From positions 123,695,786 to 123,759,785 of the forward strand of contig CM039462.1 in the NCBI GenBank assembly GCA_022414725.1: a stretch of DNA of 64,000 nt. The letters run 5' to 3'. Below are positions 1-64,000 of this stretch, piece after piece; position 1 is the first letter of the stretch, and each line of letters begins with the position of its first letter. A program made the position numbers and the translations under genes. The stretch is from Microglena sp. YARC (lineage: Eukaryota; Chlorophyta; Chlorophyceae; Chlamydomonadales; Chlamydomonadaceae). A model generated the notes under the pieces. The model had not been told where the DNA came from, searched no databases, and saw only the letters and a list, made by a program, of their open reading frames with translations.

Positions 1-381
1 ATACGCAGTCCACTATTTATTTTGTGTGCCGCATATAGCAGCTTCCAGCCAGATCCATAGGCCAGTCACTGAGAGAATCACAAAGTTTCCAGCTTCATTG
101 GGATGCCTTCTATGTCGTCTTTACGATGCACTAGCTAGATTCAGGTTTGGCCCAAGGACGGGGAAAGGGAGCTGCCTAGAAGCTGCTACATGTAGCCCCA
201 AATTAACAGTGACACAGTGACGCAGCACAGATGCAAATTCACAAGAATGCAAGCCACCCTGCATACACCATCCAGACTCTCTGTGGATGTGGCCCATTCA
301 GTTTAAGGGAACTACCCAAGATCCAATAATCCTGGACTATCAGGAGGGGCAGGAAGGCGAACAGTTGAACCTGGCAGTACA
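1..381. other. No gene seen
   Basis: I see no coding region, repeat or RNA gene here. Short open frames exist on both strands but lack coding character. The stretch may be the 3' flank of the candidate minus-strand gene ending at 382. Confidence 0.4.
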
Positions 382-851
382 CTATTGTTGCTGGCGGTAC
401 AAGGGTGTGCTCACATCTTCGGTTGCGTAGACCTTGTTGTGATAGGTTGCCCATGCATTGAAGCCTTTGGGCTGATCCAGAAGCATCAGGTCAGTTAGCT
501 TTTTCACCTCTTCCCTTGACTTAGCCCCCATCTGAAACAGGCTGTCTTGAAGGTGCGAGTCGACCAGGATGAGTGGTGGCCCATCGAACAGTAGAACTGC
601 AGGAGTTATGCAGGGTAGCATCAGTGATAGGGGTGAGAAGGATTCCTGATTTCCTGGTCCACAGGTATTGAAATCAAGATGCCCAGGGCAACGCAGTGTG
701 CACTGTACAGAGTCAACAGAAAAAGTAAGTGTTGAGTAAGTGACGAATCCTTTTACCAGCTGCCACGCAGACTGTGGAAGCTTGGGCAGTCCCCTAGCAG
801 CTTACCTGTCGCCAAGACTAAGGTGCTGACCAGTTTGGCCAGTGCCCTCAT
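382..851 (-). CDS. Candidate spliced small secreted protein
   Basis: No family is recognised. On the minus strand one frame is open from 801 to a TAG at 382-384 (about 139 codons) and looks protein-like, with cysteines near its start (CTLRCPG, NTCGPG) and a mixed charged C-terminal half. Upstream, an ATG at 849-851 opens MRALAKLVSTLVLAT, which resembles a signal peptide, followed by a GTAAGC donor at 805. The two frames join if a 56-bp intron (805-750) is removed, although its acceptor (AAAAG) lacks a pyrimidine tract. The last 79 codons also form an uninterrupted ORF from 621. It is the only candidate host gene in the window. The gene model is an inference, and chance open frames remain possible. 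Confidence 0.3.
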
Positions 852-1103
852 CTTGAAGGTAGCGATGGCGATGCAGTTCAACGCGAGTTCTTGGTAAATT
901 CCCGCAATCTGGGTAGCTACTCGTCTGACGGAGTCATGTATGCAAAATCTAAAGCGAAGGGTTGCCGAGCGAGGTAATACGCCATGATGTTCTAAGGCAG
1001 ATTAGGAGGAGGAAATGGGGCTAGCGAAGGAAGGGGGGTGCTTCTTACGAGCGTGCAGAATACGGCGAGGAACGTGTGCTGCTTGCTGGCCGCTTGCTTC
1101 AGT

Positions 1104-1208
1104 GTGGATTTCCACACTACAGGCCGTGGATGTGTCTGGACGGGTCGAAAAGTACGAACAACCGACGATCTCTGGCTTACACCCATCCACGGCCTATGGA
1201 AATCCACC
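1104..1208. repeat. Imperfect inverted repeat (hairpin)
   Basis: The left arm at about 1104-1136 (GTGGATTTCCA...GGCCGTGGATG) is matched in reverse complement by 1179-1208, with a loop of about 42 bp. Overlapping ORFs on both strands here are a by-product of this symmetry. The function is unknown; it could be a small fold-back element. Confidence 0.6.
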
Positions 1209-1327
1209 CTTTCCAGACGAGCTTTTTGGGGGCCATGCTCCCCAGCATGAACCGTGCTGTGAAGCAAGTGACTTCGAGGCTGTGCAGAGACCAAGATAGC
1301 TGATATTGCTGGGTGAGAAGTGGCTGC

Positions 1328-1432
1328 TGAGGGCTTAAATTTAAGGCTTATTAATGTACCTCCTGCCCTGGAAAGAAACCGAAGCGCCGAAATATCTCCT
1401 GGCAAGCATTTTCTGCTGATCTGGCACATCTG
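1328..1432 (+). repeat. Dispersed ~105-bp repeat, copy 1
   Basis: A block holding GGCTTAAAT, ATGTACCTCCTGCCCTGG and AAATATCTCCTGGCAAGC recurs at 24496-24604 with few differences. It matches no LTR in the window and no small RNA I know. It is probably an end or fragment of a dispersed element. Confidence 0.7.
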
Positions 1433-1645
1433 TATTGACTCCTACTTGAATGTTCAGGAGTAATTTCACCTGTACGAACCTGCCCTGGTGTGGATAACAC
1501 CTGCACCTGCACCTGGCTTCTGATATCACTCTTGCATTTTGATTGATTGGCCTTGGGGGGTGAACGCTTAGCTCATGCTCGCCATGCAGGTACAGCTCAG
1601 CTGGGAGTTTCAACACCTAGCTGTGCAAGGACCTAACATGCCCCC

Positions 1646-2466
1646 TGTAACACACAGGAAAAGGAGTTAGGGAGCGCGCTTTAGGGTAGGGCCAATCTGC
1701 ACACGTCACCGACTGCTGTTTAGTCGGGTAGTGTCGGCTGACAACTAAGCGACTGATAGTCAATCGAGTAGTGCCGTAATCTAACTAATTCCAAGTCTAG
1801 TGGACGACAATTACCGTCCTTGGTCAAGGGACGCGCAACCGCGGATCGTCGGACAGAAGGTCTTCGGACAGCTATTCAATATCTTAACTATACAAGCCTA
1901 ATGCCAGCCACAGGTACTGCCTCTGAGCACGTACTTTCGGGGGGGTCTTCAGGGTCTCGAGGCCGGGACAAGGATATGTCGCTGGGGCCGGGCTGGGGTC
2001 TTCAGGGTCTTGAGGCCGGGACAAGGATATGTCGCGGAGGCCGGGCTGGGGTCTTCAGGGTCTTGGCAAATCAGGGTCTCGGGTCGCGACAAGGATATGT
2101 CCGACAGGGCGATGCGGGGAATCAAAGACAACTCACGTAGAGGAGACTGGGACAAGAGACGGGACTCCAGGGGTGACTCTTGACTCGGGGTTACAAGTGA
2201 ATTAAGATATAATTAAAGACTCAGGCGTAGGCACTCTATTTATAGGCCTTCAGAGGGCGGCGACTCTAGGTCACCATAAACCATGGCTTGGCCCCCTTCA
2301 ATTGGCGGCGAACTAGATTAGAGATCGGGACGATTGGACGGTCCCCTACTATAGCGACGGAACCTTCCACAGGTCCGCGCCCTAACTTCTACTCGAAGCT
2401 CTCATATCTGACTGTACTGCGCTACGTGCGCATATATTCGTGTCACACCCGAATCGTGGTGTAACA
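1646..2466 (-). repeat. 3' LTR of the outer element
   Basis: This copy is nearly identical to 11346-12165. It contains about three tandem copies of a roughly 62-bp GGTCTTCAGGGTCT unit at about 1944-2105. Open frames inside it occur in both LTRs and are not supported as genes. Confidence 0.9.
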
Positions 2467-2478
2467 CTCACCCCCACT
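2467..2478 (-). other. Polypurine tract of the outer element
   Basis: Read on the minus strand this is a G-rich tract (GTGGGGGTGAG) directly abutting the 3' LTR, as expected of the plus-strand primer of an LTR retrotransposon. It is not pure purine. Confidence 0.6.
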
Positions 2479-3116
2479 ACCTCAAGCAAATGATGCCCTC
2501 ATCATTAGAACTGAACCCTGAGACTTTCTACTAGGAGAAAAGAACAAACAAAAAAAACATTAATCTTGGCTTGGATCTTGGACTTGAAATCTTGGACTCG
2601 GACTTGGATCGTGGACACTCGGACTTATTACTACTTATCTACTATGTACCGGAAAGTGCAGGTACTTGTATCAGGGTCCTATGCTACTACAACCGTTTTA
2701 TTTAGTCCAAAAAAATATTCCTCGGGGGGCACGGGTGAGTACAAAAAAAACTAAATAGAATGTAGTCCACATCAAGGCGCACGCCTGGGGCGTGAGCTGG
2801 TGCCAGGTAGGCGGTGAGGTCGCTGGTGGCTGTTACCATCAGTGTCCTCGTAGTCCTCGCCCTGCTGGTTGTTGAGCAAGGGCAGGAGGGGGGACTCATT
2901 GTCCATGGGCTCTTCAGTAACCCTGGTGTAGGGCCCTGGTGGCACAAAGTGTCCGGTGTGTGCAGTGCGGCAAGCATTGTATCAAGACTGGAGCTTGAGC
3001 TGCAAGTGTGGGTCTAAGACAACTCATGGCTCGTATCATTTTTTTTTTCCAGGGTCTAGACGTCTCTAGTTCCATTTTGTTTTCTTCTTCTAGGTAAATC
3101 ATGTGTTCGAGGGCTA

Positions 3117-3408
3117 GATCCCGATGGTGCCAGGTCTGCCTCGGGGTCTTGGGTCTTGGGTCGTGGGTCTTGGGTTCTAGGTTTCATGTTGTTCGATGGC
3201 CAGATCCCGGTGGTGCCAGGTCTGCCTCGGGGTCTTGGGTCTTGGGTCTTGGGTCTTGGGTTCTAGGTTTCATGTTGTTCGATGGCCAGATCCCGGTGGT
3301 GCCAGGTCTGCCTCGGGGTCTTGGGTCTTGGGTCTTGGGTTCTAGGTTTCATGTTGTTCGATGGCCAGATCCCGGTGGTGCCAGGTCTGCCTCGGGGTCT
3401 TGGTTTTT
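3117..3408. repeat. Four-copy 86-bp tandem repeat
   Basis: Units beginning GATCCC(A/G)GTGGTGCCAGG start at 3117, 3203, 3289 and 3368. Each holds an internal run of TCTTGGG. The array lies in the 3' untranslated half of the outer element. The ORF at 3101-3511 simply reads through it. Confidence 0.85.
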
Positions 3409-3419
3409 CTTGGTGACTT

Positions 3420-3620
3420 GTTACACCTCAGGGTTTTGGTATACCCTAGGACTGATGGCTTGGACTCGTTACACCTTAAGGACTTTGTACACCCTAGGAC
3501 TGATGGCTTGAGACTAGTTACACCTCAGGGTTTTGGTATACCCTAGGACTGATGGCTTGGACTGGTTACACCTTAGGGACTTTGTACACCCTACTACCCT
3601 AGGACTGATGGCTTGGAACG
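3420..3620. repeat. ~97-bp dimeric tandem repeat
   Basis: Two copies of a unit, each made of two related halves (GTTACACCTCAGGG... and GTTACACCTTAGGG...), each half ending CCCTAGGACTGATGGCTTG. The remainder of 2479-3925 shows only CTTGGACT-like simple sequence near 2565-2640 and no gene. Confidence 0.75.
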
Positions 3621-3925
3621 CACAACTGGATATTTCGGGAGATGGGTCAAGGGACAGAAGTGTGTAGTACGTTTTTTCTACCTTTGCGGATAGACAAAAC
3701 GGACACAACACCCGCTTTTCCCAACTCTGCCCTTGAGGATACAACGTAGTGGATGGTTGTTTTGTTCCTTATGCTGCCCTTGAGGATGGAATATTGGTGA
3801 TATTGTACCTTTCTTGGCTCGAGGATAGAACGTAGTGGATGGTTCTTTTGTTCCTTTATCCGGACGTCATGTACATGACCGAGACGGCAGTTTCAGATTT
3901 CACTACCAAATGCGTGCCGGAGAGA

Positions 3926-4522
3926 TTACTTCCTGTTGTACCTCCCATAGCCCCATCGGCGGTTTTGGGCCTCCCTACATGGGCACTCTTGGGTCCAATG
4001 TCCAAGCTCTCGGCAACGGAAACACCCGTCAATGGCCCGCAAGTATTCCCTGCCCTCTGGGGTCAAAGGAGGAAGGGTCGTGCCATCCCCGTTCCTGTCT
4101 CTCTGCCTAGTTGAGCTTGGGAAGTACCCTTGTCGAATTGGGCTTGGGTTTTGTCCCCGCCTACTCGCATTTGGGTGTTGCCTCAATTGCTCGTGCATCT
4201 CTTGACCAACTTCTTCTCTCACGGCTTGGATGATCTGGAACATCTGATGCGGATCCAAGTGAAAAAATTGTTGATGCGGAGGTTGTTGAAGTTGATGCGC
4301 ATCATCCTCCATGTTATCCATGGTGACATCCTTTTGCCGGGGTTGGATGTCTAGAATCAATTGCTCCCTCAGGGCTTGCATGATTTGGGTTAGCTGGGCT
4401 GGGTCTATGTGGGCGAAGTTCTGGAGTAGTTGACCGTTTCGGACAAGTGGCGCTAGGTCAGGTGTTTGCCCCACTTGCGGACATTGCTTAGCATTCACGT
4501 CTTTCATGCTCACGTCTTTCAT
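3926..4522 (-). CDS. Gag-like zinc-knuckle protein of the outer element
   Basis: A 198-aa ORF with an in-frame TGA just upstream of its ATG at 4522, so the start is well defined. Near the C-terminus is a canonical CCHC knuckle (Cys167, Cys170, His175, Cys180; CX2CX4HX4C) of the kind that binds RNA in retroelement Gag proteins. A roughly 20-residue motif of the form F-x-H-(I/L)-D-P-x-Q is present twice (about 37-56 and 86-105), each copy predicted helical. I see no recognisable capsid (Retrotrans_gag) domain, protease or RT. The N-terminus repeats MKDV. It is the only protein of the outer element, presumably packaging its RNA while other elements supply enzymes. The inner element inserted 46 bp upstream of the ATG, splitting the leader from the ORF. 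Confidence 0.75.
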   Translation of the reverse strand: MKDVSMKDVNAKQCPQVGQTPDLAPLVRNGQLLQNFAHIDPAQLTQIMQALREQLILDIQPRQKDVTMDNMEDDAHQLQQPPHQQFFHLDPHQMFQIIQAVREEVGQEMHEQLRQHPNASRRGQNPSPIRQGYFPSSTRQRDRNGDGTTLPPLTPEGREYLRAIDGCFRCRELGHWTQECPCREAQNRRWGYGRYNRK

Positions 4523-4568
4523 GCTGAATCACAGGGGGTGTAGAGACGAGGAGCGGAGGGGAGAGTAG

Positions 4569-4862
4569 TGTGGTATATGAATACCTTGTAACACGGAGTG
4601 TCTTGTAACTGGAAGCCTAAGAAATGATCTCAGGAGTTTAGACGGCCCTAAGAGTCAGAAGCACGGCTTAAGACTCCCTTCCGCTTCCAGCGCGTCTAGA
4701 CCCTAATGGAACCCTCGTTTTAGGTATTCCCGAGTAGCTGATCAGACACTGATCAGTAGGTCAATTCGCTCGGTTTCAACTGCCTACAGAAGTCGTTCGT
4801 CATCTGTCGGAAAGTCGTCACCACCGCGTGGCAACTCAGTGGGAGGATCGTTATCCACCACA
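4569..4862 (-). repeat. 3' LTR of the inner chromovirus
   Basis: Matches 10538-10832 almost perfectly. The pol ORF enters this LTR and stops inside it at 4784. Confidence 0.9.
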
Positions 4863-7800
4863 ATTCCCCCTTCTCTAGCCCTAGCCTTCTCCTGAAGTCT
4901 AGTACTCTTTCGAATGAGAAACTCATCAGGGGTTACAGTCGCATAATCCCTGTGAGTAGGTTTTTTAACCGTTTTAGGTTTCGGGTCGTTGGCACCTATC
5001 ACGGGTCGTACCCGAGAAGGGTGTTGTCTCCAATACAAATCGATTTGTTCAGAGCACATAGGTAACAACTCTTCTTCGAGTTCCCAAGAGTGAACATGGT
5101 CTGAGTGTAACCATTGTACATAGTAATACACCGTACCAGACTGTATCTTGTGATCAACAAAGTTGCTAATCTCGTAGGTAGGTTCACCGCATGTGCGTAA
5201 CAATTCCGGATTTGGTCTAATAAACCCAGTCCCGTCGGATGGGTATTCTTTGACAAGAGATACGTGAAACGTTGGATGAATCTTCCATCCTTCGGGGAGG
5301 GATAGAGTCACTGCAATGGTCTCCCCCCTCTTTTGGATAGTGTGAGAGATTTCGTAGGGACCAACGAATCTGGGCATGAGCTTCCGAGTCATACCAGGCC
5401 AGTATTTGATGTTCTTCGAGTTCAACAAAACTTCCTGACCGTGAGTATACTTCACCGGTCGACGGTGCAAGTTTGCATACGTTTTTTGACGATCCTTCGC
5501 GGATTTAAGCGCTGCCTTGGCCGTGTCATATGCGTTATTCATATGCTCGACCCAGGACAGGGCTGGTTGATGTGCCGTAGCGATGACATCATCTGATGGT
5601 TGTAGTGCCACTCGAGGGTATCTACCGTACAGCAACCGAAACGGAAAATCTCGAATGCTTCTGTTGTACGAGTTGTTGATGGCGAATTGTGCATTCGGCA
5701 AAAGACTGGCCCAATTTTTCTGATTCGCAGAGGAAAAATGGCGAAGAGTGTCTTCGAGAACACTGTTCATACGTTCTGTTTGACCATCTGTTTGTGGGTG
5801 AAATGCAGTCGACATTCCAGGGCGGATAGCGCACAGAGTTAATAGTGTTTGCCAAAACTTACTCGTGAACTTAACATCGCGATCAGAGATGATGGAAAGC
5901 GGATGGCCTTGTTCGCTGAGCACGCGCTCGTGGAACAGGGTAGCAATCTTTTCAGCCTCGTCTGTCGTTTTGCATGGGATAAGTTTGACCATCTTCGTAA
6001 GGCGATCAACGATCACGTAGATCTGATCAAAACCATTCGATTTCGGTAGCCCAACGATGAAGTCCATGGACAGTGAATCGAAGGCGGCGGTCGGAATCGA
6101 AAGGGGTTGAAGGTTACCCTGCGGGTTTTGATGTGAATTTTTTACCCGTTGGCAAGAATCACAGTGGCGTACGTAATCAACGACATCGAGTCGCATGGCA
6201 GGCCACCAATAGTAGCGTGCAACAAATCGAAAAGTTCGGTCGATGCCTCCATGTCCACTTCGTTGGGTATCGTGGAAAGCATACAAAATCCGAGCTTTGA
6301 GCGAATTAATATTTGGTACAACGATCTGCGACTCAGATGCTGCTCGTATGGATTTGCCGGTGCCAACCCAGAAACCATCTGCCCGTTTGGAGAGGTACGT
6401 GGTATTGTGCGGATTATCGAACCACAAGTCTTCCGTGTAACCATGCAGAATATCTGGGGCTATTTCGCGCATGTGGAGTGGGTCATTTGCGGACAGCCTC
6501 TGAATGAACAAAGCCGTAGCCTCTGAGAAGGCTGGATTCCTACTCAGAGGGTCAGCTACGTTAGTACGGCCCGCGATATGAGCCCACTTCATGTTCGTGA
6601 AGCGCGAGAAAAACTCAAGATATCGTGCCTGCTTTCTGCTCAGCATGGGCTGATTTGCAAGGTAGACAAGGGGTTCGTGGTCGGTGTCAAGTTCGAACTT
6701 GCCAGTGCAACCTTCGAGGTAGCATCGCCATTCTTTCAAGGCCAAGTACACTGCGAGTAATTCTTGCTCGCCCGTGGAGTAGTTTCGTTCAGCGCTTGAG
6801 AATTTGTGAGAGTGGTACGCGATGGGTCGCCCATTTTGCATGAGAACGCCCCATGTACCAACGACAGAAGCATCGGTTACCGCCCGATAGTCCTTCGCTG
6901 GGTCAGGGTGTGCAAGCAAAGGAGCCTTCGTAAGACTTTCTTTGATGCCGAGGAATGCCTCCTGGCAGGCTTGGGTCCAAACATATTGAAATGCAGGTCC
7001 CTTGAGCCCTGCCTGTCGTTTTCCGAGTGGTTTCGGACTTGGTGTCACCGTCGGTGATTTTGTCAGTCCTGGCGGTTTCAATTTCGGTGAAATCGGTGCT
7101 GGCCTGTCTGTTAGATTCGAAATCTGGATTAGAGGGGCTGCGAGCGTCGAGTAACCTTGGATAAACTTTCTGAAAAAGTTAGAGAGTCCTAGGAACTGCT
7201 GAACTTCCTTCGAGGAGGTAGGTGTGGGACAATCTGCAACTGCTTTCACCTTCGTTTCGTTGACTCGGACGCCTTCACCGGAGAGCACATGCCCTAGGTA
7301 TTTGACTTCCGGTCTATAGAAGAAACACTTTTCTCGTTTAAGAAAGAGGTGGTTATCTTCAAGACGTTGTAACACAATTCGAATGTGTTTTTCGTGTTCT
7401 TCATCATTACTACTGTAGATGAGAATATCATCCAAGTAAATGACGACGAATTTGCCAATTAAATCTCTGAACACGGTGTTCATGACTTTTGTAAAGGCTG
7501 AGGGTGCATTTGCTAGCCCAAAAGGGAGAACCTTGAATTCATAGAGTCCCATCGGGGTTATGAACGCAGTGTTTGGGACGTCTGAATCATGTAACCGTAT
7601 GTTGTGGTACGCATTACGTAAATCCAGATTTGAGAACACACTAGCTCCTCGAACTGAGTCAAACAGATCGTCAATTCGTGGGGAGGGATAGCGATTTGGT
7701 ACCGTGACCTTGTTCAATTTACGATAGTCGATAGCCATCCTCCAAGAGCCATCGGGTTTGGCGATGAAAAGGACTGGTGCGCCCCACGGGCTCGAGCTAG

Positions 7801-8218
7801 GGCTGATGTAGCCTTTGGCCAACAAGTATTTAACTTGGTTTTGGACCTCTAGCAGTTCTGCGGGGGACAACCGGTGTCCTCGAGAGAATTGTGGGGATGC
7901 CGCCTCCGTGAGGGGGCATACGAATGGGGTGTCAGCCCTAAGGTCAGAAATCTTGTCCGCCGGGGCGAAGTCCGTTTCGCAACCCGAGATTATCCGTTCG
8001 TGTTTCGTTTGTTGCACCGTGTTTGCTTGTGCTGCCGTTACTCGAATTGTAAAGGCATCGTCGTCTTGGTCCACTGATGTGACTAGGACTTCGAAACAAT
8101 TGAGTTTTTGTTTTGATTCGCGGATAAACTTTTTAAGTGCTCTGTTAGACAGGACTCCTGGCGTTTTTCGCTGTGCTGTGTCAAAAAAATCGATACGTGC
8201 CAAAGTATAAGCAACCAA
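4784..8218 (-). CDS. pol: Pol polyprotein: RT, RNase H, integrase, chromodomain
   Basis: A 1144-aa uninterrupted frame that copies and inserts the element. Reverse transcriptase spans about 120-365 (SPWGAPV, LDLRNAYH, YLDD at 261-264). RNase H spans about 445-560 (Asp449, Glu486, Asp513). Integrase has an HHCC finger (His649, His656, Cys686, Cys689) and a DDE core with Asp719, Asp779 and Glu815 in D-35-E spacing. A chromodomain lies at about 1014-1066 (YYYVQW, SWELEEEL), which in chromoviruses guides integration to marked chromatin. A proline-rich insert at about 368-408 between RT and RNase H is unusual. The frame is open upstream to about 8350, so Met1 here is not the real N-terminus: pol would be made by a frameshift from the protease frame. 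The C-terminus lies inside the 3' LTR. Confidence 0.93.
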   Translation of the reverse strand: MVAYTLARIDFFDTAQRKTPGVLSNRALKKFIRESKQKLNCFEVLVTSVDQDDDAFTIRVTAAQANTVQQTKHERIISGCETDFAPADKISDLRADTPFVCPLTEAASPQFSRGHRLSPAELLEVQNQVKYLLAKGYISPSSSPWGAPVLFIAKPDGSWRMAIDYRKLNKVTVPNRYPSPRIDDLFDSVRGASVFSNLDLRNAYHNIRLHDSDVPNTAFITPMGLYEFKVLPFGLANAPSAFTKVMNTVFRDLIGKFVVIYLDDILIYSSNDEEHEKHIRIVLQRLEDNHLFLKREKCFFYRPEVKYLGHVLSGEGVRVNETKVKAVADCPTPTSSKEVQQFLGLSNFFRKFIQGYSTLAAPLIQISNLTDRPAPISPKLKPPGLTKSPTVTPSPKPLGKRQAGLKGPAFQYVWTQACQEAFLGIKESLTKAPLLAHPDPAKDYRAVTDASVVGTWGVLMQNGRPIAYHSHKFSSAERNYSTGEQELLAVYLALKEWRCYLEGCTGKFELDTDHEPLVYLANQPMLSRKQARYLEFFSRFTNMKWAHIAGRTNVADPLSRNPAFSEATALFIQRLSANDPLHMREIAPDILHGYTEDLWFDNPHNTTYLSKRADGFWVGTGKSIRAASESQIVVPNINSLKARILYAFHDTQRSGHGGIDRTFRFVARYYWWPAMRLDVVDYVRHCDSCQRVKNSHQNPQGNLQPLSIPTAAFDSLSMDFIVGLPKSNGFDQIYVIVDRLTKMVKLIPCKTTDEAEKIATLFHERVLSEQGHPLSIISDRDVKFTSKFWQTLLTLCAIRPGMSTAFHPQTDGQTERMNSVLEDTLRHFSSANQKNWASLLPNAQFAINNSYNRSIRDFPFRLLYGRYPRVALQPSDDVIATAHQPALSWVEHMNNAYDTAKAALKSAKDRQKTYANLHRRPVKYTHGQEVLLNSKNIKYWPGMTRKLMPRFVGPYEISHTIQKRGETIAVTLSLPEGWKIHPTFHVSLVKEYPSDGTGFIRPNPELLRTCGEPTYEISNFVDHKIQSGTVYYYVQWLHSDHVHSWELEEELLPMCSEQIDLYWRQHPSRVRPVIGANDPKPKTVKKPTHRDYATVTPDEFLIRKSTRLQEKARAREGGIVVDNDPPTELPRGGDDFPTDDERLL
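4863..4877 (-). other. Polypurine tract of the inner element
   Basis: On the minus strand AGAGAAGGGGGAAT lies immediately before the 3' LTR. It overlaps the pol coding frame, encoding Arg-Glu-Gly-Gly around residues 1115-1118, so the tract does double duty. Confidence 0.8.
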
Positions 8219-8327
8219 TTCCTTGATGGAGAGAGGTTCCGACTCGAGTCGGGTGGAGTACAGTTCGACTGCTACTCTACGTTTATGCTTTTTAGCTATT
8301 TTGAAACTGGCTCTGAGACGTGTCTCT

Positions 8328-8825
8328 TCAAAACCAATGCAGCAACCCCGTCTGCATCATCCAACTTCTTCCGAGAAGTGCGGTGGTGCCGGGCCCTAGC
8401 GTAGGGAGGACATAAGCAGATTTAATTTCTGACCTATGTTTGCCTAAGTTCAGGACAAAACTCGTTCTCGTAGTAGTGAGGACTTGGGATCCATCAGCTA
8501 CCCGCGCTATGACTGGTGAGCCCGTAAAGGTGGCTAAACCTGCCCTAGCACAGAATTCTGCGTCTACGAAGACAGAGTCTGCTCCACTGTCAATGAGAAC
8601 TTTGCCAGATACCCCCGATAGGGTGGCCTCAAAGTGTGCGGTAGCTTGGTCCGCGTGGACACAAGCTGTTGTGCAAGCAGATATGCATGGAATGGCAGGA
8701 GGCGGGGGCAGGGTCGGAAGGCAAGGAGGGGATGTGGTCTGTGCTGTAGATGGTGTTACACAGATAGTAGGGGACGGAAACTGAAAAAGAACATCCCTAT
8801 CTATGTCTACAAGCAGACCTACATC
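8328..8825 (-). CDS. Aspartic protease segment of the chromovirus
   Basis: This frame directly continues the gag frame past an amber codon at 8826-8828. It holds a retropepsin active site (LIDSGADS) and a downstream LLGRSW block equivalent to the usual ILG motif. A proline-rich linker precedes the protease. The frame ends at TGA (8328-8330) directly after a TTT codon. Skipping one base there enters the RT frame, continuing as HWFEETRLRASFK. The protease would cleave Gag-Pol. The domain is clear from the motif. How it is expressed (amber readthrough, then +1 shift) is inferred, and single-base sequence error in TTTT is an alternative. Confidence 0.75.
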   Translation of the reverse strand, partial: DVGLLVDIDRDVLFQFPSPTICVTPSTAQTTSPPCLPTLPPPPAIPCISACTTACVHADQATAHFEATLSGVSGKVLIDSGADSVFVDAEFCARAGLATFTGSPVIARVADGSQVLTTTRTSFVLNLGKHRSEIKSAYVLPTLGPGTTALLGRSWMMQTGLLHWF

Positions 8826-9788
8826 CTACTTCCTAACGGTAGGGCAGCTAGGGCACTTGGAGGGGGCAGTGGCTGTAGCGGCCGTGCGCTTCGTACCACA
8901 CTTGTAACATAAGTTACCCTCCTTAGCTAGTTTAATAGCATCCGGTGTCCAGGGCTGACCGTCAGCCTGCTTCCACTTATGCTTTTCAGCAAAATTGTAG
9001 CTGTCCCGCAGGGCTGGAAAAGGGCGGCGGCCCGTTGCAGCTGGAGTCTGGGCCGTGCCCTTCTTGTGCTTGTGCTGGGTGGACCCCTCGTGAGGTCCAC
9101 CAGGCCGTTTGCCTTTTGCCTGGACGTACATGGCCGAGGTAGGGGTTGGTGTTTTGGTGGCAGCAAGTTCAGTTTCAATGGCAGCAGCATGTTCGACAAG
9201 CTCGTCTAAAGAGGAAAATCGGCCTCCTTGTGCAGCACTACGTCTGCGGCATCGTGCCTCGATGGTTGGAATCAGACCAAACCGAAACAGAACTAGCTGA
9301 TCATCCAATTGCATACCCCCGGCAATGCGCACTTCGTTTTGGAAAGCCATAGCGTAATGCCTAACCGTCGAGGTCTGCCGAATCGAGTTGGCATGCAGCT
9401 GTTGGCGTGCATTGATGTTGTCGTCAGCATGGTAGGGGTCATAGAAGTTTAGGAACTGAGTTTTTATCTCAGCCCACGTAATGGCCGGTGACGCGGTCAT
9501 GAGGTGGTCTAGCCACTCGGCAGCTACCCCACCAAAGAAGTTTGGTATGTTGGATGGTACTAACATATGGTGCAACGTGCAATATGACTCTAGCAACTTC
9601 CACCAAATCCTACCCCTCGGGAGCTTCTTGTCTTCTACCCCAGTCCAAAGGGATGGACGTTCATACTTGCCAACTAAGGGCCTCGGGACCAAGGGCAAAA
9701 CATGTGACTCTACCTTAGCTGCCGCAGCTTGTAGCTCAGCCACTTTGGCCTTGGCCTCCAGCAGCTCAATCTGGGCACGTAGAGCCAT
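8826..9788 (-). CDS. gag: Gag capsid/nucleocapsid segment of the chromovirus
   Basis: A 320-aa segment with a retrotransposon Gag core: VAAEWLDHL and ITWAEIKTQFLNFYDPY at about 108-135, then RQTSTVRHYAMAFQNEV, typical of Ty3/gypsy capsid. A basic stretch follows, and a CYKC...CPSC knuckle variant without the usual histidine spacing lies at the C-terminus. The frame is open upstream to about 9950 through a Pro-Ala-Gly-rich region, so Met at 9788 is internal. It ends at TAG 8826-8828, with protease in the same frame beyond it. Gag forms the particle that carries the RNA. Confidence 0.85.
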   Translation of the reverse strand: MALRAQIELLEAKAKVAELQAAAAKVESHVLPLVPRPLVGKYERPSLWTGVEDKKLPRGRIWWKLLESYCTLHHMLVPSNIPNFFGGVAAEWLDHLMTASPAITWAEIKTQFLNFYDPYHADDNINARQQLHANSIRQTSTVRHYAMAFQNEVRIAGGMQLDDQLVLFRFGLIPTIEARCRRRSAAQGGRFSSLDELVEHAAAIETELAATKTPTPTSAMYVQAKGKRPGGPHEGSTQHKHKKGTAQTPAATGRRPFPALRDSYNFAEKHKWKQADGQPWTPDAIKLAKEGNLCYKCGTKRTAATATAPSKCPSCPTVRK

Positions 9789-10446
9789 TAAAGCGTCCGA
9801 ATGAGGTCCAGCGGGAGGGCCAACAGCGGGCGGTCCTGCAGCGGGCGCTTCAGCAGCGGGCTGGCCAGCAGCAGGCGATCCATCAGCAGGGGGGCCCGCA
9901 GGCAGTCCAGCTGTGGGGGCCGCGGGTTGTCCAGCGGGGCGGGGGGCGTTGCAGGCGATCCAGCAGCGGGGCCATCAGGTGGTCCAGCGGGGAGCGTTTG
10001 CTGGGCCTTCAGGAGAGCGGAAACTCGAAGTGTCTCCTGTTCGGCATCCCTCATTCGCATTTGAGCCGAGCCATCTCCTCAAGGTGCTTGGATGCGGTGG
10101 CCTCGGCCTCGTGATGGTGAAGAAGTTCGAGGCTAGCGATAACCTTGTCCTTCTCCACTAGGGCAACGTGCGCGGCAGCCTTGCCAAGCGGCGTGGAGTC
10201 AGGCCTTGTGGCGACCTTCTTGCCATTGACTATGACAGCCATCCGCGCTTCCTTCAGCTCCTTCTCGGTAGCTGAAAGGTCGGGAGGCGAAGGTGCCGGC
10301 TCTCCAGCGCCTTTTCTTTTCTCCTTGGAGAGCTCGTGCAGCTCCCAAGCCTTGACTTGCTGGACGAGCTCCTCGTGGTCCATGTCGTCAACATCCGGGA
10401 CCTCAGAAGGTGGAGCCGCAGCAGCGTGGGCTGAAGAAGAGGCCAT
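9788..10446 (-). pseudogene. gag: Gag N-terminal part, two frame breaks
   Basis: Gag starts at ATG 10446 (MASSSAHAAAAPP), 91 bp inside the 5' LTR. This frame stops at 10051 after a coiled-coil-like, charge-rich segment (KEKRKGAGEP, LEEMARLKCE). The sense continues in the next frame (MRMRDAEQETLRV) from about 10060, as if one A were missing from a short A run. A second shift in the C/G-rich run near 9950 leads into the capsid frame. Both breaks sit in homopolymers, so sequencing error is as likely as true decay. Confidence 0.65.
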
Positions 10447-10521
10447 ACTCGGTGATGGTGGGCTCGAGGGGACGTCGGGGGGGGGGAGTAAAGCGAGTGG
10501 CGCGGTTTGAAAGCGCGACCA

Positions 10522-10535
10522 GGCTCAAGAAACCA
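10522..10535 (-). other. Primer binding site of the inner element
   Basis: On the minus strand TGGTTTCTTGAGCC begins 2 nt after the 5' LTR. It starts with TGG, complementary to a tRNA CCA end. The tRNA species cannot be assigned by eye. Confidence 0.6.
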
Positions 10536-10537
10536 AT

Positions 10538-10832
10538 TGTGGTATATGAATACCTTGTAACACGGAGTGTCTTGTAACTGGAAGCCTAAGAAATGATATC
10601 AGGAGTTTAGACGGCCCTAAGAGTCAGAAGCACGGCTTAAGACTCCCTTCCTGCTTCCAGCGCGTCTAGACCCTAATGGAACCCTCGTTTTAGGTATTCC
10701 CGAGTAGCTGATCAGACACTGATCAGTAGGTCAATTCGCTCGGTTTCAACTGCCTACAGAAGTCGTTCGTCATCTGTCGGAAAGTCGTCACCACCGCGTG
10801 GCAACTCAGTGGGAGGATCGTTATCCACCACA
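10538..10832 (-). repeat. 5' LTR of the inner chromovirus
   Basis: Matches 4569-4862 with one substitution and one inserted T by eye. It carries the last codons of pol as a non-functional copy. Confidence 0.9.
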
Positions 10833-11345
10833 AGTAACGTTTACCAAGGCTGGTAAACTTGTAGCCCTAGCTCGGCTTGTAGTCCAAGGGCTCTAGCTAA
10901 TTCCTTCATATTTTCTATTTTAATGATATCTAGCTCCATGCGTCTCTGAAGGCCATGAGACTTGGTTGGGGGCTTGGCTAGGGCGAGAGGGCTGCGCGCT
11001 ACCGGCATGTGGCCAGAGAGATGTCCAGCACTTCCGTATATTCTCCCGTGGACTGGCTGGCAAGCGCAGGCGTAGACTACGCCGCGTAGTAAGCGCCGCG
11101 TAGTAAGCGACTGGTAGTCAGAGGGGTGGCCACGTGATTAGCGGTTGGCCTCGAGGCACTGCAGGGATATGGGGTATCGCTTGCATGGGTGTGAAAAAAT
11201 GTCACGGGTAGTAAGCGACACGTGGTGGGAAGATCACGTGATATGAGCTTGTTCTCGAGTGACTGCAAGGGTATCGCTTTGCAGGGGTACGACAATGACA
11301 CAGATACTCTGTAGCGTGGGACCACACCTAAGCTCCGAAACCAAG
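10833..11345 (-). other. Leader and primer site of the outer element
   Basis: This is the untranslated 5' internal region of the outer element, cut off from its ORF by the nested insertion. At 11332-11343 the minus strand reads TGGTTTCGGAGC, 2 nt from the LTR. It agrees at 10 of 12 positions with the initiator-Met primer site TGGTATCAGAGC known from plant LTR elements. Short GTAGTAAGCG repeats occur near 11083-11115. Confidence 0.65.
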
Positions 11346-12165
11346 TGTAACACACAGGAAAAGGGGTTAGGGAGCGCGCTTTAGGGTAGGGCCAATCTGC
11401 ACACGTCACCGACTGCTGTTTAGTCGGGTAGTGTCGGTTGACAACTAAGCGACTGATAGTCAATCAAGTAGTGCCGTAATCTAACTAATTCCAAGTCTAG
11501 TGGACGACAATTACCGTCCTTGGTCAAGGGACGTGCAACCGCGGATCGTCGGACAGAAGGTCTTCGGACAGCTATTCAATATCTTAACTATACAAGCCTA
11601 ATGCCAGCCACAGGTACTGCCTCTGAGCACGTACTTTCGGGGGGTCTTCAGGGTCTCGAGGCCGGGACAAGGATATGTCGCTGGGGCCGGGCTGGGGTCT
11701 TCAGGGTCTTGAGGCCGGGACAAGGATATGTCGCGGAGGCCGGGCTGGGGTCTTCAGGGTCTTGGCAAATCAGGGTCTCGGGTCGCGACAAGGATATGTC
11801 CGACAGGGCGATGCGGGGAATCAAAGACAACTCACGTAGAGGAGACTGGGACAAGAGACGGAACTCCAGGGGTGACTCTTGACTCGGGGTTACAAGTGAA
11901 TTAAGATATAATTAAAGACTCAGGCGTAGGCACTCTATTTATAGGCCTTCAGAGGGCGGCGACTCTAGGTCACCATAAACCATGGCTTGGCCCCCTTCAA
12001 TTGGCGGCGAACTAGATTAGAGATCGGGACGATTGGACGGTCCCCTACTATAGCGACGGAACCTTCCACAGGTCCGCGCCCTAACTACTACTCGAAGCTC
12101 TCATATCTGACTGTACTGCGCTACGTGCGCATATATTCGTGTCACACCCGAATCGAGGTGTAACA
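11346..12165 (-). repeat. 5' LTR of the outer element
   Basis: Matches 1646-2466 with about seven substitutions and one G-run length difference by eye. It is followed by the CCCCC target duplication at 12166-12170. Confidence 0.9.
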
Positions 12166-13316
12166 CCCCCTTCGCGTGAGACGAAGGGAAGAAGTTCTGA
12201 AGAGCGTGAGCAGGAGCGTAAACGTCCAGTCCCGTTTCGATATGCAAGAGAGATAACAGAAGCGAGGGTCGCAACGTGAGACGGGCTGCTCCGGTATCAG
12301 GAAGCTATTAAAAACGTCCCTCATTAGGGGAGGAACATTATCAGAAGAGGAGGAGAGAAAATTTCACGGAGAGGAAGTCGCAGTGAGAGAGAAAGATCTT
12401 GATGCCTTGAAAAGGCCGCAAAGTAGCTGGAGGGAGGACCGGGGAGATCGCTGGCTTTAGGGGGTACCTTAAGCCTAAGCTTGGGCAGGCCGAACTTACC
12501 GCTGAGGAAGTGATTACTATTAAGTAGTGTGTGAAAACATAGATCTCGTAGAAACTCCAAGAAAACATAATCTCATATACTCTGCAAGAAAACATATAAC
12601 TTGTTTGAGTTTACATTTTCCTGGTAATCATTTGTACTGCCATTTTTTTTTGTTTGACGGGTAGCAGCCAAATTGCTGGCTGAAGCTATGTAACCAAGTT
12701 CAAGTTCAAGAAAACATAGATCTCGTCAAATGGGTTTCGATCTTAGGATAATACCAGGCAGGACGTTTTAGTCCCATTCCTAATATGTTATACCGTACAC
12801 AGAAGAGAGGGGGAGGACGAGGGGGTACCCGGTCCTCCGAGCAAGATAAATTCACGCGCACACGGTGCAGAAGACTTATTTCTCCGTCAGAGCAGATAAA
12901 TTCAAGGGTCAACAAAGCCGATTAATCCAAGTAGCATCTATGCTTACAAAATAAATTGCTAACGTGCTAACATTTTTGTCACCCTCAGTGCAGGCAATTG
13001 ATAGATTCAATTACTGTTAGTGTTGATCAAGCTCGTACTCTTAGTGGTAATAACTTCAATCAATTTTACTGCCAGTAACAGCAATCACACCTTAAGTGAT
13101 GATACATATATCATTATTCAAGCTGATTAATACAATCGCCAGTGTTCCTGATAACATCAGGCACCATGTTAATGACTTCTAAGTTGGATAGTGTAAAAAC
13201 TTTATGTACTATCCATCAGTGCTGATAATGAAGCACTTTTATTCCATATAAATTCTAGCACCATTAAAGCTGATGATCTCCGGCACAGTCGGATACTGAC
13301 GCATTCAAGTATTGAG
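12166..13316. other. Non-coding; degenerate AGTGCTGAT motif cluster
   Basis: No gene is supported. AAGAAAACATAGATCTCGT-like sequence occurs at about 12534 and 12712. From about 12960 to 13290 a loose motif resembling CCNTCAGTGCTGATAAT recurs at irregular 30-60-bp spacing. The same motif reappears at about 20850-20940. Confidence 0.5.
12663..12715 (+). repeat. Dispersed hairpin repeat, copy 1
   Basis: AGCAGCCAAATTGCTGGCTG can fold on itself (CAGCCA/TGGCTG) and is followed by ATGTA and AAGTTCAAGT. A second copy with the same order lies at 25739-25795, inside the candidate TIR element. Confidence 0.6.
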
Positions 13317-13564
13317 GCTTTCCGGAGTTACGTGCAGAGCACAGAGACAAAGGGAAGTGGCGAGAGAATCTGATCGTCACACTTAGATAAGCACTGGCGA
13401 AGTGCGCTAGGGAAATGTAGCAAGGTATCTCGGTACCTCAGGGTACCGGACTGTAGAGTCCGTGCCATAGCAGCATAGCTGGCAGCGGCACTACAGTATA
13501 GTGCATCAGGGCGGGAGTCCTGTGCACGCTAAGTCACTCTAGGTGAACCGGGAAAACCGGTGAA
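13317..13564 (+). repeat. ~245-bp dispersed repeat, copy 1
   Basis: Shares high identity with 20505-20744 from GCTTTCCGGAGTTACG to ACCGGTGAA. It contains several short palindromes (GGTACCTCAGGGTACC, CACTACAGTATAGTGC, CCGGGAAAACCGG). There is no coding potential. The copy here has an extra 8 bp (a repeated AGCATAGC-like piece). Confidence 0.85.
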
Positions 13565-15103
13565 TAACATCCCCCCCAATTCCTGGTATTCTTCATACTG
13601 AAGAAGTCCAGGAATTAGAGGAGTCAAAAGGCTAGAGTGACAATTAAAAAACTATCGTGCAGGTACAATAATTTGTAACTGATCAGGCTTCTCAAGAGGT
13701 CAATGATAAAACTATACCGAATGTGGCAAGGCGGGCTGGCTCAGTAAAGGTGGTAATCTTATATAAAGAACTCTCAATCATTTATCCAGGTTGGCAGCTT
13801 AAAGAGCTGCCATGGAGGTACAGATTTAAACTGAATTAAAGAAAGCAGTCAGTCATGAAGCAATCAAGCAATAGTTAGGTAAAACCCACGGAGACAGAGT
13901 CCTGGAGAGCTATCATGTAGACTTAGGGTGTTTGCTGCAAAGTGCTGCAGTCACGTGCAGGCCACAGCTAGTCTGTGGGCTGGTGGCAGGCAACTCGGGA
14001 CCTGGAGGGAACATGTGTGCATTATGACAGCTCAGGTACCGACTAAAGGCGGATAATAACACTCCCCCCAATTCGAGGTATTCTTAAGCTCAAGAGTTCC
14101 TAAAATTGGCTGAGGGGCATAAGAAATGTAATGACTGAGAGCTGGTCTGCTTTGGTCAAGGACTTGGACAATAAAACATTCAGGTCAAGACTGAAGGGAA
14201 AGAGACGCTTGGAAGGTCTCGAAGTCAATGAATCACTGTATGTGACTGTGCTGTGGTATAGCAGCAGATCAATCTCAATTGCTAAGGAGGAAGCTGCGGG
14301 TGGCTGCAGGTCTATGGCCGCATATCTATTTAACGTTGCTAGGAATGATGCAGGGTAACTACAAGGTGTCAGCAGCTTGGGGGCTGCGGGGCAGCTAGGG
14401 TCGCTGCAAGGGCACTAGGAGCGGATAAGAAGATGCAGGGACGGTAGGGACTGCTGGGGCTGTTGGGACCTGCTGGGTCATTGCAGATCAACGTAAGCAT
14501 AGCTATGAATGCTGCAGGGGAGCTGCAGGGGAGCTGTAGGGGATATTACTAAAGGGGCTCTAGGGAGTACAACTGATGATGTCTGTACTAGTCCTCCATA
14601 ATTTGGGAGTGAAGACTTAGTGCTGAAATGCTAAATTAGAATCAGGCAGGCAGCATGTTGTCAGCATGAAAACATCTAAAATACCTGAACTGCACGTGGG
14701 TAAGTACATGGGGCAGTACGGGGAAGATCATGAATTAATTCCTAGAGTGTTCATTACTAATTGTTTAACAGATGCTGGGGATTTGCAGATCGTTGCAAGT
14801 TAGCACAGAGCTGGCCGAAGGTTGCAAAGCTGAGTTGGGGAAAACTCTGCTAGGAATCTGCAGGTAGTGCATGTAATTATGCACTGAAGGTTGACAAGGC
14901 ACAAGGAGCTACAAGGAATCTGCAGGTCAACTTGAGGCGCGGTAGGAGCTGAAGGGAAGCTGCCAGATGTTGTCAGATCTGCAAGGTAACTAGGCACATT
15001 TTTGGGAACTACATGGGCCTAGATGAGGACTGCTAGCTAGCATCACTGCAAGGTAACTACAGAATCTGCGTGCAAGATTAGGTCACGTCACATCAGTGCA
15101 GGG
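13565..15103. other. Non-coding, GCTGCAGG-rich
   Basis: No gene is supported. Two related blocks with a CCCCCC-AATTC core and a GGTATTCTT tail occur at about 13570 and 14060. From about 14340 to 15000 short GCTGCAGG and TCTGCAGG words recur without a fixed period. The ORF at 14131-14358 lacks recognisable features. Confidence 0.4.
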
Positions 15104-15430
15104 CAGTTCAGTACAGCAGTACCTCTGTGCATCAGCACATGGGCAGTACGTTAGTGCTGTACAGCGTTTGCAGATTAGTGCATGTAAATCAGCACACGAG
15201 GGTATCGCTCATGCTTAGGATCTGCATGCAAGGAGGGTCACATCACATCAGTGGAGGATTGCATCACATCAGTGCATAGCAGTGCAGTACAGCAGTACCT
15301 CTATCTGTGCATCAGCACATGGGCAGGACGTTAGTGCTGTACAGCGTTTGCAGTTTAGTGCATGTAAATCAGCACACGAGGGTATCGCTCATGCTTAGGA
15401 TCTGCATGCAAGGAGGGTCACATCACATGG
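15104..15430. repeat. ~178-bp tandem duplication
   Basis: The sequence from GTACAGCAGTACCTCT (15111) to GGGTCACATCACAT recurs from 15287 with a 4-bp insertion. The offset is 176-180 bp. Confidence 0.85.
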
Positions 15431-16990
15431 GTGCACAGATGCATGAATGCATAGGTCAGTCCCCTCGTCAGTTCATCAGGGCATTTCCTTTCCATGCTAT
15501 AAACCTCCCCTTGTTCCCCTTCAAAAGTGTGTCCTTCATCCGATACCCACAAGGATGCATGGTCGCTTGCATGTCCTGTGGTTGTAGCGTGCGTGGTAAG
15601 AACAGGTGGGGAATGCCTTGGAGGGCAGAGGTGAGTGAAAGGTGGTGTGATCTGATGATAGTTATCATGTCAAGAGTGGGGCTGACAGTATGCCAAGTGG
15701 TGGTAGTGTTGTTGTGCTCAGTGGATGTTGGTTCCTCATCACTAGAGCAGGATGATGATGTGGGATCCATTGTCCTTTCATTTCATTAGCATATGTGTTC
15801 AGGTCCCCCCCATGCAAGTCGTCAGAGACATCAGGAGGGAGGACAGAATGGTCAGGCGATTCCCCCCCCCATGCAAGTGGTTCATGTCATGATTGTTGCA
15901 CTCATCATCAGCACTTGTAAGTTGGAGGGCAGGTGTGTCTTTCCTATGGGGAATGGCAGCGAGGATGCACAAAGATGTTGCAGGGATGGTATCATATGCA
16001 AGTACAGGGATAACTGCAGGTGAGGGAGCACGTGCAGGGTCGGCTGCCTGTGATAGCAATTTCCCCCCATGCAAGTGGTCAGCTCTGTCCCCATCATCAT
16101 TGTGGACAGATTTGTCGTCCCAGATTTGTCGTCCCAGTTTCTTCGCCACAGTGGTAGTCGATCCACTCCATTTTCCTAGGTGCTTTAGATTTAAGTACAT
16201 GTAATCGAGCACTTTCTTCTACGTATTTGATTAGGCACACGGCAAGTGCGAAGGCAGTAGAATCGGCAGAACAGAATACAAGACCCGGTCCAAGGTGGCT
16301 AGGTGTTGCATAATTAGGGATCTCTGTCACGGCTGTATGCATGCTCCCAAGGATATATATGTTACCACTGCAAAGGGTGTGGGGTCTCAGTATTCCTAAG
16401 TCGGGATACCGGGGATAGGAGCTTGCAACGGAGTTTTCCGTGGGCCGGTAGCGGTAGGGACTTGGAAGACGCAGAGGGTTGATTACCCGAGGTTGTTTCT
16501 GTAGAAGCGTTGAGTGTTGAAGAGAGAGTTACAAAGGGTTCAAATAACGGAATAAAGCTATAAATTGTGGTCGTTAGATGAACGGGCAAGTGTCTACAGA
16601 ACTTGCCGGGAATGGTCAGTGAGATGCGAAGTGCAATGCGCTATAACCGGTGAAGGTTGTCAAGCGCTGCAATAGCTTAAGATAACTAAATATGACGGGT
16701 GAGAGCTTTCATATGGTCAACGTGACTGGTTTATGTCAGTCGGGGTAAGCACGGCAAAGGGGTAACTCCGCAAGCAGCGCTAAGCGATGGCCTACACCAA
16801 GTTGGCTTGAAGCGTACCTGTAGAAGCGTTGAGTGTTGAAGAGAGACCGATTGTAGTCGGTTCTCGGGTTATCAACCCCTATTTTTCTAGGTTACACTTA
16901 CAGCTATGGCTTCGAGGTGTCAAGTTAATCGGTCGTTTTCTCGTCGGTCGTTTTGAAAATCCTACCCTGTGTAGCGTGGCGTGGACCTGA
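15431..16990. other. Non-coding; short repeated motifs
   Basis: The word CCCCCATGCAAGT(C/G)GT appears near 15807, 15867 and 16065. A 29-bp direct repeat starting CTGTAGAAGCGTTGAG lies at 16499-16527 and 16818-16846. ORFs at 15307-15789 (+), 15468-15770 (-) and 15799-16212 (-) have no recognisable domain and overlap one another, so I do not call them genes. Confidence 0.4.
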
Positions 16991-17061
16991 GCATATGCAT
17001 TTGCAGGTGAAAGGAGATATACTAAGCTAGATGCTGAGGCGAAAGGAGATATACTGAGCTA

Positions 17062-17436
17062 CATCTGGGCCTGTTGGGCTCAGGTCTGGTCGGAGTCTGC
17101 GCCGGTGCGTGTGAGATATGCAGAGGCGAAAGGAGATATGCTTAATGTCTTTTACGGCACAGGACTGTTATGTCTCGTGTTAAGACAAGCGCCCGCATGT
17201 CACAGTCTCGTGTTAAGACAAGCGCCTGCGTGTCACAGTCTCGTGTTAAGACAAGCGCCCGCTTGTCACGGAGCCTGCGCTGCGACGCGGTCTCGGCGCG
17301 CATGTGTAACAGAGTAATCCTAGGTAGCTGTGTGAAGCTGGGCACTAGGTAGACATGTACGGCGGGTTGACTAAGCCAGATCTGGGCCAGCTGGGCTCAG
17401 GTCTGGTCGGAGTCTGCGCCTGGTGCGTGTGTGTGT
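17062..17436 (+). repeat. Composite direct repeat, left cluster
   Basis: It contains three copies of a roughly 32-bp unit (TCTCGTGTTAAGACAAGCGC) at about 17170-17270. A 200-bp block follows, ending GGTCGGAGTCTGCGCC and a GT run, shared with 19199-19412. The last 50 bp of that block also occur alone at 17062-17113. GGCGAAAGGAGATAT repeats flank it. Confidence 0.8.
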
Positions 17437-17980
17437 TATCAGCATCAATTGCGGTTCACTCAATCGTTTTATGACTTGGTGACTACTTATGTACTTCCTT
17501 AGAACTATCGGTCTAGACAGTACTGTGTCAGCTTCCCGTAGAGAGTGTCATTCTTCATGACACTGTGACGGCTTCCTGTTGACTGCGTCATCGGTTCTTC
17601 TGACACGCGCTGTCTAGCCTGTACCCTGATCAGGTTCCAGGCTACCGCCCCTTTCCTCCACTGGTGTCCCTTTATGGTCCCCCAGTCTTTTGTAATGTTA
17701 TTCTCGTCTCCGTGTATATATAGATTGGCGCGTCTGACCGCTGCAAGCATCTCTGTCCACTCTCTGAAGCGTATTAAGCTGATAGGTTCTGCGGTCCTTC
17801 ATTACTACCACTGCTTTATTCAATGCAACTTCCACGAGGGCCTCCCGCCAGCTTTGAGAAACTCACTAATCAAAAATAAATGGTGTTTCTTGGTCGCGCG
17901 GGATCCGCAATGTCGTCATTAGCAATGGCTGCGACCATGTCCTTCCTCCGGAGGTCAAGGTTCCTCATGATTGGCTTGAT

Positions 17981-18814
17981 GTGCGCGCGCCAGCGGCCTC
18001 TGCTGCCGGAGAGGAGTCTCCTTCCGCCATCGTGGAAGCCCCCCCCCCCCCCCCCCCCCCCAGTCATACCTCCAACTTTACAGTTCCTTCTCCTACTTTT
18101 CTACGCCTCTCTCCTAAGGTTGAGGACGTCCTGATGACTCTTTGTTGTGTTCAGACACTGGTCATTCAATATTCTTCGGGTGTCGTGCCACTCACCGCCC
18201 AGTACTGGGGTGGATGCCAAACTGATGATCGCCTGACTGAGGATGAGGAGAATCTCAACCGTTCTGATTCTGATGATTTGAAGAGTGCTACGAGTGCGGA
18301 CTACGGTGGAGTCACTCCGTCTGCTGCTACTCGAGTCTTTGAGACTTCTTCAGTTTCGCCTGTTTTTGAGCCTGCGCCTCAGTCGGCGCCACCTTCTGCG
18401 CCTATGCTTGTGCCTGTTCCACCGGTCCTATCGGATCTGGCCAAGCCGTCTTTGCTGAAGACTTATGCGTCTTTCACCACTGGTTCCAACCCTATGGAGC
18501 GAGCTGCTGCTGGCTACCATACTCGTGCTGCTGCAGCTGCTGCCACATCTGCCCGCACCTCTGTTGCTGGCACTTCGCAGGAGCCCCCTCCGCCTCCGCC
18601 GGTGGAGCTGCCTCCTGCCCCTGCCCCTCCCCCTCCAGTGTTGACTTCGCTGTCTTGCGAGTCTTGGGAGAAACTGCTCACTGGAGGACCTCCTCCGGAA
18701 CTGCTGTTGCGGGACTTCCGTCTTGTCCGCCGAGCTCAATCGGATGCTGGATCCTTTAACGGCATCATGTACGGTAGGCTGGATATATATGAAGGCTACT
18801 CAGGCCAATGTTGA
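17981..18814 (+). CDS. Proline-rich ORF, product unknown
   Basis: No family is recognised. The 277-codon frame begins with a GTG in this reading (nearest ATG in another frame), runs through a homopolymer of 21 C, and contains low-complexity APP and PPPPPP tracts at about 20-27 and 195-225. The more complex C-terminal part (SCESWEKLLTG, LLLRDFRLVRRAQ) looks protein-like. The sense seems to continue beyond the stop in other frames (TQANVDSKLRARRVMAFTEL near 18800-18860; a frame at 18956-19288 with RPDFELVESFARSLPEIRN), suggesting a frame-broken gene of about 1.2 kb. It sits between two direct-repeat clusters, so it may be the product of a small retroelement. This is inference. Confidence 0.35.
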   Translation: MRAPAASAAGEESPSAIVEAPPPPPPPSHTSNFTVPSPTFLRLSPKVEDVLMTLCCVQTLVIQYSSGVVPLTAQYWGGCQTDDRLTEDEENLNRSDSDDLKSATSADYGGVTPSAATRVFETSSVSPVFEPAPQSAPPSAPMLVPVPPVLSDLAKPSLLKTYASFTTGSNPMERAAAGYHTRAAAAAATSARTSVAGTSQEPPPPPPVELPPAPAPPPPVLTSLSCESWEKLLTGGPPPELLLRDFRLVRRAQSDAGSFNGIMYGRLDIYEGYSGQC

Positions 18815-19198
18815 TAGCAAGTTGCGTGCTCGTCGTGTGATGGCCTTCACTGAGCTAGGTCTCAGGTGTCGGTCATTTCTTGCTAGGGCCGGTTCCTGTT
18901 GGGATCCGCTACCCTCCTGCTCATGGTGTCACGTTTGGTGGTGTGAGGCGTAGGGATGCTGATAAGCAAGGCTACCAGTGCGTGGGTGAAGATCCCCCGC
19001 CCTCTCTGTCCAGTTAGGCCTGATTTTGAGCTGGTAGAGAGTTTTGCGCGGTCCCTGCCGGAGATTAGGAACGTAGATGACCAGCGCGCGTATGACGCTG
19101 GTCTTGCCGCTGAGTATTTTCTGGATATTCGTAAGTCTTTGGCTTCCCTGACCCCTGCTCCTGCTGGAACTTCGGCCTCTCATGGTGAGTCTGCTGTC

Positions 19199-19412
19199 GC
19201 GTGTCACAGTCTCGTGTTAAGACAAGCGCCCGCGTGTCACGGAGCCTGCGCTGCGACGCGGTCTCGGCGCGCATGTGTAACAGAGTAATCCTAGGTAGCT
19301 GTGTGTAGCTGGGCACTAGGTAGACATGTACGGCGGGTTGACTAAGCCAGATCTGGGCCAGCTGGGCTCGCTCAGGTCTGGTCGGAGTCTGCGCCTGGTG
19401 CGTGTGTGTGTG
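19199..19412 (+). repeat. Composite direct repeat, right copy
   Basis: Matches 17228-17436 with a 4-bp insertion near 19367 and only one copy of the 32-bp unit. Together with the left cluster it flanks about 1.76 kb, resembling unequal terminal repeats. Confidence 0.8.
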
Positions 19413-19794
19413 TATAGGGTATTTCCCCTGCTTTTAGTGATATGTCACCTGTGTACTGATAGGTAGATTGGTATAGTAGGTAACACGCAATCGCGTGTGA
19501 CATTTCACGCATGCAATCCTGAAACCAATGTAGGTGGCCTGACGGAGTCCCATACACTCTTTCAAGGTATGGAAGGATCTGTTGGGGCATAGAAAATATC
19601 ATGTGGTCTACCTCGGCTAGGATGTGGGGGGCTAAGTGTTCAGCAATGATACAAGATCCCTCGACGAGTTCATTATAGTCACCTAGCCTATCAGTAGCCA
19701 TGTCCAGCTTGTCGTTGATGTAGTGCTCCCACGGGTCCCAGTCAGATTTAGATCCAGTAAATTGCATGAAGCAATCCTTGTCAAGTACTCCCAT
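19372..19794 (-). CDS. Gag-like fragment, uncertain
   Basis: A 140-aa ORF beginning MGVLDKDCFMQFTG. The block FTGSKSDWDPWEHYINDKLD followed by ILPYLERVYGTPSG resembles the layout of retrotransposon Gag capsid regions (F-x-G...W...then LE-x-VYG). There is no zinc knuckle. The C-terminal 18 residues come from the direct repeat at 19199-19412, so the original reading frame is probably truncated there. It could be a remnant of an LTR element or a chance ORF. Confidence 0.35.
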   Translation of the reverse strand: MGVLDKDCFMQFTGSKSDWDPWEHYINDKLDMATDRLGDYNELVEGSCIIAEHLAPHILAEVDHMIFSMPQQILPYLERVYGTPSGHLHWFQDCMREMSHAIACYLLYQSTYQYTGDISLKAGEIPYTHTHAPGADSDQT

Positions 19795-20504
19795 GGTAGG
19801 GATTCTTCACGCAGTCCTTGGAGGAGGCAGGGTGAAGGATGAGGGGTATGCGACAGTTGGAATTAATCCACCGACGTGGCCATCGGCGATCTGGAGGTGC
19901 CATCAGGCGTTCAGCCGGATAGGATCCGTCAGGTGTGGCCACGGAGCAGGATGGGTGGCGTTGGGAGCGTTGACAGAGAGTGGTATTTGAGCGGCGGAGA
20001 GAGGGGGGGGGGGGGGGGGGAGAAAGCGAAAGGGTAGGAGTTTGGGGAAGATGGAGGTTGCGAGGCAACGGGAGATGAGGGGAAAATGGGATCTGGTGGG
20101 GGCGGGTTGGAGATGGAGGCCAACTGGAGAGAAAACGGGAGGGTGTGTGGGGCGCAGTGGGGGGTTTGTTGTCTTGAAGACTTGGCTGGAAGACAGATTG
20201 TTGGCTCAGGGGAGCAAATCAATCCGGATGCGGATTATCGTGCACTAAGGTAGTTCCGCAGGGGGAAGGCAATGTCACGGGCTGGAAGACAGCTTGTTGG
20301 CTCAGGGGAGCAAATCAATCCGGATGCGGATGATCGTGCACAAAGGTAGCTCCCAGGGGGGAAGGCAATGTCACGGGGTTGGAGATTTATCCTACTCGTC
20401 CTTTCGAATGTAGCTATTAGAGCAAGGCAACAAACAAAATGTCCTTAGCTCGGCGTAGTACTGCAGCGAAGGCCAATCTAGCGTAGAGGGGATCGTAACC
20501 TAAA
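19795..20504. other. Non-coding; G18 run and 96-bp tandem duplication
   Basis: A run of 18 G occupies 20003-20020. Two copies of a unit starting GGCTGGAAGACAG lie at 20184 and 20280 (period 96), ending near 20375. ORFs across the G run are not supported. Confidence 0.6.
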
Positions 20505-20744
20505 GCTTTCCGGAGTTACGTGCAGAGCACAGAGACGAAGGGAAGTGGCGAGAGAATCTGATCGTTACACTTAGATAAGCACTGTCGAAGTGCGCTAGGG
20601 CAATGTAGCAAGGTAGCTCGGTACCTCAGGGTACCGGAATGTAGAGTCCGTGCCATAGCTGGCAGCGGCACTACAGTATAGTGCATCAGGGCGGGAGTCC
20701 TGTGCACTCTAAGTCACTCTAGGTGAACCGGGAAAACCGGTGAA
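20505..20744 (+). repeat. ~245-bp dispersed repeat, copy 2
   Basis: Second copy of 13317-13564. As there, the AGTGCTGATAAT motif cluster lies nearby (20760-20960), here downstream rather than upstream. Confidence 0.85.
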
Positions 20745-21109
20745 CACGGTAACAAGTATCCTTAGAGCAGATAGGTAATCAAGCACCATAAATGCCAGTA
20801 AACTCAAGCCCCACTATAGTAAACAAGTCAGGACACTAGTAGGGCTGATAATTATAGCATCATTAGTGCTGATAATATCTTGCACCCTCGGTGCTGATCG
20901 GTTCCATACTTCCATGACCATCAGTGCTAGTCAAATACAGCATTATAAGTGTAGCTAAATCTAATTACCTGCCGAGCTGATATATATAAGGCGAGGAGGA
21001 GATGCCCAGTCCTATAAGCAGATCTGAAGAAAGCGGGTTGCCTAGGGGGAAGTACCCCGATACGCCTTGATGAGCCACTCCCCATGGAAAGGGGAAGAGG
21101 CTCTATCTT

Positions 21110-21326
21110 AGTTAAATATAAGTTAATCTTGGTTAAATATAAGTTAAATATATATCTATGGAATATAAACATGAATGGAATATACTTATATCTATGGAAT
21201 ATAAGTTAATCTTGGTTAAATATAAGTTAAATATATATCTATGGAATAGAAATATGAATGGAATATATATCTATGGAATATAAGTTAATCTTGGTTAAAT
21301 ATAAGTTAAATATATATCTATGGAAG
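21110..21326. repeat. AT-rich ~80-bp tandem repeat
   Basis: Three copies of a unit containing AGTTAATCTTGGTTAAATA and TATATCTATGGAAT start at about 21121, 21204 and 21283. The array ends exactly where LINE homology begins, and its last ATGGAA supplies the ATG of the LINE ORF. Confidence 0.85.
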
Positions 21327-22678
21327 ATTCAGAGAAGGGGATTGCTAGTGCTATTGAACTAGCCATAAGCAAATGCACACCATGTCACAAACCTGTAGCT
21401 AAACGTAAGCACGGGCCCGTGAACGCATGGTATGATGATGAATGCAATCGTGCTAGACAGGCAGCAAGCCAAGCAGAACATCAACATGGCTCTAGCTCTG
21501 ACTTGGCTGGTTCTATGCACAAGGAGTACAAGAGGATTCTCAGAAGAAAGAAGGGGAAGTGGCTAGAAACACGCATGGAGAATCTTCATACGAATCTTCG
21601 GCATAATCCGAAAAGTTTTTGGAAAGACGTGCGTGAGCCTAACAAGGCCACTACGGCAGATATCACAATTCATGATTGGACTGATTATTTTGCAGACCTC
21701 TTTGATGTGCAAGTAGGTATTGATCCAAGTCTGGATGCTAGGGACTTTGTCCCTCAAGCTGATGGACCTCAGATAGAGGCCGCACCAACGTGGTTATGTC
21801 AAGACTTTACCACCCAAGAGGTGTTTTCTGTTCTCCAATCCCTACGGAAAAACTCCTCCCCCGGGGTAGATGGTATCCCTGCAGAATGGTACAGATTTGC
21901 TTCCCATGAGGCCAACTCCCGATTTGTACAAGCTATGACTAACCTGTTTAATCTCATCTGGAAGACCTCTTACCCTAGCCAATGGGCTGCAGCTGCCTTG
22001 GTACCCGTACCCAAATCCAAAGGCAGTGTTTATGACAAGGACAACTATCGAGGTCTTGCGGTGAGCAACTCCATAGGAAAGATCTTCTCCCTTTGCATGC
22101 TACGTAGACTAGATGATTGGTCAGTAGAATTCAACCTCAGAGCCGCTGGCCAATATGGATTTAGAAGTGGTAGGGGTACTGCGGATGCATCATTCATTCT
22201 TAACCATATTGTAGATAAATATAGAGAGAAGAAAAAACCACTCTTTGTGGCTTTTGTCGATTTCAAGAAGGCTTATGATTGGGTCAACAGAGACTTGCTA
22301 TGGGATTGCTTAGCAAGGCTAGGAGTAAAAGACCCCTATCTTAGTATTCTGAAGTCCATGTATAATCATGTCGTTTTCCAAGTTCGCCTACATGGGGACA
22401 TTGGATCCTCCTTTCCATCCCTTGTAGGAGTTAAACAAGGAGACCCCCTATCCCCACTCCTATTCGGTCTGTTCATTGATAGAATTGAATCGTTCCTCCA
22501 ATCCAAGCTCCCAAATGTAGGGGCTGAGCTTAGGGGAAAGATTCTGCAATTGTTACTTTATGCTGATGACCTAGCTATAATGGCAGAATCCCCGGCAGAT
22601 ATGCAAGCGATGCTTGACTGCCTGAGAGATTTCTGCGAGGCTACTAAGATGCATGGCTGTGAATATAAAGAAAACTGA
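21320..22678 (+). CDS. LINE reverse transcriptase (5'-truncated element)
   Basis: A 452-aa frame of a non-LTR retrotransposon. A basic linker at about 1-165 precedes the RT. RT motifs are SSPGVDGIPAEWY (179-191), DNYRGLAVSN, FVDFKKAYDWVN with catalytic Asp314, VKQGDPLSPLLF (371-382) and LLLYADDLAIM with Asp416/Asp417. The APE endonuclease expected upstream is absent: AT-rich repeats replace it, as in a 5'-truncated copy. The ATG comes from the flanking repeat, so this start is accidental. The frame breaks at about 22660. The same family recurs at 59133-60255. Confidence 0.85.
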   Translation: MEDSEKGIASAIELAISKCTPCHKPVAKRKHGPVNAWYDDECNRARQAASQAEHQHGSSSDLAGSMHKEYKRILRRKKGKWLETRMENLHTNLRHNPKSFWKDVREPNKATTADITIHDWTDYFADLFDVQVGIDPSLDARDFVPQADGPQIEAAPTWLCQDFTTQEVFSVLQSLRKNSSPGVDGIPAEWYRFASHEANSRFVQAMTNLFNLIWKTSYPSQWAAAALVPVPKSKGSVYDKDNYRGLAVSNSIGKIFSLCMLRRLDDWSVEFNLRAAGQYGFRSGRGTADASFILNHIVDKYREKKKPLFVAFVDFKKAYDWVNRDLLWDCLARLGVKDPYLSILKSMYNHVVFQVRLHGDIGSSFPSLVGVKQGDPLSPLLFGLFIDRIESFLQSKLPNVGAELRGKILQLLLYADDLAIMAESPADMQAMLDCLRDFCEATKMHGCEYKEN

Positions 22679-23286
22679 GATTGTCGTTTTCAACAAGCAC
22701 TTCTGTGATGAGGCCCGTATGGATCCTGATTACAAATTTGTAAATGATGGAGCACAGCTTTCTACAAAGTTATCTTTTATCTACCTGGGATCCCTCTTTG
22801 TGGATGGTGACTCAAGCGATCGTGCAAAAGCTGCTTTTTCTAGGATGCTCGCTAAGGCCCAAAAGGCTCACCACATGCTCCGTAGGCGATGCCATACTAT
22901 GGAGATATACAATATTGATATTCTCACCCACCTGTTTGATTCTCTTGTACAACCTATCCTGAATTTTGGATGTGAGGTGTGGGCTCCTTCTATTCTGAAC
23001 AACACACTTATCTCAAATGACCATGCTTGTGAGAAATGGCATAGAGGTATACTTAAACAAATGTTGGGTGTTTGCCAATCTACTACATCTAATATTATCA
23101 TGGAAGAGCTGGGTAGAACCCCGTTGTGTTTTTGCTTGGCTTAAACAAGCTTTGCGCTTCTGGAACAAGACCATAGATAAAGAACCTGAGGATCTCATTA
23201 GAATAGCTCTTGAGGAATCTTTTGATTCCAACACTGGCTGGGTTCATGACTTACGTTGTGCTCTCCACAAGCTAGGATCCAGTTAA
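22653..23286 (+). pseudogene. LINE region after RT, frame-broken
   Basis: Continues the LINE polyprotein in two frames: MAVNIKKTEIVVFNKHF... to 23144, then CVFAWLKQALRFWNK... to 23286. The switch lies in a T5 run near 23130, where the related copy at 59.9 kb has T4. The segment ends at TAA 23284-23286 where that copy has AAA (Lys). Thumb-type motifs (IYLGSLFVDGDSS, HMLRRRCHTME) are conserved between copies. Confidence 0.75.
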
Positions 23287-23298
23287 AACCTCAACATT

Positions 23299-23892
23299 TT
23301 GGAGGCTGTCGATGTCGAAGGTATTATGCCTGAAGTTTTTGAGTCATGGAGGTTTAAGTACCCAAGTGACACCAATGCAGTCAGAGACATCCCTGATGAG
23401 AGAAGGGTTGGATTTAAACGCCTCCGATACCAGAAATGGTTCGCAACCAACAGCAATGATGAGAATGGCTTGATTCCCTTTACATCTGCCTTACATAAGC
23501 AGGATCAGATTCGTTCTATAGCACAGTTTATAATGGGTTCCCATTGGCTGAACACAGAAAGAATGAGGGTGGTGGATAGAGCACACATCCCTCGTTCAAT
23601 GAGACACTGTCAAATGTGAGGGTTCCAAAAACCTGAGGATGAAATGCATATGTTTGAGTGCCCTTTTTATAATGATATTCGCCTCCGCTACCAGAAGCTG
23701 TTTACAGATATTTATAGGCATGTCCATGAGGATACCGACTTAACCGTATGGAATGTGGAATTCTGCGATTCCACATTCAGAACCTTTATGAATGGAAACG
23801 GCACTAAGACTTTCTGGAGCAACCTAGCCGACTATCTTTCTACTTGTAGAAGAGCAAGACAGGAAGCCCTGGACTGCTTAGTGGCACCGTAA
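23299..23892 (+). pseudogene. LINE C-terminal zinc-finger region
   Basis: Same frame as the preceding segment. It reads EAVDVEGIMPEVF... through a C-terminal finger of the zf-RVT type (C-x2-C, then H and C in EMHMFECPFYNDIR). In this copy the second finger cysteine codon is TGA (23617-23619), while the copy at 59.4 kb retains Cys. The normal stop is TAA at 23890-23892. Confidence 0.75.
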
Positions 23893-24495
23893 TTTATTAT
23901 CCCTTTTTTTTCTTTTCTTCTTGTGACTTCTCATTTGTTAGCTTCTTACCTCCGCCACTGTAAGTGGTTGAGATCTGGGTCCGGCTCTAGGGGGTTTAAT
24001 ACCTACGCAACCAACATGGTGGTTGGGAGCTTGGTTTGTTTGTCCTCGACACACCCCTGATGTAATGGGGTTTTTTGCTTTGTGGGTGCTTTTTCTTTTT
24101 GTTTAAAGCACAGAGTCTCATACACCCTCGCGGTGTCAAGTAGACTTTAACATGTAATGTAATAAGATAAATAGGTAGCCAATCCTCTTACAATAGCTCA
24201 GAACCAGGGCTCCTTAGGATGAGTGGTATCCGTGGCACAACACAGGTAGAGGTGGTCTGAGAATTTACGTAACATGTAACGTACTAACGTGTAACGAAGG
24301 GGTGGGTGGGTGGGAAGAACTCAATACACAAGTCACAGACAGACTCGTCTTGCTTGACTTCTGGAAAGTAGGAGGCTGGCTCGCCGTGCGGTTGTATTTA
24401 CAGTGAGGCGTTACGTCTCACTGTACTGTGGGGGAGGTTACACTTCTGTGCCCCCCCGATAGTGTGCTCGCCTCACTGTACAGCATTCAGGTAAG
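23893..24495. other. LINE 3' UTR and non-coding flank
   Basis: T-rich sequence follows the LINE stop and probably includes its 3' UTR, but no poly(A) tail or target duplication could be fixed. A palindromic stretch with CAGTGAGGCGTTACGTCTCAC lies near 24401. GGGTGGGTGGGTGG occurs near 24300. Confidence 0.5.
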
Positions 24496-24604
24496 GCTTA
24501 AATATAAGGCTTATAAATTATGAATGTACCTCCTGCCCTGGAAAGAAACCTAACCACCGAAATATCTCCTGGCAAGCATTTTCTGCTGATCTGGCACATT
24601 TGTA
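24496..24604 (+). repeat. Dispersed ~105-bp repeat, copy 2
   Basis: Second copy of 1328-1432 with small indels in the AT-rich start. The downstream flanks diverge just after GGCACAT. Confidence 0.7.
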
Positions 24605-24986
24605 CCGGCCTCAATGTAGCAGACCTCCGAATCTGCCCAACGTACTTGCTATTAATATAGCCGAAGTACCAATCGTTCGTTATGCGGACCTGCGAAGCTG
24701 CAAAAGCAATAACTAACTCTCTACCTAAGTGGGTAACAACACCCTACGAAGCTTCGATCAGAGCAGCTTTGAGCTTCGTGCTTCGACCTAGGGGGCAGCG
24801 GCGGTGCACAATTGGTAATGCCTCCAGCGCCCGGCTGGCTCCCTCCTGTCAAGGAAGCGTCCTTGTGTCAACTTAATTAATCGCTTGTCGTCTGCCAAAG
24901 CGTCGTCTGTCACGTGACTGGGGTTTGGGAGGAAGAGGGGGTGACGCAAAGTACGAGACCAAATGACCGGCAGCTCGTGAAATCGC

Positions 24987-25138
24987 ATGGTATCCCTCCC
25001 TGGCTCCCTCCCTCCCTCCCTGGGATGGCTCACTCCCTCCCTCCCTCCCTGGGATGGCTTCCTCCCTCCCTCCCTCCCTCCCTCCCTCCCACCCTCCCTC
25101 CCTCCCTCCCTCCCTCCCTCCTCCCTCCCTCCCTCCTC
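24987..25138. repeat. CCCT microsatellite, left of TIR element
   Basis: Runs of CCCT interrupted by two GGGATGGCT blocks. The minus strand is G-rich in regular triplets and could form G-quadruplexes. ORFs here are low-complexity artefacts. Confidence 0.9.
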
Positions 25139-25213
25139 CACTCGGGGAAGTCGACAGATCGCTAAATGCGTACGAGCGCAGCGGAATGCATGCGGAACGC
25201 ACGCGGGGTCCTC

Positions 25214-25440
25214 GATTAGTCATAGCTAGTTAATGACTAATCACTTCTAAGCCCTATACCCGCGTCGCCTGTAGCTCGGAATCCTGAGACATTTCGCCTA
25301 CATTTAGCCAAGGCGGATTGTCGTCGAAATGTCTTAGACTTCTGAGACATTTCGCCTACATTTAGCCAAGGCGGATTGTCGTCGAAATGTCTCAGACTTC
25401 TGAGACATTTCGCCTGCACCTCGCCACGCACGGCGGCTTG
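25214..25440. repeat. Subterminal hairpins and 58-bp repeats
   Basis: GATTAGTCAT (25214-25223) pairs with ATGACTAATC (25233-25242). From 25285, units of 58 bp begin TGAGACATTTCGCC and close with CGAAATGTCT, giving a stem in each. There are two full copies and a third diverged one, with related words to about 25500. Confidence 0.75.
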
Positions 25441-25738
25441 TGCACGTAAATGAGGCGAAAGTACGTTATTTTGAGACATTTCGCCTGTATTTCGCCTGAA
25501 GGGCGGTTTGGGCACGGTGGTCGGAGAGGTCGCATTTCAGGAATATTTTCCAGGAGCATTTCTCAATTACACCAGGATTCGAGAAGATAGATTACATACA
25601 TAATAAACTATGCATCCATTAACCTATTGATCTACCTATTTATCTATGTAAGCATCCTTACACATGTACATCCACTACAGCCCATATATTCCCTATATAT
25701 CCATTAACCATAGATAGACAGCGAGCAAAAGACGACGA

Positions 25739-25795
25739 GCAGCCAAATTGCTGGCTGGAACCATGTAGCTAATTAAGTTCAAGTACAAGTATATA
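25739..25795 (+). repeat. Dispersed hairpin repeat, copy 2
   Basis: Second copy of the CAGCCA/TGGCTG hairpin and its AAGTTCAAGT flank seen at 12663-12715. The rest of 25500-26009 is AT-rich and shows no gene. Confidence 0.6.
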
Positions 25796-26009
25796 CGCAG
25801 CCTGCAGGCAGCTATCTATTTGTCTACTTATGAAAACATAGGCCTATATATCCACCAAGAAGAAACGTCCAATCAAAGCTATACATCTATATATCTTCAC
25901 TGATTATATTTTATATTTCCATCTTCAGCATGTGTAGTTCCTTCGTGGCAACAATCTTCATCGCAGCTGTAGCATTTCCATCCATCATTTTGCCCTGTAA
26001 GACATGCAG

Positions 26010-28223
26010 AGCAGGGCATGCGTTAGAGAGCAACCAAGGGCAGGGTTAATGGCAAGGGGCAGGACGGTGCGGTGATGAGCAGAGCATGGCATGTGTTACA
26101 TAGCAACCAATGGCAGGGAGCATGGCAAGGGGCAGCAGGCATGTGCTAAACAGAGCAGAGCAGGCATTATAGAGCAATGAATGGCAGGGAGCACGGTAAG
26201 GGGTATGGATGCGATAAGCAGATCAGGGCATGGGTTAGAGAGCAAAGCAGGGAAGGGAGCAAAGTACGCCTGGAAAGTGATGATCAGAGAAGGGCATGCG
26301 TTCAAGAGGAAGGAATGGAAGGGAGCAAAGCAAGGGGCAGGACCACGATGATCATAGTAATGCATGCATTTGAGAACCAAGAGCATGGATAATGGCAATT
26401 GCCAGTATCCCTGCCCCTCTTTGCTCTCTAACGCCTGCCATGCTCGGCTCATCACTGTCGTCCTGCCCCTCCCCATTATCCCTGCCCCTCATTGCTCTCT
26501 AACACCCACCCTGCTCTGCTCATCACTTTCGTCCTGCCCCTCGCCATTATCCCTGCCCCTCTTTGCTCTCCAATGCCTGCTTTTCTTTGCTCATCACTGT
26601 CGTCTTGCCCCTTGCCATTATCCCTGCCCCTCTTTGCTCTCTAACACCTGCTCTGCTCTGCTCATCACTGTCGTCCTGCCCATTGACATTATCCCTGCCC
26701 CTACCTTTTTACTCTCTAACGCCTGCCCTGCTCTGCTCATCACTGTCGTCTTGCCCCTTGCCATTATCCCTGCCCCTCTTTGCTCTCTAACACCTGCCCT
26801 GCTCTGCTCATCACTGTCGTCCTGCCCCTTGACATTATCCCTGCCCCTTTTTACTCTCTAACGCCTGCCCTGCTCTGCTCATCACTGTCGTCTTGCCCCT
26901 TGCCATTATCCCTGCCCCTCTTTGCTCTCTAACACCTGCCCTGCTCTGCTCATCACTGTCGTCCTGCCCCTTGACATTATCCCTGCCCCTTTTTACTCTC
27001 TAACGCCTGCCCTGCTCTGCTCATCACTGTCGTCTTGTCCTTTGCCATTATCCCTGGCCCTCTCTGCTCTCTATCACCTGCTCTGCTCTGCTCATTAAGT
27101 GTCCTGCCCCTTGCCATCATCCCTGCCCCTGTTTGCTCTCTAAACCTGCTCTGCTCTGCTCATCACTTTCATCTTGCCTTTCGCCATTATCCCTGCGCCT
27201 CTTTGCACTCTAAGGCCTGCCCTGCTCTGCTCATCACTGTCGTCCTGCCCCTCGCCATTATCAATGCCAGCCAGTTTGTACTCACGAGAGTAAAAAGGGG
27301 CAGGGATAATGGCAAGGAGCAGGACGACAGTGATGAGCAGAGCAGGGCAGGCGTTCGAGAGCAAAGATGGGCAGGGATAATGGCAAGGGGCAGGACGACA
27401 GTGATGAGCAGAGCAGAGCAGGCGTTCGAGAGCAAAGAGGGGCAGGGATAATGGCAAAGGACAGGACGACAGTGATGAGCAGGGCAGGGCAGGCGTTAGA
27501 GAGTAAAGAGGGGCAGAGATAATGGTAAGGGGCAGGACGACAGTGATGAGCAGAGAAAAGCAGGCATTAGAGAGCAAAGAGGGGCGGGGATAAAGGCAAG
27601 GGGCAAGACGACAGTGATGAGCAGAGAAAAGCAGGCGTTGGAGAGCAAAGAGGGGCAGGGATAATGGCAAGGGGCAGGACGACAGTGATGAACAAGGCAG
27701 GGCAGGCGTTAGAGAGCAAAGAGGGGCAGGGATATTGGCGAGGGGCTAGATGACAGTGATGAGCAGAGAAGGGAAGGCGTTAGAGAGCAAAGAGGGGCAA
27801 GGATAATGGCGAGGGGCAGGACGACAGTGTTGAGCAGAGCAGGGCAGGCGTTAGAGAGCGAAGAGGGGCAGGGATAATGGCAAGGGTCATGACGACGGTG
27901 ATGAACAAGGCAGGGCAGGCGTTAGAGAGCAAAGAGGGGCAAAGATAATGGAAAGGGGCAAGAAGACAGTGATGAGCAGAGCAGGCCAGGCGTTAGAGAG
28001 CAAGGAGGGGCAGGGATAATGGCAAAGGGCTAGATGACAGTGATGAGCAGAGCAGGGCAGGCGTTAGAGAGCAAGGAAGGGCAGAGAGCACGGATAGGGG
28101 TAGGATGGTGATTAGCTGGGCATGGCCTGCGCTACAGAGCAATGAAGTGCAGGGAGGATGGCAAGGGGCAGGACAGTGACGTGCAGAGCAGGGTATGCGT
28201 TAGAGATCAATGAAGGGCAGTGC
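26010..28223. repeat. ~71-bp minisatellite with inverted central block
   Basis: About 30 copies of a 70-72-bp unit (GGGCAGGGATAATGGCAAGG ... GATGAGCAGAGCAGG). Copies at 26010-26395 and 27290-28223 are in one orientation, while those at about 26400-27265 are inverted. The first switch is palindromic (GGATAATGGCAATTGCCAGTATCC), and a short spacer marks the second. Long open frames on both strands are by-products of the repeat. The arms could pair over about 0.9 kb. Confidence 0.9.
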
Positions 28224-28310
28224 ATAGACGGAGGCATAGTACAGATGCAGTTACAGAGACGATGGCAGAGACAGTGACACAAACATAGACAGATGCACGT
28301 GGGCACCACC

Positions 28311-28927
28311 TAGGCATGAATCAAGACATAATTCGCTATGCCACACAATTGTTGCAAAACCGCACCTACAAGCAAGCTTCACTTATCACTTACGTTGTTG
28401 TCCAAAAGCCTCATGTGACAGTGGAACATCAGAATTGGGAGGGAAGACAGAGCAATGGTCCCTGCAAATACAGAATGCAGGCATAGTTAAATTAAGTAGC
28501 ACCCTTTACTTCTTATTTGATGATAGTTTAAAGCCCCCTTGTCTTGTGTCAACAATGGCCACGCGCTCAAGCAGACTGACAAGCAAGTATTCATGCGTGC
28601 AACAGATAGTCATGCAAGCAACCAAGCCACTTTCCCATGGGCTGAAAACTCTATGCCTAGCACCTCCAAGCTGCAGTCACCATCCAGATATTCAGCCAAT
28701 CAGTCACCAGGGAGGAAGACAGAAAGTCAGGCATACAGACATGAATGCACTAAAGGAGGCATGCAAGCAGGTGGACACTATTTAGGCATGTGATCAAGTC
28801 AGAATTCCCTAGGCCAAATTGTTGTGAAACCCAACCTACAAGCAACCTTCAGACCGCTACCAGACAGAGCATGGGTCCCTGCAAAAATGAAGGGCGGGCA
28901 TAGTTACATTTATTGACACCCTTTGTG
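28311..28927. repeat. Diverged duplication, ~472-bp offset
   Basis: TAGGCATG...ATTGTTGCAAAAC...CCTACAAGCAAGCTTC at 28311 onward recurs in diverged form from 28783. Both copies are followed by GGTCCCTGCAAA and GGCATAGTTA...CACCCTTT. No gene is visible from 28224 to 29304. Confidence 0.65.
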
Positions 28928-29304
28928 TTGTTTTTGCGCATTGGTAGGGAGATCCCCCTGGAAGTTCAACCTGCCCTAAGCTTAGGTACCTGAACCTCAG
29001 GTCCTACCCCAGCCTTGCATTGTCCACACTTGCCTGAGTTTACCATGCAGAATGGATCTGGAAGACCGAGGCATAAAAACAAGGTTGGACTGTCACCCAA
29101 CACCCAGCAAAGCAAGGAGAATTAGTATCCACCACAACACAAGAGGCAACATGCCAAGACTGCCACAACCACTAGGAGTGAACCCAATGTGAAGATGCAT
29201 GCCATAGACATGGGTCTAGTGCGTCAGCCAAATAGACACAGTGCTGCCACCATCTATCATGCAGGGTCTCAAGGGATAATTGCCACGCATGATCTCTTGA
29301 TACA

Positions 29305-29769
29305 ATGCTCAAGGGCACCATGCAGCCAGGGCAGTGCATGATCCAACTAGAGTGTAAGGCCCCGTGTCCTTTAAAGCTCTACTCAGGCCCAGGAGAGGAC
29401 AGGTGGAAGTATGACTCACATAAGAGTTGGGAGCAAGTTGTCCCAGCATCCTACTTTGCACAGTGCCAACTAATCATGCTGCCATCCCAAGCTGAAGTCA
29501 TGCTCCTGGTACAGCAGACTCCACATACCACCATATTTGACCGTGTACAGAGCAACGTCGAGTGGACTGCCAAGATGCTGCAATTTATGCAGCTTATTCA
29601 TGCGGTGGCAGTACAGCAGCGCCGACCGGGCTTCCTGGTTAAGGAGTTGATGACGCAAGGGCCGCTGGCTGCAAGATACCATGCCTCCAGCACTGACAAC
29701 CTACACAGGTCTAGCATAGACGGATCGGTTGCGAGAATTAGCGGCACCGATGTAAGGGAATTTGTGTAG
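29305..29769 (+). CDS. ORF of unknown function inside the TIR element
   Basis: A 154-aa ATG-initiated frame with balanced composition and no low-complexity runs. I recognise no domain. The middle (QAEVMLLVQQTPHTTIFDRV, AKMLQFMQLIHAVAVQQ) looks alpha-helical. It is the only non-repetitive ORF of this length in the element, so it may be a captured or remnant gene fragment. Its being translated is uncertain. Confidence 0.3.
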   Translation: MLKGTMQPGQCMIQLECKAPCPLKLYSGPGEDRWKYDSHKSWEQVVPASYFAQCQLIMLPSQAEVMLLVQQTPHTTIFDRVQSNVEWTAKMLQFMQLIHAVAVQQRRPGFLVKELMTQGPLAARYHASSTDNLHRSSIDGSVARISGTDVREFV

Positions 29770-30653
29770 GAGATAGGACCAGAGCATTTGTCAAATTTCA
29801 AAAGCAATCTGACGCACTACTTTGCGCTTGTCCACGCGGAAGGCAGAAGAGGGCGTTGCGCAGTAATACTGAAAAGAAAGTTGGAAAGAAAGGAGGGAAT
29901 AAAGCAGGACGCCAGAAATATCAAGTAGCAACAAACACATGCTTTGGGCGAGGGAGGGAAGAATATGAGGTAGGAGTACGAGAGGTAGAAGGTTGGCGTG
30001 GCTAACCTTAGCCATATTGCAAAGGCTCTAATCATACGGCCATTTCGCCATGCCGCGTACAATCCGCCTTGGCTAAATGCACGTGAAAGGCTGGTTAAAG
30101 GTCACCCTGCGAAGACATCTATCAAAATTAGTAAGAGCACTGACACGTAATCGCAAGTCACACTAATATTTCTGTGTGACTTAGGCTTTCATCACAGTGA
30201 TAAAATCGTCATGGTTTCGCCCTACAACAGCGCCATTTTCGACGCATGCAGCGAAAGCACATCGGTGACTTGAGGTGTCCATTTTCCCGAATGAAAGCAT
30301 TTCACCAACGAGTAGTTCACGCTAGTACTTCGTTGCCTAATTGTTCATTCTATCTCGGAATCGCTGGCAGAGCTTTGCAGGTTCGCGAGAATGACCCCTC
30401 GAAAAGGTTGCTAACAGACCCTCGAGCGACAGAAAGTTGCATAGCTCTTCGCGTATTAGAACTCAGTAGTTAACGTGCGATCGAGGAGTTATTGGTCACG
30501 CTTCAGTCTACGAAAAGTTCTGGGTGTCTGTCGGGATCGCTGGTTTGAGGTGAGCCGAGACATTTCGTCCACTGTACGCCTACATTTCTCTGTAGTTCCG
30601 CTGCAAATCGTGTCTTTCGCCTACATTTAGCGAAATTGTCACTTCCCCGAGTG
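29770..30653. other. Right end of the TIR element, non-coding
   Basis: No gene is supported. CGAGACATTTCGTCC and TCGCCTACATTTAGC near 30560-30640 echo the left subterminal repeats, and the terminal inverted repeat ends at 30653. Confidence 0.5.
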
Positions 30654-30900
30654 CTCCCTCCCTCCCTCCCTCCCTCCCTCCCTCCTCCCTCCCTCCGTCC
30701 CTCCCTCCCTCCCTCCCTCCCTCCCTCCCTCCCTCCCTCCCTCACTCACTCACTCACTCCCTCACTCCCTCCCTCCCTCCCTCCCTCACTTCCTCCCTCC
30801 CTCCCTCCTCCCTCCCTCCCTCCCTCCCTCCCTCCCTCCCTCCCTCACTCACTCACTCACTCACTCACTCACTCACTCACTCACTCACTCCCTCACTCCC
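30654..30900. repeat. CCCT/CACT microsatellite, right of TIR element
   Basis: CTCC/CCCT repeats with two blocks of CACT repeats (about 30742-30760 and 30846-30890). From 30901 to 31289 no gene is seen. Confidence 0.9.
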
Positions 30901-31349
30901 TTGTAACAGCTGAGGATGCACTTAGCAGCCTGGGGGGTTAGTCTAGTGTAACAGGCTACGTGATGTATGTTTATGTGTAAGTCGATATGCGTAAGCTAGC
31001 AGAATGGTAAGGGGGTTACCTAGATAGGGGATGTAGAGCTTGCTTGGAAAGAACGTCTTCGTGGTAGGAGTAGAAGGGTTCGTTCCGAATAGCTCGTGTC
31101 TGTGCGCAACGTGTGCGTTGTGAGAGATGAGGCAGTACATAGGTATGGTACTTTATATTCTCTTATGAATCGTCACTTTATTCGAGAGCAAATTTCGTAG
31201 GCGCTACTTCTCCTCCGCATTAGCGGAAACTGGACTCGGGATGCCGCGACGCTAGGCTTTGCAATGATCATCAATTCGCGCAATCTGAGTTGAAATGGTC
31301 CCCCCTCAACTCAAACCTGCCGAATTCTCCACCCCCCTCCTTCTCCCAA

Positions 31350-32852
31350 ATGATCAACAACAACTGTCGGCGAGCAAGCATCTCGAGTCCGGATGAACGT
31401 CGCCCCAAGCAAGTTCAGGGGCGACCCATCTGGAGAGTGACGGGGGAAGTTGAAGTGCCCCCAGTCGATGCATGCGAACTGAACCTCACACACAACAAAT
31501 CCAAATCTGGGAACTTGACAGATCACTCTAACAAAATAATATCCTACCCTATCAATGCACACTTTGGCAAAACGGATCATCAAAAAGGCCCCGTTGCGGG
31601 GGACTGCCGCACCACCAACCAAGCGTTTGTCGTCAAACAAAATCAAACAAACTATACCACCATCTTTCTCAACTCTCGCTACTCTTACGCTGATACCTAC
31701 CTTGCCCTCGCTGGCCACCTTGCCCACGCTGGCCACCTTGCCCACGCTGGCTACCTTGCCCTCGCTGGCCACCTTGCTATTCTGCCTACCACGGCACCTC
31801 TTAATATCGCCCGTCATGGTGCAGGTGAAAATCCTGATGAATCGAATAGATTCAAGAGAATTGAGCCAGAGGGCCTTTCTCCTTGTCACTTGAAAACTGA
31901 CACCGACCTCTCTTATCTTACAGAACTCAATGGCCTCCCGCTACGTATCCTTTCTCGGGGAATCGAGATCGGTCCTGCCATCCTCCACCATTCAAACAGA
32001 AGACAGTGTGAGTTGGCCCTACGGGGAGGTAGACCTAGGGGGAGGACCAGACACTCCCCCACTAACAGTACCCACTACTGGGAACCCCAAGTAGCCTCTC
32101 ACTGCCAGATTCATGTTTTGAACACTTATCTTGGGTTCAGAGCACTAGATCTTTATAAAGTCTTGGAATTCTCTGTAAAACTGAACACCCATGTTAGAGC
32201 TTCCACTCAGCAGCACTGGACCTTAGATGGAAACTACTTCCACAGCTCCACTGGCAACTGTACAGTCCCTCTCATCAACTTCTACCTTGCCACAAAAAAA
32301 TCCCACCTTGGCTACATAACCGGCCACCAAAACTCCCGGACATACATTCCACACTACACCCCAACAACCACAGAGACTTCAGAAAATTATTCTGCAGGCA
32401 TACTGCTTGGCAGCTCACGAGAGCAAGTCCTGCAACGTATCCCCCCTCATTGCTCCCGCTTCATGCTCCACTACAATGCTGGATATGGACATGCAAAGAC
32501 TCCCAAGTTGCACAATGGTGAGTGGTGGGAATTAGACTCTGAGAACATGCAGGGCCCCAAGCGCCTACACTCCTCTGACTGGCAACACCTTCAGGGCCAC
32601 ATCTATGTGCTAACACACACAACACTCTCCTTTCAAGCGCACCCCTTCCAGCCTGAACTCTATTACAAGCCTAACAATCACACCACCACTACTGACCCTG
32701 AACCTGAACCTGAGCCTGAGCCTGAACCCGAGCCTACACATGAACTTGCACGGGCAGCCTCTATAGCTCTGGTGTCTACAGACGAGGAACCCTCACCCAA
32801 ACGGAAAAAAAACCCGCACTTCCAGACGCCAGGCCCCCACCTCTCGCAATAA
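31350..32852 (+). CDS. N-terminal segment with cysteine-protease-like domain
   Basis: The open frame begins at 31290 with TTG. The first ATG in it is at 31350. An early stretch has four 18-bp repeats (HLAHAG). In the 520-residue frame counted from 31290, QVASHCQIHVLNTYLG places Cys272 at the start of a helix, and GYGHAKTPKLHNGEWWELDS gives His401 and Asp416. This Cys-His-Asp spacing and context resemble papain-fold (Josephin/OTU-like) proteases. An acidic (EP)n run and a basic KRKK segment follow. The frame ends just after an A8 run (about 32805-32812), where dropping one A joins it directly to the endonuclease frame, so it is probably not a separate ORF1. Confidence 0.6.
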   Translation: MINNNCRRASISSPDERRPKQVQGRPIWRVTGEVEVPPVDACELNLTHNKSKSGNLTDHSNKIISYPINAHFGKTDHQKGPVAGDCRTTNQAFVVKQNQTNYTTIFLNSRYSYADTYLALAGHLAHAGHLAHAGYLALAGHLAILPTTAPLNIARHGAGENPDESNRFKRIEPEGLSPCHLKTDTDLSYLTELNGLPLRILSRGIEIGPAILHHSNRRQCELALRGGRPRGRTRHSPTNSTHYWEPQVASHCQIHVLNTYLGFRALDLYKVLEFSVKLNTHVRASTQQHWTLDGNYFHSSTGNCTVPLINFYLATKKSHLGYITGHQNSRTYIPHYTPTTTETSENYSAGILLGSSREQVLQRIPPHCSRFMLHYNAGYGHAKTPKLHNGEWWELDSENMQGPKRLHSSDWQHLQGHIYVLTHTTLSFQAHPFQPELYYKPNNHTTTTDPEPEPEPEPEPEPTHELARAASIALVSTDEEPSPKRKKNPHFQTPGPHLSQ

Positions 32853-32964
32853 ATCCCCCACAACTAAATCTCACTCACCAACACAACCTCAAACTGACAA
32901 CACTCAATCACATGCAACAACCTTACCCACTCCTAGCAGACCTGTCATTCCTGATGGCCGCAGG

Positions 32965-33996
32965 ATGCGACAGAGTAGGATTTTTGGAGCAGGCTCACCC
33001 ACCAAGAAACCTACACTGCCCAGACCTACCAAACCCCTCCCCCCCACTAAACGAACCAAGACAGATCATACCACCTTACACCCTGTCTTTCAGCAACAAA
33101 CTATACTTCACACTACTAACACCACCACTGTCAACTGCCGAGGCATAGGATCCTCCTGGGAAATGATCTATGATCACATTCGGACCAACAAAAATGACAT
33201 TGTTATTTTAAATGAAACTAAACTCACTTCCAATAGGAAAAGTATCATGAACATGATTAAAAAAGACATGCCAGACTACCACTTTCACCACAGCAGCAAA
33301 ACCATCCAACAAGCTACTAACGCTAACAACACTATTACCCACTCAGCTGGTGTCATCACCCTTATTAAGAAAACACTAACCACTCATCCCACTAATCATG
33401 AGATTCCTACCGGAATAGCTGGCCACCTCACACACCAAACTATTAACAACACCACACATATCTTGGGTGTCTATATGCCATGCAATGACCCCATCAAACG
33501 TGCTGCAATTTACAATCACATCCATTATATTATCTCTAAAAACCCCACTCACCAATACATAGCAGGGGGCGACTGGAACGCTGCCTACTATCCCACAGAC
33601 AGGAGCAGCACAACCAGTCACCCAGAAGACTACACCCACCAGCAACACTTAAGTAAGTACTTAATTAAACTCCAACCATCTCCACGTCCTCACACTTACT
33701 ACACTTACACAGACAACCATCCCTATAGCAGCAGGATTGACGATATCATCCTTATCAACTCCCCTCCAGGAACTATAGTGACAGAAGTCGTCCACCAGAT
33801 GGGAGACACTTTGGACCACATGGCCTTGGAACACCACATCACTTCTGCCCTCTTCCCCCTCCCAATCTTGACATTCCCCCTACTGACCCAACTCCCCAAC
33901 TACAGCTTCCACTTAAGCAACAAGACATGGCTAAGGCCAGAGAAGCAATCTCCCACCAATTCCTTCACCAATTTCAGCACAGCCATACCAACATAG
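32965..33996 (+). CDS. APE-type endonuclease segment
   Basis: Cuts target DNA for reverse transcription. Residues counted from the ATG at 32965: NCRG (57-60), ILNETKL with Glu84, LGVYMPCND, GGDWNAA (Asp203, Asn205), SSRIDDIIL (Asp259) and LDHMALEHH (Asp284/His285). These are all signature blocks of the exonuclease-endonuclease-phosphatase family used by LINEs. The frame is open upstream to the A8 run near 32812. After about 33850, in a C-rich run, the sense moves to the next frame, so the last 45 residues here are probably not native. Confidence 0.85.
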   Translation: MRQSRIFGAGSPTKKPTLPRPTKPLPPTKRTKTDHTTLHPVFQQQTILHTTNTTTVNCRGIGSSWEMIYDHIRTNKNDIVILNETKLTSNRKSIMNMIKKDMPDYHFHHSSKTIQQATNANNTITHSAGVITLIKKTLTTHPTNHEIPTGIAGHLTHQTINNTTHILGVYMPCNDPIKRAAIYNHIHYIISKNPTHQYIAGGDWNAAYYPTDRSSTTSHPEDYTHQQHLSKYLIKLQPSPRPHTYYTYTDNHPYSSRIDDIILINSPPGTIVTEVVHQMGDTLDHMALEHHITSALFPLPILTFPLLTQLPNYSFHLSNKTWLRPEKQSPTNSFTNFSTAIPT

Positions 33997-34955
33997 AAGC
34001 AGCATGGACTCTCGCACAAGCCCTCCTGGGAGAGGACAAAACACCCTCACACATCCAATCCATCAGGCAGGAACTCAAGACCTCCATCCCAGAAGACCTC
34101 AACAGCATGACTGAACATCTTATGATAACCTTGCACCAAGCTCTCACCATTATGACTGACACATGCCCCACCAAACCTACCATTCCAGGTATCTTCCTCC
34201 CCCGGCAAATTGCTAACTCATTCAGTAAAATTAACTACCACATTAAACATATTAAATCATTGCGCACAGCCTCCAACTATCTTAACCAGCAAGGCTATGA
34301 TGAACTTCGAATCAAACCTTTCACAACTCAAACTTACACCTCCTACACCAAAACTCAAATCCAACACCACCTTCAGAACCTGCTTCTATCTGACTACCGT
34401 TTATCTTTAACTGAGGACATCCACAACAGCACTGCAGAACAACGTACCATGCAATCAGCACTCAAGGAGGAACGGGTAACCTCATCTATCAAGAAGTTTC
34501 GGCGTCGTCTCAGCACCCAGGCAAGGCAAACACACAGATACATTTTCTCCCCTGAAGACCACAAACACACTCCCACTGCCTTGCTGGACACAAAAACCCA
34601 CACACTTAGCACTAGCACCCAAGGCCTCCTGGGCATCATGACCAGACACATGGAAACACTCATGCCACCACAAACCCCCCCCCCATCTCAGCCAACTACA
34701 CTGAGCACACCACTCCCCCCCCATGGGTCCACCAAATTGACAAATACCACCTGGAAACCCCAGCTAACTCCATCCAACACACAGCTTCTCCCTACACTTA
34801 CCTTTCCTCCTCTACCAATTTTACTGACTGCATCCGCAAGCTTGCCACCAATAAAGCAACTGGACCAGATGGCATCCCCAACGAGCTCATCCTCTGCCTC
34901 CCAACTGAAATGCATCAAATCATCCACAAACTCATGCAACTTGCATGGATATTAG
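33927..34955 (+). CDS. Endonuclease-RT linker segment
   Basis: A helical, charged region between endonuclease and RT (MAKAREAISHQFLHQF, YIFSPEDHKHTPTALLDTKT), typical of the LINE linker. The sense leaves this frame at a C9 run near 34713. In the following frame DCIRKLATNKATGPDGIPNE forms the start of the RT, so the last 80 residues of this ORF are out of frame. Confidence 0.65.
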   Translation: MAKAREAISHQFLHQFQHSHTNIEAAWTLAQALLGEDKTPSHIQSIRQELKTSIPEDLNSMTEHLMITLHQALTIMTDTCPTKPTIPGIFLPRQIANSFSKINYHIKHIKSLRTASNYLNQQGYDELRIKPFTTQTYTSYTKTQIQHHLQNLLLSDYRLSLTEDIHNSTAEQRTMQSALKEERVTSSIKKFRRRLSTQARQTHRYIFSPEDHKHTPTALLDTKTHTLSTSTQGLLGIMTRHMETLMPPQTPPPSQPTTLSTPLPPHGSTKLTNTTWKPQLTPSNTQLLPTLTFPPLPILLTASASLPPIKQLDQMASPTSSSSASQLKCIKSSTNSCNLHGY

Positions 34956-36184
34956 GGGAAACCCCGGACTGCTGGAAAATTTCTCACACAGTTATGCTCT
35001 ATAAGAAATCAGACCCGTGTCTCCCACAAAATTACAGACCGATAGGACTGAACAACGCAGTGGCCAAGCTATGGACCTCCTTGGTCACAAACACTCTCAC
35101 AACTTACTCTGAAACTAACCATATTCTCAGTGCCTGCCAGAAAGGCTTTCGAAAGGACAAGAGCACTTCCCGACAACTTCTCAACCTTCTCCACAATATA
35201 GAGGACGCTGCCCTCTTTCATCAAGATCTTTTTGCTGCCTACTTTGACTTTAGCTCAGCCTTCAACATGATTGATCACCAGAAATTACTGAGCATCATGC
35301 ACAATCTTGGTTACACGCATGACACAATAGACACAATTAAGGGCATTTACACTAACTCAACCACCCATATCCTTCTCAACAACACGCCTGGCTCTCCTAT
35401 CTCCATCACCAGAGGCACCATACAGGGAGACACCCTGTCCTCTCTCCTCTTCATTATCTTTCTAGAACCCCTCCACAGATGGCTCTGCTCTGGAGGGCGG
35501 GGTTACAGAGCAGCGTCCCTACCTGCCGCAACAGCTGATGAGCATCACACTAGTAGCTTGGGCTACGCTGACGACACTGCCGTCCTCACTAGTACCGCGG
35601 AGGATCTTCGAATCCAGTGTGGTAAGGTTCAACAATTTAGTGTCTGGTCTGGCATCCCACTCAATGCCACTAAATGTGTGGTCAGTGGCATTCTCCACAA
35701 ATCCCACCCCTCCCATCCTACCCATAACAACACCCTTAAACAACGCCTAAACAAAATACCTCTGGGTGACTCTTATGCAACATACCAACCTCCTGACATG
35801 GCCTACAAATACCTTGGGGTCCACATCTCTCTCACTCTTAATTGGAAAACTCAACTACACGCCACCATAGCAACCATTCATTCTAAAGGACTGAGTATTC
35901 TAACCAAAGCCAAACCCAGAGCAGCTCCAGATCAATGTGTCCGCATTATCACACAATGTATACGTGCAGCTATTAAATATCCCATGATAGTAGCCCCCTT
36001 CTCACTCACTGACATCCACGTCATTGATAGAGCAGTTCTCAAAACGGTCAAACTCTGCTGCACACTTCCCAGATCCTTTCCCACTAGAGCCCTTCAACTT
36101 CCTAAAACAGAAGCAGGTCTTGGAGTTCCCTCCTACTTACAGAGTACACTCAAATCACGGCTTCAGCCCTTACACAAGCCATGA
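34910..36184 (+). CDS. Reverse transcriptase segment
   Basis: The RT core reads NYRPIGL (41-47), KGFRKDKSTSRQLLNLL, YFDFSSAFNMIDH (catalytic Asp113), RGTIQGDTLSSLLF and LGYADDTAVL (Asp221/Asp222), followed by YKYLGVHISL in the thumb. The fingers begin upstream in the same frame (ATGPDGIPNELI at about 34856). It would copy the element RNA at the nicked target. The frame is lost near 36150, where KSRLQPLHKP replaces a better continuation (ASALTQAMNDQGH) in the next frame. Confidence 0.85.
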   Translation: MHQIIHKLMQLAWILGETPDCWKISHTVMLYKKSDPCLPQNYRPIGLNNAVAKLWTSLVTNTLTTYSETNHILSACQKGFRKDKSTSRQLLNLLHNIEDAALFHQDLFAAYFDFSSAFNMIDHQKLLSIMHNLGYTHDTIDTIKGIYTNSTTHILLNNTPGSPISITRGTIQGDTLSSLLFIIFLEPLHRWLCSGGRGYRAASLPAATADEHHTSSLGYADDTAVLTSTAEDLRIQCGKVQQFSVWSGIPLNATKCVVSGILHKSHPSHPTHNNTLKQRLNKIPLGDSYATYQPPDMAYKYLGVHISLTLNWKTQLHATIATIHSKGLSILTKAKPRAAPDQCVRIITQCIRAAIKYPMIVAPFSLTDIHVIDRAVLKTVKLCCTLPRSFPTRALQLPKTEAGLGVPSYLQSTLKSRLQPLHKP

Positions 36185-36669
36185 ACGATCAGGGCCATCT
36201 TGGCATTCTCACCAGAGCCCTTCTTAATAAAACTACTGCCACTATGACTACACTCAACCCTCTCTCTCTTTCCTCTAAACAGTTAACACACATGTCTCTA
36301 GCCCGTCAACTTGATATCCTTAGCCAATCCAGCATCAAACTCACTTGGAATGACACAGAACTTCTGGACAAACTTAACATCCACCCCCTACCTTCTCCTC
36401 CTCATGCCATACCTATCAAACTCATGACCCCCTTCCACGACTTGAATATTTATACCTACCATGACCTGGTCACACCTACGGGAACCCACCTCATCAGCAC
36501 TACTGATCTCCCCCTTATTACTTCCTCCAAAATTACCAAACATCACAGACGCTCTCTTAACCTTCTCACAGCCCACCTAACTCTGGCTAAATTCGACTAC
36601 CCCTCACCCACACCGAACCCCTCCGCTCATGCACCGCCAGCTCGCAGCCGAATACGCAGTCACACCTAA
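36181..36669 (+). CDS. Post-RT linker segment
   Basis: Overlaps the RT stop by 4 nt, but is better read as its frame-shifted continuation. It includes HHRRSLNLLTAHLTLA. No domain is recognised. The sense appears to pass to a frame at 36629-36880 (MHRQLAAEYAVTPNTTD), which ends at TGA shortly before a palindrome ACGCCATATTATGGCGT near 36950. Confidence 0.5.
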   Translation: MNDQGHLGILTRALLNKTTATMTTLNPLSLSSKQLTHMSLARQLDILSQSSIKLTWNDTELLDKLNIHPLPSPPHAIPIKLMTPFHDLNIYTYHDLVTPTGTHLISTTDLPLITSSKITKHHRRSLNLLTAHLTLAKFDYPSPTPNPSAHAPPARSRIRSHT

Positions 36670-37010
36670 CACTACTGACATTATCAAACTCCCACCCACC
36701 ACTGACTGTATTGCCACCCCTACCCAACGCTACTACTCCTCCACCCCTCTAACTGACGCAGACTACGGGGCGGATTCCCTTGGGGACATCGAAGGGAACC
36801 AATGGCGGGCATGGCCTACAACAACTGCTGACAGCTACGCGCAGCGTGCGTGGGGCTGCAACAGTAAAGACGAAACCTGAGCGGCCCGCCACTACCCGTG
36901 TAAATCCTGGATTCACCATAGCACCACAACGCGATTTTTCCGCCACTACGCCATATTATGGCGTGTAGTTATTAACTAAAACTTCCCACCCTGACAGGAC
37001 CCGCGAGGCT

Positions 37011-37727
37011 ATGCTCTACCCAACGGCCAACGCTCCTGCACCGCCAACTCGCTTACTCCATCTCACCTATGGCTCCCAATACAAAGCTCTCTATATTACT
37101 AGCTGGCGCAGCAAACGCTCCCTAGACACCGGCAACTCTACCAGTACTACTGTTGCCCACGTTCAGTGGGCTCCCACAACCATGCACAATGACCACATCC
37201 ATTCCTACACTCAAGCTGGATATAGCATCCATTACAGCAAACCAGTCACTTCCACCATTTCTATCATCCACTGGAAACCGCAATCTCACTTCATCTCTCA
37301 CCTCTGCGAAATGCTGGGGCAACAAGCCTACGACCAACTCGTCCACACCTTCAAGTCAGCCCCTTTCACCACCACTTGTCAAAATCTGAGGAAAGACTCC
37401 CACCTTACCAACCCTCAGCAGCAAGGCCAATGGACCACCACCCCAGGCTTCCAAGCTGACAACCACGCCCTTGTCCACAAATTGCTGCATGTGGATACAC
37501 AAGACAGACACCCAGACTGGGACATCCAACCACCCCTCTCCTACATTATCCAAACAGGCATCCTCACCAACAAGGATGGCCAGGACACCCACACACACAA
37601 ACATCTCTCTTATCTCTACACCCCCACTGGGAAATGTATTGGGCACACCCCAACAACAGACTTACCTCCCTCCAGCAGAATTATGAGCACTTCAAAACTA
37701 CCCACCCTACCAAATAGCAACAACTAA
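37011..37727 (+). CDS. Central segment of unknown function
   Basis: A 238-aa frame with two similar short motifs, VQWAPTTMHNDHI and IHWKPQSHFISHL, that recall the W-P core of chromo-like folds without the usual acidic residue. I do not assign a family. It continues past the stop at 37727 in a diverged frame (TDLAALFTRYRATPASTN, LGITHTELLLLSAM) toward the block upstream of RNase H. Confidence 0.45.
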   Translation: MLYPTANAPAPPTRLLHLTYGSQYKALYITSWRSKRSLDTGNSTSTTVAHVQWAPTTMHNDHIHSYTQAGYSIHYSKPVTSTISIIHWKPQSHFISHLCEMLGQQAYDQLVHTFKSAPFTTTCQNLRKDSHLTNPQQQGQWTTTPGFQADNHALVHKLLHVDTQDRHPDWDIQPPLSYIIQTGILTNKDGQDTHTHKHLSYLYTPTGKCIGHTPTTDLPPSSRIMSTSKLPTLPNSNN

Positions 37728-37977
37728 CCCAGGGAGGAACCTACCATACAGACCTAGCTGCTCTCTTCACTAGGTACAGAGCTACCCCTGCTTCTACCAA
37801 CATTCTCTCTCCTGTCCTCCACCAAGCCATAGCAAAGCTAGGTATCACCCACACCGAACTTCTACTCCTCTCAGCTATGATCAGAGCCTTCTCAGCTACT
37901 CCTCTCCTCACCTAGCTGACCAGCTCTTTGGGTCCAACGAGGACCCCTTCCACACTGTCTGGACTGGGGGCTCCCTA

Positions 37978-39105
37978 GTGGACATCCCTAGCTCAGTCAC
38001 CCTGGCACACCAAGCACTCAGGTGGGCCCTAGCCAGTGCAGATTATGCTGAGACTTCCATCAGTCAGCCCCCCACATGCACTGTCATGCTCATCCCTGAC
38101 ACTTGCTATGCTCCCTACAACAAACTTCTCCACCACCCCTGGGTCCACTACATTGACTCCAGGCCCCACTCTGAACTTTATGATACCTCTGACACCTGGT
38201 TGGGCAGTAAACTCCACACCCTCCCATCAACCCAAAAGTTACACCTCATCCTTATCTGCAGTCCCCAAAGTCAACTTACGTACTTTCCCAACCTTCAAGC
38301 CTTTATCCAGCTTTGGCACGACCACATGCACAGCCTCTCCCCCCACTTAGAGCCCACCACTATTACCCCACCTGACACCCTCACCTCCTCTGACACTCAG
38401 ATCACTTACCCTAGAAAACTCAGATCACTCACCTCAAAACCTTGGCACACTCCACACCGCGAGCACCCTCAACCTCTTACTCCTCCCACTACTCACCCAT
38501 GCACATACCCAGCAATCCTCTCTGCAGGCCTCCAGGTCTACACAGATGGCAGCCTGATCAAAGGTAACTCGGCCTCCCCTAGTAAAATAGGGGCTGCAGT
38601 TTATGTCCCCATTGCAGGGATGAGCTACACCATCAACCCAGGTGGGCGGGGGGGCACCAGGACTAACAACAGAGCAGAACTAGTGGCAATTCACCAAGCC
38701 ATTATTAACATTCCATACGATACTAACCTCACCCTCCACACTGACAGTCTCTGTTCACTTCAACTCATCAAAAAAATGATCCATGATCCCACCACAGCCA
38801 CGCGCTCCCTACATGCTGAGCTGCTACATTCAATCCAATCTCACCTTATTCAACGAATTGTACATGGCTCACACACCACCCTTTGCAAAGTACGCTCCCA
38901 CACAGGCATTCTTGGAAATGACCGGGCTGACAGCCTAGCGCGTAAGGCCGCAGATGACCCTGCCTCCAGCAGATATACTGATAACACTGGGGAAATCCCC
39001 AGACACCCCCTGATAACACTGGGGAAATCCCCAGACACAATGTTTACTGGCCCACTGTCCAACCTCCTCGCACACCCATGGGAGATATCCCCCCACGCAT
39101 TCTAG
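37978..39105 (+). CDS. RNase H segment with possible methyltransferase-like block
   Basis: RNase H spans residues 184-325: LQVYTDGS (Asp190), NNRAELVAI (Glu234), LTLHTDS (Asp256), RSHTG (His308) and GNDRAD (Asp315), the complete type I set, which would remove RNA from the RNA-DNA hybrid. The N-terminal half (open upstream from about 37885) reads YSSPHLADQLFGSNEDPF, then PTCTVMLIPDTC and LLHHPWVHY, a layout that recalls PCIF1-type adenine methyltransferases but with the NPPF catalytic site replaced (DIPS). That is a tentative inference. After residue about 340 a 32-bp tandem duplication shifts the frame, so the C-terminus is not native. Confidence 0.8.
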   Translation: MDIPSSVTLAHQALRWALASADYAETSISQPPTCTVMLIPDTCYAPYNKLLHHPWVHYIDSRPHSELYDTSDTWLGSKLHTLPSTQKLHLILICSPQSQLTYFPNLQAFIQLWHDHMHSLSPHLEPTTITPPDTLTSSDTQITYPRKLRSLTSKPWHTPHREHPQPLTPPTTHPCTYPAILSAGLQVYTDGSLIKGNSASPSKIGAAVYVPIAGMSYTINPGGRGGTRTNNRAELVAIHQAIINIPYDTNLTLHTDSLCSLQLIKKMIHDPTTATRSLHAELLHSIQSHLIQRIVHGSHTTLCKVRSHTGILGNDRADSLARKAADDPASSRYTDNTGEIPRHPLITLGKSPDTMFTGPLSNLLAHPWEISPHAF

Positions 39106-39830
39106 CACCTAACCTCACACAAGGCATCAGCTCCAACCTACCCCCTAGCTGCCACATTGGCCAACACCCGCTTAAAGGGATTTATGCAACCACCTGGGCC
39201 GATAACACTCCTCACCAACTTCCTCATGCAAGTAATAAATTTTGGTCCTCTACCCTTATCCAACATAAAACTAAATTCCACATCCTTAAAGCCCGCTGGG
39301 GTCGACTGTGGAATCGTAAACTTGCATATCGGTGGAAACTTCCTTATATTAACAACACCCACCCGCCCACAAACCCTCTATGCCCCATATGCCGCATCTG
39401 TGAGGACGGAGCGGGCCACATTCTGGCGCTCTGCTCACACCAGACTTTCAAGGGGCTCTATATCAAGAGACATGACGCCGCAGTGCGACTCATCCACAAG
39501 GCCATCTGCACTGGCGACCTGGGCTCACGCAGAATGATTACGGACGCTGGCAAGGAAGAGGACCTCCCCAGGGGGGTCCTAGGCAAACGCCTCCCTGACT
39601 GGCTACGCCCTTCCTCTATTACAGAAGAGGCCTGGAGGAGAATGAAACCTGACCTTGCCATCCTACCTGACATAGGCTCTCCTACCGTCTTAAGAGATAA
39701 AGAAACTTGGCTCCTTGAGCTTGGCTATTGCTCTGATACCAACCATGCTACCAAGTTTATCACTAAACATGCCCAGCATGCTAGACTAGTGGATGGCCTC
39801 CAATCGCTGGATATCTTGTTCACTACGTAG
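39078..39830 (+). CDS. Zinc finger and restriction-like endonuclease (RLE) segment
   Basis: A 250-aa frame. CPICRICEDGAGHILALC gives a C-x2-C-x8-H-x4-C finger (Cys102, Cys105, His114, Cys119). RHDAAVRLIHKAI follows (131-143), then RRMKPD with Lys190/Asp192 and WLLELGY with Glu214. A CCHC finger followed by (K/R)PD and a later D/E on a beta strand is the RLE signature of R2-like elements and Dualen. The PD-to-E spacing (21) is longer than in R2. It ends at TAG 39828-39830. The domain call rests on motif order; a search is needed to confirm it. Confidence 0.7.
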   Translation: MGDIPPRILAPNLTQGISSNLPPSCHIGQHPLKGIYATTWADNTPHQLPHASNKFWSSTLIQHKTKFHILKARWGRLWNRKLAYRWKLPYINNTHPPTNPLCPICRICEDGAGHILALCSHQTFKGLYIKRHDAAVRLIHKAICTGDLGSRRMITDAGKEEDLPRGVLGKRLPDWLRPSSITEEAWRRMKPDLAILPDIGSPTVLRDKETWLLELGYCSDTNHATKFITKHAQHARLVDGLQSLDILFTT

Positions 39831-40171
39831 TTATCACAATTGGAACAACGGGTACTATCCCAACTTCCTTCTTGACTTCTATGGCTACACTTGGATTTAA
39901 CAGATTGTGTGCCCTTCGATTGGCAGACACAGTCCACTCTCACTCTATTTCTAGCTTTCAAAGTATTTTACAGTGCAGACGCTTTATGGAGACCCAACAG
40001 GGCTCAATACCAGGGGATTAGTAATTTCCCTGGTTCTCCTTGTTAAAGTTTGCCCACCAGGGGCTTATTTAGACTCCCTGACAAGGAGACTCTTTTATGG
40101 TGACTACTGCTAGCTCGGCTTACGCAGTGGTGTCCTTAACTTCACGTCCTGAGAGTGGCGCATTACTCGGA
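39831..40171. other. Possible 3' UTR of the Dualen-like element
   Basis: No gene is seen. The stretch has no poly(A) or clear end repeat. It runs directly up to the TG of the next element's LTR. Confidence 0.4.
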
Positions 40172-40297
40172 TGTAACAATTTCAATTTCAATATGGTACT
40201 GTATCATGTGCGTTCGTCACGTGGCTTACGGGTACGAGGGTACCCGTATGCCTTGCTGGACGGCCAGAGTACCCGTGAAGGGTTCTGTACCGTTACA
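40172..40297 (-). repeat. Candidate short 3' LTR
   Basis: A 126-bp segment starting TGTAAC and ending GTTACA, preceded on the minus strand by a pure purine run (GGAGGGGGGGAG, 40298-40309) that fits a polypurine tract. No second LTR copy is visible, so the boundary is inferred. Confidence 0.5.
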
Positions 40298-40463
40298 CTC
40301 CCCCCCTCCAGAAGAGATGCGGACCCCGCATCGGATTCGTAATAGAGGTGGGATGTGAATACCAGTCGTCGTCGTATGTGCCGTGCTCAAAATATACTGA
40401 TGAAACAAGTTGGTTTCGGAGAGAACCATTTACATCCTTTTGAGTACTCCGAGAAAGACAACT

Positions 40464-41121
40464 TTATAAATAAAGCAATCTAACCGCCGTGCGTATGCGT
40501 CGAGTGCGATGGTGGGTGATGGGCCCGTTTTTTTGACGTACGTTGGGATACAACGGGCGTAACAACGTGATTGCCATGCATCGACCACGTTGAGGGGCCA
40601 CTTTTCTTGACTGCCCTGGCGAGTTCCCAAGTGTCTTGTTCAATACCGAAGTCTTGCCATCGGACCAAGTATTCAAGACAGTCGTTTGCTGGATGTGCCG
40701 ATGACACGCGACTTTCACGCATATGCATTGGATGTTCCAAATCGGAGCGCCGTCGGAGTCGAACTCAAGCGGTTGTCCAACATGGACAACGCCATCAGAG
40801 CGCCAATGCTTGATCAAACCCACGTGAAACACGGGGTGGATGCGCATCATCTTAGGCAAGGCTAAGCGGCACGCCGTGACCTGCCGGACGACTCCAGTCT
40901 GCTCGTCGCGCGGACCAATGCATTCTGTTAATCGTGTAGGGACCAACAAAACGAGGCGTAAATTTTGGTTTACCAGTTGCTTTGAACTTCATATTGCGGG
41001 TGGACAGAGAGAACTTTATCACCAAGGTTGAAGAAAACCTCCGTTCGTCGTTTATCGTAATGGGCTTTCTGCCGATTTTGAGCGGCTTGCATGCATGCTT
41101 TGCATTGATCTTGGCGTTCAA
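40464..41121 (-). pseudogene. Chromodomain and integrase C-terminus, frame-broken
   Basis: Segments read KFTPRFVGPYTINR (the GPY/F-type integrase tail), KMMRIHPVFHVGLIKHW, and YLVRWQDFGIEQDTWELA, a chromodomain core. They fall in at least three frames. Confidence 0.75.
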
Positions 41122-41162
41122 TGTGATCGCCCACCAATTGTTGGCAGCCGGACATTTCGATT

Positions 41163-41790
41163 CTATTCCGCTTTGAGAGGCGTCGTAGGGTCGTAGCCAA
41201 GGTACGCCCGAAAGGGTGTGTTCTGAATGGACTCTTGGTAGGAATTGTTGATAGCGAACTCCACCAATGCCAAAGACTTATCCCAATCGTCATGGTATGG
41301 CCCCACGTAGTGGCGAATCATGTCCTCGATGACGCGGTTCATGGTTCTGTTTTGACCGTCAGTCTGTGGATGGAACGCAGTCGAAAACGCTTGTCGCGTG
41401 CCATTAGTTTCGATGGAGAGCAACGCCGAAATGACCAGTGAATCGCGCGTCGCGATCACTGAGGAGCTTCTTCGGGATACCATGATATCGGATGACCCGA
41501 TTGAGGTATAGGAAGCGAATTCCTCAGCGTTAATCGTCGTGTGACAAGGTTCGACATGAACCATTTTGGACAGTTTGTCGACGAACACAGCGATGGCGTC
41601 ATGGCCGACGATGTTGGTGGAAGCGCCGTAATAAGGTCTGTGGAGACGCACTCCCAGAATTTTTGTCAGGAATTTCCACGGGCACCATGGTACCGTTCGG
41701 CTTTGCGTTTCCGGGTTTGTTCGTTTGGCACTTATGGCACTGTTGGACGAAGGCAGTCCATCAGCCGTAACCTTGGCCCAAGTAAACGTT
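41163..41790 (-). pseudogene. Integrase core, frame-broken
   Basis: Reads DAIAVFVDKLSKMVHVEPC, then STAFHPQTDGQNRTMNRV and LALVEFAINNSYQ, all integrase blocks. The DGQNRT stretch shows Asn-Arg where active copies have a catalytic Glu (DGQTER in the inner element). The finger region CHKCQ lies further upstream, near 41740, in another frame. Confidence 0.75.
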
Positions 41791-41956
41791 GCGCGTGACT
41801 AGTTCCAACGTTTTTTGTGCGACCGCAATGGCCCATGTAAACCGGATCGTGAGCTTCGCGGATAATATCCAGGCGAAGAGCCGCGTCAAGAGGGACGCAT
41901 AAGAATTCGCGGCCGTACTTGTTTTTCTTGAACTAGTACCGTTTCTGGAAAATTTA

Positions 41957-42349
41957 TCACGGAGGCGCTTGCAGCCTGGCGTGAAGTTTGAGTCCGTTTT
42001 GTAACCAGCCAAAATTCGATCCGTGATGGAGAGAGAGGAGGGAGTCGATGCCAAGGGCATCGGGCGTCTGCGTCGTCGCGTTTCTTTGACCGGCACCGAA
42101 GGTGCGGGCATGACCGTAGGAGGGCGGGGCGGAACCTGAATGACTGTGGGGACCGACCGCAACAGGGCGAGGTTTCCTTGATCGAGGACGACATTCGCTG
42201 ACCAAGAGCGAGAACACCAACAGCTGGTGCGCTACCGCGACGTCGGCGGGGGCGGAGAGGTTGGGGTTGCGACTAACAGGGTCAGCCATATTATTGCGAC
42301 CAGCGCGATACTCCCAAGTATAGCTAAAGGGCGCGAGGTCCTCCTGCAT
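41957..42349 (-). pseudogene. RNase H end fragment
   Basis: FSYTWEYRAGRNNMADPVSR is the typical end of a gypsy RNase H (compare IAGRTNVADPLSR in the inner element). The rest of this frame lacks features. More RNase H sense lies near 42350-42700 in other frames. Confidence 0.65.
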
Positions 42350-42729
42350 CGACCCATCGTCGTGAAAGGACCGCTTTGGTATCGAAGTAAGTGAGCGGAT
42401 TATGGTCGGTGAACAACGTCATGTGGGAGCCTTCGAGATAGCACCGCCATTCGGTCAACGGCGTGGACGATTGCTAGCATTTTCTTGTTCAGTCGTTGTA
42501 TAATTCAGCTCCGCTGGGATATACTTTTTGCTGGCGAAGGCGATGGGGTGTTTATCTTGTAAGAGGCACCCCGCCTGTACCAAGTAAGGATGCGTCAGTA
42601 ATTACTTCGAATGGTTTGCTTAAAATCCGGAAGCGCGAGGACTGGGCGCGGAAGCAAGGCTTTCTTTGAGGCCTTCGATAGCTACGAGATGTTCATTTTT
42701 GAACAAGGGGCCAAGCTCACCCTTAAATG

Positions 42730-43700
42730 TTAGACAAGGTTTGAAGAGGCGCGAGGGACGAATATCCCTTGGGATAAACTTGCGAAAGTAATTGCACAAA
42801 CCCGAGGAATTGCCGATTTGTTTCTGCCGTCTTTGGAAGTAGGCCAGTCGCGGACTGTGCTAACCTTTTTCGGATCAACTTTAATTCCGTTCGCGTCAAT
42901 GTAATGACCAAGGAAATTTAACCTCTGTCTTGTTGAATGAACATTTGGAGAGCTTCGCGTAGAATTCGTTTGTCCTGGAGGACTTGGGAGGACCGTCGTG
43001 GCCAAGTTGGCCAAGTGTTCCGCCGGAGTGCGTCCGTAACCAAGATATCGTCCAAGTAGACCACAACGAACTTGTGCAAGTAGGGCGCGAATATCTGGTT
43101 CATGACCGCTTGGAACGTGGCCGGCGCGTTTGCCAACCCCATCCCAAGGACTTTAAATTCGAACTGACCAATCGGGGTAGTGAACGCAGTCTTCGGCGCG
43201 TCGGCTCGTCCGATATACGTATTTGGTAAATAACCAGACGTGAGGTCTAGGGAACTAAACAAAGTAGCTCCACCTAGACGGTCAATGGTCTCGTCAATAC
43301 GGGGAAGGGATACCTATTTTTAATCGTAATCATGTTGTTGAGTGCTCGCCAATCGCAAACAACACGGTATCGCCGTTCCGCCTAGTTTCTATGCTATGAT
43401 CATAATCGGCGCTCCGTACGGGGACGAGCTCGGGGCGATGAAGCCTTGTTGTTAAAAGGTCGGAGACGTACTCTTCACATATTAATGTCTTCGGCTGGAC
43501 TCATGCGACGATTCCTGCGATACGGGGCGTACGCATTGTCTTGCGTTTTGATGACGTGAGGTATGACGCGATGGTTAGGAGTCCCCATCGGCAAATTGTT
43601 GAAGACTTTGCGATATTTCCATAGGAGGGCGCGCAGATCGCTGGCCCAAATTAGCGTTTTATCGTTGTTGTCAAGGATGTTGTCGTGATCCAATTTTCGA
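42730..43700 (-). pseudogene. RT of the second chromovirus, frame-broken
   Basis: FSSLDLTSGY, TPIGQFEFKVLGMGLANAP and VVVYLDDILV mark the RT core. Upstream, LWKYRKVFNNLPMGTPNHRV is the N-terminal connection. The frame shifts several times between 42730 and 43475. Confidence 0.8.
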
Positions 43701-44031
43701 AATCCATGCTAGCCACTGGAGGACCACGTAACGGTCCGTCGGACGGCAATAATTTATATAGTGAGCAATTTCGCCCTTTCATCGGCAGTGACATTTGACG
43801 CCGGTAACTCTGCCCGCGATTCGCGGACGTTGACCATGACGTGGGTAGCGCCTGCCTTCAAAGCTTTGCCGCTTTGCGACCCGTAATGACGCGGGTCATC
43901 AGTTGACTTGCCGATAGGCCGTGGTGAAGATAGGAATGAGCCGTTTCGTCCCGCCTGCTGTTAATAGGGTATACAGGCAGCCGTACCGTTTGAGACGAAA
44001 TGGTATGCGATCGTATCGAGGACGGGCCCGT

Positions 44032-44204
44032 TCATCGGCGCAATCCAGTCGGGATCGAGGATTTAGATTCTAATCTCCAGGAAGTTTGTTCACGACATGG
44101 CACAAACACGGTCCAACAATCGTTTGTTGTGGATAGGAGCGTGACGCGTCCGCGGATTTTGAAATCCGTCGTTAGCCGCAAGTGAAGTCCGTCGCGTTCG
44201 TTGT
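44032..44204 (-). pseudogene. Protease remnant at the gap edge
   Basis: DGLHLRLTTDFKIRGRVTLL fits the segment downstream of the active site in gypsy proteases. The active-site motif itself would lie inside the gap. Confidence 0.4.
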
Positions 44205-45204
44205 NNNNNNNNNNNNNNNNNNNNNNNNNNNNNNNNNNNNNNNNNNNNNNNNNNNNNNNNNNNNNNNNNNNNNNNNNNNNNNNNNNNNNNNNNNNNNNNN
44301 NNNNNNNNNNNNNNNNNNNNNNNNNNNNNNNNNNNNNNNNNNNNNNNNNNNNNNNNNNNNNNNNNNNNNNNNNNNNNNNNNNNNNNNNNNNNNNNNNNNN
44401 NNNNNNNNNNNNNNNNNNNNNNNNNNNNNNNNNNNNNNNNNNNNNNNNNNNNNNNNNNNNNNNNNNNNNNNNNNNNNNNNNNNNNNNNNNNNNNNNNNNN
44501 NNNNNNNNNNNNNNNNNNNNNNNNNNNNNNNNNNNNNNNNNNNNNNNNNNNNNNNNNNNNNNNNNNNNNNNNNNNNNNNNNNNNNNNNNNNNNNNNNNNN
44601 NNNNNNNNNNNNNNNNNNNNNNNNNNNNNNNNNNNNNNNNNNNNNNNNNNNNNNNNNNNNNNNNNNNNNNNNNNNNNNNNNNNNNNNNNNNNNNNNNNNN
44701 NNNNNNNNNNNNNNNNNNNNNNNNNNNNNNNNNNNNNNNNNNNNNNNNNNNNNNNNNNNNNNNNNNNNNNNNNNNNNNNNNNNNNNNNNNNNNNNNNNNN
44801 NNNNNNNNNNNNNNNNNNNNNNNNNNNNNNNNNNNNNNNNNNNNNNNNNNNNNNNNNNNNNNNNNNNNNNNNNNNNNNNNNNNNNNNNNNNNNNNNNNNN
44901 NNNNNNNNNNNNNNNNNNNNNNNNNNNNNNNNNNNNNNNNNNNNNNNNNNNNNNNNNNNNNNNNNNNNNNNNNNNNNNNNNNNNNNNNNNNNNNNNNNNN
45001 NNNNNNNNNNNNNNNNNNNNNNNNNNNNNNNNNNNNNNNNNNNNNNNNNNNNNNNNNNNNNNNNNNNNNNNNNNNNNNNNNNNNNNNNNNNNNNNNNNNN
45101 NNNNNNNNNNNNNNNNNNNNNNNNNNNNNNNNNNNNNNNNNNNNNNNNNNNNNNNNNNNNNNNNNNNNNNNNNNNNNNNNNNNNNNNNNNNNNNNNNNNN
45201 NNNN
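44205..45204. other. Assembly gap, 1000 N
   Basis: Exactly 1000 undetermined bases, most likely a placeholder rather than a measured length. It separates the second chromovirus from the 30-bp satellite. Confidence 0.98.
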
Positions 45205-48200
45205 ATGCATTATGACCTAGTGAGCTTTGCTGGTGACATTTTGACTAGTGAGCGTGCAGGAGCATTAGATCCTAGTGAGTGTGCGGTGAGCATTATTGCC
45301 CTAAGTGAGCCGCTGGTGCATTATGACCCTAGTTAGCTTGGTGGTGTTTATTGATCTTGGTGATCCTCTGGTGAGCGTTATGATTCCTAGTTAGTTACTA
45401 GTCGTCTTATGACCCTAGTGAGCGTGCTGGTGATCATTATGAACCTATTGAGGGTGTCTGGCGAGCATTCTGACCTAGTGAACCTGTGGTGAGATTTTGC
45501 GCCTATGACGTGTAGTGGCATTATGACCTAGTGAGTGTGCTGGTGATTTTATGATCCTAGTGAGTGCTGGTGAGCATTAATGCCCTAAGTGAGGCCCTGC
45601 TGGTGGAGCATTATACTAGTTAGCTTGGTGTGTTCAGTATGATTTAGTGACTTGCTGGTGGCATTTATGATCTAGGAATGTGTGGTGAGCATATGCCCTA
45701 GTGGAGTGGTCTGGTGAGCTTATTGCCCTAGGAAGCCTGCTGGTGAGCAAATATGACCTATTAGTTGGTGGTGTTCAATATGATCTTAGTGATCCTGCTG
45801 TTGAGATTATGTCTAGTTAGCTTACTAGTGACATTATGACCTAGTGAGCCCTGCTGGTGGAGCATTATGACCGTAGTGAGCATGTTGGTGAGCATATGAC
45901 CTAGTGAGCCTGCTGGTGAGCATTTTGAACCTAGTGAGCGTGTTAGTGAGCATTATGATCCTAGTGAGTGTCTGGTGTGCATTATTGCCCTAGAAGACCT
46001 GCGGTGAGGCTTATGACCTAGTTAAGCTGGTGGTCGTTAATGTTATCTTAGTGATCTGCTGGTGAGCATTATGATCTAGTTAGCTTACAGTGAATCTTAT
46101 GACCTAGTGAGACTGGCTGGTGATCATATGTCCTAGTGAGGGTTTGCTGGCGAGCATATGACCTAGTGAGCCTGCTGGTAGAGCATTTTGAACCCTAATG
46201 AGCTGCTGGTGAGTTATTGACCCTAGTGGAAGCTGGTTAGTGAGCTGTTGATCTAGTGTGTGACGGTGAGCATATGCCTAGAGAGCCTGCTGTGAGCATT
46301 ATGACAGTTGCTTGGTGTTGTTTAATATTTATCTTAGTGATCCTGCTGGTGAGCATTATATCCTAGTTAGCTTACTGTGACATTATGACGCTAGTGAGAC
46401 TGCTGGTGTCTATGACCCTAGTGAGGGTGTGGCGATCATTATGACCCTAGTGAGCTGCTGGTAGAGATTTTGACCCTAGTTAGCTTACTAGTGATATTAT
46501 GACCTAGTGAGCTGCTGGTAGCATATTCCATAGTTTAGCCTGCTAATGAGCATTATGGATCTAGTTAACTGTGGTGGTTATTATGATCTTAGTAGATCCT
46601 GAGTGACATATGACTCCTATGAGCATGCCGTGAGCATTTGACCCTAGTGAGCTTCTAGTGTTCATTACGATCCTAGTGAGCTATCTAGTGATTATTAGAC
46701 CTAGTGAGCGTGCTTGGTTGATCATTTGAACCTAGTGAGACTCTGGTGATATTATGACCTAGTGAGCCGTGTGGTGAGCATTATGGACCCTAGTGAGCTT
46801 GCTGGTGAGCATTTTGACGCCTATTGAGCGTGCTAGTGAGCATTATGATCTAGTGAGTGTGCTGGTGAGCATTATTGCTTCGTGAGCTGCTGGTGACATT
46901 ATGAACCCTAGTTAGCTTGGTGGTGTTTTAAATATGATCTTGGGATGCCTGCTTGAAGCGTTATGATCCAGTGTAGTTTACTAGTGATCATTATGACCCT
47001 AGTGAGCGTGCTGGTGATCATTATGAGCCCTATTGAGGGTGTTGGCTGAGCATTCTGACCCTAGTGAGCCTGCTGGTTGAGCATTTTGACCCTAGTGAGC
47101 GTGCTAGTGAGCATTATGATCTAGTGAGTGTGCTGGTGATTATTATGATCTATGAGTTCTGGTGACTTATTGCCCTATGAGCCCTGCTTGGTGAGATGAA
47201 TGACCCTAGTTAGCTTGTGTGTTCAATTGATCTTAGTGATCTTGCTGGTGAGCATTATGTCCTAGTGAGTTGCTGGTGAGCATTATGAATAGTGAGTGTG
47301 CTGTGAGCATTATTGCCCTAGTGAGCCTGCTGGTGAGCATTTAATGACCCTAGTTGCTTGGTGGTGTTACATATAGATGCTTAGTGATCTGCCTGGTGAC
47401 ATTAATGATCCTAGTTAGCTTACTAGTGATCATTAATGACCCTAGTGAGACTGCTCGGTGGAGCATTATGACCTAGTGAGATGTTGGTGAGCATTATGAT
47501 ACGCTATGTGAGCTGCTGGTGAGCATTTTTGACCCTACGTGAGCTCGTGTTTAGTGAGCATTATGAATGCCTACGTGAGTGTGCTGGTGAGCATTATTGC
47601 CCTAGAGAGCCTGCTGGTGACATTAAATGACCCTAGTTTAGCTTGGTGTGGGTTTTAATGTTATCTAGTGATCCTGCTGATGGCATTTAATGATCCTAGT
47701 TAGCTTAATCTAGTGATCATTATGACCCTAGGAGACTGCTGGTGATCATTACCCTAGTGAGGGTGCTGGCGAGCATTATGACCCTAGGCGCCTGCTGGTG
47801 AGCATTTTGACCCTAGTGAGCCTGCTGGTGAGCATTTTGCCCTAGTGACGCGTGTTGTGAGCATTAATGATCCTAGTGAGTGTGCTGGTGAGCATTATTG
47901 CCCTAAGAGAGCTCTGCTGTGAGCATTATGACCCTAGTTAGCTGGTGGTGTTTATATTATCTTAGTGATCCTGCTGGTGAGCATTATGATCCTAGTTAGC
48001 TTACTAGTGATCATTATGACCCTAGTGAGACTGCTGGTGATCATTATGACCCTAGTTGAGGGTGCTGGCGAGCATTATGACCCTAGTGAAGCCTGCTGGT
48101 GAGCATTTTGACCCTAGTTAGCTTACTAGTGATCATTACTGACCCTAGGTGAGCCTGCTGGTGACATATTAACCATAGTTAGCCTGCTAATGAGCATTAT

Positions 48201-51200
48201 GGCTCTAGTTTACTTGGTGGTGTCTATTATGATCTTAGTGATCCTGCTAGTGAGCATTATGACTCTATGAGCATGCCGGTGAGCATTTTGACGCCTAGTG
48301 AGCTTACTAGTGTTCATATCGATCCTAGTGAGCTTACTAGTGATTATTATGACCTAGTGAGCGTGCTGGTGATCATTATGACTAGTGAGACTGCTGGTGA
48401 TTATTATGACCCCTAGTGAGCGTGTTGGTGAGCATTATGACCCTAGTGAGCTTGCTGGTGAAGCATTTTGACCCTAGTGAGCGTGCTAGTGAGCATTATG
48501 ATCCTAGTGAGTGGTGCGTGTGAGCATTATTGGCCCTAGTGAGCCTGCTGGTGAGCATTATGACCCCCCCCCCCCTAGTTAGCTTGGTGTTTTTATATGA
48601 TCTTGGTGATCCTGCTGGTGAGCGTTATGATCCTAGTTAGCTTACTAGTGATCATTATGACCCTAGTGAGCGTGCTGGTGATCATTATGACCCTATTGAG
48701 GGTGTTGGCGAGCATTCTGACCCTAGTGAGCCTGCTGGTGAGCATTTTGACCCTAGTGAGCGTTGCTAGTGAGCATTATGATCCTAGTGAGTGTGCTGGT
48801 GATTATTATGATCCTAGTGAGTGTGGCTGTGAGCATTATTGCCCTAGTGAGCCTGCTGGTGAGCATTTGACCCTAGTTTAGCTTGGTGGTGTTCAATATG
48901 ATCTTAGTGATCTTGCTGGTGAGCATTATGATCTAGTGAGTGTGCTGGTGAGCATTATGACCCTAGTGAGTGTGCTGGTGAGCATATTGCCCTAGTGAGC
49001 CTGCTGGTGAGCATTATGAACCCTAGTTAGCTGGTGGTGTTTTCAATATGAATCTTAGTGATCCTTGCTGGTGAGCATTATGATCCTAGTTAGCTTACTA
49101 GTGATCATTATGAACCCTAAAGTGAGACTGCTGGTGAGCATTATGACCCTAGTGAGCATGTTGGTGAGCATTATGACCCTAGTGAGCCTGCCTGGTGAGC
49201 ATTTTGACCCTAGTGAGGCGTGTTAGTGAGCATTATGATCTAGTGAGTGTGCTGGTGAGCATTATTGCCCTAGATAGAGCCTGCTGGTGAGCATTATGAC
49301 GCCTAGTTAGCTGGTGGTGTATTAATGTTATCTTAGTGATCCTGCTGGTGAGCATTATGATCCTATTAGCTTTACTAGTGATCATTATGACCCTAGTGAG
49401 ACTGCTTTGGTGATCATTATGACCCTAGTGAGGGTGCTGGCGAGCATTATGACCCTAGTGAGCCTGCTGGTGAGCATTTTTGACCCTAGTGAGCCCTGCT
49501 GTGAGCATTTTGACCTAGTGAGAGCGTGTTTTTTAGTGAGCATTATGATCCTAGTGAGTGTGCTGGTGAGGCATTATTGCCTAGAGAGCCTGCTTGGTGA
49601 GCATTATGACCCTAGTTAGCTTGGTGGTGTTTAATATTATCTTACTGATCCTGCTGGTAGCATTATGATCCTAGTTAGCTTACTAGTGATCATTATGACC
49701 CTAGTGAGACTGCTGGTGATCATTATGACCTCTAGTGAGGGTGCTGGCGAGCATTATGACCCTAGTGAGCCTGCTGGTGAGCATTTTGACCCTAGTTAGC
49801 TTACTAGTGATCATTAATGACCCTAAGTGAAGCCTGCTGGTGAGCATATTAACCATAGTTAGCCTCTAATGAGCATTATGGCTCTAGTTAACTTGGTGGT
49901 GTCTATTATGATCTTAGTGACTCCTGCTAGTGAGCATTATGAATCCTATTGAGCATGCCGGTGAGCATTTTGCGCCTAGTGAGCTTACTAGTGTTCATTA
50001 CGATCCTAGTGACTTACTAGTGATTATTATGACCCTAGTGAGCGTGCTGGTGATCATTAATGACCCTAGTGAGACTGCTGGTGATTATTATGACCTAGTG
50101 AGCGTGTTGGTGAGCATTATGACCCTAGTGAGCTTTGCTGGGTGAGCATTTTGACCCTAGTGAGCGTGCTATATGTGAGCATTATGATCCTAGTGAGTGT
50201 GCTGGTGAGCATTATTGCCTAGTGAGCCTGCTGGTGAGCATTATGACTAGTTAGCTTGGTGGTGTTTCATATGATCTTGGTGATCCTGCTGGGAGCGTTA
50301 TGATCCTAGTTACGCTTACTAGTGATCATTATGACCTAGTGAGCGTGCTGGTGATCATTATACCCTATTGAGGGTGTTGGCGAGCATTCTGACCCTAGTG
50401 AGCCTGCTGGTGAGCATTTTGACCCTAGTGAGCGTTGCTAGTGAGCATTATGATTCCTAGTGAGCTGTGCTGGTGATTATTATGATCCTAGTGAGTGTGC
50501 TGGTGGCATTATTGCCCTAGTGAGCCTGCTGGTGAGCATTATGACCTAGTTAGCTTGGTGGTGTTCATATGATCTTAGTGATCTTGCTGGTGAGCATTAT
50601 GATCCTAGTGAGTGTGCTGGTGAGCATTATGACCTAGTGATGTGTGCTGGTGAGCATTATTGCCCTAGTGAGCCTGCTGGTGAGCATTATGACCCCTCGT
50701 TAGCTTGGTGGTGTCAATATGATCTTAGTGATCCTGCTGGTGAGCATTATGATCCAGTTAGCTTACTAGTGATCAATTATGACCCTAGTGAGACTGCTGT
50801 GAGCATTATGACCCTAGTGCGAAGCAATGTTGGTGAGCATTATGACCCTAGTGAGCCTGCTGGTGAGCATTTTTGACCCTAGTGAGCGTGTTAGTGAGCA
50901 TTATGATCCTAGTGAGTGTGCTGGTGAGTCATTATTGCCTAGAGAGCCTGCTGGTGAGCATTATGACCCTAGTTAGCTTGGTGGGTTTTAATGTTATCTA
51001 TCTTAGTGATCCTGCTGTGAGCATTATGACGCCTAGTTAGCTTACTAGTGATCATTATGACCCTAGTGAGACTGCTTGGTGATCATTATGACCCTAGTGA
51101 GGGTGCTGGCGAGCATTATGACCCTAGTGGGTTTCAGCCTGCTTGGTGAGCATTTTGACCCTAGTGAGCCTGCTGGTGAGCATTTTGGCACCCTAGTGAG

Positions 51201-54200
51201 CGTGTAGTGAGCATTATGATCCTAGGTGAGGAATGTGCTGGTGAAATTATTGCCGCTAGAGAGCCTGCTGGTGAGCATTATGACCTAGTTAGCTTGGTGT
51301 GTTTAATATTATCTTAGTGATCCTGCTGGTGAGCATTATGATCCTAGTTAGCTTACTAGTGATCATTATGACCCTAGTGAGACTGCTGGTGATCATTATG
51401 ACTCCTAGTGAGGGTGCTGGCGAGCATTTGACCCTAGTGAGCTCCCCCCCCCCCCCCCCCCCCCCCCCCCCCGCCCCCTCCCCACCACTCCACCCCCCCC
51501 CCCCTGGTAGAGCATTTTGACCCTAGTTAGCTACTAGTGATCATTATGACCTAGTGAGCCTGCTGGTGAGCATATTAACCATAGTTAGCCTTCTACATGA
51601 GCATTATGGCTCTAGTTAACTTGGTGGTGTCTATTATGATCTTAGTGATCCTGCTAGTGAGCATTATGACTCTATTGAGCATGCCGGGAGAGCATTTGAC
51701 CCTAGTGAGCCGTACTAGTGTTCATGCTACGATCAGTGAGCTTACTAGTGATTATTATGACCCTAGTGAGCGTGCTGGTGATCATTATGACCTAGTGAGA
51801 CTGCTGGTGATTATTATGCCTAGTGAGCGTGTTGGTGAGCTTATGCACCCTAGTGAGCTTGCAAGTGGTGAACTTTGACCTAGTGAGCGTGCTAGTTACA
51901 TTATATGATCCAGTGAGTGTGCTGGTGAGCATTATTGCCTAGTGAGCCTGCTGGTGAGCATTATGACCTAGTTAGCTTGGTGGTGTTTCATATGATCTGG
52001 TGATGCCTGCTGGTGAGCCCTAGTTAGCTTACTAGTGATCATGTATGACCCTAGTGAGCGTGCTGGTGATCATATGACCCTATTGAGGGTGTTGGCGAGC
52101 ATTCTGACCCTAGTGGCCTGCTGGTGAGCATTTTTGACCCTAGTGAGCGTGCTAGTGAGCATTATGATCCTAGTGAGTTGCTGGTGATTATTATCGATCT
52201 AGTGAGTGTGCTGGTGAGCATTATTGCCGCTAGTGAGCCTGCTGGTGAGCATTTGACCTAGTTAGCTTGGTGGTGTTCAATATCGATCTTAGTGATCTGC
52301 TGGTGAGCATTAGATCCTAGTGAATGTGCTGTGAGCATTATGACCCTAGTGAGTGTGCTGGTGAGCATTATTGCCCTAGTGAGCCTGCTGGTGAGCATTA
52401 TGACCCTAGTTAGGCTTGGTGGTGTTCAATATGATCTTAGTGATCCTGCTGGTGAGCATTATGATCCTAGTTAGCTTACTAGTGATCATTATGACCCTAG
52501 TGAGACTGCTGGTGAGCATTATGACCCTAGTGAGCATGTTGGTGAGCATTATGACCCTAGTGAGCCTGCTGGTGAGCATTTTGACCCTAGTGAGCGTGTT
52601 AGTGAGCATTATGATCCTAGTGAGTGTGCTGGTGAGCATTATTGCCCTAGAGAGCCTGCTGGTGAGCATTATGACCCTAGTTAGCTTGGTGGGTTTTAAT
52701 GTTATCTTAGTGATCCTGCTGGTGAGCATTATGACCCTAGTTAGCTTACTAGTGATCATTATGACCCTAGTGAGACTGCTGGTGATCATTATGACCCTAG
52801 TGAGGGTGCTGGCGAGCATTATGACCCTAGTGAGCCTGCTGGTGAGCATTTTGACCTAGTGAGCCTGCTGGTGAGCATTTTGACCCTAGTGAGCGTGTTA
52901 GTGAGCATTATGATCCTAGTGAGTGTGCTGGTGAGCATTATTGCCCTAGAGAGCCTGCTGGTGAGCATTATGACCCTAGTTAGCTTGGTGGTGTTTAATA
53001 TTATCTTAGTGATCCTGCTGGTGAGCATTATGATCCTAGTTAGCTTACTAGTGATCATTATGACCCTAGTGAGACTGCTGGTGATCATTATGACCCTAGT
53101 GAGGGTGCTGGCGAGCATTATGACCCTAGTGAGCCTGCTGGTGAGCATTTTGACCCTAGTTAGCTTACTAGTGATCATTATGACCCTAGTGAGCCTGCTG
53201 GTGAGCATATTAACCATAGTTAGCCTTCTAATGAGCATTATGGCTCTAGTTAACTTGGTGGTGTCTATTATGATCTTAGTGATCCTGCTAGTGAGCATTA
53301 TGACTCTATTGAGCATGCCGGTGAGCATTTTGACCCTAGTGAGCTTACTAGTGTTCATTACGATCCTAGTGAGCTTACTAGTGATTATTATGACCCTAGT
53401 GAGCGTGCTGGTGATCATTATGACCCTAGTGAGACTGCTGGTGATTATTATGACCCTAGTGAGCGTGTTGGTGAGCATTATGACCCTAGTGAGCTTGCTG
53501 GTGAGCATTTTGACCCTAGTGAGCGTGCTAGTGAGCATTATGATCCTAGTGAGTGTGCTGGTGAGCATTATTGCCCTAGTGAGCCTGCTGGTGAGCATTA
53601 TGACCCTAGTTAGCTTGGTGGTGTTTCATATGATCTTGGTGATCCTGCTGGTGAGCGTTATGATCCTAGTTAGCTTACTAGTGATCATTATGACCCTAGT
53701 GAGCGTGCTGGTGATCATTATGACCCTATTGAGGGTGTTGGCGAGCATTCTGACCCTAGTGAGCCTGCTGGTGAGCATTTTGACCCTAGTGAGCGTGCTA
53801 GTGAGCATTATGATCCTAGTGAGTGTGCTGGTGATTATTATGATCCTAGTGAGTGTGCTGGTGAGCATTATTGCCCTAGTGAGCCTGCTGGTGAGCATTA
53901 TGACCCTAGTTAGCTTGGTGGTGTTCAATATGATCTTAGTGATCTTGCTGGTGAGCATTATGATCCTAGTGAGTGTGCTGGTGAGCATTATGACCCTAGT
54001 GAGTGTGCTGGTGAGCATTATTGCCCTAGTGAGCCTGCTGGTGAGCATTATGACCCTAGTTAGCTTGGTGGTGTTCAATATGATCTTAGTGATCCTGCTG
54101 GTGAGCATTATGATCCTAGTTAGCTTACTAGTGATCATTATGACCCTAGTGAGACTGCTGGTGAGCATTATGACCCTAGTGAGCATGTTGGTGAGCATTA

Positions 54201-56485
54201 TGACCCTAGTGAGCCTGCTGGTGAGCATTTTGACCCTAGTGAGCGTGTTAGTGAGCATTATGATCCTAGTGAGTGTGCTGGTGAGCATTATTGCCCTAGA
54301 GAGCCTGCTGGTGAGCATTATGACCCTAGTTAGCTTGGTGGTGTTTAATATTATCTTAGTGATCCTGCTGGTGAGCATTATGATCCTAGTTAGCTTACTA
54401 GTGATCATTATGACCCTAGTGAGACTGCTGGTGATCATTATGACCCTAGTGAGGGTGCTGGCGAGCATTATGACCCTAGTGAGCCTGCTGGTGAGCATTT
54501 TGACCCTAGTTAGCTTACTAGTGATCATTATGACCCTAGTGAGCCTGCTGGTGAGCATAATAACCATAGTTAGCCTGCTAATGAGCATTATGGCTCTAGT
54601 TAACTTGGTGGTGTCTATTATGATCTTAGTGATCCTGCTAGTGAGCATTATGACTCTATTGAGCATGCCGGTGAGCATTTTGACCCTAGTGAGCTTACTA
54701 GTGTTCATTACGATCCTAGTGAGCTTACTAGTGATTATTATGACCCTAGTGAGCGTGCTGGTGATCATTATGACCCTAGTGAGACTGCTGGTGATTATTA
54801 TGACCCTAGTGAGCGTGTTGGTGAGCATTATGACCCTAGTGAGCTTGCTGGTGAGCATTTTGACCCTAGTGAGCGTGCTAGTGAGCATTATGATCCTAGT
54901 GAGTGTGCTGGTGAGCATTATTGCCCTAGTGAGCCTGCTGGTGAGCATTATGACCCTAGTTAGCTTGGTGGTGTTTTATATGATCTGGGTGATCCTGCTG
55001 GTGAGTGTTATGATCCTAGTTAGCTTACTAGTGATCATTATGACCCTAGTGAGCGTGCTGGTGATCATTATGACCCTATTGAGGGTGTTGGCGAGCATTC
55101 TGACCCTAGTGAGCCTGCTGGTGAGCATTTTGACCCTAGTGAGCTTGCTAGTGAGCATTATGATCCTAGTGAGTGTGCTGGTGATTATTATGATCCTAGT
55201 GAGTGTGCTGGTGAGCATTATTGCCCTAGTGAGCCTGCTGGTGAGCATTATGACCCTAGTTAGCTTGGTGGTGTTCAATATGATCTTAGTGATCTTGCTG
55301 GTGAGCATTATGATCCTAGTGAGTGTGCTGGTGAGCATTATGACCCTAGTGAGTGTGCTGGTGAGCATTATTGCCCTAGTGAGCCTGCTGGTGAGCATTA
55401 TGACCCTAGTTAGCTTGGTGGTGTTCAATATGATCTTAGTGATCCTGCTGGTGAGCATTATGATCCTAGTTAGCTTACTAGTGATCATTATGACCCTAGT
55501 GAGACTGCTGGTGAGCATTATGACCCTAGTGAGCATGTTGGTGAGCATTATGACCCTAGTGAGCCTGCTGGTGAGCATTTCGACCCTAGTGAGCGTGTTA
55601 GTGAGCATTATGATCCTAGTGAGTGTGCTGGTGAGCATTATTGCCCTAGAGAGCCTGCTGGTGAGCATTATGACCCTAGTTAGCTTGGTGGTGTTTAATA
55701 TTATCTTAGTGATCCTGCTGGTGAGCATTATGATCCTAGTTAGCTTACTAGTGATCATTATGACCCTAGTGAGACTGCTGGTGATCATTATGACCCTAGT
55801 GAGGGTGCTGGCGAGCATTATGACCCTAGTGAGCCTGCTGGTGAGCATTTTGACCCTAGTTAGCTTACTAGTGATCATTATGACCCTAGTGAGCCTGCTG
55901 GTGAGCATAATAACCATAGTTAGCCTGCTAATGAGCATTATGGCTCTAGTTAACTTGGTGGTGTCTATTATGATCTTAGTGATCTTGCAAGTGAGCATTA
56001 TGACTCTATTGAGCATGCCGGTGAGCATTTTGACCCTAGTGAGCTTACTAGTGTTCATTACGATCCTAGTGAGCTTACTAGTGATTATTATGACCCTAGT
56101 GAGCGTGCTGGTGATCATTATGACCCTAGTGAGCGTGCTAGTGATCATTATGACCCTAGTGAGCGTGTTGGTGAGCATTATGACCCTAGTGAGCTTGCTG
56201 GTGAGCATTTTGACCCTAGTGAGCGTGCTAGTGAGCATTATGATCCTAGTGAGTGTGCTGGTGAGCATTATTGCCCTAGTGAGCCTGCTGGTGAGCATTA
56301 TGACCCTAGTTAGCTTGGTGGTGTTTTATATGATCTTAGTGATCCTGCTGGTGAGCATTATGATCCTAGTTAGCTTACTAGTGATCATTATGACCCTAGT
56401 GAGCCTGCTGGTGAGCATTTTTACCCCAGTGAGCTACATGGGCTAGTTAACATCGTGATCTTAGTGAGCAGTGTGTTCATGGTAT
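45205..56485 (+). repeat. 30-bp satellite with higher-order repeats
   Basis: Tandem 30-bp monomers, typically starting GAGCCTGCTG and ending GACCCTAGT, with many variant monomers in a fixed order. The landmark monomer with TTAACCATAGT or ATAACCATAGT occurs at 53191, 54541 and 55891, giving a 1350-bp higher-order unit of 45 monomers. At 48151 and 49831 the spacing is 1680 (56 monomers), an 11-monomer longer version. From 45205 to about 52400 the copies carry frequent single-base indels and C runs. From there on they are nearly perfect. Because 30 is divisible by three and no stop occurs, long frames stay open on both strands (1195 codons on plus; 440-codon frames on minus). I do not regard these as genes. 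Confidence 0.95.
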
Positions 56486-57225
56486 TTTGTTTAGGGTACC
56501 ATTTTTTCTATCGGAATTTGCTGTAAAGTGTCGGAGCTGGGGATAGGGTGGGTGTTTGCATGCTGGTGTCTTCCGTTTCTTCATCGTATCATCTCATTTT
56601 TTGTCCCCCCCTCCCCCCTCCGCGCTTGCTCGCCTCCTCACACTGCACAACGTATCTTGGATGGGTTAAACACATTATCGTGGTTGGTTTGCATGATTTA
56701 CAAAATTGAAGGGCACAAGGGTGTAAGCTAATATGATAAGAGACAAACGCAAGGTGGGATCAGAATAAGCGAGGCAGGATAAAGAATTAGTCCGGAGGAT
56801 CGGTACTACAAGTACAAAGGATAGTTAATTTAAATAACTAGAGAACGTAACGAAATGTCGTGTTGTAGACATAATTATCAAGGGTTGCCCACCAACTGAG
56901 CGAGAATAAGACAATCCCAAACTCAAAATAGTTACCTATGAAATTTGTGTTGAAAGGAGTGTGATTGTCATGCATTTTCAGTGCACAGGCACTACCTTAA
57001 ATAGTTCGGATAATTTGTCACAAGTACGAAAACTTGTAAACAAAAATTATCGACATTTAATGCGTGGAAGAGGTTGGGAAATTATTAAGGACGTATAACA
57101 CACATTCGAGGACGGAGAATACAAAAAAACGGGAGGTGATCTATGTACCCAAAACACACAATATTGAAACCAAGTACCATCACTTTTACAAAACGATAGA
57201 TGGGAGGAATGGAATCCCACCAACC
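56486..57225. other. Non-coding single-copy stretch
   Basis: AT-rich sequence with no recognised gene, repeat or RNA. Short ORFs lack features. Confidence 0.45.
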
Positions 57226-58806
57226 CAAAAATACCGTACTCACCTCCACTTACCAACCCGCCCACCCATTCCCACCCACACCCACGTACCTTCAACCCTA
57301 TAACATACCTGCCTACCTATAAACACTATACTATCCCATCCCACCCATATACACTGAACCATGTATCCGCCCACACACAAACGCAGCCACCCCCGCTTCC
57401 ACCCACATACTTACAGGTACCCCACCTACCAACCCACCCACCCACCTACACATACCAATCCCTCATGCTCACGCACTCATCCCCACCCATCCATCCCCTG
57501 CCCAACTTCCACCCATCCATCAAAGGATACCTACATACCCACCCATACCCACCAACCTACCAATTTATTTCCCCACCGTCCCTAACACCCTCCCACACCA
57601 ACACCAAGGTACCACCCATCAACCCACTATTATCCAATACCCATCCCTCCACCCTTGTCGACCCACTCATCTCAATATATACCAACCAACCCACCAACCC
57701 ACATATCCCTCCATGCATACCCATTGACCCATGCCCAACTGCCAACCCACCTACACAACCTCTCAACCACCCATGCACATTCCTACACCTACACCCACCC
57801 CATAATCCCCACCCTTGCCCATCCCCTACATATCCATGTATCGGCCATACCCACGCACCCACCCATATCTATCAACCCATACGATACCTTCAACCCACAT
57901 TAATATCCACGACCCACACCCAACCACTAATACAGACCCATACCCATTCCCACACACCTACCCTTGACCATCCCTCCACCCTTGTCGACCCACTCATCCC
58001 AATATATACCAACCAACCCACCAACCCACCTATCGCTTCATGCATACCCATTGACCCATGCCCAACTGCCAACCCACCTTCACAACCACTCAACCTCCCA
58101 TGCACATTCCTACACTTACGTCCACCCCATCATCCCCACCCTTGCCCATCCCCTACATATCCATGTATCGACCATGCCCACGCACCCACCCATACCTATC
58201 AACCCATACGATACCCTTCAACCCACATTAATATCCACGACCCACACCCAACCACTAATACAGACCCATACCCATTCCCAAACACCTACCCTTACCCATC
58301 CCTCCACCCTTGTCGACCCACTCATCCCAATATATATCAACCAACCCACCAACCCACCTATCCCTCCATGCATACCCATTGACCCATGCCCAACTGCCAA
58401 CCCACCTACACAACCACTCAACCACCCATGCACATTCCTACACCTATGCCCACCCCATCATCCCCACCCTTGCCCATCCCCTACATATCCATGTATCGAC
58501 CATGCCCACGCACCCACCCATACCTATCAACCCATACCATACCCTTCAACCCACATTAATATCCACGACCCACACCCAACCACAAATACAGACCCATACC
58601 CATTCCCAAACACCTACCCTTACCCATCCCTCCACCCTTGCCAACCCACTCATCCCAATCTATACCAACCAACCCACCGACTCACTTATCCCTCCATACA
58701 TACCCATTGACCCATGCCCAACTGCCAACCCACCTACACAACCACTCAACCACCCATGCACATTCCTACACCTATGTCCACCCCATCATTCCCACCCTTG
58801 CCCAAC
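57226..58806. repeat. CCCA-rich 328-bp satellite
   Basis: After a CCCACC-rich lead-in, a unit starting CCATCCCTCCACCCTTG begins at 57641, 57968, 58296 and 58624 (period 327-328). As 328 is not divisible by three, each copy shifts the frame, producing the overlapping plus-strand ORFs of 305, 248 and 172 aa. These are Pro/His/Thr-rich artefacts, not genes. Confidence 0.9.
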
Positions 58807-59090
58807 TAATAAAGTTTTGGAGGTTTAACTCCCTAAACCTCCTAGGGGTAAACACCCACCATCCACCCAACAAAACCGTACAAACATGTAAATTGTTTTT
58901 TTTGCATTTCTCGCGCTTTTGAAAGATTTTATTTTTTGAGGTTTAATGCCCTAAACCTCCGCGGTTTAAGAAAGGACACCAGCCCACCCCCACCCACCCA
59001 TACCGTACAAACATGTCAATTTTGTTTTTTGCATTTCTCGCGCTTTTGGAAGATTTTATTTTTGGAGGTTTAGCGGTTTGGAGGATGACT
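58807..59090. repeat. Duplicated block with GGAGGTTTA hairpins
   Basis: Two copies, about 125 bp apart, of a block holding CGTACAAACATGT and GCATTTCTCGCGCTTTTG. GGAGGTTTA pairs with TAAACCTCC near 58816-58840, and a related hairpin lies at 58938-58962. Confidence 0.75.
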
Positions 59091-59116
59091 TGGGATAAAA
59101 CGACCTACAATCATAT

Positions 59117-59134
59117 AAACCCTAAACCCTAACC
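59117..59134 (-). repeat. Short interstitial telomere-like repeat
   Basis: AAACCCTAAACCCTAACC, about two and a half units of the plant-type telomere motif (TTTAGGG on the minus strand), directly at the 3' end of the LINE fragment. Confidence 0.75.
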
Positions 59135-60255
59135 ACTAAGCAGTCCAGGGCTTCCTGTCTTGCTCTTAAACAAGTAGAAAGATAGTCGGCTAGGTTGCTC
59201 CAAAATGTCTTAGTGCCATTTCCATTCATCAAGGTTCTGAATGTGGAATCGCAGAATTCCACGTTCCATCCGGTTAAGTCGGTATCCTCATGGGCACGCC
59301 TATAAATATATGTTAACAGCTACTGGTAGCGGAGGCGAATATCATTATAGAAAGGGCACTTAATAATATGCATTTCATCCCCAGGTTTTTGGAACCCACA
59401 CAGTTGACAGAGTATCATTGAACGGGGGATGTGTGCTCCATCCACCACCCTCATTCTCTCTGTGTTCAGCCAATAGGAGACCAATATAAATTGTGCTATA
59501 GAACGAATCTGATCCTGTTTATGTAATGCGGATGTAGAGGGAATCAAGCAATTCTCATCATTACTGTTGGCTGCAAACCATTTCTGGTATCGGAGGCGTT
59601 TAAAGCCAGCCCTTCTCTCATTAGGAATGTCTCTGACTGCATTGGTCTCGCTTGGGTACTTAAACCTCCATGACTAAAAAACTTCAGACATAATACCTTC
59701 TACATCGACAGCCTCCAAAATGTTAAGGTTTTTGCTGGATCCTAGCTTGCGGAGAGCACAACGCAAGTCATGTACCTAGCCAGTATTGGAATCAAAATAT
59801 TCCTCAAGAGCCATTATAATGAGATCCCCAGGTTCTTTATCTATCATCTTGTTCCAGAAGCGCAAAGCTTGTTTAAGCCAAGCAAAACACACAGGGGTTC
59901 TACCCAGCTCTTCCATGATAATATTAGATGTAATAGTAGACTGGCTAGCGCCCAACATTTGTTTAAGTATACCTCTATGCCATTTCTCACATGCATGGTC
60001 ATTTGAGATAAGTGTGTTGATCAGAATAAAAGGAGCCCACACCTCACTACCAAAATTCAGGATAGGTTGTACAAGAGAATCAAATAGGTGGGTGAGAATA
60101 TCAATATTGTACATCTCCATAGTATGGCATCGCCTACGGAGCATGTGGTGCGCTTTTGGAGCCTTAGTGAGCATCCTAGAAAAAGCAGCTTTTGCACAAC
60201 TGCTTGAGTCACCATCCACCAAGAGGGATCCCAGGTAGATAAATATAACTTTGTA
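59133..60255 (-). mobile_element. LINE fragment, same family as 21.3-23.9 kb
   Basis: Minus-strand sequence matching 22763-23886 of the first LINE. It covers the thumb region (IYLGSLLVDGDSS, HMLRRRCHTME), LGRTPVCFAWLKQALRFWNK and the C-terminal finger CQLCGFQKPGDEMHIIKC. It lacks the RT catalytic core, and homology stops inside the last codons, so it is truncated at both ends. It has its own stop (TAG after SEVF), while the Lys and finger Cys codons that are stops in the first copy are intact here. Confidence 0.85.
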
Positions 60256-60278
60256 GAAAATTGTGTTCCATTGTGTAG

Positions 60279-62825
60279 TCAAATTTGGGACAGGGTCTGA
60301 CAAATTTGGGACAGGGCCTGATACTCAGCCTCACTAGAGCTAATAGCAACAGTAGGCTGTCGCTTGCTCATCCACTTAACAATGCACCCACCAGCTAGAA
60401 CTGCAAAGCCAGTCTGAGATCTCCTGTCAGACCCATCATCAGCATAAGATGAGTCACTAAAGACAGTAAAAGTGAAATCAGGGCTGTGGGTGTAAGTGAG
60501 ACCCAGGTGAGAATGTGTTCTCAAATACAAGAGTAACCGTTTGGCAGCCCCCCAGAGAGGGACTGTAGGGTGAGCAGAGAACCTGGATAAATAGCTAACA
60601 GCAAAGGAAATATCAGGCCTGGTGCAAGTGGCCAGGTATAGCAAAGCACCTACAAGAGAGAGGTACTGGCTATTAGACGGCAGGGGCTCTCCAGGGGCGT
60701 CAGAAACAGTGGATTTGGCCATGGGAGCAGCAAACTTGGGTGGGGCAGCAGCAGTAAGACCAAACTGCTCCACCAGATCAACAATGTAAGTGTGCTGAGA
60801 GAGATTGATCTGAACACACCTGCCTTCAGAGTCAAGGGTAACATCCATGTCCAAAGAGAGGAACTGAATTGGAACACCCATCTCTTTGACCTCCCAGCCA
60901 GCTGCTTCCATTGCCTGGATCAGCAACACATACCTATCCAGCTCACTAAAAGCACAGATAAAGTCATCAACATAGGTCAGGACATAGCTCCACCCACCAT
61001 CAGAATCCTTCCTAAAGTACAGAGCAGGTTCTGCCTTGCACATAGTAAAGCCATGAGCAACCAGAACCCGCTTGACATCCCTACTCCAAGCTCTGGGTGC
61101 CTGCTTCAATCCATAAAGGGACTTGATCAGTTTGCAGACAAGTGGAACACCGTTAGGACCAAGGTGCCTAAAGCCCTTTGGCTGGTGGCAGTACAGGTCC
61201 AGACCAGGCTCCAGCTTGGCATTTAGGAATGCAGTCTTGATGTCTAGCTGCCGAACAAACATCTTCCTATGAGTGATGGCAGCCAGGAGCACCCTAAGAC
61301 CTGCTTTGGAGGAGACAGGGGCATATACATCATGAAAATCCAGCCCAGGACGCTGCAGAAAACCACGGACCACAAAACGTGCCTTGAAGCGTATAGTACC
61401 ATCAACACCAATCTTCTTCACAAATAACCACCTGCCAGACAGGATCTTCTGCTTACGAGGCTGTGGAGTGAGAACCCATGTACCATGGGCATGAAGGGAA
61501 GCTATCTCATCCTTCATGGCAAGAAGCCATTGATCCCTGTCAGGGTTGGTATGCAACATGGCAGCTTTGTAGGTCAGTTCAGTGGTGGATGCAACAGATG
61601 CTCCCACGTACAAGCAGTTTACTTGTACATGGGCAGCGGGGGTATCAGCAGTATCAGCAGTAACCATTAGGAAAGCCCCCAGTGCAGAACTACTGCCTGG
61701 TTGAACAGGGCCGGCCTTCTTTGCCTCTAAATCAACGAAGCCTGGGTCGACCGGAACACCCCAGCCATACGCAGTATCGGAGCCTGACCACGGTTCAAGA
61801 TCATCACTTGCATCATCTGCAACGGCTACATCATCACCCGGACTCCTGAGTAATCTATCAGAGACGGCAGGAGGTGAAGCGTTCACCAACTCCATCGAGC
61901 TATCAATGATGATGGGAGTATGATGACTAGTAGGCAATGGATCTAACAAAGGATCCACTATGGTCTGAGTTGGTGTAAATCCAACGACTTCACCGACGGA
62001 ATGTGACGCAGAGGAGGGCCTGGCGACCCCGTGAGATTCGGCTAAGATTTTGTCCGTAGGAGCCGCAGAAACTCGCCCGCCCAGTGTGTTCTCACGCAAA
62101 ACAGTACCACTGGCCCCCGACCTAGGTCGCAGAGTCATCCTATGGCCAGGACAGTGGTCAACAATTGGGGAAGACAAAGGGTCTAGGGAATCAACCGCAA
62201 CCTCAGGCATGTGTCCGTTGATGGCGGCAGGGATGCTAGAGACATATGGCGACCCATCATAGGGAGTTAGCCCAAGAATGCAGTTATGATCAAACTGCTC
62301 ATAGAAGAGTACATCACGACTCTGTACTACTTGGCGCAACTTAGGAACCCAAACAAAATAACCCTTACTCACCAGAGAATACCCAACCAGTCTACCAGAT
62401 AACGCCCTTTCGTCTAGCTTATTACGTTTCTTCCCATTGACTAGAGTAACATAGCAGGGGCATCCAAACACACGTAATAACGACAGATCAGGTTTCACCC
62501 CATAAAACAACTCAAAGGGTGTCTTGCGTCCTTGGTTAGGCAGACGGTTTCTAAGGTAACAAGCAGCCAGGAAGGCATAGGGCCAAAAGGACTTAGTAAG
62601 CTTAGACTCCAAGTGGATACTCCTAGCTATATTCTGAAGGACCCCATTATACCTTTCCACAGTTGCATTCTGCTGTGCAGTGTATGCCAAAGACAACTCA
62701 TGTACTGCCCCAACCGATTCTAACCAATCCTCGAACCATTTAACTATAAACTCTTTAGCCCTGTCAGATCTCAGACACTTAAAGGCAAACCCCTGCAGCT
62801 GATTTGACCATCTGAGGATGATAGT
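60279..62825 (-). CDS. pol: Copia integrase C-terminus, RT and RNase H
   Basis: Open from 62825 to TGA at 60279; the first Met in it is at 62696. From that Met, QQNATVERYNGVLQ carries the catalytic integrase Glu14, and NRLPNQGRKTPFELFYG and LRVFGCPCYV follow. RT begins after GRWLFVKKIGVDGT (KARFVVRGF, APVSSKAGLRVLLAA, LDIKTAFLNA, LYGLKQAPRAW) with catalytic YVDD in LTYVDDFICAF. RNase H has FSDSSYADD, RRSQTGFAVL and SSSEAEYQAL. The last 13 residues (SQICQTLSQI) come from a 21-bp tandem repeat at the junction with the LINE fragment. Without that junction roughly 60 residues of RNase H would follow. Confidence 0.9.
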   Translation of the reverse strand, partial: TIILRWSNQLQGFAFKCLRSDRAKEFIVKWFEDWLESVGAVHELSLAYTAQQNATVERYNGVLQNIARSIHLESKLTKSFWPYAFLAACYLRNRLPNQGRKTPFELFYGVKPDLSLLRVFGCPCYVTLVNGKKRNKLDERALSGRLVGYSLVSKGYFVWVPKLRQVVQSRDVLFYEQFDHNCILGLTPYDGSPYVSSIPAAINGHMPEVAVDSLDPLSSPIVDHCPGHRMTLRPRSGASGTVLRENTLGGRVSAAPTDKILAESHGVARPSSASHSVGEVVGFTPTQTIVDPLLDPLPTSHHTPIIIDSSMELVNASPPAVSDRLLRSPGDDVAVADDASDDLEPWSGSDTAYGWGVPVDPGFVDLEAKKAGPVQPGSSSALGAFLMVTADTADTPAAHVQVNCLYVGASVASTTELTYKAAMLHTNPDRDQWLLAMKDEIASLHAHGTWVLTPQPRKQKILSGRWLFVKKIGVDGTIRFKARFVVRGFLQRPGLDFHDVYAPVSSKAGLRVLLAAITHRKMFVRQLDIKTAFLNAKLEPGLDLYCHQPKGFRHLGPNGVPLVCKLIKSLYGLKQAPRAWSRDVKRVLVAHGFTMCKAEPALYFRKDSDGGWSYVLTYVDDFICAFSELDRYVLLIQAMEAAGWEVKEMGVPIQFLSLDMDVTLDSEGRCVQINLSQHTYIVDLVEQFGLTAAAPPKFAAPMAKSTVSDAPGEPLPSNSQYLSLVGALLYLATCTRPDISFAVSYLSRFSAHPTVPLWGAAKRLLLYLRTHSHLGLTYTHSPDFTFTVFSDSSYADDGSDRRSQTGFAVLAGGCIVKWMSKRQPTVAISSSEAEYQALSQICQTLSQI

Positions 62826-63707
62826 CTAGACTGCTAAGGGAGCTTCATCCTGGGTCCTCAAGCACAATACCTCAGCATAGCCAGAGAATTGGTCTACAAG
62901 GCACAAGATATAAAACTCCCCACGAAGACCCCTAATATGAACCGGTCCCATGATATCCAAGTGAAGGCGTTGGAGGGGTGCAAGGACCTCAGTCATGCTT
63001 TCTTTAGGAAAAGGGAGACGCTTTCCCTTAGCCTTTTGACAAGCATCACATGGGATCTTACCCATCTTTTGTACTTGATGAAGGCTGAGGGGTAAGTTCT
63101 TAACCATACCACGCTTGACAAGGTTGTGCAAGGCATCATAACCGGGATGACCCAGTCGCCTATGCCACAACCATGCAGGAGTGGTAGGGATAATAACTCC
63201 ACCGTCCTCATCAACATCAAGTGCAAAAGCTGGATAATATTCAGCAACCCTCAAACAACGACTGGAGGTGTGACAAGGCCTACATGCAAACTTATACACA
63301 CCATCACTGGAAGCAGGAAAGGACCAGAGCACAGAAGAGCCCTGAGTGGCAGTACAACTAATACTATCAAAAGCAATCTTGCAGTGGAGGGAATGAGCTA
63401 CAGCATGTACGGACAGGAGATTTACTAGACAGTGGGGTATGTATAGAACATTGGTTAAGGTGATTGATGTTGGTAACCAATCACTACATAACACAATGGA
63501 CCCCATACCCTCTGACCGTTGAATCACCCCATCAGCAAATCGAACTGCAGGCCCAACAGCAGAGGATTCAAACACAGTGAACAACGACCTATCACCTGTG
63601 ATTGACATCCCAGCTCCCGAGTCCACATGCCAGATACCTTCAGAAAGACTTGGGCTGCAAATGTTTGAGAACTTAGTCGTGCAAGAAAATAGGTTAGAGC
63701 TTACCTC
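62826..63707 (-). CDS. Copia protease and integrase N-terminus
   Basis: The protease active site is in GIWHVDSGAGMSITGDRSLF. The GAG-pre-integrase block WLWHRRLGHPGYDALHNLVK and CDACQKAKGKRLPFP supply the HHCC finger, and LHLDIMGPVHIRG has the first catalytic Asp of integrase. The frame ends at TAG 62826-62828 (GTC TAG ACT), beyond which the same frame continues into the rest of the integrase. It is preceded in the same frame by TAG 63708-63710. The GTG shown as a start at 63626 is inside the protease motif and is not a real start. Confidence 0.85.
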   Translation of the reverse strand, partial: EVSSNLFSCTTKFSNICSPSLSEGIWHVDSGAGMSITGDRSLFTVFESSAVGPAVRFADGVIQRSEGMGSIVLCSDWLPTSITLTNVLYIPHCLVNLLSVHAVAHSLHCKIAFDSISCTATQGSSVLWSFPASSDGVYKFACRPCHTSSRCLRVAEYYPAFALDVDEDGGVIIPTTPAWLWHRRLGHPGYDALHNLVKRGMVKNLPLSLHQVQKMGKIPCDACQKAKGKRLPFPKESMTEVLAPLQRLHLDIMGPVHIRGLRGEFYILCLVDQFSGYAEVLCLRTQDEAPLAV

Positions 63708-63989
63708 CTAGTTCTTTGAAATGGCGTACCCATCGATCTGAGCCTGCAAGGACGACAGCTGCTTACGTGTAAGCGACCCTGGAAGGGCCAAAGCTACGGG
63801 CACCGGTTCAGAACCAGGTGCACGTCCCTTGGCCTTTCTGAGTTCCGGATACTTTGTAATGCAGCGGTCTTCCGAGTGGCTCGTTTTCGAACGACAGGGT
63901 CCCCAAGTGCAATCCAAGCGCCTCTTGGTGCCCCCGGAACTCTGAGAACCAGATCCCTTGCCCCGCTGGAAAGCAGCATTAGCAGGGAT
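63708..63989 (-). CDS. gag: Copia Gag C-terminus
   Basis: Reads a basic linker, then a knuckle of the form C-x4-C-x5-H-x4-C (CTWGPCRSKTSHSEDRC) with KYPELRKA after it, as in copia Gag. It ends LQAQIDGYAISKN before TAG 63708-63710. Upstream the frame is open to another TAG at 63990-63992, near the window edge. Confidence 0.7.
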   Translation of the reverse strand: MPANAAFQRGKGSGSQSSGGTKRRLDCTWGPCRSKTSHSEDRCITKYPELRKAKGRAPGSEPVPVALALPGSLTRKQLSSLQAQIDGYAISKN

Positions 63990-64000
63990 CTAGGGAGGGT

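Follow-up and report, generated by a model that had tools for sequence, protein, structure and literature searches.

Does a single mobile element at this locus carry two endonucleases of different kinds, and if so, to which family does it belong? In the window, meaning the whole 64,000-nucleotide stretch of DNA that was analysed, the plus strand from approximately 31.9 to 40.2 kb is readable as one non-LTR retrotransposon. An earlier note had read it as a Dualen-type element with two endonucleases, and this reading is supported by the APE-type endonuclease, by the fold of the restriction-like endonuclease (RLE) of a relative (P0002) and by a second relative (L002) that holds both nucleases in one frame. 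We consider it highly probable that the element is a Dualen/RandI-type non-LTR retrotransposon, present as a broken copy, with labelled Dualen elements compared by description only. Strong evidence for both nucleases makes it a further member of this rare kind, and the copy may help to show how two-endonuclease elements are built and copied.

The APE-type endonuclease occupies 33124-33828 on the plus strand, as judged from Pfam, motifs and similarity to relatives. Exo_endo_phos is matched at 3.9e-11 over 33166-33747, upstream of the reverse transcriptase (RT), and the motifs that had been claimed there (NETKL, GGDWN, RIDD and LDH) are all present on the plus strand, starting at 33205 (as ILNETKL), 33565, 33733 and 33811. 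Scores of the window piece against L001, P0092, P0134 and L002 range from 49.7 to 71.6 bits with shuffled maxima of 21.9-25.8; the highest comes from L002, a distant relative, for which 60 shuffles reached at most 25.8 bits. A PDB sequence search with the APE piece gave no match at 0.01.

At the other end, the claimed CCHC finger and KPD...E after RNase H are also in place. The finger, CPICRICEDGAGHILALC (CX2CX8HX4C, by motif reading), lies at 39381-39434 on the plus strand and is kept in all six relatives covering the site (P0001, P0002, P0003, P0005, P0014 and L002). The RLE follows at 39462-40018 on the same strand, with a frame change near 39805, and is identified by homologues, motifs and the R2 RLE fold of a relative; its residues are RHD at 39468, KPD at 39645-39653, E at 39717-39719 and K at 39753 and 39765. 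The extent of 31290-39830 given earlier cuts this domain short, its conserved C-terminus lying beyond the frame change at 39806-40018 (83% identical to P0007 by tblastn). The window RLE piece is 49% identical to P0002 and scores 89.7 bits against L002 (maximum of 23.9 in 60 shuffles). Could this be a plain APE-type LINE that has an RNase H and ends in a zinc finger, in which the resemblance to an RLE is due to chance? Such an explanation would fit the lack of any Pfam match (E up to 1) to the last long piece and a weak zf-RVT match (0.36) in P0002. It is set against 14 homologues found with E values of at most 1, against 15 rows across which PD...E...K is conserved (E245, K257 and K261 invariant), and against the seven best PDB matches of the fold predicted for the RLE of P0002, rather than for the window's own piece, all of which are R2 retrotransposon proteins. 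In the alignment behind that model the PD of L002 is displaced by a gap. We find a chance RLE scarcely credible and retain the domain as an RLE; compared with known RLEs, it is borne out by structure and not by Pfam profile. Apart from RNase H, no relevant match came from searching PDB sequences with the RLE piece, profiles or single rows; a ferredoxin-NADP reductase returned in one such search (0.0012) was dismissed as chance.

Between the two nucleases lie the RT at 34679-36139 (plus strand; Pfam RVT_1, 9.9e-25; YADD within 35558-35587) and its C-terminal region at 36133-37535 (plus strand), which tblastn of P0058 traces through three frame pieces and an in-frame stop at 36878-36880. The RT shares 90% identity with P0016 across 59% of the query length, and it scores 82.4 bits against the best R2 chain and 52.0 against the best L1 chain. 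A tree was built from 34 of 35 prepared rows, L004 being left out for want of a match to the RT core, and its homologues were 25 hand-chosen among 120 listed, of 229 found. In this unrooted tree the window RT falls in a 29-row clade with support of 100/99, separate from the three R2 rows (99/95) and from L1, a grouping that arises partly by construction because 25 of the 29 rows are matches of the window RT. The clade also holds L001, L002, L003 and one named alga, Gonium pectorale (P0026). L1 and the window's second LINE form long branches of unsure place. Further downstream, the RNase H that had been proposed for the element is confirmed at 38523-38952 (plus strand; Pfam RNase_H, 6.9e-17), with the D-E-D-H-D residues present and motifs starting at 38536, 38665, 38734 and 38890; against L002 it scores 84.0 bits (maximum of 20.0 in 60 shuffles). 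Two alignments that misplaced the window RNase H piece were kept out of the structure work, and one of them served as a PDB-search profile.

Whether all of these parts belong to one element is best judged from relatives. L002 (PUMO01000097.1, 9489 bases) has a single 3038-residue frame, open at its 5' end, with Pfam matches to Exo_endo_phos at 81-317, RVT_1 at 748-1027 and RNase_H at 2516-2650, and tblastn joins its residues 2286-2650 and 2738-2937 to the window, the latter being the CCHC/RLE part. It is filed as a Mollicutes metagenome genome, is by content a eukaryotic LINE, and is probably a contaminant. L002 alone among the relatives spans both nucleases, from APE to RLE, in one frame. Other relatives cover portions of the order, and none of them, nor L002, contradicts that order: the protease-like, APE and RT parts are all present in L001, though interrupted, L003 runs from RT to the PCIF1-like domain described below in one frame, and P0015 joins the protease to the start of the APE in one frame. 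Scans of viral contigs found no related locus. Two elements, one an APE-type and the other an RLE-type LINE, lying nested or side by side, might account for the approximately nine frame changes in the window and for the deviant GC skew at 36751-37000. This arrangement is rejected as extremely improbable because of L002, with its 3038-aa frame, and P0058, whose 612 residues cross 35678-37535 in one frame, odd-skew stretch included; the window itself has a single RT between APE and RLE. We therefore treat the locus as one element.

This element has no single open frame. By our count the coding part consists of ten pieces separated by nine frame changes, all on the plus strand: 32070-32837, 32776-33819, 33741-34700, 34679-36139, 36133-36582, 36587-36955, 36939-37535, 37834-38952, 39078-39803 and 39806-40018. 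Eight of the nine changes are bracketed by homology and the ninth rests on an open frame at 33741-34955 between APE and RT; likewise, piece 33741-34700 is based on the open frame alone and the remaining nine on tblastn matches, small trims aside. The stop at 36878-36880 is clear, P0058 reading through the region in one frame, and a doubtful one at 36966-36968 sits at a piece edge and may fall outside the true frame. A 32-base tandem duplication at 38978-39038 on the plus strand (Tandem Repeats Finder, 1.9 copies, 100% matches) lies near a frame change. Interrupted by at least one stop and some nine shifts of frame, the window copy cannot work as it stands. APE, RT, RNase H and RLE all retain their catalytic residues; so many frame changes against one clear stop would suit either recent decay or assembly indels. 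We give some weight, short of preference, to the explanation that the frame changes are assembly errors and that the copy in the genome is undamaged and may be active. It would agree with the retained residues, with a single clear stop among 2569 codons, a total taken over pieces that overlap, with the position of two frame changes close to long runs of A or C, as judged by eye, and with a 1000-base N gap in the window. However, the stop and the 32-base duplication resemble true lesions, and a 1190-aa Gypsy frame at 4784-8356 of the same window is uninterrupted.

The cysteine protease of the earlier note is probable. We regard the region at 32070-32690 (plus strand), delimited by motifs and similarity to P0015, as a likely Josephin-like cysteine protease on sequence grounds. 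Its motifs are QVASHCQIHVLN at 32088-32123, GHAK from 32487 and GEWWELDSE at 32517-32543, with a Q-C-H and H-D spacing that we take to be that of ataxin-3. The window piece shares 57% identity with P0015 across 174 residues, but its score of 19.6 bits with L001 does not exceed the shuffled maximum of 22.7. Pfam Josephin is matched below its cut-off of 26 bits in P0015 (7.3e-5, 23.1 bits) and below cut-off in L001 (0.023, or 0.0066 with a shorter piece), whereas the window pieces gave no Josephin match. PDB sequence searches with protease-region profiles or single rows gave no relevant match. Dualen/RandI of Chlamydomonas reinhardtii, from Kojima and Fujiwara in 2005, reportedly has a cysteine protease.

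The earlier note also expected a full domain order from this locus. That order holds for the family and not for the broken window copy, and one domain had been overlooked: between RT and RNase H, at 37837-38370 on the plus strand, profile and fold matches of relatives point to a PCIF1/CAPAM-like domain. The window piece scores 52.0 bits against L002 and 39.3 against L003 (shuffled maxima of 21.9 and 21.2). Pfam PCIF1_WW is matched by the L003 piece at 3.3e-7 and 30.5 bits, under the curated cut-off of 31.1, and by the L002 piece at 0.0011 and 19.0 bits; it is absent from the window piece and, at E up to 5, from the whole L002 frame, and no WW domain came up when L002 and the window pieces were scanned with Pfam. 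PDB sequence searches with PCIF1-like profiles or single rows gave no relevant match. In terms of structure, the six best rows for the L002 domain are all PCIF1/CAPAM. That the domain is just a generic Rossmann fold unrelated to PCIF1 seems to us rather improbable, and on these sub-cut-off, relative-based matches the element probably carries a PCIF1-like extra domain; if borne out, this would give a LINE a component related to RNA caps, which is not expected there. Among the open-access titles and abstracts listed, none reports PCIF1 in retroelements, and a paper elsewhere is possible. The PCIF1/CAPAM cap adenosine methyltransferase has a catalytic NPPF, placed at 553-556 in human PCIF1 by an excerpt of PMC10544176. 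At that position L002 and L003 have HPIY and the window DIPS (approximate register, from the fold-aligned range). Because NPPF appears lost, the domain would probably bind capped element RNA rather than methylate it. Our tentative suggestion, which we hold with less than even confidence, is that Dualen-type elements captured a PCIF1/CAPAM-like domain in which the catalytic motif has been lost and which holds on to their own RNA at its capped 5' end; if true, the LINE polyprotein would hold both RNA ends and supply two endonucleases for two strand cuts.

The likely extent of the whole element, from a candidate direct repeat and GC skew, is 31153-40191 on the plus strand, with a provisional 5' end. 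Copies of the 9-base TATGGTACT lie at 31144-31152 and 40192-40200, and the repeat is a candidate only, because 6.55% of random positions match equally well. GC skew is negative from about 31250 to 40000. The 5'-most protein homology of the coding part is at 32163 (tblastn), with the protease-like motif at 32088 further 5'; coding similarity stops at 40018, followed by a stop codon, at the point where P0007 ends too. The 3' tail, read in the sequence at 40177-40191 (plus strand), has 2.5 copies of CAATTT. Directly 3' of the element is a 98-base TG...CA stretch (40200-40297), probably an LTR of the Gypsy element at 40464-43313 (minus strand, decayed); this LTR may also account for the final T of the downstream TATGGTACT copy. 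Exact-word search found no second copy of this stretch; the N gap lies at 44205-45204.

How would such an element move? Target-primed reverse transcription is established for L1. Passages of PMC6895275 state the same for R2, and homology to both suggests it here. An intact copy would encode one very long polyprotein (APE to RLE as in L002, protease to APE as in P0015), which the protease may cut, unless it removes ubiquitin. An endonuclease would nick the target, the RT would copy the element RNA from its 3' tail and RNase H would remove the template. Most likely the nucleases would share the cuts, with the first nick made by one and the second strand cut by the other; or else the choice of site may fall to the RLE/CCHC module and a general nick to the APE. 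The second half of LINE integration is described as poorly understood in the same passages (PMC6895275), and an element with both nuclease types in one polypeptide would allow each cut to be traced to its enzyme through active-site mutants.

In comparison with known systems, R2 has the CCHC finger and RLE in common with the window element, and R2 chains are its top fold matches; its RT rows separate in the tree and, to our knowledge, it has neither APE nor RNase H. Excerpts give KPD as the motif mutated in R2Bm (KPD/A; PMC6895275) and describe RLE clades as having one ORF with RT and then endonuclease (PMC3636483). L1 has APE before RT, as here, and its RT score is lower than that of R2. We know of no RLE in L1 and no APE in Utopia/NeSL, whose protease is of another family than the window's Josephin-like region. 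Utopia/NeSL are RLE elements, some with an Ulp1-like cysteine protease, and the RNase H of oomycete Utopia lies before the RT with R replacing H, according to parts of PMC4640811, whereas the window RNase H keeps SHTG. For Dualen/RandI, partial texts describe APE plus PD-(D/E)XK endonuclease in one element (PMC3636483) and an RNase H (PMC4640811), all three of which are common to the window element, and green-algal RandI families that end in (ATT)n or (CTATTT)n (PMC3747384), resembling the CAATTT tail; the PCIF1-like domain is not mentioned in the portions of these three sources available to us. Dualen is not confined to Chlamydomonas reinhardtii, since excerpts place it in all species curated in PMC8226300 and in cryptophytes, Guillardia theta excepted (PMC12747079). 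A passage of PMC4640811 sees in it the transition from RLE to APE elements, a view that is easier to test with another branch that includes an uninterrupted relative.

Relatives of the Dualen-type element carry an additional Cys/His-rich finger of PHD or RING character between the reverse transcriptase (RT) and the PCIF1-like domain. In the metagenome contig L002 (PUMO01000097.1), this finger occupies residues 1978–2023 of the long reading frame, where Pfam returned zf-RING_15 at 0.0016, below the cut-off. A finger of the same description and placement was spotted by eye in the related contig L003. Pfam matched no PHD- or RING-like finger in L003 or in the frame pieces of the window. Together with a third contig, L001, these sequences are filed as Mollicutes and Clostridiales metagenome genomes from one sample series (B1Sed10), and because their LINEs are of eukaryotic type, their presence in those public bins is likely contamination.

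The Dualen-type element is adjoined at its 3′ end by a 98-base TG...CA stretch (40200–40297), probably an LTR belonging to the decayed Gypsy element on the minus strand. Further on, directly past the 1000-base N gap, Tandem Repeats Finder reports an 11.2-kb array with a 30-base unit (45207–56434). It also reports two adjoining arrays with a 71-base unit (26399–27262 and 27286–28220), whose consensus units are apparent reverse complements of one another. At the low end of the window, direct repeats of 822 bases, 99% identical (1646–2467 and 11346–12166), flank an uninterrupted minus-strand Gypsy-type pol of 1190 aa (4784–8356) with a Chromo match below the Pfam cut-off. The whole is likely a young LTR element of ~10.5 kb. 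A minus-strand Copia-type pol lies at the high end (60279–63707; Pfam RVT_2 1.7e-44, gag_pre-integrs 8.5e-14), with one stop between its two open stretches.

Besides the Dualen-type element, a second LINE family is assigned from RT (RVT_1 7.1e-27, Pfam) and nucleotide matches, with copies at 21305–23892 (plus strand) and 59133–60287 (minus strand). The latter shares 91.6% identity with 22733–23884 on the opposite strand, and the low end of the Copia-type pol meets it. The RT of this family scores 97.1 bits against L1 and 85.5 bits against R2, placing it closer to L1.
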